A stretch of DNA of 64,000 nt from the NCBI GenBank assembly GCA_029204225.1, contig CM055102.1:30539632-30603631 (forward strand), given 5' to 3'. Made by a program: the position numbers and the translations under genes. Numbering within the stretch: the first letter of the stretch is position 1; every line of letters begins with the position of its first letter. The DNA comes from Diphasiastrum complanatum (Eukaryota; Streptophyta; Lycopodiopsida; Lycopodiales; Lycopodiaceae). A model generated the notes under the pieces. It was not told the DNA's origin and made no database searches. It was given only the letters and a program-made list of their open reading frames with translations. Below, in pieces: positions 1-64,000 of this stretch.

Positions 1-303
1 CTTAGCAACCAAGATTTCTTCCTTTGTAATGAAACAAGCATCATCACCAAACTTTACCATGTATCCTTTCTCTATCATTTGATCAACATTTAGCAAAATC
101 TTTAAAAGTGAAGGAATGTAAAGAACACCATCGAGACTTGTTTTCCTATTAGTAAAGAGACAAATAGGAATTGAGCCAATACTTTTAATCACACACTCAC
201 CACCATTGGCCATATGAATTGCTTTCTTGGCTCCACCATAAGTGACCAAAGAAGTAAAGAACTCCTTGTGACTAGTCATGTGTGTAGCTCCACTATCAAT
301 CCA
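1..303 (-). pseudogene. Copia protease / pre-integrase start of element C
   Basis: The minus strand after the TGA near 303 encodes WIDSGATH followed by a stretch resembling the region between protease and GAG-pre-integrase of the other Copia elements (KEFFTSLVTYGG). DSGA is the aspartic protease active-site motif. The rest of pol lies left of the window. Confidence 0.75.
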
Positions 304-1230
304 TCATGAATCTTTGTCACCTTCACTTGATATTGGACTTGAAGAACACATCAAAAGAGAATCACCACCACTTAGATCCTCATCATTAGTAGTAAAGTTG
401 ATTTGCTTGCTACCTTCATCTCTTTGCTTCTTCAAACATTCATTTGCAAAATGCCCTTTGATTTCACAAGAAAAGCATTTTAATTTAGACTTATCTTCCT
501 TTTTGCCAAAAAAAGAAGTCTCACTTTGATCTTGCCCTTTAGACCAATTGCATTTGTCCTTGTCCTTGAACTTGCCTTTGATGAACATAGCCTCCTCTTC
601 ATAATGAGATGTTGATGTAGATCCACCTCTTGCTTGAAGCCTATACTCCTCATTCACCAAGATCCTTGCAAATCCACAATACTTGGCAAAGTCTTTTGAT
701 TAGCAAAAATCTGAACAAGATTAGCATGATCATCCAACAAGCTATCAAGTATAACTTGAACAAGCTCCTTAATGCTTTCATCAATACATGCCAACTCATC
801 ATTGAATGCTTTAACCCTCAATACAAAAGCATGAGTACTCTCTTCCTTCTTTTGCAAACTTTGAATGATTTGTCTCTTAAGAGTAAGCACTCTTGATGTA
901 GACTTGGATTCATAAAACTTTTTCAAAGCTTCCCAAGCCTCCAAAGATGATGTGCACTTACCAACTTCTTTGAGAAGGTTGAGAAGCTCATTGGTAACAT
1001 TCATCTTAATCATGTGTAGAGCTCTTTTAGTTCTCTTGTCATACTTCACTTGATCTTGAGGTGCTTGAGGCCTCTCCACACCTGCAACAGTCTCCATCAA
1101 CTCATTCATCTCCAATAAGGACTCCACCATCACCTTCCAATAAGAACTCCATCCTCACTTTCCAAGTAAAATAGTTGTTTGAGGTAAGCCTATCATTGCT
1201 CTCCAACATAAAGCCTCCACTTGTAGCCAT
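304..1230 (-). pseudogene. Copia gag of element C (broken)
   Basis: Gag would form the cytoplasmic virus-like particle that packages the element RNA. The start is the ATG at 1230, reading MATSGGFMLESNDRLT, the typical UBN2-type gag N-terminus also seen in A. The frame is broken near 1105-1140, where a short stretch (ggagt-cttattgga) is duplicated. A second segment (1133 to 654) carries the gag core, and the last (660 to 304) carries one CCHC knuckle, CFSCEIKGHFANEC. The end runs toward the protease but a TGA lies just before the WIDSGAT motif, where family members have a tryptophan codon. Inactive in its present form. Confidence 0.85.
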
Positions 1231-1805
1231 GTTGAAGTGACCTGATCTTCTTCTTTCAACTTGTTCCAATGCACAAAGCACTCTCTTGAATGTCAACAAA
1301 TGATCTTAAGAAGAACTCACAAAGATATGGAACCTCTCAAATCTCTTCTAGCACTTCTAACTAGAAAATCAACACATAGAATAGTGAAATCTTGATCAAC
1401 CTATGATCTATCCTCAATCTAATGATTTTTGCCACTTCCTAAGATTAAAAAACATTCAAATGAAGTTCAGTAACTTCACAAACTAGAGATCCAATCAAAA
1501 TTAGGGTTTTGACAAAATCACAAAAAAATGAATATCTCAAATTCTACATGCAATTTCTAGAAACTTGATATATCATTTTGTAGCCTCCAATGAGACCTTC
1601 CTAATGCACTAAAAATTATCTAATTCAAGTATACCATTGATCAAGTATATAATCCTCTATTGAGTTTTGACATACAAAAGATCAATTCTACACATGCAAA
1701 AATGCTGATTTTTGAGTAGAAATCAATCTAGCATGTTTTAGCATTGGTATCCCCTCTAAATCCTTGCTAAAGATGGTTGATTCTTTTATAACCAGAAACA
1801 CAATA

Positions 1806-1817
1806 GCTCTGATACCA
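1806..1817 (-). promoter_or_regulatory. primer binding site (initiator tRNA-Met type) of element C
   Basis: The plus strand reads gctctgatacca, the complement of tggtatcagagc, directly next to the LTR end at 1818. This is the usual plant Copia minus-strand primer site. Confidence 0.9.
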
Positions 1818-2416
1818 TGTGAAGGATTTCAGATCATTCAAGATCCAATCCATGTCTTTGATCTTTGGTTACAAAAAGGAGCAAATCAACAATCCTGCCA
1901 ATGTAAAAAAATCAGCATCTACATACAAAATGAGATGCAAATTCTAAGAGATATTGATCAAACATGAACCAAAACATAAAATATAGTTGCTGTCTGTACA
2001 ATCACAATATCCTATTGTATTTCACACGTGTGGAACCGAAAATAGCAAAATATGAGCATTCTACACACAAGATTGCAAGATATCACCAAGATAGTGCACC
2101 AATGAGTAGTAGAACCCAAAGAGAACCATGTATGTGTCTCTCCATCATTAGTTACATCCTTTTATAGAGTGTCGAAACCCTATTTGGTCACTTGGCTTTT
2201 CTTCCAAAATTTTGGGTCTAGATTCAATGTATCCAAAGTTTAGATTTGAATCTCTCTCAAAGACTGCCAACTTTCCCACACTTTCAAAAAGTGTTTATTG
2301 AATTTATTTTAAACTAATACAGCTTCAAAAAGTTTATTTTTAAGTCTAAAATGAGTTTTGGCTTCATATTGACAAAATATGACTAAATTAGACTAAACTT
2401 GTTGAAATCTCTCACA
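1818..2416 (-). repeat. 5' LTR of element C (A-family)
   Basis: About 599 bp bounded by TG and CA on the plus strand and followed on the minus strand by a Met-type primer site. It shares long stretches with the A-family LTR, including the region around the 'cactttcaaaaagtg' segment. A CACACGTGTG palindrome lies at 2023-2032. Confidence 0.85.
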
Positions 2417-2485
2417 TCTCACATCCAATCACTCTTGTGGATCATTTTAGGATCTATTCTTGGTTCAATTTTGCAGATTTTCACA

Positions 2486-2497
2486 TGGTATCAGAGC
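2486..2497 (+). promoter_or_regulatory. primer binding site of element D
   Basis: tggtatcagagc, following a CA-ending LTR tail. Same Met-type primer site as the other Copia elements here. Confidence 0.85.
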
Positions 2498-2549
2498 CAA
2501 GTACAAGAAGATTTATTGAGATTTGATGGGGTTGATCCAAAACTAAGCC

Positions 2550-2910
2550 CAAACTAGCAAGTTTTTGGAAACTAGTTAATTTTGATGTGGCGAGTTGGAT
2601 TGGATAGATATACTCAACATTTTTGCATCAAACTTGGTCGTGGGCTGCAGGGGTACTATTCACATGTGTGAGGACGTACAATGCCAATTTTGGAGCAGTA
2701 TGTTACAATTTGATGCTCATACACCCAAATTAGCAAGTGTGTGGAAACTAGCTAATCTTGAGGTAGAGAGTTTGAATGGATTGATAGATTCAATATTTTT
2801 GTACAAAGACTTGTTGTAGGCTGTAGGTGTACTTTTCATATGTGGGGGGCCGTACAGATCCAGTTTTGGTTGATAAAATTTAAATTGATGTATAATTTGA
2901 CTCATTCACC
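2550..2910 (+). repeat. two tandem copies of a ~176-bp unit in the leader of D
   Basis: The phrase tggaaactag recurs at 2566 and 2742, a spacing of 176 bp. The copies share cccaaa-tagcaag, a CACATGTGTG-like or CATATGTGGG site and a tail ending ttttgg, with many substitutions between them. Non-coding. Confidence 0.75.
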
Positions 2911-3839
2911 CAAATTTAGTGATTTTTAGTGCATATTCAAGCTTTTTTTTTTTTTTTTATAGAGATTCTATTCCTATGATTTGTTCTTAGATTAGATCAT
3001 CCAAATAATTAATTTGAAGCTTGATTTAGGTGCATTAAATGTGATTCTCCGGTTTTTTGAGTGTATGTTGAGGTTGAGAGAGAAAGGAGTGATATGCAAG
3101 GTGAAAGATTGAAATCCATTGTACCATCACTCTAGATTTGTTCAAGAGTGATAGGTCAAGTTTAGAAGCATCAATTTGCTAGAAAACATTCTTGGATCTG
3201 TCCTCCAAGTGAAACCTTTGAGAGTTTCTAGTGCATATATAGCATCTATGCAAATCTTTTGTAAAATTTGACATAGATTGGCTTCAATTGAGAGTTTTAG
3301 AAAAGAGATTGAGATCCAAGTCACATTATTAAACCCTACTCAATGTGTTTTTGTTAGGCTTGAAAAGAGTCATTGAGGTGTGTATGGCAAATGTGTAGAG
3401 AGAGATCCAATTTTCTAAGAGTTCCTTCCTTTGTAGAGGGCAAGACTAGAAGCTCATTTTCTGTTGGTATTGGTAGAGAGTTTGTCTTCTCCTAGGCGAT
3501 CAAATCTTTCTAAGTGGCATTAGTTCTTTGAAGCACAATATCTTAGTGAGAAGAATCATAACTTTTGATTTTGAATTTCATTCCAATTCGTAAGAGGTAG
3601 AGTCATTGGTGGAATCAAATAGGGATGAATGAATTCAATTTATTGAGCAAAAATTGACATAGGATGTATGAAACTCAAATTAGTTTTATTCAACTTTCTT
3701 TGTGAGAGAGTGAGGGTCAAGTTGTGATCCCATTGGATGTCTAGAACAAGGAGGAGTCCATATTTGGGTGATCATGCATGGTTGAGATCTTTGTGAATCT
3801 CTAGATGTCTAATTTTAGCTTGATGAAAAATTCTTGACA

Positions 3840-4130
3840 TAGATTGTTATCAAACTATTTCAAATCCATTCCAAATCTCAAGAGTGAGATTCTTTTGGGA
3901 AAGAGAGATTCCAAAAAGGGTGATTGGATCTTAATTTTATGTGTTTGAATCAAATGTACATGTCAAGTTTGAGTGATCTAGAGTAGATCCTATGTTTTGT
4001 GAAAATTGGTGGTATAGTTTGTTGTCAAATCAAATCAAATTCATTCTAAATCTCAAGAGTGAGATTATTTGGGTCAAGAGTGAGTCCAAAAGAAGTGATT
4101 AAGTTTGATTTTCATGTGTTTTGAAACAAA
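3840..4130 (+). repeat. second ~175-bp repeated segment in the leader of D
   Basis: aaatctcaagagtgagatt occurs at 3873 and 4048, 175 bp apart, with similar flanks. A weaker related stretch lies near 3570. The remainder of 2911-4415 holds no gene that I can recognise. Confidence 0.6.
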
Positions 4131-4415
4131 ACCCATCTTTTGTTCAAGAATCTCAAGTGTTGAGAGAACTAGTCAAGTGAAAATGAAAATCTTGGTGTCA
4201 AATCTTTTCATGTTCATTTCAACTCTAAAAAAAAAGAGTCATTGGTATTTGTTGAGTCAAATAGGAGTTTGGATCTGATTTCTTTTTTGATTTGATTCAA
4301 AGATTTTGTGCTTTTGTCTTAGTGATCAAAGCAAAGTTTCCAAGTGACTAGTCATTAGTGTGAAGATTGATTCTTAGGTTTGTGAGCTAGATCTTTTGTA
4401 GATCCTTCTAGATTA

Positions 4416-4967
4416 TTGAATATGTTCAAATATAGTCTCTTGAGAGTCACAAATTACATTTGTAGAATCATATCACAAGGTTTATTTCTTATCATGGCAT
4501 CAATAGGTGGCATCCTATTGGAGGTAAGTAAGGATCCCAAATGCAACCTTTGTGGCAAGGGAGGATATTTTTTTTCAAGATGCTACAAAAAGAAGACCAA
4601 TCCATCCAAGGAAAACCAAAGAAAGCGGGCCGAGGTGAAGGATGAAGCTTCAAGTTCGAAATGCAAATACAAGAAGGCCAAATCCAAGAAAAGGTGTTTC
4701 ATTTGTGGAAAGGTGAAAGAGACTTGGAGTCTCACAAGGACTTGCAAGATTTTTCTTCAAGCGTCAATCACAATACATGTCAAATCTTTGGAAATTTTTC
4801 ATTTGGAAGTACATTGTTTGGTTCAAGATGCAAAAATAGATGTCACTTTCATGAAAGCAACTTGGATTTATTTCATGTCCTTGGAAAGTATTTTGCTTGG
4901 AACTTTAGCTAAGTTCAAACTTATTGTTATGATCCTAGAGAAATTAATCAAGAATGAGGAGCAATGA
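4416..4967 (+). pseudogene. gag remnant of element D with two zinc knuckles
   Basis: A 183-codon open frame. From residue 27 it reads MASIGGILLE, like the gag N-terminus of elements A and C, but the gag core is missing and the frame jumps to a knuckle-like CNLCGKGGYFFSRC, in which the histidine of the CCHC pattern is tyrosine. A lysine-rich linker and a second partial knuckle (CFICGK) follow. The C-terminal third resembles no family I know. Best read as an internally deleted gag. Confidence 0.55.
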
Positions 4968-4979
4968 CAAAATGGAAAT

Positions 4980-5650
4980 AGTTTCATTTATGCTCTCTTG
5001 TCAACTTATGAAGAACTATTTTGCTTTGAAGACATTTTTGTATCTCAAAGGTGGATTAAGGCAATACTAGTTGAGTGTGATGCTTTAAAAGATAGCAAAT
5101 CATGTTTCCTTGTAAACTTACATCAGATATGAAGTCAAGGAATTGGAAATGTCTTCATAATGTAGGTTCTTTTGGTTTCAATAAGATTATGAATGATATG
5201 TTTATTCATAAAGATGAAAATTGTAAGTTTTCAATTTTAAAGGCAAGATGTAAGCTTCTTATGAGAAAAAGTGAAGCATCCAAAGTGGACACTTATATCC
5301 ATAAGCAAGTAGTTAGCCTTATTGAGATGAAATTTGTTTTTGATTTCAATATTAGAAAAATCATGCCAAGTTTTGGTGATTTTTGGACATATGTTTATAG
5401 CATAAGTAATCTTGATAATCATAGAAAGTGCATATTGTATGGTCATGCTTGTTGTGATCATTATGAGACATGGAGGTCTCGGATTTCCATCAAGAAGGAG
5501 TATCATGAAGAGAATCTTAAAGAGTCATCTCAAGGTTCAAGTGTGCCAAGGATGGAGGAGAAGAGTCCTTCTCAAGGTTAAAGTGTGCCAAGGATTGAGG
5601 AGGAGAGACCTTCTCAAGTTATGATTCCAAAAAGAAACTCAAGAAACATG
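4980..5650 (+). pseudogene. scrambled Copia pol fragment of element D
   Basis: Around 5055-5125 the translation RWIKAILVECDALKD resembles the start of Copia reverse transcriptase (W..AM..E.DAL). Around 5130-5215 SRNWKCLHNVGSFGF resembles the SRSW....SFGF stretch downstream of the LKQAP motif. What lies between is lost. The open frame 5102-5581 continues into sequence I do not recognise and ends in a tandemly repeated SVPR.EE..PSQ motif that continues past a stop. No catalytic YVDD is visible. Confidence 0.45.
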
Positions 5651-6175
5651 GTTGAGCCCATGTGGCTCACATTTCAAGGGAAAGAGGAGCATATCTCATG
5701 TGATATACCCGTCATACTTAGTTCTCTTATGTCATCTGATGAATCTTCAAGGTTTGCTCAATGACGCTGGTGTTCCAAACCTTTTACTTTTTATTTTTTT
5801 TATAAAGATGGAGAAGAAGAAGAAGAGGAAGAAGAGAAAAGAATCGGTTAATGTTAGATTAATATGGATGAGAATAGAGACAGAAATGGATTTATCTAAC
5901 ATAGATGGAGATAGAAAATGGAATAGAGATGGGACATAAGAGTGATGGATGGTTGGTAACTGATATGGCGATCACTCACCAAAGAGACTTGTGCTAATAA
6001 TTTGTTTTTTCACGATCTTCTCCTTTTTTTTTTTACGATTTTTTTAAGGTTTTTTTTAGGGTCTTTTCTCTTCTTTTTGTTATTTTTTATTTTTTATTTA
6101 TTTATTTTTACGGTCTTTTTTTTTCTTTTTTTTTAAAGGGCTTCGCCCTTTTCTTTTACGTTTTTTTTTTTAAGA
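5651..6175. other. T-rich low-complexity stretch, no gene seen
   Basis: Poly-T and T-rich runs separated by short unique sequence. I see no coding signal. It may be the ruined 3' end of element D or an intergenic spacer. Confidence 0.5.
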
Positions 6176-6455
6176 GAATAGAACCGTCGCAGTCGTGGGA
6201 GGAGGCTATTTGAAAGATAGAGTCACTCACCAACGAGGCTTAGGTACTTTTCCGATGTTTTTTTTTTCTCAAGGGAATAGAATCGTCGCAGTCGTGGGAG
6301 GAGGCTATATGAAAGACAGAGTCACTCACCAGCGAGGCTTAGGTTCTTTTCTAATTTTTAGTTTAAAAGGGAATAGAACCGTCGCAGTCGTGGGAGGAGG
6401 CTATCTGAAAGATAGTCGCTCACCAGCGAGGCTTAGGTTCTTTTCCAATTTTTTT
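6176..6455 (+). repeat. three tandem copies of a ~97-bp minisatellite
   Basis: gaatagaaccgtcgcagtcg and close variants begin at 6176, 6275 and 6371, giving spacings of 99 and 96 bp. Each copy continues with tgggaggaggcta and a cactcacca-cgaggctta segment and ends in a variable T-rich tail. The periods are multiples of three, so one frame reads through as a repeated VVGGGY-KDRVTHQRG peptide, but nothing else suggests coding. Confidence 0.85.
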
Positions 6456-6656
6456 AATTCTTATTTTATTTTTTTCATACAAGCAAAAATAAATCACAAA
6501 AAAGGGCAAAATCTCAAAAAAACGGCAAAACTAACACAAAATCACACTAATCTAACCCCAAAAATTCCGATTTTTTTGTGTGAAAAAAGAATAGTGAGAG
6601 AGAAGAAAAAAGAGAGAGGGAGAGGAGGGAGAATAGAGAGAGAGAGAGTAGAGAAA

Positions 6657-6658
<2 letters not shown>

Positions 6659-6701
<43 letters not shown>
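6659..6701 (+). repeat. (GA)n microsatellite
   Basis: About 43 bp of uninterrupted GA, preceded from about 6595 by imperfect GA. Confidence 0.95.
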
Positions 6702-6702
<1 letters not shown>

Positions 6703-6703
<1 letters not shown>

Positions 6704-6816
6704 ATGCGGCAAAGCGAGTGTGTGGTGCTCTCCAACAACGGCGCCACTGTTGTGTCATGAATGTAGTATAGAGGTTCGTCGCTGGGAGCGGCAACCTCGC
6801 TTTCACCTGCATAGCA

Positions 6817-6893
<77 letters not shown>

Positions 6894-6995
6894 TGAGTAT
6901 GTGGCGCTCCCCAACAACGACGCCATTGTTGTGTCGTCAATATAGTATAGAGGTTCATTGCTGGGAGCGGCAACCTCGCTTTCACTTGCATATCA

Positions 6996-7000
<5 letters not shown>
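6703..7000 (+). repeat. two copies of a ~178-bp unit carrying a GA tract
   Basis: gtgtggtgctctccaac at about 6718 and its variant at about 6896 start two related segments. Each contains an aacaacg-cgcca stretch and gctgggagcggcaacctcgc, and each ends in a long (GA)n. A third, diverged copy of the middle part lies at 12516-12567. Confidence 0.75.
6818..6890 (+). repeat. (GA)n microsatellite
   Basis: About 73 bp of perfect GA at the end of the first 178-bp unit. Confidence 0.95.

Positions 7001-7068
<68 letters not shown>
6998..7068 (+). repeat. (GA)n microsatellite
   Basis: About 71 bp of perfect GA at the end of the second 178-bp unit. Confidence 0.95.
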
Positions 7069-7069
<1 letters not shown>

Positions 7070-7163
7070 AAAGTTCCAAGTAGCGAAATGTTTGGGAGGC
7101 CCGAGCACCTTCCTCAAACAATTCGGTCGCTACTTAGAGAGAGGAGAGAAGAGAGAGAGGTAA

Positions 7164-7222
7164 TGCCTAGGTTGAGAAAGGCCTTGGGGGCTCGAGCACC
7201 TACCCAAAGCTATTCTATCCCA

Positions 7223-7291
<69 letters not shown>

Positions 7292-7770
7292 CTAGGTTGA
7301 GAAAGGCCTTGGGGGCTCGAGCGTCTACCCAAAGTTATTCTATCCCAACGTAGGGAGAGAGAGAGAAAGAGAGAGAGAGAAATGGAAAGAGTGAGAGAGA
7401 TGAAGATGGAAAATCCAAGAGAGTTTTATTAAGAAAAGATGGAAGATGATATAATACAAAGGAAATGCCTCCCTCTTCTAGATTTTAGAGGTGAGCCTCC
7501 TTCACTCTCACTGGCCATTTCATTGGGGCAAGGATTCTAATCCAAGCCTTTAAAATAAACACAACTTAAAATCTAATGGAACTAAGAAAGCACGAGGGCA
7601 CTCACATGATTCATGTGAGTTCTAAGTTGGGCCCTTTTAGCTTCATTATTTGCAACTTGACTTTGGGCCTCTAATGTCATTTTAGAGTTTTAAGCCCGTC
7701 TCTTATTTCTAGGAATTATAACTTGCTACTTGTGCTCATTGGGTTGGGCCTAGTTAGCCATCAAACATAA
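7164..7770 (-). repeat. dispersed LTR-like block S, copy 1
   Basis: Contains two copies of cctaggttgagaaaggcc (7166 and 7291) around a GA tract, then about 380 bp that match 12760-13090 closely and 15391-15610 in the opposite orientation. On the minus strand it has cttaataaaactctc and TATA-like stretches, as expected of an LTR. No internal region was identified, so LTR identity is inferred. Confidence 0.65.
7227..7288 (+). repeat. (GA)n microsatellite in block S copy 1
   Basis: About 62 bp of GA between two copies of a 60-bp unique segment. Confidence 0.95.
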
Positions 7771-7943
7771 ACACAAGTCATGAATAAATCATAGTAATGT
7801 CAATTGCTACAGAACAGTGGACTGCCATCCGTTGAGAGAGAGAGAGAGAGACCTGATGCTCCAAAGTTAGCCATCAAACATAAACACAAATCATGAACAA
7901 ATCATAGTGATGTCAATTGCTATAGAACGGTGGACTGCCATCC

Positions 7944-8021
<78 letters not shown>
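7754..8021 (+). repeat. 113-bp tandem duplication ending in GA tracts
   Basis: ttagccatcaaacataaac starts at 7754 and 7867. Both copies end at ccgttgagagag. The GA tail is about 22 bp in the first copy and about 76 bp (7946-8021) in the second. Confidence 0.9.
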
Positions 8022-8024
<3 letters not shown>

Positions 8025-8352
8025 CAATGCGAGAGAAAGTGATATTCTTTATGCTTTGGCATTAACCAACTAATAGAATTTTGTGCTTGGGAATCAGTAA
8101 GCTTCAAGTAGTCATCGTGTTTTTGAAATCTAAATATACAATAACTTAGAATCAAATCATACTTGCTGTGAAAGACGGTGAACCGTGAGATATAAGTGAG
8201 AAAAGTATATTTCATATTTTCTATCTTCCATGTCATCAATCCGTTTTCTAACTTTGATTTAGTTTATGAATCTATCTTGGATTGATGACATGGTAAGTCT
8301 CTATATATAAGTTTTTAGACTGTAGTAGCTGTCTCTGAATCTTTCTCAACTA

Positions 8353-8678
<326 letters not shown>

Positions 8679-9186
8679 TCGTTGTGATGGAAAAAATCTG
8701 ATTCTTGAATTCTTATTGGGCCACACGTCCCCTAAAACGTATTTGAAGTGCATTTAAAATATTATGAAGTGTGGTTGAAAGTCACGTGGCTCTAAAAATT
8801 TCTAGAAAGATAATGAAGTCTCTAGAAAGAGCAAAACATAGAAGAAAAGAGATTGAGAAAATGAGAGAGATTGATCGGACGGAGAGCGGGAGGAGTGAGA
8901 TTGATAGTGAGAGCCGTAGATGCTGCTTGCTGCTAGAAGATGATGACATGTAATCGGGAAAGAGAGGAGGAGGATGGCTGATGAGAGAGAGAGAGCATGA
9001 GCGGGGAGTGATTGATCGTTGATAGAGAGAGAGAGAGAGGTGGGTGGAGATGTTGCACGAAACTAGGACGAGAATAGCTGATCGAAAGGAGAGACAGAGA
9101 GAGGGCGGAGGTGTTGCGTGATGCTAGGAGGAGGATGAGAATGGCCGATGAGAGGGACGGAGAGATGTGAGAGAGAGGAGCGATAC

Positions 9187-9305
<119 letters not shown>

Positions 9306-9307
9306 TT

Positions 9308-9418
9308 CTTAGGGTTAGGGTTACATTTTTAGGATTCTTGGGAGTGAAAATAACGATAATGTGAGGTGTTGGTGTTGGTGTTGGAGAGTTTGCAGATCCC
9401 AAGACAACCCTAACCCTA
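9308..9418. repeat. inverted pair of short telomere-like motifs
   Basis: ttagggttagggtta at 9309-9323 and ccctaaccctag at 9407-9418 face each other about 85 bp apart. Each has only about two units, so this is not a telomere array. Confidence 0.6.
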
Positions 9419-9419
9419 G

Positions 9420-10147
9420 TTAATAAGTGAGAGAAATTTGGCACCCTGTGTGTATAAGTCCAACCCGATGATCACACAGTTATTTGATTGATTAGTTAAA
9501 AGTTAATAAAAGGACTTTAGGCCTTTTTGCGAGACTTTTAATGTCGCAGGGCCTAAATGTCAAGTTAGTGAATAAAATTGGGTTTCCCTCCAACTTTGAT
9601 GGTTCCCACACTTTTTTAAATCTGAATAAAAAGAGAGACAAGACTGGACCAATAGGATTCAGAGGCCAGGGTTCTCCTCTCTACTATAAGAAGGGACCAA
9701 CTCGAGTTTTTCCGGATGTTTATTTTCTCATTTCAATAAAGCAGATTGGTTCTCTTCAGAAATGGATTGATGAATGTCCTTGCTCTTTATCACTTTTCCT
9801 CCATCTCTCATGCTTATTTGGATTTTGCTAGTTGTTGGATCTGAATGTTATTGGGATTTTATATTATTATACTTTTTATGAGAGAGAAAGAGAGAGAGAG
9901 AAAGAGTAAGCTATCTCTGTTGTGGATGTGTAGTGGTGAGGGATTGTAAGTGTTAAGGGATGTGTAGTGTTAAAGAGTAGGGTTAATGGATGTAGAGATA
10001 GATGTGAATCCTCCATTCATGTTGAAATCTGAACTAAACTATCGCTCTCATGGGAACGAACTTACGCGTGACAACTAACTCCGTCTCCTTGATACTAGAT
10101 TGACTAGATCTTGGATTCAGGTTAGCCCAGGAAAGAAACCCACTACA
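9420..10147 (+). repeat. probable 5' LTR of element H
   Basis: It lies directly upstream of the primer site and ends ctaca. No second copy exists in the window to fix its borders, so the start is a guess. Confidence 0.4.
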
Positions 10148-10151
10148 ATTT

Positions 10152-10169
10152 TGGCACCGTTGTCGGGGA
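10152..10169 (+). promoter_or_regulatory. primer binding site (tRNA-Asp type) of element H
   Basis: tggcaccgttgtcgggga differs by two bases from the tggcgccgttgccgggga form I associate with Athila/Tat elements. Confidence 0.75.
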
Positions 10170-11373
10170 GCTACGCCAATTTTTCAGTTTGCAGCATGAT
10201 TGTTGGATGGTTAGCTTGCATTAGGATCTTGTCGTGGCATGAATTGTGTTAGATCTGCATTTTAGGGTTAGTTCGGAATTGATTTTGCTTGATTTGAGTG
10301 GATTGGCTTGTTTGAAATCTAATCTGATTTATAAACAGGAAAAGCTATTCAGATCACCAATCTTAAGATCCATTTGAATCTGAGATATCAGAGAAAATAA
10401 CAAAAATTGGTCAAATCTGTCAGATTGGTCAAAAAAGAGACAAAAAGCGTCATCAGAGCTGATAAATTTTTACCCTCTTTCAAGAAACCTTTGTCGAGTT
10501 GCAGACACCTTCGGTTTTCTTTACAGAACCTTCAGTTTGAAGGGCGAAGATTAATTCCCAGTAGATTTTCAGAAATATCAGAAAAACCTTCAAAAAACAC
10601 CAAAAAATCGTCAAAACCCTAAAAATACAGAAAAAGAACCTTCGCCCGATTCACTATGCTTAGGTGTGATTCAGATCTATCTACTGCCAGGTCGGCGAAG
10701 AATAATACCAAAAATAGAAAGGTTTTCAGAGGATCAGTTGTCATATTGTCATATTTTTGTCAAAAACTCACGTTTTTACAAAAATACCAGTATCACTCTT
10801 GAACCAGAACCGTCGCTAAGATTCCAGAACATTCTATTTATAGTAGAATTCTATTTTTGAGTTCGACGAAGATTCTTCTTGATCAGATCATAGAAATTCT
10901 TGAATTTCACCCTCGTCAGATTCCAAAAATTATAATTTCTTGTGTCAGAAACCTTCGTCTGATTTTCCATAGCTGTATCTGTGTCAGATCTTTCACCTTA
11001 GAGGTTGGCGAAGGTTATTTTCCTAGAAATTGCCAGAAAAGTGTTCAGAGAGTTTTTTTTTTCTCCAAAATAGCACTGATGAACCTTCGCCGAGACAACC
11101 TTCGCCTAGTGAACCTTCGCCAGTCCTATTTTTAGTTTCTGATTTTCTAGATCAAGTCTCTGTCAAAATTTAGATCAAATCTGATATGTTCTGATTTGGA
11201 TTCTGAGAGATTTATCATTTTGAGAAGTATCGAATGATCGAATTTCGAAAAGTTTTTCATCATATAGAATCAGATTCTTGAAAAGTGAAATAGATCCAGT
11301 AGATCTAATCTGAGAAAGTTTTTTGAAAAATCTAGATCCAATCTCATTATTTATTTGATCTAAATTTGTGAAG
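10170..11373 (+). other. untranslated leader of element H
   Basis: No coding frame was identified. The sequence accttcgcc recurs several times between 10540 and 11130, giving a mildly repetitive leader. Confidence 0.5.
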
Positions 11374-12514
11374 ATGGCTGTCCTTGGAGCTGCTCCTGGA
11401 AGTGCTCCACTAGTCAATCCAATTATTATTAGAAGAGCACCCCGATTGGATCTACCCAAATATAATGGATTAATAGATCTTGTTAGATTTCTTTAGATCT
11501 ATGCTGAATCCTATGAAGTCTATGGTGAGATTTATCCTCAAGATAACTTAAGCTGTTTCCTATGGCCTTAATAGGCGCAGCACAAGATTGGTACTATAAT
11601 CAGGATGAAACTGAGCGTACAGATTGGGAGGTTGTTAAGCGAGCCCTAATCACACGGTTCAAACCACGAAAGTTTATGGAAGACCCTTTTCTACTTTTAA
11701 GTAAAATAAAAATGGGAAAGCGGAAAATGGTTCGAGATTACATTGAACGGGTGAAACGTCTTAGAATGCGAACTTGAGCTGATTAACGAAAATGCCATGA
11801 TTATGTAGTTTTTGTCAGGTCTACCTAAACGGATCAGATGCGAGTTAAAACGCCATAATGAGTATGAACTCTTGCAAAATGCTATGGACGATGCAATTCG
11901 AGAGGAGGATGAAGATTCAGATGAGGAGCTAAATATCAGTATGTTGCCTTATACAGCATGGCAGACTACTATGACATCCACCACTATTGCATCAACGAAT
12001 GCCAATGCTACTGCAGAAATGATGCTCAATGAGTTCGAGAAACTTGGGAAGAATCAGCAGAAACAAATGGAAAAGTTGCAGTTGCAATTTGATGAGAAGA
12101 TCAAAGCATTGGAAAATTTCCACGGGGAAGCAAACAAGGAACCTAAAAAGCTTGCAAAAATTTTTCCTACCAGGGAAAATGTTTGGTGTTCTATTTGTAC
12201 AGGAAATCACACAGTGAACAAGTGTCCTCAATTGAAAAAACGAATGAAAATTAGTGTTTGCCATCTGTGTAATTCACCTGATCATGAGACTACTTTTTGC
12301 AACTTCAACCCTCGGATAATTCCACAACGGTATGCCCAGATGGGATATCGAGAACCACAATATGGAGGTAATCCAGCAGTAAGACCGCGACAATCTGCTC
12401 TTGGATACCCGAAACGTTTAGCTTTACCTGCTCCACCAAAGCACTCCGCTCCTCCAGCCAATTTGATGGAACCAGAATCTTACAGAAATGCTTGTTGTGT
12501 TGTCGATGTAGCAT
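11374..12514 (+). pseudogene. gypsy gag of element H
   Basis: Translation begins MAVLGAAPGSAP at 11374 and reaches the retrotransposon gag core (ALIGAAQDWYYNQDE, about 11565), interrupted by TAG near 11495 and a frameshift near 11555. It continues to a TGA at 11775, shifts frame and is then open from 11812 to 12514. This last part has an acidic segment, a coiled-coil-like EFEKLGKNQQKQMEKLQ stretch, and two zinc knuckles, CSICTGNHTVNKC (CX2CX3HX4C) and CHLCNSPDHETTFC (CX2CX4HX4C). The end is abrupt, where repeat block S interrupts it; protease and pol are absent. Confidence 0.75.
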
Positions 12515-12515
12515 A

Positions 12516-12680
12516 GGGGTCCGTCGCTGGGAGCGACAACCTCGCCTTCACCTGCATAGCAAGAACAGAGAGGGAGAGGAGAGAGGGGAGAAAGAAAGTG
12601 GAGAGAGAGAGAGAGAGAATGCCTAGGTTGCGATAGGCCTTGGGGGCTTGACCGCCTACCCAAAGCTATTCTATCGCAAC

Positions 12681-12763
<83 letters not shown>

Positions 12764-13090
12764 AGAGAATTTTATTAAGAAGAGAATGAAAGATGATACA
12801 ATACAAAGGAAATGGCTCCCTCTTATAGATTTTAGAGGTGAGCCTCCTTCACTCTCATTGGCCACTTCATTGGGGCAATGATTTTAATCCAAGCCTTTAA
12901 AATAAACACAACTTAAATCTATTGGTGCTAAGAAAGCACAAGGGCACTCACATGATTCATGTGAGTTTTAAGTTGGATCCTTTTAGCTTTTTTATTTGCA
13001 ACTTGACTTAGGGCCTCTAATGTCATTTTAGATTTTTAACCCCCTAGTCTCTTATTCCTAGGAATTACAACTTGCTACTTGTGCTGGGTT
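12516..13090 (-). repeat. dispersed LTR-like block S, copy 2
   Basis: Repeats the parts of the 6.7-7.75 kb region in the same order: gctgggagcgacaacctcgc, a cctaggttg-ataggcc segment, a GA tract (12683-12759), then the gatacaatacaaaggaaatgg to gattcatgtgagtt segment. It replaces the downstream part of element H. Confidence 0.75.
12683..12759 (+). repeat. (GA)n microsatellite in block S copy 2
   Basis: About 77 bp of GA at the same place as the 7227-7288 tract of copy 1. Confidence 0.95.
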
Positions 13091-13353
13091 GGGCTCACAC
13101 ACGCAGGATGCCAGTGCCCTCGTACTTATTACTCTACTTACAATGTACTGTGGTGGGGCCTGGCCAACAATATTTCAAGTGGTGGGACTCACTTGTTCAT
13201 TATTGTGCAAGAAATATCCACAACAATAGCTTGAGGGAAGGTGCTCAGGCCTCCTCTTGTCTTCTTTCATTGGCTTTTATTGTGGCATGGCCAAATATGA
13301 AATCTGGAACGCCCATCCAAACTCCAGTCCCAAACAAGATTTAGGAGGCATTT
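13091..13353. other. no feature recognised
   Basis: Unique-looking sequence between block S and the E-family LTR. A 90-codon open frame here has no family resemblance. Confidence 0.4.
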
Positions 13354-14203
13354 TGTAAATCAAATTTTAAAGCATTTGTCAGAGTATTGCATTTTTCGCA
13401 TTTTCATCAACGTTCATTTCAGCGAAAGTTGATGTCGCGGCCTTCTCATGCTCATCCCATGCACTGTGCAATCAAATTTGACAACGACAGTAGCCACCCA
13501 CGATCTTCCACAGGCAACACATCCACTTTGTACTTTCTTCATCTGCACACTTGTAACATTATGTATATATATTGGATACCATCTGCGTATTCAGTGTGTG
13601 TGTAGAAAATATAACAAGTATCAGAAGCTTATCAGAGATAGACGAAGTAGATGCTTTCGTGCATCAATTCTTTGTATTGTCAGTAATAGGTTTATTCATT
13701 TTTACAGATTGGATTACCTTTGTGAAACACGCGGTTTCGTCCGCTATTGTCTTGTGCTCACCTGCATTATTCACTTGTATATTTCGCTATGCTTAATCTG
13801 ATTACAACTTTGTTTGTTCTGCGTTCAGATTTGTGTCAATATTGTTTTGTTTTTTTACATTATATCTGACTCTCTTATTGTTTAATCTGGTAGTCTGTTC
13901 TTTGCGAATTAATATCAGTCTAGCTGTTTGCGACTAATATTTAGTCTTGTCTTTCGCAACTAATTCTCGATTGACAATCAGTCTAGCTGTTCACGACAAA
14001 TTATCATTCTGATGTCTTCATGCTTAATGTTTGGCTACGTAATCCAATCAAACGTGATTTCTATCACTAATGTTCTGTTGAGTCTGATAGGCGTCGTCAT
14101 ACTTAAAAAAAGAGTGAGATAGCTCATTCCGCAGCGCACGAACACTTTATGTTCGAGTTTGAGCTATTTTCGTTTCTCAGACACACCCCTCTTTTCTCCA
14201 ACA
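13354..14203 (+). repeat. E-family LTR, left-truncated
   Basis: Ends ctccaaca next to the primer site. Positions 13395-13880 align closely with 39103-39605 (shared gatgtcgcggccttctcatg). Confidence 0.8.
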
Positions 14204-14215
14204 TGGTATCAGAGC
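14204..14215 (+). promoter_or_regulatory. primer binding site of element E
   Basis: tggtatcagagc immediately after the LTR-terminal CA. Confidence 0.9.
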
Positions 14216-14359
14216 TATTTTCCATAGCCTAATAAGCTTCCACAGTAACAAGACTCTACTAGCCGATACAGTAATTGTCTTCTTGTTCTGTAATTAAGCA
14301 CCAGATTTTTATACTTAAGTCACTGATAGTTATTCTTATCACCTAGACTAATCTTCCAC

Positions 14360-15173
14360 ATGGATTTCCAAGGGAAAGCTAGTCCTATCATGGACAAGCT
14401 TGATGGAGCCAATTACCATATGTGAAAATTTAAGATGAAAACAGTGCTAATGGCTAAAGAATTGTATGACGTTGTTACAGGTGAAAAAGGAAAACTCAAA
14501 ACAGACGACACAGCAATCGCCAGATGAAATCTGAAAGATGGAAAGGCTTTCGCGCTGATCATCCTCAACATTTCGGATACTCAAATCGACCATGTATTCA
14601 AAGTCCAAACATCCAAAGAAGTCTGGGACATCTTGATCACACTATACGAAGTGCAAGATATAGCTTCCAAGCTACATCTCAGGAAAAAATTTTACTTCCT
14701 CAAGATGGCGAATGGTGATTCCTTGTAGAATCACATCAACCAATTCAAGAACCTGCTTTAGCAAATGGCCGCTGTCGGATCTGTCATAGATGATCAAGAC
14801 GTAGTGATGCAACTGCTTATAAGTTTGCCAAGCTCATACGACAGCTGGGTGATGATCATCACGACACATCTAGAGTTGACTCTTTCGAGAGTCATTAGAA
14901 TGTTGTTGCAGAAAGACACGCGGAGGAATGAAGTCTCAAGTTCCTCAGCTGATTCTCACGTCTTGTACACCAACAAGAGCACGACTAAGCAAAAGAAGAA
15001 GAAAGATCCGAAACAATCAAAGCAAGACCAGAAACTAGCACAACACAAAGAACAGTCGAATTTGTAGACAAAGAAGAAGCTGTTCTGTAGATACTGCAAA
15101 CGAAACAACCACGAAATTCAAGACTGTCGGATACTACAAGCTAAGAAGCGTGTTATTCCTTATTGTATACAGT
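14360..15173 (+). pseudogene. Copia gag of element E with stop codons and no frameshift
   Basis: From the ATG at 14360 one frame gives a full gag: MDFQGKASPIMDKLDGANYHM, the ELYDVVTGEKGKL stretch, a basic KKKKDPKQSKQDQK linker and a CCHC knuckle CRYCKRNNHEIQDC near 15090. The frame is broken by five stops: two TGA (about 14424 and 14525, where relatives have tryptophan) and three TAG (about 14727, 14759 and 15065, where glutamine is likely). All can be explained by G-to-A or C-to-T changes. No frameshift was noticed. Confidence 0.8.
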
Positions 15174-15390
15174 GTAACCTTGTGTTGGAAGACCGTCTTT
15201 TGTTCAAGATAAAAAAGAAGAGGATAATTTTGATTTTGAAGGTAGTCTATTATGTCCGGATATAATGAATCTTCGGTAGATAATAACATAATATTCTCGT
15301 CAGAAAATTTATCACTTAAATTCTCAGTAATGGATCATGTGTTTAAGCGTGTTGGGGTTATTCCCGACATATTGTGAATAAATAATATTG

Positions 15391-15610
15391 GTCAATAAAA
15401 CGTGTTGCAAGGGCATGGCCTCCTGCGCATATAAGCCCATGGCCCAATGAGCATGCAAATTGAGTTGTAAATAAAATAATAGACTTGGGCCCCTTTGTAA
15501 TTAAAATAAAACTTGAGGCCCAAAGTCAATTTTAAACTTAGAGTTTACTCTTTAGAGTTGGGTCCAATTTTGGACTCACATGAATCTTGTGAATTTCAAT
15601 GTACTTTTTG
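15391..15610 (+). repeat. dispersed block S, inverted fragment
   Basis: Matches the reverse complement of the 7580-7760 / 12930-13085 segment (ggactcacatgaatc, ggcccaatgagc). Its neighbours are unrelated to those of the other copies. Between 15181 and 15390 nothing is recognised. Confidence 0.6.
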
Positions 15611-15649
15611 TGATGATGAAGCATCCTATGAGGACATCACACTTATAAA

Positions 15650-16318
15650 AAGCTTATAGGCTCCTTGATTTATTTGAATATAACTAGACCTGATCTTAGT
15701 TATAGTGTACGATAGTTAAACCAATGTATACAAAGTCCACTTGTTTCTCAATGGAAAATGACCAAAAGAGTTCATCTTGGCCACTAGAGATTTTGGCATA
15801 GCTTATCAAGGGACTAACATTGGCTTAAGAGCTTTCTCGGATTCAGATTTTATAGGTGACAAAGTGGATAGAAAATCCATTAGTTCATTTGCAACATTTT
15901 TTTGTGATGGAGTGGTGTCTTGGCTTTCCAAAAAACAAGATACTATTTAACTTTCTTCAACTAAATATGAGTATAAGGTCTTGACTTCTACAAAAAAAGA
16001 GTATTGTGGCTCAAGAGGCTATTGGTGGAGCTTCATGTCATGGAGGCCGAGGAGGTACCATCGATCTTTTGTAACCAATTAGCCCAACAACTTGCAACAA
16101 ATCCCACATTCCATGCTAGGAGCAAGCATATTAAGATTGCTCATCACTTTGTGAGGGAGAAGGTGCAAGCAAAAGAAATCAAGCTTCAACATGTGCCATC
16201 TTCATAATGCAACTGATATTCTTAACTAAATCTTTGTAAAAAGATTCATTTATTAAGTTAATATTAGCTCTTGGAGTTGTAGATAGATGTACCATAGTTT
16301 TATCAAACTAATTTTGAG
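15650..16318 (+). pseudogene. Copia RNase H fragment
   Basis: Encodes YLNITRPDLSYSV near 15670, FSDSDFIGDKVDRKSISSF near 15840 and SWLSKKQDTI near 15925, then in another frame KRLLVELHVMEAEEV to the HARSKHIKIAHHFVREK end motif (16004-16207). It has a TAA at about 15950 and a frameshift near 15995. This is the C-terminal RNase H region of Copia pol; nothing upstream of it survives. Confidence 0.85.
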
Positions 16319-16761
16319 TGTAAAAATTGACAAATATTAGCTTGATAAGCATATAGATTATTGTACATATTGTAATTCACATGTGTGAGAGCATGTTCCC
16401 ATGTGTGAAGAATAGATCCAGGTTAAGACCCCAATCATGAGAGTTAGATAGCAATTTTGGTCAAGATTCCTAAAATCTAGAACCTACCTCCACAAATCTA
16501 GGAAAGTTGGTCTTGATCTAACTACCATAGATCGTATACCTAATGGTTAGGTAAAATAGACATGAGTAGGTAAACCTTAATCTCGAGTTTTCTCTCTATT
16601 TGTGTTGTGATTTTTTGATGTGGATGCAATCCAAACTTAGTGTAATTAATTCTTTGATATCAAGAGGTAAACCTTAATCTCGAGTTTTCTCTCTATTTGT
16701 GTTGTGATTTTTTGATGTGGATGCAATCCAAACTTAGTGTAATCAATTCTTTGATATCAGG
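16319..16761 (+). repeat. probable 3' LTR start with a 97-bp tandem duplication
   Basis: TGTAAAAATTGAC at 16319 follows the RNase H end at the place where a 3' LTR should start. Inside, 16568-16664 is repeated at 16665-16761 with only a couple of differences. The LTR end was not found. Confidence 0.5.
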
Positions 16762-17227
16762 CCGTACTACAAACTATACTTCACATGTGTGGTATTTTCT
16801 GATTTTTTTTTTCTTGTTCTGAGGACAGAACCAATTCAGGGAGAAAAGCATTAGAGGAGTTCTAAATCCAAAAAAGATCCCTTGTAAAGATTCTTTTTAT
16901 ATTTTTTCTCAATTTTTTCTTACAAATGGACCAATCAAAACACTCAAATTTGAAATCTACGTAACGTAACTTTTTGAGTCCACATTTTGATTCTACACTA
17001 AAAATGGCATAACTTTTTAGTGGTAAGTTTGAATTTAGCGGAGTTTGGTGCAGTGGAAAGCGCTCAACAAGGGCTTTCCAATGATATGTTAGATGAATAC
17101 TTCTGAGCTATGATTAAAAATTTATGGCAAGTCAAATGTACTAGTGTTATAATATTTTAATAATATAAACTACATCTTGCATGAATTTTTGAAGGGTCTT
17201 TTTGGAGCTCAAAACTCCTCTAATGAA
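16762..17227. other. no gene seen
   Basis: AT-rich sequence, possibly LTR or leader remnant; no coding similarity found. Confidence 0.4.
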
Positions 17228-17400
17228 TGTTGTGTCCATGTCCTATATAAAATAAGATTCAATATAATTCTAGACTTGGATACACGATACTCTTGTACTT
17301 GAGTTTATTGGTTATGCCTCGTTATTCTGAACTAGGCCAAAAATATAATTAATAATCTTGTGAGGACAGTCACACATATTGTGATGTGTGTGTGAAAAGT
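17228..17400 (+). repeat. gypsy LTR fragment (P1/Q family)
   Basis: Starts tgttgtgtccatgtcc. The first 160 bp align with the LTRs at 38041-38564 and, reversed, 49309-49150 (shared ctagacttggata, attggttatgcc and cttgtgagg). Confidence 0.7.
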
Positions 17401-18344
17401 ACAGTACTAAGGACCATAAATGGATCTTTGAATGATCCACAAGGTGATTGTATGCTTGTCAAACAATCTATCAAAAACTAGCCATCAGAAAACAAGATCT
17501 AGTTTAGCAGCTTGATAGGAAACAAATAGAGACAATCAAAGCATTGATCAATTAGTATAATCCAACTCCACACGTGTGGAAATAAGGCTGTAGTACGGCT
17601 TGTAGACAGTGTTTTACAAAGTGTCAAATCTGGGTTTCATTGGAAATCAAGAGTAATCACCATACAATGAGAGGAAACTCGAGTTTCTCCTTGAGGCTCC
17701 AAAAAGTTTCTATCTTCTCACTATGGATAATGGGAATACATAGTAAAACACACTTCCTTTGCTAAGTTAGGTGAAAATCCAACATGTAATAAGGAAGTAG
17801 ACTCCACTTTCTTGCCCTAATGTGAAAATCCTAGCCTAGATCCAAGAGTCATGCTTGGTAGGTGTATGGTAGGTACAAATCTCATCATAAATCATGGTCT
17901 AGATCCTACAAAGTAGGAATCACTACCAAATGGACACAACCACTCCTCTTGACTCGTGGTAACCTACTTTAGGTGTGTATGTACAGGCCATTCAAGTAAC
18001 CAACAAACAATGTTGACAAAATGTACAATATTCTACATGGCTAGATTTGCCAATGTAGGCAATTTTCCACAGTGTGGAGCTATTTCATGGGTTAGGATGG
18101 CTATTGGCATGGTTTAGAAGCTTGGAAATTATGCAAGTGAGCACTTCAACTAGGAAAAAGAGAGAAAAAGAGAGTAATAAGCAAGGAATTTTACTTTGGA
18201 TGAGGCTGATGAGACTTCACTTATGATGTCTTCAAGTTGTGTATGTCTTTAAATGTATATCTGGATCCATTGTGCATATATAGTAGTGTTAGTATTTATA
18301 GGACCAGTCACAAGGAGTTCTTTTTTCCCCTATCTTACTTTGAT
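17401..18344. other. unassigned sequence containing a CCACACGTGTGG palindrome
   Basis: No coding similarity. A perfect 14-bp palindrome tccacacgtgtgga lies at 17567-17580. It may be the rest of the gypsy LTR plus unidentified element DNA. Confidence 0.4.
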
Positions 18345-18500
18345 TGTTGTGTCCATGTCCAGTTCAAAGGATTCGAAATAATCCTTGACGTGGACATTCG
18401 ATACTCCATTGTACGAGTTTACTAATTGTGCCTTGCCATTTTAGACTAGGCCAAAAAATGTACTAAATAGTTTTGTGGGAGCTCAAGCATATCCATTAGG
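18345..18500 (+). repeat. second gypsy LTR fragment (P1/Q family)
   Basis: tgttgtgtccatgtcc recurs here, with related downstream sequence ending near tagttttgtggg. It has diverged from the 17228 copy. From 18501 to 18691 nothing is recognised. Confidence 0.6.
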
Positions 18501-18691
18501 ACATGTGAAGTTTGTGCATAGTATTTGACAACTTTTTATACACGTAAAGGAGATCAAAAACGACACTTTTTTTATAGCATCTCCTCTTTTTTTTCTTGGT
18601 GGTGAAATTGACCTCCAAGTAAGTGGCTTATTTGATTCTTGGTTGTTTTTAGCCTAATGATCAGTATTATGGACTTTCTCCATAGACATAA

Positions 18692-19251
18692 CTACAATCG
18701 TTCAATTTGCTTTTGAGTTGATGAAGGTCCATAATTATCACCATCCAAAGTAGAATTCTTTTCATCAACATAAAAAATGTTAGATCCATCCACACTACCA
18801 TCAATCATGCTTGAAGATACTTTTGGAATGTTCCCCTTATCAAAGATGACATGTCTACCAGCAATCACTTTGTTAGTAGAAGGAATGTAAACCTTGTAGG
18901 CTTTACTCACCTCACTATATCCAACAAAAATACCTCTTTTTGAAGATGGATCCTCCTTGGTCCTATCATCAAGAGTAATGTTGACATAGCATGTGCATCC
19001 AAAGGATCTTAGAAAGTTGACACTCGGCCTCCTCTTGAATAGCATCTCAAAAGGTGTCCTTCCATCCAAAATAGCACTCGGCCACCTATTGCACAAGAAA
19101 TTGGCACACAACAAATCTTGATCCCAAAATGATTTTTCAAGATTAGCACTTAACCTCATAGCTTTAGCACTTTCACGTAAAGTCCTATTCTTCCTTTCAG
19201 CCACTCCATTTTGCTGTGGGGTCCTTGATGTTGTATACTCCCTCTTGATCA
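18692..19251 (-). pseudogene. Copia integrase, C-terminal part (element L)
   Basis: Open on the minus strand. It reads REYTTSRTPQQNGVAERKNR, which includes the third catalytic acid (E in NGVAERKN), then the integrase C-terminal motif WPSAILDGRTPFEMLF, GCTCYV and FVGYSEVSKAYKVY. It is nearly identical to 31303-31830 of element A. The N-terminal part is displaced to 35743-36110 by element K. Confidence 0.9.
19247..19251 (+). repeat. left target-site duplication of element K
   Basis: gatca here and gacca at 35743-35747 flank K; one transition separates them. Confidence 0.6.
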
Positions 19252-20042
19252 TGACAAAATTTTCAGAATTCACACGTGTGGGGAATGTCCACAAGAGTGA
19301 CTGATCTTAATTAAGCTTTGTGATGGCACTATAACCTGATTCTAGATTGATCAACAACATCTAGTTCAGAAGAAATGGCTAATCCACAATCTAGCATGCT
19401 AATCAATAGAATATAATAGCAATGATCAAAGAATGAAAAAATACAAAATTTCAATGTATGAGCATTAGCCTCAACACGAGTTAGAGAGAGAGAGAGAGAG
19501 AGAGAGCTAGAGAGATAACAAGCCATATTTGTTTAGATCCAAAATAACATGAGATAGCTACAAAATTTTGGTTCTTCATCGTAGATTGTGTGGAGAGCTA
19601 CACATATTTATGGAGATTGAGGTAGCTCAAGGTAAAACCATATCTATCCATTCCAAAATGACATCTAGAGTCTATGTGACATTTGTCACTTGTCATGCAT
19701 GAAATTCTACCACCTTTTTACAAGTGTACTAGTTCTAACTAGAAATGTCCAAATCATCATGCATGTGTCCAATAAACTTTGTGCATGCCTTGCATATCAC
19801 TATGGATCACTTACAATTAATGCATGTGAGTTGCCACGAGTTTCTACAAGCATAATCATGCTAATTCTATGTCTACAAACTATATGCAAGTTGCATTTAT
19901 CAAACTAGACAATACATAACCATGTAGCTCGAGTTCTATGTAGGCCAAACTTGACATTTTGCATTAATGAGCTACATACTTGCATGTTACAACATTTGTA
20001 GCAAGCCAAGAAATCAATATGGACTGTTTTTCAATTTTAACA
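19252..20042 (-). repeat. 3' LTR of element K
   Basis: 791 bp, TGACAAAA to TTTTAACA on the plus strand; on the minus strand it follows a purine tract (taggaggag). It matches 34903-35742 with roughly two dozen substitutions by eye (about 3%) plus a GA-length difference. It contains CACACGTGTG near its outer end (19271-19280). Confidence 0.9.
19483..19506 (+). repeat. short (GA)n tract in the 3' LTR of K
   Basis: 24 bp; its allele in the partner LTR (35130-35206) is about 77 bp. Confidence 0.95.
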
Positions 20043-20059
20043 CTCCTCCTAAAAATGAT

Positions 20060-22877
20060 CTATATTGACTTGAACATGGATCTTGGTATAACTCCAAGGT
20101 TGGCTCTATGCTTGTTGAAGGAACTTTTGCTCAAAGGTTTGGTGAGCATATCTGCAATTGAAGATGATGTGTCGATGTGTTCCAATTTGATTTCACCTCC
20201 AATGAGCTTCTCTCTCACGAAGTGATGTGCAACTTTGATATGTTTGCTCCTTGCATGGAATATTGGGTAGTTGGCAAGGGCTTGAGCTGAAATGTTGTCA
20301 CACATAATCATAGGTATATTTTCTTCCATGATTATCTTTAGCTCCACTAGTAACCTCTTGATCCAAAGCACTTCCTTTGTTGTTGTAGTGAGCGACTTGT
20401 ACTCAGCTTCACATGATGAGAGTGATACAATATCTTGCTTTTTGGAAAGCCAAGATATCAAGTTTCCTCCAAGATATATGACATAAGCACTTGTAGATTT
20501 CCGATATGCTCTTTCACTTGCAAAATCCGAGTCAGAATAACCAATAATAGGAAGATCTTCACTTTTATATAATAAACCAAAATCAAAAGTTGAAGATATA
20601 TATCTAAGCACTCTCTTGGCCTTTTTCCAATGATAAATTGAAGGATTTTACATAGCCTGGCTCAACTTATGAACACTAAAGCTTATGTCAAGTCTAGTTA
20701 TTGTGAGCCAAATTAAGAAGCCTATAAGACTTCTAAAAAGTGTGATGTCCTCGAATGATCTTTCATCACCTTTGTTAGAGTTCTTTACATTTTGCTCCAT
20801 AGGTGTTTCTATACTCTTACAATTCAATATATTGAACCTTTTTAACATTTAAAGAGCATACTTAGATTAACATATGAAAACTTTATCTTTAAGAAAGTCA
20901 ATCTCTAATCCTAGAATATAGTGTATTTTTCCAAGATCTTGCATCTTGGACTCTTTTCCAAGTGCAATCTTGGTTTCCTCAACTAACTTGATACAACTTC
21001 CTGTCAGAATGATATCATCAACATAAATAAGAAGGATGACAATATCTTTATCAAAAAACTTGACATATAAGGAAGGATCATAGCTACTAAGATTAAATCC
21101 TAGTGACTCAAGAAAGGTGTCAAGTCGAGAATATCATGAACTTGGGGCTTGTTTTAATCCATATAAACTTTTGAAGAGCAAGCAAACTTTTCCCTCATCA
21201 TGGATGAACCCAATAGGTTGATTCATATAGATCTCTTCTTCTAGATAGCCATTTAGAAATGCATTAGAAACATCTAGTTGAAGAATTTGTCAATTGAAAA
21301 AACAAGCAAGAGAAATTATGATTCTAATTGACACCATCTTTGCAACTGGGGCAAAGGTCTCCTCATAATCAAGTCCATATACTTGAGCAAAGCCTTTAGC
21401 ACAAAGCCTAGTGTTTTACTTGTTGATTGTGCCATCTTGATTATACTTGACTCAAAAAACCCATTTGCAACCAATGGTATGCTTGTTGGATGGAAGATCC
21501 ACAAGTTCCCATGTATTATTGGCCATCAAAGCATCATATTCTTCCTTCATGGCAAGGTACCATTCCTTTGAGTTGATAGCATCATATACATCCTTCAGCT
21601 CCTCATGAGAAATAAAATAGGCACAATTAGTGGAGTTGATTTCCACTTGCTTCCCTCTATCTTCATAGGTAGGCCTTCTAGGCTCGGATCTTTCTCTTTG
21701 AGATCTTCCTCAAATCTCGGCCTCATCTGTCCATGATGATCTTCAAGGGTGATGATTGGAGTATCTTTATGAGAATCTTTGAACTCGGCCTTCTCAAGAA
21801 TGTATTTTTGATCTTCATGGAATTTCACATCTCTACTCTCAATTGTAGTTGAGGTAGAGGGAACATAGATCCCGTAAGCTTTCTTGTTGGATGCATATCC
21901 AACCATGATCCCTTTAACAGAATTAGAATCATCTCTTTTCCTTGTTTCCAAGGGCATATTAACAAATCAAGTACAACCAAAAACTCTAAGGTGATCTACC
22001 TTAGGTTTTTTCTGAAACAAGACTTCAAAAGGTGATTTTTTAGCAAGAGCATTGTGAGGTAATCTATTGCACAAATAGTTTGCACAATTTATAGCTTCAC
22101 CCCAATATTCAATAGGCAAAGAAACTGCTACTCGAATTGCTTTAGCACATTCACATAAAAATTTGTTTTTCCTCTCAGCTACTCCATTTTGAGATGGAGA
22201 ATAGGCACAAGAAAATTCTCTTTTTATTCTTTCACCTTCACAATAATTATGAAACTTGTTGGGGATATATTTACCTCCTCCATCACATCTTAAAGCTTTA
22301 AATTTGCAAGAAAACTGTTTTTCTACATAAGCTTTGAAGATAAGGAAGTGATCAAAAACCATAGCCTTTGAAGAAAGTAGATACAACCAAGTGTATCTAG
22401 TAAAGTCATCAATAAATGTGACAAAACATGTTGCACCACCAATACTTTTAGAAGAGGAAAAATGTACATCTGCATGTATGAGTTCCAATGGATAAGTAGT
22501 CTTTATAAAAGACTTCTGATATGGCTTTCTGTGTGACTTTGCAATGGCACAAGCCTCACAAGACTTGAAATCTTTAGAAAGAGATTTTGGAAGACCAATA
22601 GCCTTCTCCTTCTTAACCATAGAAGACATAGATGTAAAGTTAGGATGTCCCAACCTTCTATGCCACAGCTCCTCCTTAGATAACAAAACAACTTCACAAA
22701 GGTTTGCATTCTCATAAGAATTCAACTTAAAAATTCCACCACATCTAGTTCCATCAGCAAGGATCTCATCTTTTTTCTTGATAAAACAAGTATTGGAGTT
22801 GAAATTTACATCACAACCATTATCAAGCAACTTTTCCACACTAATTAAGTTCTTTGTAAGTTTTGGAATGAAAAGAA
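20060..22877 (-). pseudogene. Copia pol of element K (pre-integrase to RNase H)
   Basis: Read on the minus strand from 22877. The pre-integrase zinc region (ELWHRRLGHPNFTSM and CEACAIAKSH) is followed by the integrase core with HADVHF, RCDGGGKY and NGVAERKN, all in one 290-codon frame (22839-21967). The integrase C-terminus is at 21957-21595, reverse transcriptase start ...EWYLAMKEEYDALMANNTWELV at about 21646-21452, further RT with several frame changes (21504-20880), and RNase H (20848-20060) with YSDSDFASERAYRKS and HARSKHIKVAHHFVREK. At least four frame breaks or stops make it inactive. In the RNase H part an intact 183-codon frame remains. Confidence 0.88.
22873..22877 (+). repeat. left target-site duplication of element A (aagaa)
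   Basis: Same five bases at 34339-34343. Removing A and one copy restores the pol frame of K. Confidence 0.9.
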
Positions 22878-23528
22878 TGTGAAAGATTCAACTAGTTTCA
22901 TCACATTTTGCAATATTTTCATAATTGGCATATTGAGGCCAAAACTTGTTTTAGACTTAGAGGTTGACTTTTCAAAGTTCATTAGTCTAAATTTCATTTG
23001 AATAGACACTTTTTTGAAAGTGTGGGAAAAATAGAATGCGAGTTTGAGTAGATTCAATTTGAATAAGTTGGGTACATTGAATCTAGACCCAAAATTGGTA
23101 GGGTTAGCATTTTGGTGAGAAAGCCAAGTGGCCAAATAGGGTTTGGACCTGCTATAAAAGGATCTAACTCGTGGAGAGAGTCATCTTTTCTCTTCTCTAT
23201 CTCATTTCATGCTTATACATGGTTCTCTTGGGTTCTACTATCCATTGGTGCACTATCTTGGTGATTGCTTGCAATTCTATGTGTAGAATGATCTATATTT
23301 GTTATTTTTGGATCCATGCATGTGAAATACAGTAGCTTGCTGGTTTTGTACGGAAATCAATAGTACATAATCATTTCATTCAAGTTTGATCAAGTTTTAT
23401 TAGTGTTTGCATCTCAAATTGTGTGTAGATGCTGATTTTTCTACATTGGTGAAATTGGTAGTGTATTTCTCTTTCTAACCAAAGATCATTCAAGTAGATT
23501 GGATCTTAAGGATCTGAAATCTTTCACA
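22878..23528 (+). repeat. 5' LTR of element A
   Basis: 651 bp, TGTGAAAG to CTTTCACA, directly followed by the primer site. A TATA-like gctataaaagg lies at 23151-23161, consistent with an LTR promoter. The palindrome of the 3' LTR (ccacacgtgtg) is degraded here to ccatgcatgtg. Confidence 0.93.
23151..23161 (+). promoter_or_regulatory. TATA-like element of the A-family LTR promoter
   Basis: gctataaaagg in the middle of the LTR. The same sequence occurs at 33961-33971 in the 3' LTR. Confidence 0.55.
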
Positions 23529-23540
23529 TGGTATCAGAGC
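23529..23540 (+). promoter_or_regulatory. primer binding site of element A
   Basis: tggtatcagagc abutting the LTR end. Confidence 0.92.
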
Positions 23541-24128
23541 TTGTGTTTCAGGTTATGAAGGAGAAAATCAGATCTATCAATGATTTGGTGAAGATATCAA
23601 GTCTAGGGCATGCTAGAGAGGATTCTACACCAAAATCGGATTTTTGGCTTTTGTAGATTGGATCTTTTGTAGATCAAAATACTAAATAGGTCAATATACT
23701 TGTTCAATTCCGTTTTTTGAATTCACATGCTGGATTTGGCCAATTTTTGGATCATTGGTTCAGTCTAAGTGGTGGCTTATAGATTGCATATCAAATTCTC
23801 AGCATTTGCATGTAGATTTGGAATAGTCAATTTTTTGTGATTTTGTCAAAACTCTAATTTTGATTGGATCTCTAGATAGTGAGGTTGCTGGACTTCATTT
23901 GAGTGTGTTTCAATCTTAGGAAGTGGCAAAAGTCATTATATTGAGGATAGATCATAGGTTGATCAAGATTCCATGATTCTATGTGTTGATTTGCTTGGAT
24001 AAGTGCTAGAAGAGAATTTGTGAGATAATTTCAAATCTTGGTGATTTCTTTTGAAAGCATTTATTGTTGTTCAAAGGAGTGCTTTGTGCATTGAAACAGG
24101 TTGAAAGAGAAGATCAGGTCATTACTAC

Positions 24129-24371
24129 ATGGCAACCTCAATTGGAGTCATGTTGGAAGCCAATGATAGGCTTACCTCAAGTAACTATTCATTATGGAAA
24201 GTGAGGATGGAGTCACTTATTGAGATGAATGATGTTTTGGATATTGTTGTAGGTTTGGAGGAGAGACCAGCAACACAACAAGATCAATTGAGGTATGACA
24301 AGAGGGCCAAGAAGGCTCTACACATGATAAAGATGAATGTTACCAATGAACTTCTCAAGGAAGTTGGTAAG
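24129..24371 (+). pseudogene. gag N-terminus of element A, cut by element B
   Basis: Starts MATSIGVMLEANDRLT and is open to KMNVTNELLKEVGK, where B inserted. It continues after B at 30494 (cacatcatctttggaagcttgg), as shown by the uninterrupted gag of element C on the minus strand near 930-970. After about 30595 the gag is fused by deletion to the pre-integrase region, so the zinc knuckle and protease are lost. Confidence 0.9.
24367..24371 (+). repeat. left target-site duplication of element B (gtaag)
   Basis: Same five bases at 30489-30493. Removing B and one copy restores the gag sequence ggtaagtgcacatcatc found intact in element C. Confidence 0.92.
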
Positions 24372-25108
24372 TGTGAAGAATTGAAAAAGATTATCTATGT
24401 TAGATATAGGGGTCTTATGTTTTTTACATCAAGCATCTAGGTGTAGGATGTTGATAGGAATAAATTTGGCATAGATGGCAAATTATGCATTTCCACTTGT
24501 AATGCCACTATTGAGCCAAAATAGAGTAAGAGGCTAAACACTTGCTAATTAGAGTGTAGACAAGTGTAAAGTTTTTGTTTGATGAATTCCAAGAGGCCAA
24601 ATAGGATATAGAGGTGGAACCTTGTGAGGTCCAATAGGAAATTGAGGTGTGCTCGAATATAGTCCAATAGAATTAAGAGGTGCATAGATCAATGATCCAA
24701 TAGGATCAAGAGGTGACAAAATGTGGTCCAATCATAGTTAAGCATAGTGGTAGCTCGTGGACCTACTAGTATCATTGTACCCCTCATTTTGAAATCAATT
24801 GATTTGGTGATTTCATGGATTTTGTGAGTTATTGGATTTCTAGCTTTCTCTCTCTACCCGAGAGCTCTTGATGTATTTTCTCTCTCTACCCGAGGAGAGC
24901 AGCTTGTTTTTACTTAGATTATTTTTTGAATACTTCCCACATGTGTGAGTGAGAGTTGGAAGTGATTGAATGCATGTAGTAGTGTGTTTTTGCCATAGGA
25001 TTCAAGATTGATCTTGAATCTCAATCTAGTCTTGATCTTGGTGCATCTACACACCTTAGGAGATCACAAGTACATGTAGTGGACAGTCCACACGTGTGAA
25101 AATCAACA
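24372..25108 (+). repeat. 5' LTR of element B
   Basis: TGTGAAGAATTG to AATCAACA. A TCCACACGTGTGAA palindrome-like site lies at 25087-25100, just inside the 3' end. A pair of tctctctctacccgag segments is at about 24850-24895. Confidence 0.93.
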
Positions 25109-25120
25109 TGGTATCAGAGC
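25109..25120 (+). promoter_or_regulatory. primer binding site of element B
   Basis: tggtatcagagc directly after the LTR. Confidence 0.93.
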
Positions 25121-25863
25121 CTACCTAAGGTTACCATGCATTTTGATCCATCTAAGTGAAAAATTTTCATCAATCTTGAGCTAGAAGTTGTCAAGGCCCA
25201 TTTTCCTAGCTATCTTGTTCAATCTTGGATCAAAAGAGATCAAAAGGACATTGATTGGGTCTGACCTGGTATTGTACGGAATCAGGTGCTCAGACACGTG
25301 TGAGGAACATCCAATTTCAGTTTGGAAGTTCTCTCTCATGTTTGATCCATTTATCTTGCTTGATAGCTTGTTTTGAAGCTATTTTTGTCTAGTTTCTGTT
25401 GCAATCAGTTTCATTCCATTTGGTTGAGCCAATCAAAAGTTATAACTTTTGAAGAGGGTTAGGTAGGGCACCTAGACCTGGGTGGACACATTTGGTTTGG
25501 TCAAGAGATTGCTTGGTTGATCCAAAATCACAGTTGTATGCTTGCCAATCTCATCTATATGTGATCTAGGCACTATTTTGAGATCTTAGCCATTTTGTTT
25601 CATGCAATATCATTGTATTTGAGTCAAATTTGATTTCTTAGTGTATTTCACACGTGCTAAGAGTGTTGGATTCTAACTTTGCCTATACTCCATCATTTGA
25701 TGTGAAATAGATCTTGTTTTAGAGAGATTTGTGTAGCTAGTGAGAATCAATTCACAAATTGTTGTAAGATCTTTCATAGGAGGAGATAGTACTCAATTAT
25801 TGGATCCTATTGAAAGTGTGTAACAACATTTATTGTTCATCATTTGAGTTTTCTTCACTTCAA

Positions 25864-26182
25864 ATGTCTTCAATGGGTTCATCCTTGTTGGAACCAAGTG
25901 AAAGATTGACCACTTCAAATTATTCAATTTGGAAAATGAGGATGGAGTCCATCTTGATCCTTCAAGACGTGATGGACATAGTTCTTGGCCTTGAAGAAGA
26001 ACCACAAGTTCTTCAAGAGGTTCAAAAATACAAAAAGAGAGCTAGGATAGCTCTCCACTACATTAAGATGAATGTCTCTAATGAGATATTGAGGGAGATA
26101 GGTACTTGTACAACAGCCAAAGAAGCTTGGGATTGTCTCAAGACTATCTATGAGGCTAAGAATACCTCTAGGCTTTTTGAGA
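25864..26182 (+). pseudogene. gag N-terminal part of element B
   Basis: Starts MSSMGSSLLEPSERLTTSNY and covers the UBN2-like gag core up to YEAKNTSRL. At 26176, compared with element O (51699-51765), a net 65 bp is missing, which shifts the frame. The leader 25121-25863 is non-coding and carries two CACGTG-type sites. Confidence 0.9.
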
Positions 26183-27650
26183 GTAAAAGATATTCATAGA
26201 GAGCTTGCTTGTATTGGTGATTCCATCAATCAAAATGAGCTAGTTCAAGTCATTCTCAATGGCTTGATAAGTGAATTTGATAATCTTGTCCAATCCTATG
26301 CCATTAAGGAGGAGCTACCAAGTTTGGAGGCTCTCCAAAGTGTGCTAATTTCAGAAGAATCAAGACAAGAGTATAAGCTCTTGAGGATGGACAAGCTTTC
26401 TCTCACTCATAATGATGGCAAAGCTCTCTTTGCCAAGGATAAGCACAAAGAGAGGAGCAAGAACGAACATCAACAATCCTCAAGCAAGGACAAAGTCAAA
26501 TCCAAAAACAAAGATGAGGAGGAAGATGATTCCTCTAATGCTTCATCATCCAAGCTCAAGAAGAAGAAGAAGATCAAGTGCTTTTATTGTGGCAAGAAAG
26601 GTCATTATGCCACCAATTGCTTCAAAAAGAAGAATCAACTCAAGCAAGCCAATATTATCAATGAGAAGGAAGACACTATTGCAAGTGATGGAGAGGGATC
26701 TCTTATGGTCTCTAGTTTCTCATCTACTCCTTTCAAGAAGGACGGCCTATGGTATATTGATAGTGGAGCCTCTTCACATATGTGTAGCTCCAAGGACTCT
26801 TTCTCTTCTATTGCACCTTATGATGGAGTGAAGAAATCAATATACACTGCAGATAATTTTGAATGTCCTATTGAAGGCATAGGGAACATTCCCTTGAAGC
26901 TTGCATCCTCTAATGTTCTTTCTCTCTCTAGAGTTCTTTATGTACCTAAGCTTACCAAGAATCTTATTAGTGTTGGCCAATTGCTTGATAATGGCCTTGA
27001 TGTAAAATTCAATGTTGATACTTGTACTATCAAGAAGAATGATGAGATACTTGCATTAGGATCTAGATTTGGTGGCATCTATAAACTAGATCCAAATGAG
27101 TATGTGAATGTTTGTAATGTTGCTCTTGTGAACAAGCTCTCTATGGAAGAATTATGGCATAGGAGGTTGGGACATCCCAACTACAAATCCATGCTCTCTA
27201 TGATCAAAGAATCCAAAGCTATTGGCTTGCCAAAGTCATTCTCCAAGAAGATCAAGCCTTGTGAGGCTTGTGCTATTGCTAAATCTCACAAAAAGCCATT
27301 TACAAGATCTTCTATCAAAAGCAAGCATCCTTTGGAGTTAATCCACTCGGATGTGCATTTCTCATCAACTACAAGCAAGGGAGGAGCCACTTGTTTTGTT
27401 ACTTTCATTGATGATTACACAAGATTCACTTGGATATATCTTCTTGCTTCAAAATCTATGGTGTTTGATCATTTCCTTATTTTCAAAGCTTATGTAGAGA
27501 AGCAATTCTCATTCAAGATTAAAGCTCTTAGAAGTGATGGAGGTGGTGAATATATCTCCAATAAATTTCAAGATTTTTGTGAGCTTGAAGGCATTAAAAG
27601 AGAGTTTTCTTGTGCCTACTCTCCATCTCAAAATGGAGTGGCCGGAGAAA
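26183..27650 (+). pseudogene. gag C-terminus, protease and integrase core of element B
   Basis: Continuing in the shifted frame: gag end, knuckle CFYCGKKGHYATNC (about 26579), protease WYIDSGASSHM (about 26751) with intact DSGA, pre-integrase LWHRRLGHPN and CEACAIAKSH, integrase HSDVHF and RSDGGGEY. The frame fails at about 27642 in the NGVAERKN motif: one base is missing, giving NGVAGERI, which removes the correct context of the third catalytic acid. Confidence 0.92.
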
Positions 27651-29106
27651 GAATAGATCTCTATGTGAATGTGCAAAATCTATGAGAATTGAGGCATCTT
27701 TGCCCAAAGATTTTTGGGGAGAAGCCATTAATTGTGCAAATTATCTTTGCAATAGGCTCCCACATATAGCTCTTGGAGGAAAGTCACCATATGAAATCTT
27801 ATTTTTGAAGAAGCCTAAGGTTGATCACCTTAGAGTTTTTGGATGCTTATGCTTTGTCCATATTCCCTTGGAAACAAGGAAGAAGGAAGATCCTAGTGCA
27901 TGCAAAGGGATCATGGTTGGATACTCATCCACCAAGAAGGCCTATAGAGTCTTTATACTCTCTACTTCTCAAGTTATTGAAAGTAGAGATGTTGTCTTTC
28001 ATGAAGATCAACACTCATCATTTGAAGAGGCCGAGATCAAGAAATCTATGGATGCATCATCAATTATTGATTTTGAAGACAATCATGATGTGATGGGGTC
28101 GAGATTTGAAGAAGACTCTCCTCGGATTTTTTCACCAAGAAGATCCATGAGAGATAGATCCGAGCCTAAGAGGCTCTCATATGTTGACAAAGGCAAACAA
28201 GTGGATCTTGATTCCACTAATTATGTTTTTTATGTCTCTCATGAAAAGCCAAAGAATGTACAAGAGGCACTCAATACCAAGGAGTGGTATGATGCCATGA
28301 AGCAAGAGTATGATGCATTGATCACCAACAATACTTGGGAGCTTGTGGATCCTCCTTCCAACAAGCATGTGATTGGTTGCAAGTGGGTATTTCGGATCAA
28401 GTTCAATCATGATGGCACCATCAACAAGCATAAAGCAAGATTATGTGCCAAAGGATTTGTTCAAATCCATGGTCTTGATTATGAGGAGACCTTTGCACCC
28501 GTTGCAAAGATGGTGACAATAAGAATTCTTATTTCTCTTGCTTGTTTTTTCAAGTGGAAGGTGTTTCAATTAGATGTATCCAATGCTTTTCTAAATGGTT
28601 ATCTTGAGGAGGAGATCTATATGGAACAACCTCAAGGATTCATCAAGGATGAGTCCAAAGTGTGTTTGCTCTTCAAAAGTCTTTATGGACTCAAACAAGC
28701 ACCAAGATCATGGTATTCAAGACTTAACTCTTTCCTTATCTCACTAGGATTTACTCTTAGTGACTATGATCCTTCCATGTATCTAAAGTTTGTTGATAGC
28801 AATATTGTCATTCTTCTAATTTATGTTGATGACATTATTCTTTGTGGAAGTTGTATGAAGCTAGTTGATGAAACCAAGCTAGCACTTGGATGTGAGTTTA
28901 AAATGCAAGATCTAGGAGAGATACATTACATCCTAGGCCTAGAAATTGATTTTTATGAAAATCATGTCTCTATATGCCAATCTAGATATGCTTACTCTAT
29001 GTTAAAAAAATTCCATATGAAAAATTCTAAGAGCATAGATACTCCAATGGAGCAAATTGTAAAAGATCCTAATAAAGGTGATGAAAGATCCTTTGAGGAT
29101 CCTTGA
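27650..29106 (+). pseudogene. integrase C-terminus and reverse transcriptase of element B
   Basis: One long frame with LCNRLPHIALGGKSPYEILF, GYSSTKKAYRV, the reverse transcriptase start [59 protein letters not shown] and the catalytic LIYVDDIILCG. It ends in TGA at 29104-29106, where about 40 bp present in element O (ITLYRSLIGSLIW) are missing. Confidence 0.93.
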
Positions 29107-29751
29107 TTTGGCTTACCATTACTAGGCTCGATCTTAGTTTTTGTGTGCACAAATTGAGTCAATTTATGCAAGAACCTAAGATCCATCATTGGAAGATGGC
29201 CAAGAGGATTTTAAGATATGTATCTTCATCTTGTGATTATGGTCTACTCTATAAAAGTGAAGATCTATCCATTATTGGCTACTCGGATTCGGACTTTGCA
29301 AGTGACAAAATGGATCGAAAGTCTATTAGTGCATACACTATCTTTTTTGGAGGCAATCTAATATCTTGGCTTTCCAAAAAGCAAGATACTATATCTCTCT
29401 CTTCATGTGAGACCGAGTACAAAGCACTCACTACAACTACCAAAGAAGTGCTTTGGATCAAGAGGTTATTAATGGAACTAAAGTGCATCAAGGAGGATGA
29501 TCTACCAATGATCAAGTGTGATAACATCTCGGCCCAAGCTCTTGCCAATAATCTCATATTTCATGCAAGAAGCAAGCACATAGAAGTGGCACACCATTTT
29601 GTGAGAGAAAAGCTTATTGGAAGAGAAATCTATTTGGAGCATGTCAACTCGACCTCTTGTATTGCCGATCTACTCACCAAGCCAAGAGCAAAAGTGCTTT
29701 CATCAAGCATAGATCTAATCTTGGAGTTATATCAAGATCAATGCTCAAATC
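29107..29751 (+). pseudogene. RNase H of element B
   Basis: IWLTITRLDLSFCVHKLSQF through YSDSDFASDKMDRKSISAY, WLSKKQDTISLSSCETEYKAL and HARSKHIEVAHHFVREK. The last codons are shifted near 29685 (compare O), so the reading frame runs on into the LTR instead of ending before it. Confidence 0.9.
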
Positions 29752-30488
29752 TTCAAAGAATTGAAAAAGATTATCTATGTTAGATATAGGGGTCTTATGT
29801 TTTTTACATCAAGCATCTAGGTGTAGGATGTTGATAGGAATAAATTTGGCATAGATGGCAAATTATGCATTTCCACTTGTAATGCCACTATTGAGCCAAA
29901 ATAGAGTAAGAGGCTAAACACTTGCTAATTAGAGTGTAGACAAGTGTAAAGTTTTTGTTTGATGAATTCCAAGAGGTCCAATAGGATATAGAGGTGGAAC
30001 CTTGTGAAGTCCAATAGGAAATTGAGGTGTGCTTAAATATAGTCCAATAGAATTAAGAGGTGCATAGATCAATGATCCAATAGGATCAAGAGGTGACAAA
30101 ATGTGGTCCAATCATAGTTAAGCATAGTGGTAGCTCGTGGACCTACTAGTATCATTGTACTCCTCATTTTGAAATCAATTGATTTGGTGATTTCATGGAT
30201 TTTGTGAGTTATTGGATTTCTAGCTTTCTCTCTCTACCCGAGAGCGCTTGATGCATTTTCTCTCTCTACCCGAGGAGAGCAGCTTGTTTTTACTTAGATT
30301 ATTTTTTGAATACTTCTCACACGTGTGAGTGAGAGTTGGAAGTGATTGAATGCATGTAGTAGTGTGTTTTTGCCATAGGATTCAAGATTGATCTTGAATC
30401 TCAATCTAGACTTGATCTTGGTGCATCTACACACCTTAGGAGATCACAAGTACATGTAGTGGATAGTCCACACGTGTGAAAATCAACA
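29752..30488 (+). repeat. 3' LTR of element B, without a recognisable purine tract
   Basis: Aligns end to end with the 5' LTR except its first seven bases (ttcaaag against tgtgaag). The purine tract and about 30 bp that precede the LTR in element O (ending aggaggag) are absent. The 14-bp palindrome ctcacacgtgtgag is at 30315-30328 and a second CACACGTGTG is near the end. Confidence 0.9.
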
Positions 30489-30493
30489 GTAAG
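30489..30493 (+). repeat. right target-site duplication of element B (gtaag)
   Basis: Partner of 24367-24371. Confidence 0.92.
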
Positions 30494-30593
30494 TGCACAT
30501 CATCTTTGGAAGCTTGGAATTCATAAAAGAAGCTTTATGAATCCAAGTCTACTTCTAGAGTGTTGACTCTAAGAAGGCAAATCTTTTCTTGTT

Positions 30594-32034
30594 TGCAAAA
30601 GTTTCTCTCTCTACAAATAGGAATGTTCATTTGGAGGATGTCTTGTTTATTCCATCTATTACCAAGAATTTGCTTAGTGTGAGTCAAATGCTAAGTAAGG
30701 GCCTCAAGGTGGAGTTTGATGGAGATGCTTGTTTGATCAAAAGGAAGGATGTCTTGATTGGAAAAGGTAAAAGACAAGGGAAGTTGTTCAAACTTGATGC
30801 TTGTGTTATTGCTAACCAAGTTGGATGTGTTGCAAGGGAGTAAATTTCTATTCAAGAGGTTTGGCACAAAAAGATGGGACACCTCAACTTCAAGTCATTG
30901 GAGGTAATGGCAAGGAAGAATGTTGTGATTGGTCTTCCAAGTTCCTTAAGTAATGACAAGCATGTTTGTGAGTCTTGTGCTTTGTCTAAGTCACATAGAC
31001 TACCTTATACTAGATCTATTTCTAGATCTACAAAGCCTTTTCAACTTGTACATTCGGATATTCATGGATTCACTACAATTAGCAATAGTGGAACTAAGAT
31101 GTATGTAACATTCATTGATGATTTTAGTAGATTTTTTTGGATCTATCTACTAAAGAGCAAAGATGAAGTGTATGATATCTTTGTCAAGTTCAATAATACA
31201 AGGGAGAACCAATTCTCCACAAAGATCAAGTGCTTGAGAGGTGACAATGGTGGTGAGTACATATCTAACAAGTTCAAGGCCTTTTGTGATGAGCATGGGA
31301 TCAAGAGGGAGTATACAACATCAAAGACCCCACAACAAAATGGAGTGGCTGAAAGGAAGAATAGAACTTTATGTGAAAGTGCTAAAGCTATGAGTTTAAG
31401 TGCTAATCTTGACAAACCATTTTGGGATCAAGCTTTGTTGTGTGCCAATTTCTTGTGCAATAGGTGGCCGAGTGCTATTTTGGATGGAAGGACACCTTTT
31501 GAGATGCTATTCAAGAGGAGGCCGAGTGTCAACTTTCTAAGAACCTTTGGATGCACATGCTATGTCAACATTACTCTTGATTATAGGACCAAGGAGGATC
31601 CATCTTCAAGAAGATATATTTTTGTTGGATATAGTGAGGTGAGTAAAGCCTACAAGGTTTACATTCCTTCTACTAACAAAGTGATTGTTGCTAGAGATGT
31701 CATTTTTTATGAGGGAAACATTCCAAAGGTGTCTTCAAGCATGATTGATGGTAAAGTAGATGGATCTAACATTCTTGATGTTGATGAGAAGGATCCTACT
31801 TTGGATGGTGGTGATAATGGACCTTCATCAAGTCAAAAGCCAAGGAGAACATCAAGAGAAAGACAAGTACCTTCAAGGCTCACATATGATCGAAAGGGTA
31901 AGCAAGTAGTTTCTAGAAATTATGTTGCTTTCCTAACCTCTTTGGATGAGCCTACAAGTGTAGAACAAGCAAGGAAAGAAGAGGAGTGGATCCAAGCAAT
32001 GGATCTTGAGTATCGATCTCTTATAAAGAATTGA
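30594..32034 (+). pseudogene. pre-integrase and integrase of element A
   Basis: VSLSTNRNVHLEDVLFIPSITKNLLSV leads into the pre-integrase. A TAA at 30841 is followed in the next frame by MGHLNFKSLEVMARKN, CESCALSKSH and the integrase core: VHSDIHGF, GDNGGEYIS and NGVAERKN, so the DDE triad is intact. The C-terminal region continues through GYSEVSKAYKVY to EEEWIQAMDLEYRSLIKN, the first residues of the reverse transcriptase domain, and meets TGA at 32032-32034. Confidence 0.9.
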
Positions 32035-33078
32035 ACATCTTTTGGAAAATCTTCTTGTGTACATGGAGCTATGCAAGTGGATGGATGTTATCTTGCTGTA
32101 AAATCAAGTAACGGATCTGGAAAACAAATTTTGTTCAATGACTTTGATGGTCAAGTTGAAGATCAGGAGGTTGATCTCAAAGCGCTTCAACTAGTCAAAC
32201 GGGAAGTTAGCAATTTGGAGCTAGTCAAGAGCATCAAAGGAGAATTAATTGGAAAAGTTGTTATGGATCTATTTTTGCAGCATATTGAAGACTCAAGTAA
32301 GGTCAAAGGAGCAGCAAGAAAGTGTTGTTCAAGTTTACTTTACTTGTTCTATCTCATGTTTGAGCAATTTCATGTGGATGTGTGCAAATTGTCAAGATAT
32401 GGTCAAACTAGCTACATTGGTGAGCATTGTTTTGATGCTGGATTTGTACTGGCATTCTTGGCTGATTTTGCTGATGGAAATGAAGTTATTGGAGGTTCAT
32501 TATATCACTCATCCATGGCTAAGTTCTCAAGTGTTGAGCTACTTGGTGTCAATACTTGGAGATTGTCAATTTTTGGTGAATTCATGGTCATTTTCTTTTG
32601 TCAAGTAGATCTTGAAGATGGACTAGTGCAAACTACTTGGTTTATGGAGTCATGTGGCGCTAGATTTGCATCATTTATGTACTCACCTACTCATGGATTT
32701 CCAAGGTTTGATGGTTTCTTCTGGCAAGATGAAAATGGAGGCTCATTCATGGAGTATCATGATGGATACAAGGCAACAAAGGACAAAGGAGGAAGAGACA
32801 TGCAAGCAAAAGTTGATCACTCACATTTATTGTCTGTTTGCTGTATTTTTCCAGAGAGTTCAGAGTTGGAAGCATGGTGGAATCATTTCATTTACATTCT
32901 ATTTGATTCTTCATGTTCTAGTCACATTTTTACATGTAAAATTGATGTAAGAAATAGTGAAGCATCCCAAGTGGACACTATTCTCTATATCAATTATGGT
33001 TGTTTCTATTTTGAGCATTACATGATCATTGAAAGGAGATCTATTCTTAGGAAGAAGATCATTCTTATGATGGATTAA
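32035..33078 (+). CDS. unrecognised 335-codon open frame replacing reverse transcriptase in element A
   Basis: From ATG 32071 to TAA 33078, and open upstream to the TGA that ends the integrase frame; the two frames are in register, so reading through that TGA would give a fusion. The protein is not Copia-like. It begins MQVDGCYLAVKSSNGSGKQ, has an acidic/amphipathic first third, a hydrophobic cysteine-containing middle (FAFLADF-like and FGEFMVIFFCQVD), aromatic-rich motifs (TWFMESCGARFASFMY, FFWQDENGG) and a C-terminal SEASQVDT. No signal peptide or known catalytic motif was recognised. It may be a captured host exon, a substituted element segment or chance. I do not assign a function. Confidence 0.4.
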   Translation, partial: TSFGKSSCVHGAMQVDGCYLAVKSSNGSGKQILFNDFDGQVEDQEVDLKALQLVKREVSNLELVKSIKGELIGKVVMDLFLQHIEDSSKVKGAARKCCSSLLYLFYLMFEQFHVDVCKLSRYGQTSYIGEHCFDAGFVLAFLADFADGNEVIGGSLYHSSMAKFSSVELLGVNTWRLSIFGEFMVIFFCQVDLEDGLVQTTWFMESCGARFASFMYSPTHGFPRFDGFFWQDENGGSFMEYHDGYKATKDKGGRDMQAKVDHSHLLSVCCIFPESSELEAWWNHFIYILFDSSCSSHIFTCKIDVRNSEASQVDTILYINYGCFYFEHYMIIERRSILRKKIILMMD

Positions 33079-33132
33079 AGTTCTATTGGCAAAAACTATG
33101 CTAGGAGCATTGGAAGCTAGGAAAGCGATTTT

Positions 33133-33678
33133 TTGAGGTACATCATTGGAACTCGAGATTTTGGCATATTGTATGAGGGATCATCACCTAATCTTTTTGG
33201 ATTTTCAGATTCGGACTGTGCTGGAGATATAATAAATAGGAAATCCATTAGTTCTTATTGTATTTTCATAGGTGATGGAGCTATATCATGGATGTCAAAG
33301 AAACAAACCACTATCTCATTGTCATCTAGTGAGGCCGAGTACAAAGCTTTTACACATTGCACAAAGGAGATGGTATGGATCAAGAGGGTGATCAAGGATC
33401 TTCACTTGCTGGATTTTTCAGAGTGCCCAATCATCTTTTGTGACAATCAATCAGCCCAAACAAGGGCATCCAATCCTATCTTTCATGCTAGGAGCAAGCA
33501 TATTGAGATACAATATCATTTTGTGAGGAAGTGAGTCATTGCAAAGGAAGTGGAGCTTCAACATGTGTCTTCAAGGGAATGTGTAGCTGATATCTTCACC
33601 AAAGCATTGGGAAAAGACTTGTTCATGAAGCTTAGGACTTCACTTGGAGTATTATCAAAGTCTATGCTAAAACTAGTT
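33133..33678 (+). pseudogene. RNase H of element A
   Basis: RYIIGTRDFGILYEG, FSDSDCAGDIINRKSISSY, WMSKKQTTISLSSSEAEYKAF and HARSKHIEIQYHFVRK, then TGA at 33532-33534. The following codons still encode the C-terminal VIAKEVELQHVSSRECVADIF and KLRTSLGVLSKSML. Resumes family sequence directly after the unrecognised frame. Confidence 0.9.
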
Positions 33679-33688
33679 GAAGAGGGAG
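33679..33688 (+). promoter_or_regulatory. polypurine tract of element A
   Basis: gaagagggag directly upstream of the 3' LTR; this would be the plus-strand primer. The same tract, reversed, precedes the N LTR at 37992. Confidence 0.85.
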
Positions 33689-34338
33689 TGTGAAAGATTC
33701 AACTAGTTTCATCACATTTGCAATATTTTCATATTTGGCATATTGAGGCCAAAACTTGTTTTAGACTTAGAGGTTGACTTTTCAAAGTTCATTAGTCTAA
33801 ATTTCATTTGAATAGACACTTTTTTGAAAGTGTGGAAAAAATAGAATGCGAGTTTGGGTAGATTCAATTTGAATAAGTTGGGTACATTGAATCTAGGCCC
33901 AAAATTGGTAGGGTTAGCATTTTGGTGAGAAAGCCAAGTAGCCAAATAGGGTTTGGACCTGCTATAAAAGGATCTAACTCATGGAGAGAGTCATCTTCTC
34001 TCTTCTCTATCTCATTTCATGCTTATACATGGTTCTCTTGGGTTCTACTATCCATTGGTGCACTATCTTGGTGATTGCTTGCAATTCTATGTGTAGAATG
34101 ATCTATATTTGTTATTTTTGGATCCACACGTGTGAAATACAGTAGCTTGCTGGTTTTGTACGGACAGCAACAGTACATAATCATTTCATTCAAGTTTGAT
34201 CAAGTTCTATTAGTGTTTGCATCTCAAATTGTGTGTAGATGCTAATTTTTCTACATTGGTGAAATTGGTAGTGTATTTCTCTTTCTAACCAAAGATCATT
34301 CAAGTAGATTGGATCTTAAAGATCTGAAATCTTTCACA
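33689..34338 (+). repeat. 3' LTR of element A
   Basis: 650 bp, TGTGAAAG to CTTTCACA. Holds the intact ccacacgtgtgaaa site at 34124-34137 that has decayed in the 5' LTR. Confidence 0.93.
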
Positions 34339-34343
34339 AAGAA
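34339..34343 (+). repeat. right target-site duplication of element A (aagaa)
   Basis: Partner of 22873-22877. Confidence 0.9.
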
Positions 34344-34890
34344 CATAAGAAAGTGCAATATTTTTGGCACATGTGAAATGCTTCAAAAGAAAACACTATT
34401 GACACTCAGAAGGCTCAAAGGGTGTTCAAATACTTCAAACTCAGTCTTGATCTATAGTTTCTTGTGTTGGATGCTCAAAACAATGGATTCAGAACAAAGT
34501 ATAATTGAATCAAATCAAAATGTTGTCACTCGGATTTTGGACCTATCCCTATCCTCTTTAAGAGCTTATAACTCTTGCTAGACACATCAGATTGATTTGG
34601 TTTCAATTTCTATGAAAAGTCAGATCAAATGCTTTCAATCAAGCTATAACACTGCTATCTTTGGATCGATAAGTAAGGAGAACAAAGGGACTAAAAAACT
34701 CTGATTTTCACACGTGCGAAATTCCAGAATTCCGTACTTCCTCAATTCAGGTCTAAAAATTCAGTTCAAGTCCGATTTGATCCAAATAAACTTCAGAGAG
34801 AGTTAGAAAAAAATGCAAAACTGCTTTTTGTTCGATTTAGCTCTCAATTTCTTGTACAATCAGAGTTGTTAGCATGCAAAGCTTAATGTG
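34344..34890 (-). pseudogene. short pol stub and leader of element K
   Basis: 34344-34358 on the minus strand encodes ALSYV, the residues just upstream of LFIPKLTKN at 22877. To the right there is only leader-like sequence, with a CACACGTG site at 34709-34716, so gag and protease of K have been deleted. Confidence 0.7.
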
Positions 34891-34902
34891 GCTTTGATAC
34901 CA
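34891..34902 (-). promoter_or_regulatory. primer binding site of element K (one mismatch)
   Basis: gctttgatacca, complement of tggtatcaaagc, abutting the 5' LTR. Confidence 0.85.
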
Positions 34903-35126
34903 TGACAAAATTTCCAGAATTCACACGTGTGGGGAATGTCCACAAGAGTGACTGATCTTAATTAAGCTTTGTAATTGGCACTATAACATGATTCTAGATT
35001 GATCAACAAAATCTAGTTCAGAAGAAATGGCTAATCCACAATCTAGCATGCTAATCAACAGAATATAATAGCAATGATCAAATAATGAAAAAATACAAGA
35101 TTTCAATGTATGAGCATTAGCCTCAA

Positions 35127-35208
<82 letters not shown>

Positions 35209-35742
35209 AGAGAGGTAACAAGCAATATTTATTTAGATCCAAAATAACATGAGATAGCTACAAAACTTTGGTTCTTCATCATAGATTGTGTGGAGAGCTA
35301 CACATATTTATGGAGATTGAGGTAGCTCCAGGTAGAACCATATCTATCCATTCCAAAATGACATCTAGAGTCTATGTGACATTTGTCACTTGTCATGCAT
35401 GAAATTCTACCAACTTTTTACAAGTGTACTAGTTCTGAATAGAAATGTCCAAATCATCATGCATGTGTCCAATAAACTTTGTGCATGCCTTGCATGTCAC
35501 TATGGATCACTTACAATTAATGCATGTGAGTTGCCACGATTTTCTACAAGCATAATCATGCTAATTCTATGTCTACAAACTATATGCAAGTTGCATTTAT
35601 CAAACTAGACAATACATAACCATGTAGCTCGAGTTCTATGTAGGCCAAACTTGGAATTTTGCATTAATGAGCTACATACTTGCATGGTACAACATTTGTA
35701 GCAAGCCAAGAAATCAATATGGATTGTTTTTCAATTTTAACA
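34903..35742 (-). repeat. 5' LTR of element K
   Basis: 840 bp with the same ends as 19252-20042. The extra length is nearly all in the GA tract. Confidence 0.92.
35130..35206 (+). repeat. expanded (GA)n tract in the 5' LTR of K
   Basis: About 77 bp against 24 bp at the same site in the partner LTR. Confidence 0.95.
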
Positions 35743-35747
35743 GACCA
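35743..35747 (+). repeat. right target-site duplication of element K
   Basis: gacca, partner of gatca at 19247-19251. Confidence 0.6.
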
Positions 35748-36470
35748 CATGCTCACAAAGACATCATACACTTCATCCTTGCTCTTTAGTAGATAGATCC
35801 AACAAAATCTATCAAAATCATCAATTAATGCTACATAAATCTTAGCTCCACTACATAAATCTTAGCTCCACTATTGCTAATTGTAGTAAATCCATGAATA
35901 TCCAATTGTACAAGTTGAAAAGGCTTTGTAGATCTAGTATAAGGTAGTCTATGTGACTTAGACAAAGCACAAGACTCACAAACATGTTTGATGGCACTTA
36001 AGGAACTTGGAAGACCTAGCACAATCTTTTTCCTAGCCATTACCTCCAATGACTTGAAGTTGAGGTGTCTCATCCTTTTATGCGAAACCTCTTGAATAGG
36101 CATTTGCTCCCTTGCAACACATCCACTTGGTTAGCAATAACACAAGCATCTAGTTTGAACAACTTCCCTTGCCTTTTACCTTTTCCAATCAAGACATCCT
36201 TCATTTTGATCATACAAACATCTCCATCAAACTCCACCTTGAGGCCTTTATTTAGCATTTGACTCACACTAAGCAAATTCTTGGTAATAGATAGAATAAA
36301 CAAGACATCCTCCAAATGAACATTCCTATTTGTAGAGAGAGAAATAGGAATTCTGTCAATCCCTTATTGGCCGTGTAGATCACCCTCTTGTCATCTCCAT
36401 ATGCCAACAGATAAGTGAAGTACTCTTTGTGATCGGTCATGTGTGAACTTGCTCCACTTAAATGGGCGAA
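35748..36470 (-). pseudogene. protease edge, pre-integrase and integrase start of element L
   Basis: On the minus strand: SGASSHMTDHKEYFTYLLAY (the catalytic aspartate before SGAS is absent, the sequence being cut there), NRNVHLEDVLFILSITKNLLS, the pre-integrase and HLNFKSLEVMARKK, CESCALSKSH, and the integrase start with LDIHGF. A short repeated stretch near 35833-35865 (cataaatcttagctccacta twice) disturbs the frame. It continues at 19251 beyond element K. Confidence 0.85.
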
Positions 36471-36604
36471 ATATCGTCTCGTGTGATGATGCATTGCACA
36501 GATAAATCATGACTAGTATGTGGATAGTGTAGGGGAGTGTACTGTTAAAAGTGATAATGTTAGTGTAAAGGGTAGAAAGCAACTAGAAGTAGCATCTTAG
36601 CATA
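36471..36604. other. no feature recognised
   Basis: Short unassigned spacer between Copia fragments L and M. Confidence 0.4.
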
Positions 36605-37337
36605 GTTAGGTACATATCCAGTGAACTAACCTTCTTTGACAGGTGGAAGGGTTGCTCACCGACCAAATCTACACCCTACATATTTGTAGATCCATTTGCA
36701 TTTGACAGGCTTCATGTCGTCTAGTATGGGTTCAAGTGTCCATACCATGTTCTGCTCCATGAAATTTATTTCTTCTTCCATGGCCGTTATCCACTTGTCC
36801 TTCTCTGGACGATCAACAGCTTCTTCATAAGTCTGTGATTCACCACTAAATCCACAAAACTCTTCTGTTGTAGAAGCTGAGCTGTTTGGTGCAAACTTGA
36901 CTGGTGCTCTTCTTTCTCTACCAGACCTTCTTGGAGATTGTGTTGGTAGTGCAATTGCTTTGCCTTTGTCCTCTTAATTGTCTGCAAATCCATTGTGTGT
37001 CACCTAGGTGCAGGCTGCTCCACGGTCTGTTCATCGTTCGAACTGTCACTCAGTTCATTTGGTATATGAACATCCTAATCCAGATGCTCATGGTTTGCTC
37101 CCTCTGTCTGTGTGGGTAGATCATAGTACTGCTTGTTAAGAACCTCATAACCGACTGGATCTTCATCGGCCATCATTCTTGCTTCATTAAATTTCACATC
37201 TCTGATAGTGTTGATTTCCCTGGTCTAAGACATGTAAATCCTATAATATGAGGAATGTACATCATAGCCTACAAAGAAACCCTGCTCCACTTTTTCATCC
37301 AGTTTCTTTCTTTTCTTATCTGGTATGACATATGCTA
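36605..37337 (-). pseudogene. Copia fragment M: integrase C-terminus to start of reverse transcriptase
   Basis: On the minus strand: AYVIPDKKRKKLDEKVEQG, FVGYDVHSSYYRIYMS, then a variable linker with frame changes, then YEEAVDRPEKDKWITAMEEE and CKWIYKY, the reverse transcriptase start. A family different from A, B and F. Both ends are cut; N's LTR starts directly at 37338. Confidence 0.8.
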
Positions 37338-37991
37338 TGTGAAGGATTTCATATCATTATGATCCAATCCACTTGAAAGATCTTGGGTTACAAAGAGAAA
37401 TACTCTACCAATCTCACCAATGTAAAAAATCAGCATCTACACACAAAATGAGATGCAAAATCTAATAGAACTTGATCAAACATGTATCAAATGATAAAGT
37501 ACTATTGTTGTCTATACAAAATCAGCAAGCTACTATATTTCACATGTGTGAATCCAAACATGGCAATTATAGATCATTCTACACATAGAATTGCATGCAA
37601 TCACAAGCATAGTGCACCAATGGATAGTAGAACCCAAGAGAACCATGTATAAGCATGAAATGAGATAGAGAAGATAGAGAAGAGAGAAGATCACTCTCTC
37701 CACGAGTTACATCCTTTTATAACAGGTTGAATACCTATTTGGCCACTTGGCTTTCTCTCCAAAATGCTAATTCCACTATTTTTTGGTCTAGATTCAAAGT
37801 ACCCAACATTCATTTGAATCTACTCAAACTCGCCTTCTAACTTTTCCACATTTTCAAAAAGTGTTTATTCAAATGTCATTTAGACTAATGAACTTTGAAA
37901 AGTGAATCTCTAAGTCTAAAAACAAAATTGGCCTCAATATGCCAAATATGAAAATATAGCAAATATGATCAAACTAGTTGAAGCTTTCACA
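37338..37991 (-). repeat. 3' LTR of element N
   Basis: 654 bp, TGTGAAGG to TTTCACA on the plus strand, matching the LTRs of C and A. Confidence 0.88.
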
Positions 37992-38040
37992 CTCCCTCTT
38001 CAACCGATTTTAGCATAGACTTTGATAACACTCCAAGTGA
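37338..38040 (-). mobile_element. 3' end of an A-family Copia element (N)
   Basis: On the minus strand: last codons of RNase H (LGVLSKSMLKSVEEG, 38040-37998), purine tract gaagagggag, then the LTR 37991-37338. The body is cut at about 38041 by gypsy LTR sequence. Confidence 0.85.
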
Positions 38041-38564
38041 AGTCCTATATATTATGTCCATGACCAGTACATAGGATATAGTATACTCCTAGTCTTGGAT
38101 ACACCCAGTGAAACAAGCTGTTAGTTATGCCACGTCATACTGGATGTGACCCGAAAGTAACTAATATTCTTGTGAGGCCCAGAACACACTAAATGGAGTT
38201 CAGACAAGGTATGAGACAGTGTATGCATGTGTAGAGTTATCAATAGCAATTCTATGAATAGTTGGTCCATGCTTAGGACTCTATTCTAGGTGAATCTATG
38301 AATAAAAAATTTAGGGCTATGCATGGCTATGTGCCCAAGTTGTTTTTGGCTCTATATATTGGGTCCAAACTCGTCCTACTCCTCATCATGGTTTTGGATT
38401 CATTGTCAGGCCCTCACTCTATATTCATGCTTCTTGTTCCTTGGCTTGGGGGTGAGGCTTCTAGAGTTTGATTGGATGCTTCTACTTGGTTGGGTGGTTT
38501 CTCCATAGTGTGTTATCATTGTGTTTGTGATTTGTAAGTAGGATCTAAGAAGCTTCCCTTATAA
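38041..38564 (+). repeat. 5' LTR of gypsy element P1
   Basis: About 520 bp ending cccttataa next to the primer site. It aligns along its length with the reverse complement of 48442-49309 (cttggcttgggggtgaggcttctagag, ggttgggtggttt). The first bases may be lost. Confidence 0.75.
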
Positions 38565-38576
38565 TGGTATCAGAGC
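38565..38576 (+). promoter_or_regulatory. primer binding site of element P1
   Basis: tggtatcagagc after the LTR; a Met-type site is common in chromodomain gypsy elements. Confidence 0.8.
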
Positions 38577-38806
38577 CAGGCTTACAAGTTTGGAGAGGTG
38601 ATGTTTTTCATTGGAGCTTGGTGGTGATCAAGTAGTATTCTTATCCAAGGAGTGCAGCAAAGTTGCAAGTTGGTGGATCTTCCCAATTTCAATTTGCATG
38701 ATCCATATATCTCTCAAATTCATTGTGGTTTATGGAGAATTGTGCTAGAAAATCAATTTTAATTGTCTTTTTGGAGTTTTAGCATGTGTAATTCAAAAGT
38801 AGTTAC

Positions 38807-39605
38807 TGTTGGATTTATCTCCTTCACTCTCCTAAATCTTATTTTAATCTGTCTTCAGTCATGCTGTTGTATTTTACTTGTGTTGTCGCACAGTCTGAAT
38901 TTTTACATGTAAAATAAGACAAGCGAAAAGCGTGATTGTCTGCGTAAATAAAATCAAATTTCCACAGGCGAAAAAAAGCGAAAAAGACAACACTATGTTT
39001 TTACACGTGATTTGTGACAGGCGAAAAAGGTGACACTGCCCTACAAATGTCAAAGGTGCCCTAATGGAAAAGCGAAGATACCATGTAAATCAAATTGTGC
39101 ATCTTCACCAACGTTCATTTAGCGAAGGCTGATGTCGCGGCCTTCTCATGCTCATCTCATGCACTGTGCAATCAGATTTGACAACGACATCAGCCACCCA
39201 CGATCTCCCATAGACAACACATCCACTTTGTACCTTCTTTATCTGCACACGTGTAACATTATGTATATATATATTGAATACCATCTGCGTATCCAATGAC
39301 AAGCAAAAGTGTGTGTGTAAAATATATCAAGCATTAGAAGCTTATCAGAGATAGACGAAGTAAATGCTTTCGCGCATCGATTCTTCGTATTATCAATAAT
39401 AGGTTTATTCCTTTTTCAGATTGGATTAGCTTTGTGAGGCACGCGGTTTCGTCCGCTATTGTCTTGTGCTCACCTGCATTATTGACCTCTATATTTCGCT
39501 ATATTTAATCTGATTACAATTCTGTTTGTTCTGCGTTTAGATTTGTGTCAATATTGCTATGTTTTTCTACATTCTGTTTGACTCTCTTATTGCTTAATCT
39601 GGTAG
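38807..39605 (+). repeat. E-family LTR, right-truncated, in the leader of P1
   Basis: Starts TGTTGGATTTATC and matches 13395-13880 from 39103 onward, stopping at ctggtag (39605) about 300 bp before the LTR end known from 14203. No target duplication is seen, so recombination or deletion has removed the other side. Confidence 0.75.
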
Positions 39606-39778
39606 AAAATTGAAAATTTTTAGTTTCTTTTAGTTTCTTGAATTATCTATGAAATTGACTAAAAATAGTGATTTGACCGTGCTGGAGTCGATTTCAATCA
39701 GTTTTGGTCAACTGTGCTTCACTATAAGTTACACTGATATTAACTAAATTTAGTAATTTCTAGGATAAATAAATCAAG

Positions 39779-40690
39779 ATGGCCAAAAAAACTTCAAATC
39801 AAGTTGCAAATCCAAGTGCACCATCTTACATGGTGATTTGTCAGCAGTTGAGTACGGTGCTCAATGATATGAATAATCATAATCAGATGAGAGATCAGCA
39901 AATGGAGGTTCTATTGAATCAAGTCAAATTGATGTCTTCACCTAATCTCGGTTTCAACCGGAGATTTATGTGGGGGAGAAGAAGGAGAAAAAATCTGAAG
40001 TCGTCGAGGACTGGCTGGCCAAGTGGAGTAGTTACTTCAATCTGCACGGAGTTCCTGATGAGAAGAAAATTGAAAGCGTCGTGCTGTTTTTATGCGGCAA
40101 AGCGTCATCGTGGTGGCAAGACTTATCGGTGAAGTCAACTACTTGGGATGCATTTGCAAAAGTTTTCAGGAAGGCTTTCATAATTGCTGATGACATTGAC
40201 TACTACCTGAAGTTCGTGAAATGCGGGACGGGTACAAAGAGTTTAGACTCTTATATCTAGGAATTCATGGACCTATGGAATATGTTTCCATCATTCGATG
40301 CCAAGTTGGCACTTTGGCAGTTTGTCTTGGGTTTGTCAGCCGACTATCAGAACAAATGTAGGTGAGATGTGCTTCAAAACCTCGAGGATGCATTTTGGAT
40401 TGCAAAAACATATGATTCCACAGTGGTGGCATCCAGGAAGCAGTTTGCACAAATTTCAATCACTTTGTAAACCAAGAAGGGTAATAAGCGGGGTCCAAAC
40501 CAAGCAAAATATTTTGACGAATTAGATCAAGCAGCATCGAAATCTAGGAAGCCAAAGAGAAAGGGATTTAAGAAATCTATGTCCCAGAAAAAAGCTAAGA
40601 AAAAGATCTTATGTTGCGTCTGTAAGAAGCATGGACATATAATGAAATTTTGTCCAAAAAGGAAGAAAATGTCTGTCCATATGATTTGAG
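39779..40690 (+). pseudogene. gypsy gag of element P1
   Basis: Starts MAKKTSNQVANPSAPSYMVICQQL. One frameshift near 39955 leads to VEDWLAKWSSYFNLHGVPDE and FLCGKASSWWQDL, the retrotransposon gag core. TAG at 40258-40260 falls in IxEFMDL, where the related gag of Q has glutamine. Further stops follow at about 40363 and 40466. The CCHC knuckle CCVCKKHGHIMKFC is near 40614. Confidence 0.85.
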
Positions 40691-40826
40691 ATCCCAGGAG
40701 GCAATGGTAAGACTTTGGAAATTAACCTAACTGATTGTGAGTGTGAATGTTCTTTAAGTACTACTTCTTTCTTGCCTAATGAACTCTTCCATTTAATTGG
40801 CACAGTTAAAGATCAATAAGTGAGTA

Positions 40827-40862
40827 TTCTATTGGACAGTGGTTCAGCTCATGATTTGTTAA
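40827..40862 (+). pseudogene. gypsy protease active-site remnant of P1
   Basis: Encodes ILLDSGSAHDLL, the retropepsin D-S-G motif. No extended frame is left around it. Confidence 0.65.
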
Positions 40863-41860
40863 TTCTTATGATTATATTTAGCATTACATATTAATGAGCA
40901 CATGGGCTAATCACGAACATTCCCAAAATTTTCTTAGTTCTTTGATCACCATTGGTCTCAAAAGTGAAAAATATTGGAAAATTGAGTTAAACAAGCCTAG
41001 TCACAAGTGAAATTTAAAAGAGCATTGTTCAAAAAAGGGAAACTTTTGAGAAGATTTTCTTTTTTCTATGGTGGATCCTTTTATAAGCTGATTAGTTTGT
41101 CATAGGGATTGTCAAAATGGATATATACATCAATATCAAGATTAAACACATTGGGATGTAAATAGTGTATCGTTGTTCATTTAAGATAAACAAAGGTGAA
41201 CAATTGACGCTCTTCTCTTGGAACAAGAGAAAAAATTTTCATAGAGTAAGATGGATGTCATGTCTGAAACTGCTCCCCATAGACTTTCAAAAAAATGCTG
41301 CATTACGAAGTTGGATGATAAAAATATTTGAAGTTCTATTTACCTCAGTTTTTTAGAGAGAAGGGTATTACCCTCTACTCTTAAGATCTTGACAAGGTTT
41401 CTGCTGTAATTTTATGCGCAGTCATGTACAAGGGACTCCGTTAAATTGTACTGTCATGATTTTTGCCTGGACTTTCAAGACTTGTTCCACTTGGTCCTCA
41501 ATGTGTGGCATTACTTAATAGGGAAATGCATGAGGCACTAATGTTTTGCAACTATGAGATTTGATCGTTCAAATCAAACATTTCAGAAATCTATTCAATA
41601 TGCTTCTAAAAAGACGAACAACAAAGAAATAACAAAGCATCTCCTTCTTTCTTAGTCTATGATTGCTAGGACGCAAGTAAAAGCCATAGGATTAACAATA
41701 TGGTGTCTGAATGTAAAGATCAGCATCTCATATGTGAATAATCAACTTTGTATATAAAAGGGACGTCAATTGCAAATTCTCAATAACACAATGCGGTTGC
41801 AGAAGCTGTTGGCAAACTAAAAGCAAAATGATGAGTGTGATATGCTCTGATAGCACTGAT
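40863..41860. other. degraded sequence, no gene assigned
   Basis: Open frames are short and without family motifs. It could be badly decayed pol of P1. Confidence 0.4.
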
Positions 41861-41871
41861 GAGTGTAATAT

Positions 41872-42165
41872 GCTCTGATACCACCGATCATGAGAATAAA
41901 AACGGCTGGAAGGTCCTTCTTTGGTGTATTTTGCAGGTTTGGAGCTCAGAATCGTCAGTGGAGAACAAAGACACAGTTCCGGAGGCATCAGAAAGGCCAA
42001 GGCAACATCAAACAAGTTGAAAATCTTTTGAGTGGGAAGATTTTTACAATACAGTTGTTGTGAAAAGCACAGTCCCGGAGGCATCCAAAAGGCCAAGGCA
42101 GCATCAGACAGATTGAAAACCTGTTGAGTGGGGGAGATTCTTACAATACTTCCTAGTTGTTGTGG
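41872..42165 (-). repeat. possible minus-strand primer site and LTR start with a 96-bp duplication
   Basis: gctctgatacca at 41872-41883 is the complement of the Met-type primer site. To its right, cagttccggaggcatc (41974) and its variant (42070) mark a 96-bp tandem duplication. No internal region was found to its left and no partner LTR exists, so the assignment is weak. Confidence 0.4.
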
Positions 42166-42345
42166 AAAGTGCTATTTGTGTGAGAGGTCTGCCAAGAATC
42201 TCTCATTTGTCTATTTGGAGTACCACAAATCACACTAGATAGTATCTAGTACTATCATTCAGAGTTAGGAAGCCTCATACTTTTCACATTACTGAAATCT
42301 GTCTGTTTGAACGATCACTAGTTTCAAAATTTTTGCAAAGATGAG

Positions 42346-42360
42346 GCGGCCTAGCCGCCG
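42346..42360. other. GC-rich hairpin
   Basis: ggcggcctagccgcc, a perfect inverted repeat in otherwise AT-rich DNA, just before the tandem repeat of element F. Confidence 0.6.
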
Positions 42361-42414
42361 CGCCGAAGTAGAAAATCTGGAATATTCTCTCTGAAAGTTC
42401 TTATATTCTCTCTT

Positions 42415-42662
42415 TTTTTCGTACCAATATCGGATCCAAGTGCGCTAGCAAAAGAGAGACCTGAGTAGTCGTACATCCGCGCTCCAGTCCGATATCGCAT
42501 GTTCGTACCGATATCGGATCCAAGCACACAAACAAAAAAAACTCCGAGCAGTTGTACATCCGTGCTCCAGTCCGATATCGCATGCTCCAATATCGGATCC
42601 AAGCGCACAAGTTGAAGAGGATCCTGAGCAATTGTACTTCCGCGCTCCATTCCAATATCAGG
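42415..42662 (+). repeat. three tandem copies of a 79-84-bp unit upstream of F gag
   Basis: cggatccaag occurs at 42431, 42515 and 42594. Each copy includes a gatatcg or atatcgg site, a variable middle and gctcca-tccgatatcgcatg. Located in what should be the 5' leader of element F. Confidence 0.85.
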
Positions 42663-42731
42663 TGTATAACCAGAAAAATATACAGTTTTGTGGTGTGATA
42701 GATTACTTGATCTGGACTTATCTATTCAATA

Positions 42732-43640
42732 ATGGCAACTCTAAGCAAGAGTGTCCTCAATGAGTCAAGCAAATTGGAAGGAGCCGGCAACTATGCAGTT
42801 TAAAAATTCAAACTGAACAACATTTTGATAGAAAATGAGCTATGGGAGATCGTGACAGGTGAAGAGACAAGGCCATTGATTGAAGAAGATCAACAGGCAT
42901 TTGACAGGAGAAAACGGAAAGCACAAAATGTCATCACCTTATCAGTTAGAGATGCAATTATTCCCTACATTTCGGATTCAGAAGGACCACAAGAAGCATG
43001 GGATACATTGAAGGCACTGTTTGAGACCACAAATACATCTCGAGTGCTATTCCTGAAGACGAAGCTGCACACATTGCGGATGGATGATGGTGCAACTGTT
43101 GCTGATCACCTACTGAAGATCAAAGAGATTCGTGATCAATTAGCAGCAGTTGGAGAGCGAGTACAAGATTGAAAGATCGTGCAGTTGACATTGAATAGTT
43201 TGAGTAAGTCACATCAGATGTTTGTGACAAGTATAGCCACACAAGAAAATGTTCCAACCTATGAAGAGTTAGGTGGATTGCTTTTGCAGGAAGAACAACG
43301 TCAAGAGAACTTGAGTCATCGCAACAGGGGATTTGATCAAGCTCTTGCAGTCAGGGGACGTGGTGGTAGATTTGGTCATGGAAGATACCAATCAAGAGGT
43401 GGAAACTCAAATCGTGGATCATTCCAACAATTTCAAGAACAATCCAATGATGGCCCAAATTGAGGCAATTGGAATCAAGGCCGAGGTCAAGGAGCGGCTA
43501 TTTGTGGCAAAATAAATCTGGAAATTGTAGGTATTGCAACAAACCTGGCCACTGGGAGCGTGAATGCTTCAAGAAACAAAAGGAGATGGAACAAAGAAAA
43601 GACAAAGGACAAGTGAGAAATAATGCTGATTAACATCAAT
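42732..43640 (+). pseudogene. Copia gag of element F
   Basis: MATLSKSVLNESSKLEGAGNYAV, then TAA at about 42801 where tryptophan is expected, NELWEIVTGEETRPL, KLHTLRMDDGATV, TGA at about 43171, an RG-rich segment (RGRGGRFGHGRYQSRGG) and TGA at 43461. A frame change near 43505 precedes the CCHC knuckle CRYCNKPGHWEREC (about 43531-43572). All three stops sit where relatives are likely to have tryptophan. Confidence 0.85.
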
Positions 43641-44364
43641 TTGATGACTATTATTATGAAAACAATTATACTGATCAACATCAATACGATGATGATCAAT
43701 ATGAAGATGATACAGGTGAGAGCTCAAAATTGTTCATTACAGCATTAATGACAAGTGATGAAACCAAGGATACCTGGTACATTGATAGTGGTGCATCCAA
43801 GCACATGACTTCAAGGAAAGAGTGGTGTTCAAAACTCAAAGAAACTCACAATGGTGATAAAGTTGGACAAGCTGATGGCAAACTGCTATCTGTTAAAGGA
43901 GTTGGAGTGGTACCAGTGAAGTTAGCTAGCGGGAAGATAAAGTAGATAAGCAATGTGCAATATGTACCTGGCTTAGCTAACAATCTATTATCTGTTGGGA
44001 CGATGGCTGATCAACAACTCAAGGGTGAGTTGACAGTGACAAATGTCTTGTCAAAGACATCAAGAATCACTACAAAGTGGTTACTACAAGAGCTAGAATC
44101 AACGGGAATCGACTCTACAAATTGAATGCGAGATCTTTTGCTCAAGCTATGGTAAGCACGGTTGATAGTCAAAGTGATCTTTGGCATCAACGATTCGGTC
44201 ATATTAGTGCTCAAAGTTTACAGATTCTCAAAAGAGGTAATCTAGTTATAGGATTGTCTGATATTTCTTTTGAAGGAAAAATTTGTGAAGGTTGCATTTT
44301 GGGAAAACAACACACAAAGAGAGGTTTTCCAAAAGTGCAGCAAGGAGAGCCAGTGGCATCCTAG
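43640..44364 (+). pseudogene. protease and pre-integrase of element F
   Basis: A DDYYYENNY-type tyrosine/aspartate-rich linker, protease TWYIDSGASKHMTS with intact DSGA (43772-43813), VPVKLASGKIK, then TAG, YVPGLANNLLSVG, a frame change near 44050, and pre-integrase DLWHQRFGHISAQSL with CEGCILGKQH. Confidence 0.88.
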
Positions 44365-45353
44365 ATCTTGTCCACAGTGATCTATGTGGACCTATGCAGA
44401 CTAGATCTCTTAGTGGCTACTATTAATTTATCACCTTCATTGATGATTATAGCAGATGCATTTGGATTTATTTCATAAGCAAGAAATCAAATGCTTTTGC
44501 TAAGTTCAGGGAATTCAAGACATTAGTTGAAAAACAAACAGGATGTTGCATCAAAACTTTGAGATCCGATGGAGGTGGTGAGTATTTTCTGACAAAATTT
44601 ATTGATTTTTGCAAAGATCAAGGGACCAAGAGGCAGACTACAACACCTTATTCACCGCAGCAAAATGGAGTTGCAGAACGAAAGAACAGATCTATTGTTG
44701 AGATGGCTAGGGTGATGCTCAAAAGCAAGGGTCTACCAAACACCTTTTGGGCAGAAGCTTGTAGCCCAGCTACGCACATCTTGAATCGGTGTTCTACAAA
44801 ATCCGTGGAAGGTAAGACACCCTATGAAGTTGTTACTAGAAAGAAACCTAATATTTCTCATTTGAGAGTATTTGGTTGTGATGCTTATGCTCATATTCCT
44901 GATGAGAAACGAAGGAAATTGGATGCAAAGGCTATCAGGTGTATTTTCCTTGGATATGATGAGAAGGCCAAGGCATACAGGATGTAGGACACAAATGCAC
45001 AGAAGCTTGTAATTTCTAGAAATGCTACGTTTGACGAGATGGGCCAAGGTGAACAATCTGAAGTAATCATTGAACCTTTTGATGAGGGAGCGAAAGTACA
45101 AGTCAAGAAGGAAGTTGATTTTGATATAGAAAATCCATTGGACAAAGGCAAGCCTGATGCTGAAATTCCCAAGAGAGTACCTAAATGGTACTTATCAGTC
45201 ACAGATGGTGCAAAGAAGGGAGATACTCCTGAATCTAGTGAGCAGGGAGAGCTTAGAAAATTAAGTAAAAATCGAAAACCTCCACACAAGATTAGAGAGG
45301 AATCTAGCCCTAATGGGTTCTGTGCTCAAGGCTCAAGAACCAAAATTTTTTGA
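44365..45353 (+). pseudogene. integrase of element F
   Basis: Catalytic segments VHSDLCGP (about 44373), RSDGGGEYF (44562) and NGVAERKNR (about 44661) are present, although TAA near 44425 and other breaks interrupt the frame. The C-terminus runs through THILNRCSTKSVEGKTPYE, LRVFGCDAYAH and FLGYDEKAKAYRM to TAG at 44985, then an acidic linker to 45353. Confidence 0.88.
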
Positions 45354-45915
45354 TAAAGCAAAGGAACACGAGGAGTGGCGTGAAGCTATGGAAACATAAA
45401 TAGAAGCTATATCAAAAAAATAGGACTTGGAACTTGGTTGAGCTACCTGATGGTAAGATGCCTATCACTTGCAAATGGATATACAAGATCAAATATGGAG
45501 CTGATGGGCAACTCAACAAATACAAAGCACGGTTGGTTGCGAGAGGATTTGAGCAGCAGGAAGGGAGAAAGCACCTTGTTTGTAAGCTCAACAAAGCTAT
45601 TTATGGATTGAAGCAAGCACCACGGACGTGGTACTCTTGCATTGATGAACACTTTCAGCGAAGGGGAATGGTAAAGAGTGATGCTGATCCTAATCTTTAC
45701 ATTCTAAGGCAAGATTCAGATATAGTGTTCATTGTGTTGTACGTGGATGATTTGATTATTATAGGAAGTAATGAGAACTTAATTGATGAAATCAAATCAG
45801 ATCTTTCCAATGCTTTTGACATGAGCGATCTAGGATTGATGCACTATTGTCTTGGCATTGAAGTATGGCAAAAGGAAAATGTGATTTTTCTTACACAAAG
45901 CAAATATGCATGAGA
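45354..45915 (+). pseudogene. reverse transcriptase of element F with an internal deletion
   Basis: HEEWREAME and TWLVELPDGKMPITCKWIYKIKY start the domain. At about 45565 ARGFEQQEG is joined directly to RKHLVCKLNKAIYGLKQAPRTWYS, so the segment with the first catalytic aspartate (LDVxxAFLNG) is missing, roughly 70-80 codons. The second motif LYVDDLIIIGS is intact. The frame ends in TGA at 45911. A reverse transcriptase without the first motif cannot be active. Confidence 0.88.
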
Positions 45916-46640
45916 TTTGCTTTATAAGTTCAATATGTAGGATTATAAGCCTTTGAATACACCTATGGATGTCAATACGAAGCTTACTGCATATGATAAA
46001 TCTGAGAAAGTGGATGCTTATTTGTATAGACAGCTGGTGGGTAGTTTGATTTATTTGACACACACACGACCTGATATTTCTTATGTTGTTGGTGTTGTTA
46101 GTCAATTTATGCAAGATCCTAGTCAAACACACTAGAAGTCTGCTAAACGTATTCTCAGATACATTCGAAGGACATTGAATTTTGGTTTGAAGTATGATCA
46201 ACCTGAAGTGCCAATATTGATATGATATACAAATGCTGATTGGGCAGGTAATATTGATGACATAAGGTCTACCAGTGGTCATACATTTAGTTATGGTACA
46301 GCTGTAGTTTCATGGAGCAGCAAAAAGCAACCTACAGTAGTCTTATCCTCGACGGAAGCTGAATATCGAGCACTCAGCAATGCTGCACAAGAAGCGGTAT
46401 GGTTACAAAGATTGCTTGTGGATTTAGGTCAACCACAAGTGGATGCAACCACTATATCTTGCAACAATCAAAGCTGCATTCACCTTGCCAAAAATCCAGC
46501 TTTACATGCTCAAACCAAGCACATTGAAATACGTTATCATTTTGTTCGAGAGAAATTTTTTGATGGAGCCATTGATCTTGTTTTCTGTAAATCTGAAAAT
46601 CAAGTGGCAGATATTTTTACAGTCATTAGGTAGATGTAAA
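45916..46640 (+). pseudogene. RNase H of element F
   Basis: TPMDVNTKL, YRQLVGSLIYLTHTRPDISYVVGVVSQFMQ, AVSWSSKKQPTVVLSSTEAEYRAL and HAQTKHIEIRYHFVREK. Stops at 45938, 46133 and 46222 and a frameshift near 46618, just before the ADIFTKSLG-like end. Confidence 0.88.
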
Positions 46641-46690
46641 TTTGAAAAGTTTCGTACTCTACTAGAAATAGAAGAATGTAATTTTATCAT

Positions 46691-46700
46691 TGAGGGAGAG
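46691..46700 (+). promoter_or_regulatory. polypurine tract of element F
   Basis: tgagggagag immediately before TGTTAGAAATC. Confidence 0.8.
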
Positions 46701-46961
46701 TGTTAGAAATCAATGATAAACTTCATTGTTACACTTCTTAGTTATTGTTTACGATGTACTTTACTACTAGTTGTAACTAGCCGTTGGCTAGTCTAGTAGT
46801 CTACTCCTAGGTTCTCCCTCTCTATCAGGGTTCAGGGTTTATATGTACATTTTACATTCAGTATGTTGTAGTGTGATAGATTAATAGTGCGTGTTTTTCT
46901 TCCGGCTTCTTTGGTGATTGCTTATGGTGAATGCTTGATGTTCCATTTCTGATTGTTGACA
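46701..46961 (+). repeat. 3' LTR of element F
   Basis: Starts TGTTAGAAATC and probably ends ttgttgaca at 46961. It contains ctagttgtaactag and a gggtttatatgtac TATA-like stretch. The right border is inferred from the CA end only. Confidence 0.65.
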
Positions 46962-47470
46962 TGCACGCTCGAAGCCTACAAGCCTGCTCCTTCTCCTTCC
47001 TATCAACGAACACAAGTCCAAATAGAAAGAGCGAAACGCTACTTCCGTTACTATGAACATCTAAGGGCAGGCCTCGGAATGCAAACTTAATCTACAAGGC
47101 CATTTTGCATTTTCTCATGTCCCTTTGTATGCTATTCTCCATTTCTCTTTCCTAAGCAATATGGAATGGCTAAGGGCAAGCCTATTGGATGCCAACTTTA
47201 CATTTCACCTCGTCGGGTTTCATCACATCATAGTGTTTCATTACATCATAGGGCTAGCTAAGTTGTTAGTTTGGCATCCAAAGCCCCTTTGGTCCCAAGT
47301 TCAAGTGCCCCCTCTCCCCCAAAACCAATATGCATTACATCATAGGCATCCTCCCACACATGGTGAGCTGATGTATAATTCTTAAATTGGATTCACCCAC
47401 TTATCTACAATTCTTTGTGATTCCAGAGGTCAATAATAGCAAGAAGCATTACCTTATAGGATTCTTCCCA
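46962..47470. other. no gene seen
   Basis: Short open frames without family motifs. A diffuse array of catcatagg and acatggtgag phrases foreshadows the repeat that follows. Confidence 0.4.
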
Positions 47471-47820
47471 TATATGTACATGTGGTGAGTCTATGTATCA
47501 TGCTTGAGTTTGGCTCACCCAAATCATGTTTGATTCTTTGTGATCCCACATGCTAATAATATCAATAAGCATTAGATTATGAGCATCTTCTCACACGTGG
47601 TGAGTTAGTCTTGCCACCCAAGTTCAATTTCTATGTGATCCTATGGTCTGATAATACAAAGAAGCATTATATGTACATGTGGTGAGTCTATGTATCATGC
47701 TTGAGTTTGGCTCACCCAAATCATGTTTGATTCTTTGTGATCCCACATGCTGATAATATCAATAAGCATTACATTATGAGCATCTTCTCACACATGGTGA
47801 GTTGGGCTTGCCAAACCACC
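47471..47820 (+). repeat. direct repeat, two copies 197 bp apart
   Basis: tatatgtacatgtggtgagt starts at 47471 and 47668. About 150 bp are nearly identical (catgcttgagtttggctcac, tgtttgattctttgtgatccc). A weaker third copy lies around 47340-47450. Confidence 0.85.
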
Positions 47821-48441
47821 TTGGTCATCTCAACGTCATTCTATGTCTCCTCACATGATGTTCCACTTGAAGAATGTCTTATTGAGCAAGTGCGTACGAT
47901 TTCTGCCATACAACACATCCTTGTTTCTGATAAAAAAAAAGTCAATTTGGCCTATAACAACCTACAAAGTAATCATAAAATCAAATAAAAAGACATGCAC
48001 GTGTTTTTCTTTTCTAATATTTAAAAACATTATTCAAATTGTGCATATTTAACAATGGTTACATGGTATTGGAGTATTTTTTTCAAATACTTTGGACTCC
48101 CATTGATGAGAAATCTAGAAAAATGTCACTAAAATGGAAATGGTAGATGGCTTCAGTGATTTTGGAAATCTTTGTTGTTCATTTGCAAGATTGTGTCATT
48201 ATGCATGTGTGCCAAGTTGGATTTAAATAATAGCCTATAAATTCATGTCATGTGCTAACGTTAGCACATTAGCTAATGATACTTCTGATTGTTAGTTTGA
48301 GGGGCTTTGAAGGAATTTAATAAATCATTTGTACCCCTCTTATATCCCTCCAAGCTAATAGTTAGACCATTATGAGATAACAGTGGTAGGTCAAAGATAA
48401 TAATGGTAGGCGAACTCTTAGAGATAGTTAACTTGTGGAGG
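47821..48441. other. no gene seen
   Basis: Unassigned AT-rich sequence. The short open frame 47737-47988 has no family resemblance. Confidence 0.4.
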
Positions 48442-49309
48442 TTGTAAAGGAAAGCTCCTCAAGGTCTTACTTACAAGGTAAAACACAAGAGAACACATTG
48501 TGGACTAAACCACCCAACCAAAAAGAAGCAACCAATCAATCTCTAGAAGCTTCACCCCCGAGCCACGGATTAGGAAGCAAGAGTAGAGTGAGAGAACCTA
48601 GAATTGATATAAACATAGTCGATTTGGTAAAATGGCTAGTCATTACCAAAATTCCACTATCTTGTTTATTCATTCGACGTAATCTATCATGAACACAGTC
48701 CTCTCCTATGGATTAGGTATATCCTAGAATCTGAGTTATGATTCACCAATCTCATCGTTCCAAATTCCGGAGACCATACCATATCATAAGAGTACATATC
48801 AATTCTTAAAAGACACATGAGTTGTTTCTGAAAGTCCTTTCCATCTGGAAAGTTCCAGACTTTTCCAACTCTCACACAGTGTCAATAAAAGGATTGTAAT
48901 CACAAGAATACCCTCACTTTAGATATGAAACAAATTGTCATTCCAAAGTTAGGGTCCCAATCTAGAATACGTCTAGATTTTCCTCTTAAGTTCTAATCCC
49001 AAATGAATGAGGTAGTAGGGCAAGTTTCCAAGGCTCATATAGACCCCAAGCCACCCTGTGCATGCAGTTATGCAAGGCCTAAACTTCCCAATTAAGGAAT
49101 TCCATTGCTATTGATACTATACACATGCATTGATTGTCCTAAACCATGTACTAACTCCAATTAGTGTGTCTGGACCTCACAAGGGTAGTAATGACTTTAC
49201 ATGTCTCAATTGGTATGATGTGGCATAACCAATAATCTCGAGCACTGGAGTGTCATATATCCAAGTCTAGGATTATATTGAATCCTATATTTAGGATGTG
49301 GACGTAACA
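48442..49309 (-). repeat. 3' LTR of gypsy element Q
   Basis: On the minus strand it starts TGTTACGTCCAC after the purine tract and ends near ctttacaa. It aligns with 38041-38564 and with the fragment at 17228. Confidence 0.75.
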
Positions 49310-49321
49310 TTCTTCTCCCCT
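49310..49321 (-). promoter_or_regulatory. polypurine tract of element Q
   Basis: ggggagaagaa on the minus strand directly before the LTR start. Confidence 0.75.
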
Positions 49322-49337
49322 TGAACTGCTCATGTCC

Positions 49338-49568
49338 TCAGAAGCAAAACTTAGGAAAAGTCTTTTTTATGTTTCTCTCCCATGAATCATCATCCACAGT
49401 TGGACCTTTCCATCGAATTAAGCACTCAGAGATAGAATGATTTCTCAATTGTTTATCTCTAGTTTTGAGTACTTTCTCGGGTTCCAAAGGCAAATCTTCC
49501 AAGTGGAATAGATCCTCATCAGATCCAACTGTATCACCTTCATGTAAACTTAATTTTAACCGGATCAC
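49338..49568 (-). pseudogene. chromodomain at the integrase C-terminus of Q
   Basis: EPEKVLKTRDKQLRNHSISE followed by CLIRWKGPTVDDDSWE, the classical chromodomain pattern of chromoviruses, in which this domain is thought to guide integration to particular chromatin. The Y/F/L-x-V-K-W-x-G core is here LIRWKG. Only the tail of the pol polyprotein is left. Confidence 0.85.
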
Positions 49569-49618
49569 ATGAAAAACTTGGTGTGCATTAGATTTTCCTT
49601 GAAGATCTAGCTCATAAG

Positions 49619-49899
49619 CTAAAAAACCAATTCTTTGTACAATTTTGAACAGTCAATATCGGGTCGACAGTTTATAATGTCTTCCGGTACTAATGTCTTA
49701 GAATCTTTTGGAATCCTAAGATATACCCAGTCATCAACTTTAAAATATCTATGAGATCTCTTAAGATCGGCATAATGTTTAGCTCTATCTTGGGCCCTCC
49801 GGATACTAGCCTTAACCACTTGCAACATTTCTTGCATATCATGCAAGAAATCAGCAACCTTCTATGGATTTTGTCAGCACATTGGTAGTCGGCAAGCAA
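49619..49899 (-). pseudogene. gypsy integrase C-terminal region of Q
   Basis: QEMLQVVKASIRRAQDRAKHYADLKRSHRYF and VDDWVYLRIPKDS, the conserved stretch after the gypsy integrase core. The DDE residues are not present. Confidence 0.85.
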
Positions 49900-49924
49900 A
49901 TCTAGGACAAACTACCATAAAGCC

Positions 49925-50355
49925 AACTTAGGATCGAATGATGGAACTCTATTCTAGAGGTCCATAAATTCTTGGATATGAGAGTTCAAGCTCTTACTAC
50001 CCATTCTACAATTCACAAATTTTTGGTAGTAATCAACGTCATCAGCTATTACGACACTTTCAGTTTTTCTCTCATAAAAAATTCCATGTAAATTCAAGTA
50101 ACTATTCCACTTAACGAGCCAGTCCTCCACAACTTCGAGTTTCTTCTCATTCTTCTTCCCCAAATAGGTTTCAGACTAAATTTTGAGGTTTAGAGAAGAC
50201 AATGATTTTATCTGGTTCAAAAGAATTTCCATCTACTGGTCTCTCATACTACCATGGTTCATGTCATTGAGTGTCATACTCAATTGTTGGCAAATCTACA
50301 TGTATGATGGTGCAATCAGATTTGGCATAGCTCAAGTCATAGTTTCTTCGGCCAT
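49925..50355 (-). pseudogene. gypsy gag of Q
   Basis: From ATG at 50355: MAEETMT, TGA, then NLIAPSYM, TAG, ICQQLSMTLNDMN and KKNEKKLEVVEDWLVKWNSY, closely matching P1 gag. HIQEFMDL keeps the glutamine that is TAG in P1. A central part (FLCGKASSWWQDL in P1) is deleted near 50060. The start of the leader is not defined. Confidence 0.85.
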
Positions 50356-50657
50356 ATTGAATTATTTATTTCACGAAATAAATATAGTCAATTCACTAAC
50401 TTTAGTTCATTTCATAGATTTAAAAAAAAAAATTGAGAATTTTGAATTTTCAAAAAAAAAAAATTTAAAATTTTACGTAATTTGAATTTCATAAAAAAAA
50501 AAACACTACCAATATATAGACTATTGAAAGCAAAAAATTGACATATTGTTCGATTTCTAATCTTACCAATATAATGGCAGTCCGACATGCAAAGCACACA
50601 ACATTAACTGCTTTTTGTTCATTACGAAATTTTTATGTAAAAGTTTTACAGAAATTG
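50356..50657. other. AT-rich spacer, no gene seen
   Basis: A-runs and T-runs between Q and O; probably leader remnants. Confidence 0.4.
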
Positions 50658-51161
50658 TCAGCCTATACCTAAGTTTCACAAGCAAATCTAATCAAAAAGT
50701 TTGCAGATCTGATCAGATTTCAAGCTAGGAATTGTCTAGATTCTACCTTCTAGCTAGTTTGCAGTTTTCTTGTGATTCTGAGCTTCAAACCACATTGAAT
50801 GGGCCAGATCAGGTACTGCACAAAATTTTAGGTGCTGGCACGTGTGAAATCCGCCCATTTTTAGTTTGGTGGTTCTCTCTCATCTCAGATCCAAATTTCA
50901 AGCAAATTAGCCCACTAGAAAGCTAGAAATGTGTAGAATCTGATGCAATTTGAACACTCAGAAGTTATAAGCTTTTGAAGAGTCATAGGTAGGGCGCCTA
51001 GACCTGTGGCAAATCGTGTCATTTATTGCTTGAATGATCACAAAAATCATTCATAAGTTGACCAATCTCATATATATGTGATTTAGACAAGATTTATAGG
51101 TTCTAAACAAATTGTTTCATAAAAATAGATTGTATTTGAGCCAATTTGACATTTTTGGAAT

Positions 51162-51179
51162 ATTTCACACGTGTGAAAT
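51162..51179. promoter_or_regulatory. 18-bp perfect palindrome with CACGTG core in the O leader
   Basis: atttcacacgtgtgaaat. Related CACACGTGTG sites recur in LTRs and leaders across the window. CACGTG is the G-box bound by plant bHLH and bZIP factors; a role here is inferred. Confidence 0.7.
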
Positions 51180-51384
51180 TCAGAGAACCATAACTTTTGC
51201 CATACTTCATCTCTTTTGGCGATTCAAATCTTGTTTTAGAGAGATTGTCAAGCTAGTGAGATCTATCTCACAGTTTTTTTTTGCTTAGTCTTACATAGGA
51301 TTTGGTTCTGTACCCTTGATTGGTTCCTATAGTGAGAAGATAAGCAATTCTTTCATCCATCTTTTTCTATTTCCATCATTCTTT

Positions 51385-51965
51385 ATGACTTCAATGAGTG
51401 TCTTTCTATTAGAAGCAAATGAAAGATTGACAACCTCTAGTTACTCAATTTGGAAGATGAGAATGGAATCTGTCTTAATACTACAAGATGTGATGGATAT
51501 TGTACTTGGCATTGAAGAAGAACCACAAAAATTCCTCAAGAAATTCCAAAGTACAAAAAGAGAGCCAGGATGGCTCTGCACTATATTAAGATGAATGTCT
51601 CAAATGACATCTTAAGAGAAATTGGTGCTTGTACTAATGCCAAAGATGCTTGGGATACTCTCAAGTCTATCTATGAGGCAAAGAATACTTCTAGACTTCT
51701 AACACTAAAAAACCAAATTTTTCAAAGTATACAGAGAAGTGATGAATGTGCTTCAGCTTATATAATGAGAGTTAAAGACCTCCATAGAGAATTGTCATGC
51801 GTAGGAGACTCCATCAACCAAAATGAACTTGTTCAAGTCATACTTAAAGGGTTAAAGGAGGAATATGACAACCTTGTTCAGAGTTATGCCATTAAGGAGG
51901 AGCTACCAAGTTTGGAAGCACTCCAAAGTGTGCTCATTTCTGAAGAATGAGTATAAACTCTTGAA
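51385..51965 (+). pseudogene. gag of element O
   Basis: MTSMSVFLLEANERLTTSSY, WKMRMESVLILQDVMDIVLG, then a frameshift near 51535, KMNVSNDILREIGACTNAKD, YEAKNTSRLLTLKNQIFQS and LPSLEALQSVLISEE. Here 8 bp present in B are missing (about 51946) and the frame shifts again. Confidence 0.9.
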
Positions 51966-54465
51966 AATGGAGAGACTGTCTCTCAACATTGATGGTAAAG
52001 CTCTTTTTACCAAAGACAAGCACAAGACAAGAAGTAAGAATCAACACCAATCCTCTTCAAGCAAGAACAATCTTATTTCCAAGGAGAAAGGAGATGAGGA
52101 TGAGTCCTCTCAAGCTTCCACATCCAAGAAGAAGAAGAAAAACATCAAGTGTTTCTTTTGTGGCAAGAAGGGACACTATGCCACCAATTGCTTCAAGAAG
52201 AAGAGTCAATTCAAGCAAGCCAACATTTCTAATGAAGAGAAGGAAGATGCTCATGCAAGTGGTGGAGAGGGATCTCTTATGGTTTTGAGTTTTTCGTCAT
52301 CACCTTTCGAGAAGGACGGTTCATGGTATATCAACAGTGGAGCTTCCTCACATATGTGTAGCTCCAAGCATTCTTTTTCATCCATGTCACCTTATGAAGG
52401 AGCCAAGAAGTCCATCTACACAACAAATGATCATGAGTGTGCTATTGAAGGCATAGGGACCATTCCCTTAAAGCTTTCTTCATCAAAAATTCTTTCTCTA
52501 TCTAATGTACTTTTTGTTCCCAAGTTAATAAAAAATCTTATTAGTGTTGGGCAATTGTTTGATAGTGGACTAGATGTGAATTTCAATGTTGATACATGTA
52601 CAATCAAGAAGCATGATGAGATCCTTGCATTTGGGTCTAGATATGGTGGAATCTACATGCTTGATCCCAAAGAGTATGCTAACTCTTGTGATAGTGCTTT
52701 TGCTACTCATATGTCTTTGGAGGAACTATGGCATAGAAGGTTGGGACATCCTGACTATAACTCTATGGTGTCCATGGTCAAGAAAGCCAAAGCTGTTGGC
52801 TTGCCTAATCTTATCTCCAAGAATTTCAAGCCATGTGAGGCTTGTGCCATATCTAAATCTCATAAGAAGCCTTTTTCAAAGTCATCTATCAAGACTACAC
52901 ATCCATTGGAGCTCATACACTCGGATGTGCACTTCTCATCTTCAAAGAGCAAGGGTGATGCTACTTTCTTTGTAACTTTCATTGATGATTTCACTAGATT
53001 AACTTGGGTATATCTTCTAGCTTCAAAATCTATGGTGTTTGACTTTTTCCTAAAGTTCAAAGCTCTAGTTGAGAAGCAATTTTCTTACAAAATCAAGATT
53101 CTTAGAAGTGATGGAAGTGCTGAGTACACTTCCAGTAGATTTCATGATTATTGTGAGCTTGAAGGCATTAAAACGGAGTTTTCTTGTGCATGTACACCAT
53201 CTCAAAATGGGGTGGCTAAAAGAAAGAATAGAACACTGTGTGAATGTGCCAAAACCATCAGGAATGAGACATCCTTGCCAAAAGACTTTTGGGATGAGGC
53301 TATCAATTGTTCAAACTATCTTTGCAATAGACTCCCTCATATTGCACTTGGAGGAAAGTCACCATATGAAGTACTCTATTTGAAGAAACCTAAGGTTGAA
53401 CACCTTAGAGTATTTGGATGCATACGCTTTGTCCATATTCCCTTGGAAACGAAAAAGAAGGATGATCCTTGTGCAAGCAAAGGAGTAATGGTTGGATATT
53501 CATCCAACAAGAAAGCCTATCGAATCTACATGCTCTCTACCTCTAAAGTAATTGATAGTAGAGATGTAGTTTTTCATGAAGAAGAAAAGTCCAATCTTGA
53601 AGGGGTCGAGATCAAGCAACCTCAAAATCTATCACCTATTGTTATTGAAGACAATCAACATATGGAGGAGTCAAGATTTGAAGATGGAAGTCCTCGGATT
53701 TTCACTCCTAGAAGATCCATGAGGGAGAGATCCGAGCCCAAGAGGCTCACTTATGATGACAAAGGAAAACAAGTGGATCTTGATTCCACTTATGCTTATT
53801 TTGTTTCTCATGAGGAGCCCAAAGATGTTCAAGAAGCCCTCAATACCAAGGAGTGGTATGAGGCCATGAAGATTGAATATGATGCCTTGATCACCAACCA
53901 CACATGGGAACTAGTGGATCCACCACCTAACATGCATATCATTGGATGCAAGTGGGTGTTCAAGATCAAGTACAATCATAATGGCTCCATCAACAAGTAC
54001 AAGGCAAGACTATGTGCTAAAGGCTTTGCACAAATATATGGCCTTGACTATGAAGAAACCTTTGTCCTTGTAACAAAGATGGTGACAATAAGAATCATAA
54101 TCTCTCTTGTCTTATTTTTTAAGTGGAAACTATTTCAACTTGATGTCTCCAACGCTTTTTTGAATGGCTATCTTGAGGAGGAGATATACATGGAACAGCC
54201 TCAAGGATTTATCAAGGATAAATCTAAGGTGTGTTTGCTATTTACAAGTTTTTATGGCTTAAAGAAAGCACCTAGATCATCGTATTCAAGACTCAACAAC
54301 TTTCTACTTTCATTAGGATTTGTGCTTAGTGACTATGATCCTTCTATGTACTTAAAGTTTGATGGTAGTAATATTGTCATTCTTCTAATCTATGTAGATG
54401 ACATTATTCTTAGTGGAAGTTGTTTGATGCTAGTTCAAGAAACCAAAGATGCATTAGGAAGATAA
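51966..54465 (+). pseudogene. gag end, protease, integrase and reverse transcriptase of element O
   Basis: One 833-codon stretch. Knuckle CFFCGKKGHYATNC; protease WYINSGASSHM, with the catalytic aspartate changed to asparagine; pre-integrase LWHRRLGHPD and CEACAISKSH; integrase HSDVHF, RSDGSAEY and NGVAKRKN, with the third catalytic glutamate changed to lysine; reverse transcriptase [25 protein letters not shown] and LIYVDDIILSG. It ends in TAA at 54463-54465, where B has a glutamate codon. Confidence 0.92.
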
Positions 54466-55356
54466 TTTAAAATGCAAGATCTAGGAGAGATCCATTACAT
54501 TTTAGGCCTTGAGATTGATTTTCATGAAGAGTATGCTTTTATTTGTCAATCTAGATATGTCTTTTCTATGTTGAGAAAATCCAATATGCAAAATTGTAAA
54601 GGCATAGATACTCCCATGGAGCAACATGTAAAAGATCCTATTAAAGGTGATGAAAGATCCTTCAAGGACATCACACTTTATAGGAGTCTTATAGGCTCTT
54701 TAATTTGGCTTACTATCACTAGACCCGATTTGAGCTATTGTGTGCACAAATTGAGTCAATTTATGCAAGATCCTAAGATCCAACATTGGAAGATGGCCAA
54801 GAGAGTTCTAAGATATGTATCTTCTACTCAAGATTATGGTCTATTGTACAAGAATGAAGATCTAACCATTGTTGGCTATTCGGATTCCGATTTTGCAAGT
54901 GATAAAATGGATCGAAAGTCCATTAATGCATATACTATCTTTCTTGGAGGCAATCTTCTGTCTTGGCTTTCAAAGAAGCAAGATACCATATCTCTATCTT
55001 CTTGTGAGGCCGAGTACAAAGCACTCACTACAACAACTAAAGAGGTGCTTTGGATCAAGAGGTTAATCATGGAGCTAAAGTGCATCAAAGAGGATGATCT
55101 TTCCTTGATCAAATGTGACAATATATCGGCACAAGCTCTTGCAAACAATCCTATTTTTCATGCAAGAAGCAAGCATATAGAAGTGGCACACCATTTTGTA
55201 AGGGAAAAGCTCATTGGAGGTGAAATCAACTTAGAACATGTCAACACATCTTCGTGTATTGCTGATCTTCTCACAAAGCCAGTTTGCAAAAGTGCCTTCT
55301 CAAAGCATAGGTCTAATCTTGGTCTTATCTCAAGATCAATGCTTGATCCACATTAG
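54466..55356 (+). pseudogene. reverse transcriptase end and RNase H of element O
   Basis: MQDLGEIHYILGLEIDF, LYRSLIGSLIWLTITRPDLSY, YSDSDFASDKMDRKSINAY, WLSKKQDTISLSSCEAEYKAL and HARSKHIEVAHHFVREK, ending at a natural stop after SKHRSNLGLISRSMLDPH. The only part of O still in one clean frame to its proper end. Confidence 0.92.
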
Positions 55357-55365
55357 ATACATTTT

Positions 55366-55374
55366 TAGGAGGAG
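55366..55374 (+). promoter_or_regulatory. polypurine tract of element O
   Basis: taggaggag directly upstream of TGTCAAAATATTG; the same purine tract sequence precedes the K 3' LTR. Confidence 0.8.
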
Positions 55375-55988
55375 TGTCAAAATATTGAAAAATCTATCTA
55401 ATGTTGTGGGTAGGGGACCTAAAAATGCCAAAGATGAATTGAGCTCTTTTGGCTTAGTAAAGACCCATCTTAGAATAAAATATTCAAGGTAGGTAGAAGT
55501 AGAAACTCGAGCTACCATAGGAAGTGCCATTTGTACTTTACATGCCACATTTAATGCATGAAAAAACTATGTGGCACAATTAGACATAGTGAGGTGGCTT
55601 GGATAAGTCTAGATAGCTTGAGAGGTGGATCCACAACTCCAATTCAACTCAAAGTAGGAGGAGAGTCCATGGATCTATATATATATGTGATGTACTCTCA
55701 TTGAGAAAATGATGAAATTTGTGTGTAATGCAAATTTGGAGACAAGCTCTTTGTGCCCTCTCTCTCTCCACGAGTTTTGTACTTGCTATTTTCTCTCTCT
55801 AGCCGAGTAGAGGCATGTATGATGCTTAGTCTTATGTATAATGACAGATCTTGCTTGTAACACAATAATATTGCTTGTATGATCAACTTTCCTATTGACA
55901 ACCAATTCTAGTCTGATCTTTATGGTGTTATTGTGCTTAGGAGATAAAAAATACATGTGTAGGGCGTCCCACACGTGTGAATTCAGCA
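55375..55988 (+). repeat. 3' LTR of element O
   Basis: TGTCAAAATATTG to AATTCAGCA, about 614 bp. It is a diverged relative of the B LTR, with the CACACGTGTG site near the end (55969-55979). Confidence 0.8.
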
Positions 55989-56161
55989 AATGCCTTATTA
56001 AGATCAATGAATATCGATGGGAGGAAGTTATCCCACTAGGTCTCTATACCCATGATATACTCCAAGTTCCGAGTGTAAGTTGCTGCCGTGCGGACTGTTG
56101 GGTCAGGACAATTGAAATATTCATAAATTTTTTTTTGTTGAGAGCCCTTTGTGTTAAAAAT

Positions 56162-57091
<930 letters not shown>

Positions 57092-58155
57092 ACATAAGGC
57101 ATACCATGCTTTGAAGGCTACTAACATCAGGTGTTTGAAGAATTCTGTGACAATTCAAGCTAGGAAGTTGTTTAGCATTGTTTTGCTATCTATTCTTGAA
57201 CAGGATTTTGGCGAATGAGGTAAGAACTGATTTTTGAAACCAGAATACTTCATTTGACTCTATTTCCTTTGTGCTAGATCCAAAGATACTGACATTATAG
57301 CTTCTTGAAAGGTAGAAGAACCCTCTTTCCATTGCAATTGGTTTCAATTCATTCTGATGAACCTAGTAGAAGTTATAAGCTCTTAAATAAGGGTAGGGAG
57401 AGACCCAAAACCTAAGTGGACACTTTTTGAAATGATAACATTGCATGCATGATTCATCATTCACAATTTTTGGTAATCAATCTGAGATAGAATTAGATAA
57501 GTCAAGATTATGTTGTCATAGTCACATCATTTCACACAAAGGGTTGTGTTTGAGTTGAATGTGTGTTTCTAAAGTGTTTTTCATTCATTTGAAACTCGTG
57601 GTAAAATTTGACATCAGAATTGTAAGTGCTTCATCAGAAGATAGAGGCTAGATTCAAATTCAAAGTGATTGATTTTCTGTTTAAGCAATGACTCACATAA
57701 CTGTTGCAAGTTTTTGCATAGGATTTGGTAGAATACCCAATTGGTTTTGGTCCCTATTGTCAAAGAAAAACAACACATCAAATCCATTTATTGTGTATAT
57801 CAATTCAACAAACTCGAGATCTAGACAAAATTTTGAGTCATGTAACACATTGTTTCATACAATTTGAGAGTATATGAGTCAATAGTGTTGTCTTTAAGCA
57901 TTTCACACATGCCAAAAGAAGAAAGTTCCAAAATTTGTCTATACTTCAATTCAAGTTGAGAGGTTGATCTAGTTTGTCTTATTTTGGTGGAATATTTGAG
58001 ACCTATCTCAAATGCAGTTGCAAGATTTTTCATAGGATTTGGTAGTACACCCAATTGTTTTGGTTCCTATTGTAAAAAAGGAGCAGCACAGTCAATTCCT
58101 ATAGTTAAAAGTATTCAATTACATAGTTGTCCAATTACAAAGAGTCTTTACATAC
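57092..58155 (+). repeat. Copia leader with a ~320-bp-spaced duplication
   Basis: cataggatttggtag followed by acccaatt-gttttggt occurs at about 57717 and 58031, with similar flanking sequence (caagtttttgc, caagatttttc). The same phrase appears in the leaders of B and O shortly before gag, so this is the leader of fragment P. Confidence 0.65.
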
Positions 58156-59239
58156 ATGGCATCTGTAGGAGATTTTCTCTTTGAAACTAGTGAGAGACTA
58201 AATACCTTCAACTATTCAGTTCGGAAGGATAGAATAGAATCTTTGTTGGTTCTATATGGTGTAATGGACATAGTATTAGGAATTGAAGTTGAACCCGAAG
58301 CTTATGATGAGGCTCAGAGATTCAAGAAGAGAGCAAGGATTGCTCTTCATATCATCAAATTGAACATCTCTGATGAGATGTTGAGAGAAATAAGTTCATG
58401 TACCTCAGTCAAGCAGACTTGGGAAACCATTAAGAACAATTTTGAAGCAAAGATCACATGAAGACTACTTACTTTTAGAAATCAAATTTTTTCTAGTTTC
58501 CAAAGAGTTGATGAAAATGCTTCAAGTTAAAGATCTTCACAGAGAGATAACATACATAGGAGATACTCTAGAGATTAGTCAACTTGTTCAAGTAGTCCTT
58601 AATGGACTTAGAGAAGAGTATCAAATGTTGTGCAAACTTATGCTATCAAGGAGGAGCTAAAGATCTTCACAGAGAGATAGCATGCATAGGAGATACTATG
58701 TATGAGAGTTAAAGATCTTCACAGAGAGACAGCATGCATAGGAGATACTCTAGAGAACAGTCAACTTGTTCAAGTAGTCCTTAATGGACTTAGAGAAGAG
58801 TATGCAAATGTTGTGCAAACTTATGCTATCAAGGAGGAGCTACCATCTATGGAGGCTCTATATGATATTATTATTGCTGAAGAATGCAGGCAAAAGAACA
58901 AGCTGTCGAAGATCAACACACTTTCAAGGAAGGATGGCGGTTATGGCAAAGCTCACTTTTCCAAGGACAAGTCAAGAGGGAGGAGCAAGAACAAATTTTT
59001 TCAAGCCTTCACCAAGGACAAATCAAAGGACAAAGCAAAGGACAAAGACCAAGGAGGAGTAGAAGATGATTCAACTCATTCTTCTATCTTCAAGAAGAAG
59101 ACTCAAGAAGATCAAGCCAATTTTAGTACCATAGAAGATTCACGTGCAAGTTGTGGAGAGGCATCTCTCATGATGTCTAGCTTCTCCTCTTTATCCTTTA
59201 ATAATATATCTTGGTATATTGATAGTGGTGCATCATCAC
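58156..59239 (+). pseudogene. rearranged Copia gag and protease start (fragment P)
   Basis: MASVGDFLFETSERLNTFNY and KRARIALHIIKLNISDEMLREI to TGA at 58459. Then a segment beginning aaagatcttcacagagaga is present three times (58529, 58659, 58711). The third copy continues in frame (LVQVVLNGLREEYANVVQTY, KEELPSMEAL), a lysine/aspartate-rich linker and the protease start SWYIDSGASS. The zinc knuckle is missing. At about 59239 the sequence switches to antisense gypsy DNA. Confidence 0.85.
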
Positions 59240-59760
59240 TAGTTGGTCTCCTCGCCCTTTGGCATACATCACATTTCCTCAGGTATTCCTCTGTATCCTT
59301 ATGAATTGTTGGCCACCAGCATCTTGATTGTAGGATCTTGCGGTTAATTTCGCTAATCTGCCTTTGGTAATGATTTGTCTGGTTGGCCCCGCATTAGATA
59401 TTCGACTATGTCAGCGACCCATTCCGGTACTATGTCAACATAAAATAAGGCAGCATCGAGTAGCTCATCATCAGGTTGGGTTGCATTTTCCTTTCCCTTA
59501 AATTGTGACACATGACCTACCATGTAGTGTTGTTTTCCCTTGCGAACCACTATCCGAAAATCAAACTCCAACAACGGAAGTAACCATCTAGTGATTTTCT
59601 CTGTGTTGCAAGTTTTGTTAACAAGATAGATCAAGGGCTGATGATCCGTAAAAAAAGACAAAGTGTGTGGCCATCAGATAGTGAGAAAATTTCTTAACTG
59701 CATATATCATTGCCAGTGCTTTCTGTGGTTGAATAATTCATTTTTGTATCACTGAGCTGT
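59240..59760 (-). pseudogene. gypsy RNase H and integrase zinc-binding fragment
   Basis: On the minus strand FFTDHQPLIYLVNKT, ITRWLLPLLEFDF and VRKGKQHYMVGHVSQ are the Ty3 RNase H end, and near 59330-59245 WWPTIHKDTEEYLRKCDVCQ is the H2C2 integrase zinc motif. The frame is open from 59661 to 59353. Different from elements H and Q as far as can be compared. Confidence 0.85.
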
Positions 59761-59854
59761 TGGCTTGCAAATTGGATATTTTGCATTGATTTAAGATTTA
59801 AGATTGGGGGGAGGGAGGAAGTTTGTATGTGTTGTTTTGCATTTTGAATTTTAG

Positions 59855-60031
<177 letters not shown>

Positions 60032-60050
60032 TATTTTGATTAAGATTTAG

Positions 60051-62170
60051 GCTTGGCTGGTGATAAGGAAATTAGAGAGTCCCTTGGCATGTGTTTAGAC
60101 AACAAGGGATTTCGCAAATTCATGGGCAAAGAGACATTTTGGTGGCACTTGACAAAGGCAGCCAAAAGTATGTTGGCTCCATTGGCTGCTGGCCTAGAGC
60201 AGCTACCAGATGAGGATGCATATTTTAGGCGGCAGCGCCAAATGCATTTTAAACTAGAATTTGGCAACTTGGAAAAGGAGATGAAAAATGCAAATCCTGC
60301 AAGCAAACAGCCAGGCCTACCACATGCGGCAAGACGAATTGCATACAGGTATATACATTTTGAATGCCCATCTTTTTTGTTTTTTACATATGCTCAGTGT
60401 CACAAATGGGGCTTTTCTATGTTGTAGGTGGCTGATCTCATTGAAGGACGAGCGTATTATTGACAAGATCCCTTATAAAGTTTATGACTGGCTATCCTTT
60501 GAGAGCATGCCCACTGTGTACCCCACAGATTGGCAGGAGATTGGCCTCACACAATGGGAGCTTACTAGATGCCCTTGGTGGCTTGACTACCCTAAAGGGG
60601 TTATTCCTGCTTCCGAGGAGGACATGCATGCATCATTCTAGAAGACAGTTCTCCATCACCCCACATCCCAGGATGCTCCTGCACAAGGCTCTACATTGAG
60701 AAGGAAATCAACCGCTCGTAACATTTCGGAGTCCTCACGGTCAAGAAGGAGACTACAATTGCATGTGGAGGACCCACATGAAGAGCAAGTCATGGATATT
60801 GAATCACCACCAGCCCATACAAGTGTCCAAGCAGCTCCCAACTACATTGCAAGTTTGTTTCCCATGCTATCAATACTTTCTGTTGGTCAAATATACTCAT
60901 AATATAATTGCATGCATAGACAAGGTGCTAGACAATGACTATTTGTACTGCTTGAACACTTTGTTTTTTATTTTTAATGTAGATTTGCCTAGTGGACCTG
61001 GATCAATGTGCGCAGTTCTTGGTGATGTGGTCACCATGGCCGATGAAAAAACAAAATCTATGCGGAAAATAAAAAGACTTTTGAGCGCTCATTGTATTGC
61101 TAGATCATATGTTTGGGGAGTGCCATGTGAGGTTGTGGCAAAGTTGGTGTTTGTCAACTTTCCCACTTCACTTGGTGTAGCCTTCATCCAGGAAAAATCC
61201 ATGCCCGAGTGGAATGTTTTCTCCTAGTCATTGCCCACGACATGCGCCACTATTGATGATTTGTACATTGTCGACGAGGGATGGTATGTGACACTATCTA
61301 TCACAGAACATTTTCCTTGGATTTTTATAGCAGCTGCTGAGAAGGGCTTCACCCTACACCAGTGCTTAAACGTTGTTGTGAAGAATGGGTACATTGGTCA
61401 CGCACCATTCAATAAGGTATGATCTCTTAAATGCCTTGTTAATTGTCTGCCACTATATCTAACTAACAATAATCCTTACCATCTATCAACCCAAATTGAT
61501 TCTTTTTTTTATGTGCAGATAGCATCACTCGTGTTGTCACTCTTTCACCGTGATGGATATCCCAAGCCTACACTTCACAACAAAAGGGCCAGAAAGAATT
61601 ACACCACTGGCATACCCGAACCAGACACAAATTTCATCATTGACACTCCCGATACGTACAACGCAATAGACGATAACTTTTGCAGGGGTGGTGCATAGCG
61701 GTCCCCTGAATTATGCAGGTTCATTGTCATCACTTCTATTTTTTTGAATGGAATCATCAATCCAATGTGTCTTGCACTATCGCATACATATAAGCTGAAC
61801 TTGTTCTCTTGCTGCATTGTAGATATATTATAAATCTCACAAATGAGGAGGATCTAGTTATCGATTTATTTGCCGGTACCGGTAATCTGGGAGTCGAGGC
61901 TGTTCGGTCGAACAGACACTGTGTGTGTCTAGAGAAAGATGAAGCTATGCATGAGCATTTTCTATCCAAACTCGAAGAGAGATGGACGACAAGTTGGAAT
62001 CAAGTGCTTGAGTTTATAGCAAGTCTTGAAAATAATTGTCCATTCTTGTGCAATCATCCATTCATGTGCAATTGAACTCTCTAATTTGTACATGTTTGAC
62101 TTTGCACAGGGCGCAACAACAAACACATGAAGATGTGAGGTGTAATATTTTCGGCCACAATATTATTTAG
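60051..62170 (+). pseudogene. spliced gene for a beta-class DNA amino-methyltransferase-like protein, three in-frame TAG codons
   Basis: Six exons fit GT-AG rules and matching phases: 60051-60348, 60428-60852, 60983-61416, 61519-61718, 61823-62011 and 62110-62170 (TAG end). Introns are 79, 130, 102, 104 and 98 bp. The joined frame is about 535 codons. The N-terminal half (KGFRKFMGKETFWWHLTKAA, WLISLKDERIIDKIPYKVYD) and a basic linker are unfamiliar. The C-terminal half has MPEWNVF (possible degenerate motif IV), DEGWYVTLSITEHFPWIFIA, VVVKNGYIGHAPFN, RSPELCRYI and DLFAGTGNLGVEA, the FxGxG SAM motif I. Motif IV before motif I is the beta-class order of bacterial N4-cytosine/N6-adenine methyltransferases (N6_N4_Mtase type). 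It is not MT-A70-like, as there is no DPPW. TAG codons at 60639, 61225 and 61696 interrupt it. No start codon or promoter was found; the 5' end is cut off or lies beyond the GA tract. Confidence 0.72.
61823..62011 (+). other. SAM-binding motif I exon of the methyltransferase-like gene
   Basis: Encodes YIINLTNEEDLVIDLFAGTG followed by NLGVEAVRSNRHCVCLEKDE. The glycine-rich loop F-A-G-T-G binds S-adenosylmethionine, and the acidic residue of CLEKDE fits the ribose-binding position after the second strand. The preceding RSPELCR resembles the KP-ELL segment before motif I in bacterial enzymes. Clean open frame. Confidence 0.75.
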
Positions 62171-64000
62171 TGCGATAGTTTTCCCTTATGACATCCCTAG
62201 TCCTTCGCATTCTAGAATGTGATCTCAAACAATTTTTTTTTTTTTTTGATTTAGTAGAATGAACCGGGTCGACATTGCAAAACAAAGTTAACATGAGCTT
62301 ATTTTGAAGAGTTCTTATTCTTGATGTATTGAATGTACTTCTTTTTTGGAAACCAAGCACATTCTGAGTAGACCTATCTACTCTACTGAAATGTACGGTG
62401 GGTATTTTGCCATGAACCTAAACTCATTGAACCATATAGAAGATGGTTTGCCAAAAATGTTTAGAAATGTACTTGTTTGTAACATGTTTTTTATGCGCCC
62501 CACTATGATCGTTCGAAAATGTACTTGTAACACGTCCTTGCCCTTTTTACCCACGTTTTGAAGCTCATAAACGCCTTCTTTGTGTTCATGAATTTGTGTT
62601 TAGGGTTGATAGGTTTTAAATCCTCTTTCAATAAAGCCAAGCTTGAAAGTATCAAAAAGCTTTCTATGTTGCTTCTCTCATTCCTTATATTGATTCAACT
62701 CACCCTAGCCAGAAAACAACCGTGTTCAATAAGAAAGCATTTATTATCGGCACTTGAGAGTGTGTGAAGCTGGCAAATCTAGCAAGATTTTATAATTACA
62801 CCCTTCATTGCACTTTCTAGCTCTTGAATTATCGGTTTAAGTTTCTACTTACAGTGCATAAATGATATAATATGTCAGAGCTAATGTGTAACTACTTATG
62901 GGTTTGCATTGTTGAAGCAAATTAAGTTTAGAACATTTTAGAAAACAAAGTTCTTGGCATGACCTTGTATCTTCTGTTTTGACATATTCAAGTAGCATGA
63001 AATGGTAGAGATTACCCTGCTGTGCATGCAATCACTGGCACTCTCTGACAAACTAGACCTTTTGTTCCTTTGCCCCTTGATTTGTTTCACTTTTCACATC
63101 TCAACATTCAGTTTTTTGATAAGGAAAATAGATGTAGCATGAAATACAAGCTGTTATGGCAAGTCTTTGGAAGATTACCATGCACTAGCTTGGTGATTTC
63201 TGATTGAGCGTGAAAATCCTTTGTTCCAATGTTTCCAAAAATAATGAAAAATAATGAGAATAGAGTCATATAGAAACGTTAAGGTCCTAACTCCAATTTT
63301 ATGAATTGGGGGTAGACCACACGGCATTGATGGATCATCTTCACACGGCCTCTCAAGGATCACCACGTTTTTACTTTTGGTAATAAGTAGTCTTTAATTT
63401 TTCAGTGACTCTGTTATACCCAAAACAATAAATTTGACCTCAATTTGACCAACTTCCTACATTATCGGTTGAGGTGTATGTGACAAGTTAACATGGAAGG
63501 TAGACTAATCTAAGGTTGTCTAGCTTTAGATCTCAGTTTTCATTTCAATTTAGTCATATTTTGCTTTTGACTGAGCAAGACTGTCTTTTGCCAAATTTGC
63601 TTGTAGGGCTATTTTTTTAACTGTGGAAGCATATTTTACAAATACTTATGTTTTTGTGCACAACCATTCATGATAAGCTTTAATGAGATGAATTAAAGCT
63701 TTTCAACGATCTTACACGAATATTTTTAAATAAGATTCTTTACGATCGATCGATTTGCAAGGACTGTCATGACATACGACTACAGAATATACTGACTCAA
63801 TGCACTATCAGTTTTGAATCAAGTCGCACCTCCATGAATATGGCTTCTTATTAAACATTGATCATTTGAATCCAAAATACTACTAGTGGCATGTAAAACG
63901 TCTGTCCTCTTGCCCAATTGCAGCATCCGCAACATGATTCCTGAAATGCATACTATGCAGACATTTTCGTGTATCAAATCACATTAGGAATATGACCTCC
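62171..64000. other. no gene or element recognised
   Basis: AT-rich sequence downstream of the methyltransferase-like gene. The open frames are under 75 codons and without family motifs. It could include the 3' untranslated region of that gene; no clear terminator can be called. Confidence 0.5.

Follow-up and report, generated by a model that had tools for sequence, protein, structure and literature searches.

A decayed copy of a large dispersed gene family with a putative beta-class methyltransferase-derived domain in the lycophyte Diphasiastrum complanatum

Bacterial 4mC methyltransferases were acquired independently in bdelloid rotifers and in Marchantia, according to the accounts given in three reports (PMC8885841, PMC8566409, PMC12344493). 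The bdelloid enzyme N4CMT is described as being of the permuted type, with an SPPY motif, a chromodomain, five conserved introns and an allelic pair of copies, and the Marchantia enzyme (MpDN4MT1a/b) as recently duplicated and without additional N- or C-terminal domains (both as portrayed in PMC8885841).

We analysed a 64,000-nucleotide stretch of DNA (C11:30539632-30603631, hereafter the window) from D. complanatum, a member of the Lycopodiaceae, in which the initial annotation had placed an intact spliced gene with a bacterial-type DNA amino-methyltransferase domain. The locus is a pseudogene, and this copy itself yields no methyltransferase. Most probably it represents a dead copy, truncated at its 5' end, of an intron-bearing D. 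complanatum family that is large and dispersed and whose ancestral C-terminal domain derives from the beta class. No description of a lycophyte family of such methyltransferase-like repeats was found in searches of open-licence papers; the family is real and large, and apparently undescribed.

Gene structure and decay of the window copy

The six-exon splice model was reproducible in silico. The five introns all have GT-AG borders and consistent phases from 60044 to the TGA at 62136-62138, as the initial annotation had stated. Exon 1 is open from 60044, the frame closes at this TGA in the last exon, and 530 codons precede it when three in-frame TAG codons are counted in. The frame earlier put at about 535 codons is truncated and is interrupted by the three TAG. 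Plant-type splicing was supported. The exon 2/3 and 3/4 joins in an annotated D. complanatum protein (P0001) equal the predicted borders, and in divergent relatives the exon ends match, with GT or AG adjoining, at several borders but not at all of them. In copy L028, the donors of introns 1 and 3 lack GT. The peptides GYIGHAPFN, RSPELC and DLFAGTGNLGVEA, the last carried by exon 5, are all present in the spliced frame. Positions are given in Table 1.

Table 1. Features of the family copy in the window (positions of the whole stretch).
Feature	Positions	Strand	Remarks
Exon 1, 5'-truncated	60053..60348	+	homology with 13 of 19 copies starts at 60052/60053
Intron 1	60349..60427	+	79 nt, GT-AG
Exon 2	60428..60852	+	in-frame TAG 60639-60641
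Intron 2	60853..60982	+	130 nt, GT-AG
Exon 3, start of methyltransferase-like domain	60983..61416	+	in-frame TAG 61225-61227
NFPTS at motif IV position	61156..61170	+	aligned to phage DPPY(G)
GYIGHAPFN	61387..61413	+	not aligned with motif IV
Intron 3	61417..61518	+	102 nt, GT-AG
Exon 4	61519..61718	+	in-frame TAG 61696-61698; motif X-like RSPELC 61699-61716
Intron 4	61719..61822	+	104 nt, GT-AG
Exon 5	61823..62022	+	above PF01555 cut-off
DLFAGTGN, AdoMet-binding motif I (FxGxG-type)	61863..61886	+	Pfam match, alignments
Intron 5	62023..62109	+	87 nt, GT-AG
Exon 6 with terminal TGA	62110..62138	+	weakest part of the model
Downstream repeat portion, no recognised gene	62139..64000	+	common to L016 (to 63935) and L024

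The downstream portion is matched by L024 in two pieces, which reach the end of the window. Just 5' of the truncated copy lies a long (GA)n tract (59858-60027). By eye, frames resembling Ty3-type RNase H/integrase remnants were seen at 59112-59673 on the minus strand, and long Ty1/copia-like gag-pol frames at 26102-29780, 42804-46630 and 51516-55353 on the plus strand and at 20063-22887 on the minus strand. No tRNA and no RNA family above the gathering score was found in the window. A twin of window positions 56000-64000 (L014, C11:47006820-47016800) is located 16 Mb away on the same chromosome, with an identity of 99.5-99.8% over 8 kb.

We compared the left edge of the window copy with 19 fetched copies, the twin being set aside. 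Homology starts at 60052 or 60053 in 13 of them and farther inside in the other six. Twelve of these 13 share upstream sequence within their own subfamily, a count that includes two near-duplicate pairs; L030 does not. The window copy and its 99.8% twin both lose homology at this point while other copies continue into upstream exons, indicating that the left edge is not the gene start. Upstream exons were read in L015, L022, L031 and L039, so the full protein is longer than 530 residues. A WDGNHR segment in these exons, conserved among the four copies together with the exon that follows, has what we take, by eye, to be a resemblance to ParB/sulfiredoxin-like domains. The ParB-like reading was not confirmed: Pfam, NCBIfam and PHROGs gave no match except DUF6261 at E=0.07.

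The three TAG codons, overlooked by the initial annotation, and the missing 5' end contradict an intact gene, as the copy has no uninterrupted reading frame. Besides the twin, only L031 also has a stop at the first position (60639), no other copy has one at the second (61225), and one other copy, L016, has one at the third (61696); copies gapped at a position were not counted, and the others mostly have sense codons. We also scored private changes of the window copy, defined as those opposed by all aligned copies of its subfamily, A (four or more). C>T or G>A accounted for 26 of the 40. The CpG observed/expected ratio was 0.07 in the introns, 0.49 in the exons and 0.32 in the whole window. The excess of these changes and the CpG values fit methylated, non-functional DNA. 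A frameshift relative to the window was present in 14 of 18 other copies, whereas the window copy holds a single frame through all exons despite its three stops, so its decay is mild. One frameshift near 61999 recurs in four copies of subfamily B and another sits at the terminal stop; these may be real differences in the gene end.

Given that the internal stops are all TAG, with no TAA or TGA, we considered whether readthrough or editing of TAG could let the window copy still give a full protein. In other copies, however, TGA and TAA also occur as stops, and there are frameshifts. Among the aligned copies of subfamily A, only the window copy and its twin have two of the three TAG stops, and the bias of the private changes is that expected of methylated dead DNA. 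We attach next to no credence to readthrough. An intact expressed plant gene for a horizontally acquired bacterial-type N4-cytosine/N6-adenine DNA methyltransferase agrees with the intron phases and with the PF01555 match given below, and comparable acquisitions are described in the accounts of bdelloid rotifers and Marchantia (PMC8885841, PMC8566409, PMC12344493). This explanation is nevertheless very improbable in view of the three stops, the missing 5' exons, the neutral divergence from close relatives, and the absence of SPPY, DPPY, NPPY and DPPW from the window copy.

The methyltransferase-like domain

Exon 5 scored 30.9 bits against PF01555 (N6_N4_Mtase), over the curated cut-off of 26.7 (E=3.3e-7), and exons 3-6 scored 30.7 bits. 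The profile search that the initial annotation had proposed therefore came out in favour of the assignment. Distant members of the family fell under the cut-off (L034, 23.5 bits; L039, 16.8 bits). There was no MT-A70 among the Pfam matches to E=1, in agreement with the contrast to plant MT-A70 proteins drawn initially.

The motif order was determined with MAFFT and HHalign from six family members and four phage enzymes; one of the five phage proteins fetched, L004, was excluded from the alignments. Both methods placed LVF.(D/N)FPTS on MVMADPPY, N-terminal to motif I. The HHalign probability was 95.9% over 236 columns, spanning from before motif IV to past motif I, when the alignment was allowed to extend, and an earlier local profile alignment with fewer members covered the last 54 columns only. 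The match of PHROG 498 to exons 3-6 begins at residue 95, i.e., after motif IV. The homology of exon 3 to methyltransferases is thus drawn from a deliberately extended profile alignment and a PHROG match that starts past motif IV. Within these sequence alignments, the beta-class order proposed initially was upheld. GYIGHAPFN, part of the initial motif evidence, does not align with motif IV, whose position is that of NFPTS. The order of IV then I points to a beta-class arrangement, without the beta-class catalytic signature. On these grounds, the C-terminal domain is judged to be related to permuted (beta-class) bacterial amino-methyltransferases.

Profiles were also searched against solved structures. 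A seven-member profile found DpnA at E=1.7e-4; M.PvuII (0.041), CcrM (0.17) and M.RsrI (1.8) were not significant, and all of these matches span the motif X-I end only. With a profile of three sequences, no methyltransferase was retrieved from the PDB, and exon 5 alone reached M.PvuII at just E=0.048. AlphaFold, run on P0001 and three other rows, gave a pLDDT of 29, and the model was discarded.

Five of the seven aligned members have DFPTS as motif IV, whereas L040 has DFTTS and the window copy NFPTS. The canonical (D/N/S)PP(Y/F/W) was found in none of the seven; therefore, catalysis cannot be assumed, and the working N4C/N6A enzyme implied by the initial annotation is not borne out. Variants of motif I were DLFSATGN (L037), DLFAGTRN (L040) and DLFAGTCN (L036).

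All seven members have lost the first proline and the aromatic residue from motif IV, which suits a pseudo-enzyme, in which the AdoMet-binding fold is kept, catalysis is lost and the domain serves as a DNA- or protein-binding module. Within (D/N)F(P/T)TS, the residues F, T and S do not vary, which suggests another, conserved use. On the other side, motif I is recognisable in most of the seven members, some related families (Trm5/TYW2) work with an NLP-type motif IV, and L034 has a PF02475 match, which is below the cut-off (25.4 vs 28 bits). We hold the pseudo-enzyme to be quite possible, somewhat short of probable. In the account that we prefer for the family, its functional ancestors would have encoded a long protein with a C-terminal part from permuted (beta-class) bacterial amino-methyltransferases. 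The protein of functional lineages would bind AdoMet via DLFAGTGN and act on nucleic acid, and its domain may be either a methyltransferase whose catalytic loop has changed or a non-catalytic relative. A stronger proposal is an undescribed class of plant mobile element or element-like gene, amplified to hundreds of places, whose protein would be an amino-methyltransferase of bacterial origin with DFPTS as a novel catalytic motif and would place 4mC or 6mA on the DNA of the element itself or of the host. We consider this proposal unlikely. If it were true, such marking could evade or steer silencing.

Copy number, divergence and spread of the family

The D. complanatum assembly (1.74 Gb, 5176 contigs) was searched for further copies. 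The DNA search gave at least 47 matching places (40 of 72 candidates scored). The protein searches with exon 5 and exon 3 each gave at least 150 places (150 scored of 330 and 303 candidates, respectively). Of the exon-3 places, 91 of 150 were followed on the same strand by an exon-5 place at a distance of 0.2-2.5 kb (median 637 bp), and none of the 150 was paired in reversed order or on opposite strands. The two lists merge into at least 206 clusters, which occupy every one of the 23 chromosomes as well as 26 other contigs. As only part of the candidates was scored, the true family is probably larger; the count may also include some loci twice, since an unplaced contig may be a second version of a chromosomal locus. 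The count of genomic copies called for at the outset thus revealed a dispersed repeat of about two hundred places. Subfamilies reach down to about 31-50% protein identity.

The matches in protein databases were six family fragments, four from D. complanatum and two from contigs. The four annotated D. complanatum proteins (O6H91_16G071400, O6H91_02G011900, O6H91_08G046000 and O6H91_Y156400) are fragments of this family, deposited as hypothetical and with the precomputed Pfam field empty in all four. P0001 reads into intron 4 and is without motif I. No prokaryotic or other named plant relative was found in the protein databases by a method that relies on shared 5-residue words and length, which makes the absence weak, and two scans of viral contigs found no relative. 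Two further duplications were observed. L034 contains a tandem 1659-bp duplication (2807-4465 and 4463-6121, 99.6% identity) that doubles exons 1-3, and L040 and L041, on C3 and C22, share a stretch of at least 4.9 kb at 99.9% identity, which looks like recent movement or duplication between chromosomes.

When the genome was searched with PF01555, there were 1605 first-look candidates, and each of the 150 that were scored exceeded the cut-off. The matches mostly cover the motif X to I part. All 150 scored places were more than 1 kb from any of the 150 exon-5 places, and the distance comparison took in only 7 of the 150 exon-3 places. These loci form another, larger and stronger-scoring set of amino-methyltransferase-like sequences. 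Some of them have open frames of more than 300 codons. L042 of this set, read from one 900-base stretch, represents a more bacterial-like branch (CPYQKPQQL...DLFSGSGTT). Loci of this set on unplaced contigs may be contamination.

Divergence was determined at codon positions 1, 2 and 3 and in introns, pooled over non-independent pairs of copies. Subfamily A comprised nine copies including the window and subfamily B six; the near-duplicates L014, L026 and L033 were excluded from the pools, and L019, L023 and L025 were kept apart. Between A and B, divergence was 18.5, 17.7 and 36.5% at the three positions and 37.2% in introns. Position 3 thus diverges like introns and positions 1 and 2 about half as much, indicating that the frames are real. 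Within A, the corresponding values were 7.2, 6.6 and 5.9%, with 5.3% in introns, and within B 7.5, 6.7 and 7.1%, with 7.5% in introns. There is purifying selection on the frames between A and B, and no constraint within either of these two young subfamilies. From the comparison of between- and within-subfamily divergence, selection maintained the frames on the long branches, and in young copies they evolve neutrally or almost neutrally. For L037 vs L038, of a third subfamily, the values were 7.4, 6.9 and 9.1%, with 8.4% outside exons. L019 differed from A by 13.2, 8.9 and 10.5% (introns 7.7%), and L025 by 13.7, 13.2 and 17.0% (introns 17.6%), a weak excess at position 3.

Such a selection pattern characterises a mobile element, or a gene from which dead copies are repeatedly shed. 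Dispersed copies, selected branches between subfamilies and neutral copies, which are the marks of an element, were all found, and a repeatedly duplicated host gene gives the same pattern. We also inspected by eye the points where homology breaks. Among 19 copies, each covered for at most 10 kb, no end was common to all and no target duplication was seen. Common ends were restricted to pairs (L029/L032 on both sides; L027/L028 and L037/L038 on the right, where the pairwise match stops). Between 60030 and 64000, there was no notable inverted repeat, only short imperfect ones of 14-22 nt. The initial suggestion that the gene is carried by a mobile element was reasonable, as the sequence is a dispersed repeat, but no element was delimited.

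The want of a common end can be explained if the family is not mobile and if segmental duplication and LTR-retrotransposon capture passively multiplied one or a few host genes, most copies of which then died. By eye, the identical left junction of L029 and L032 adjoins copia pol-like sequence and L037 is located between copia pol pieces, and the pairs window/L014 and L040/L041 are large, near-identical duplications. However, at least 206 places, with divergent subfamilies and on all 23 chromosomes, are much for passive spread, and copia is so abundant here that adjacency may be chance. Passive copying is a real contender, to which we give a little less than half our belief. Based on copy number, age range and selection pattern, we lean to an element-like family over passive host-gene amplification, which is nearly as likely. 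In the element-like account, the family would spread like a mobile element, with a few selected functional lineages shedding decaying copies. The introns were kept, which argues for copying at the DNA level. We infer mobility from copy number and evolution only.

Significance and comparison with known systems

Bacterial-type 4mC enzymes in eukaryotes, in the reports as described above, are single or two-copy acquisitions; here, about two hundred places of a single divergent branch were found in a vascular plant. Were even one lineage active, lycophytes would offer a setting in which to ask whether plants use 4mC or 6mA and whether a DNA-modifying enzyme can be spread by a repeat family. If no lineage is active, the conserved DFPTS would exemplify a methyltransferase fold retained for a different role. 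In genome annotation, loci of this type could be mistaken for functional DNA methylases.

Several known systems resemble the family in part. DIRS-like retrotransposons are repeats with a Dam-like methylase, from a different methylase family, and with a reverse transcriptase and a tyrosine recombinase. The phage DNA methylases or methyltransferases of mEp021, HMSP1-Susan, snusmum6-1 and Vibrio 1.030.O align with the family by HHalign (95.9%, 236 columns) with ADFP on ADPP. These phage proteins have DPPY or DLPY, and their pairwise similarity to the family is weak (best tblastn E 0.02). The PF01555 enzymes (DpnA, M.PvuII and CcrM) are alike in the motif X/I region and in the order of IV before I. 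They have (D/N/S)PP(Y/F/W) at motif IV, whereas the D. complanatum family has (D/N)F(P/T)TS and adds eukaryotic introns, a high copy number and a long N-terminal part without a recognised domain. N4CMT and MpDN4MT1a/b, as described, share with the family a bacterial-type amino-methyltransferase domain in a eukaryote. Unlike these enzymes in their published descriptions, the family has (D/N)FPTS and occupies about two hundred places, many of them broken, and the SPPY reported for N4CMT is absent from the window copy.
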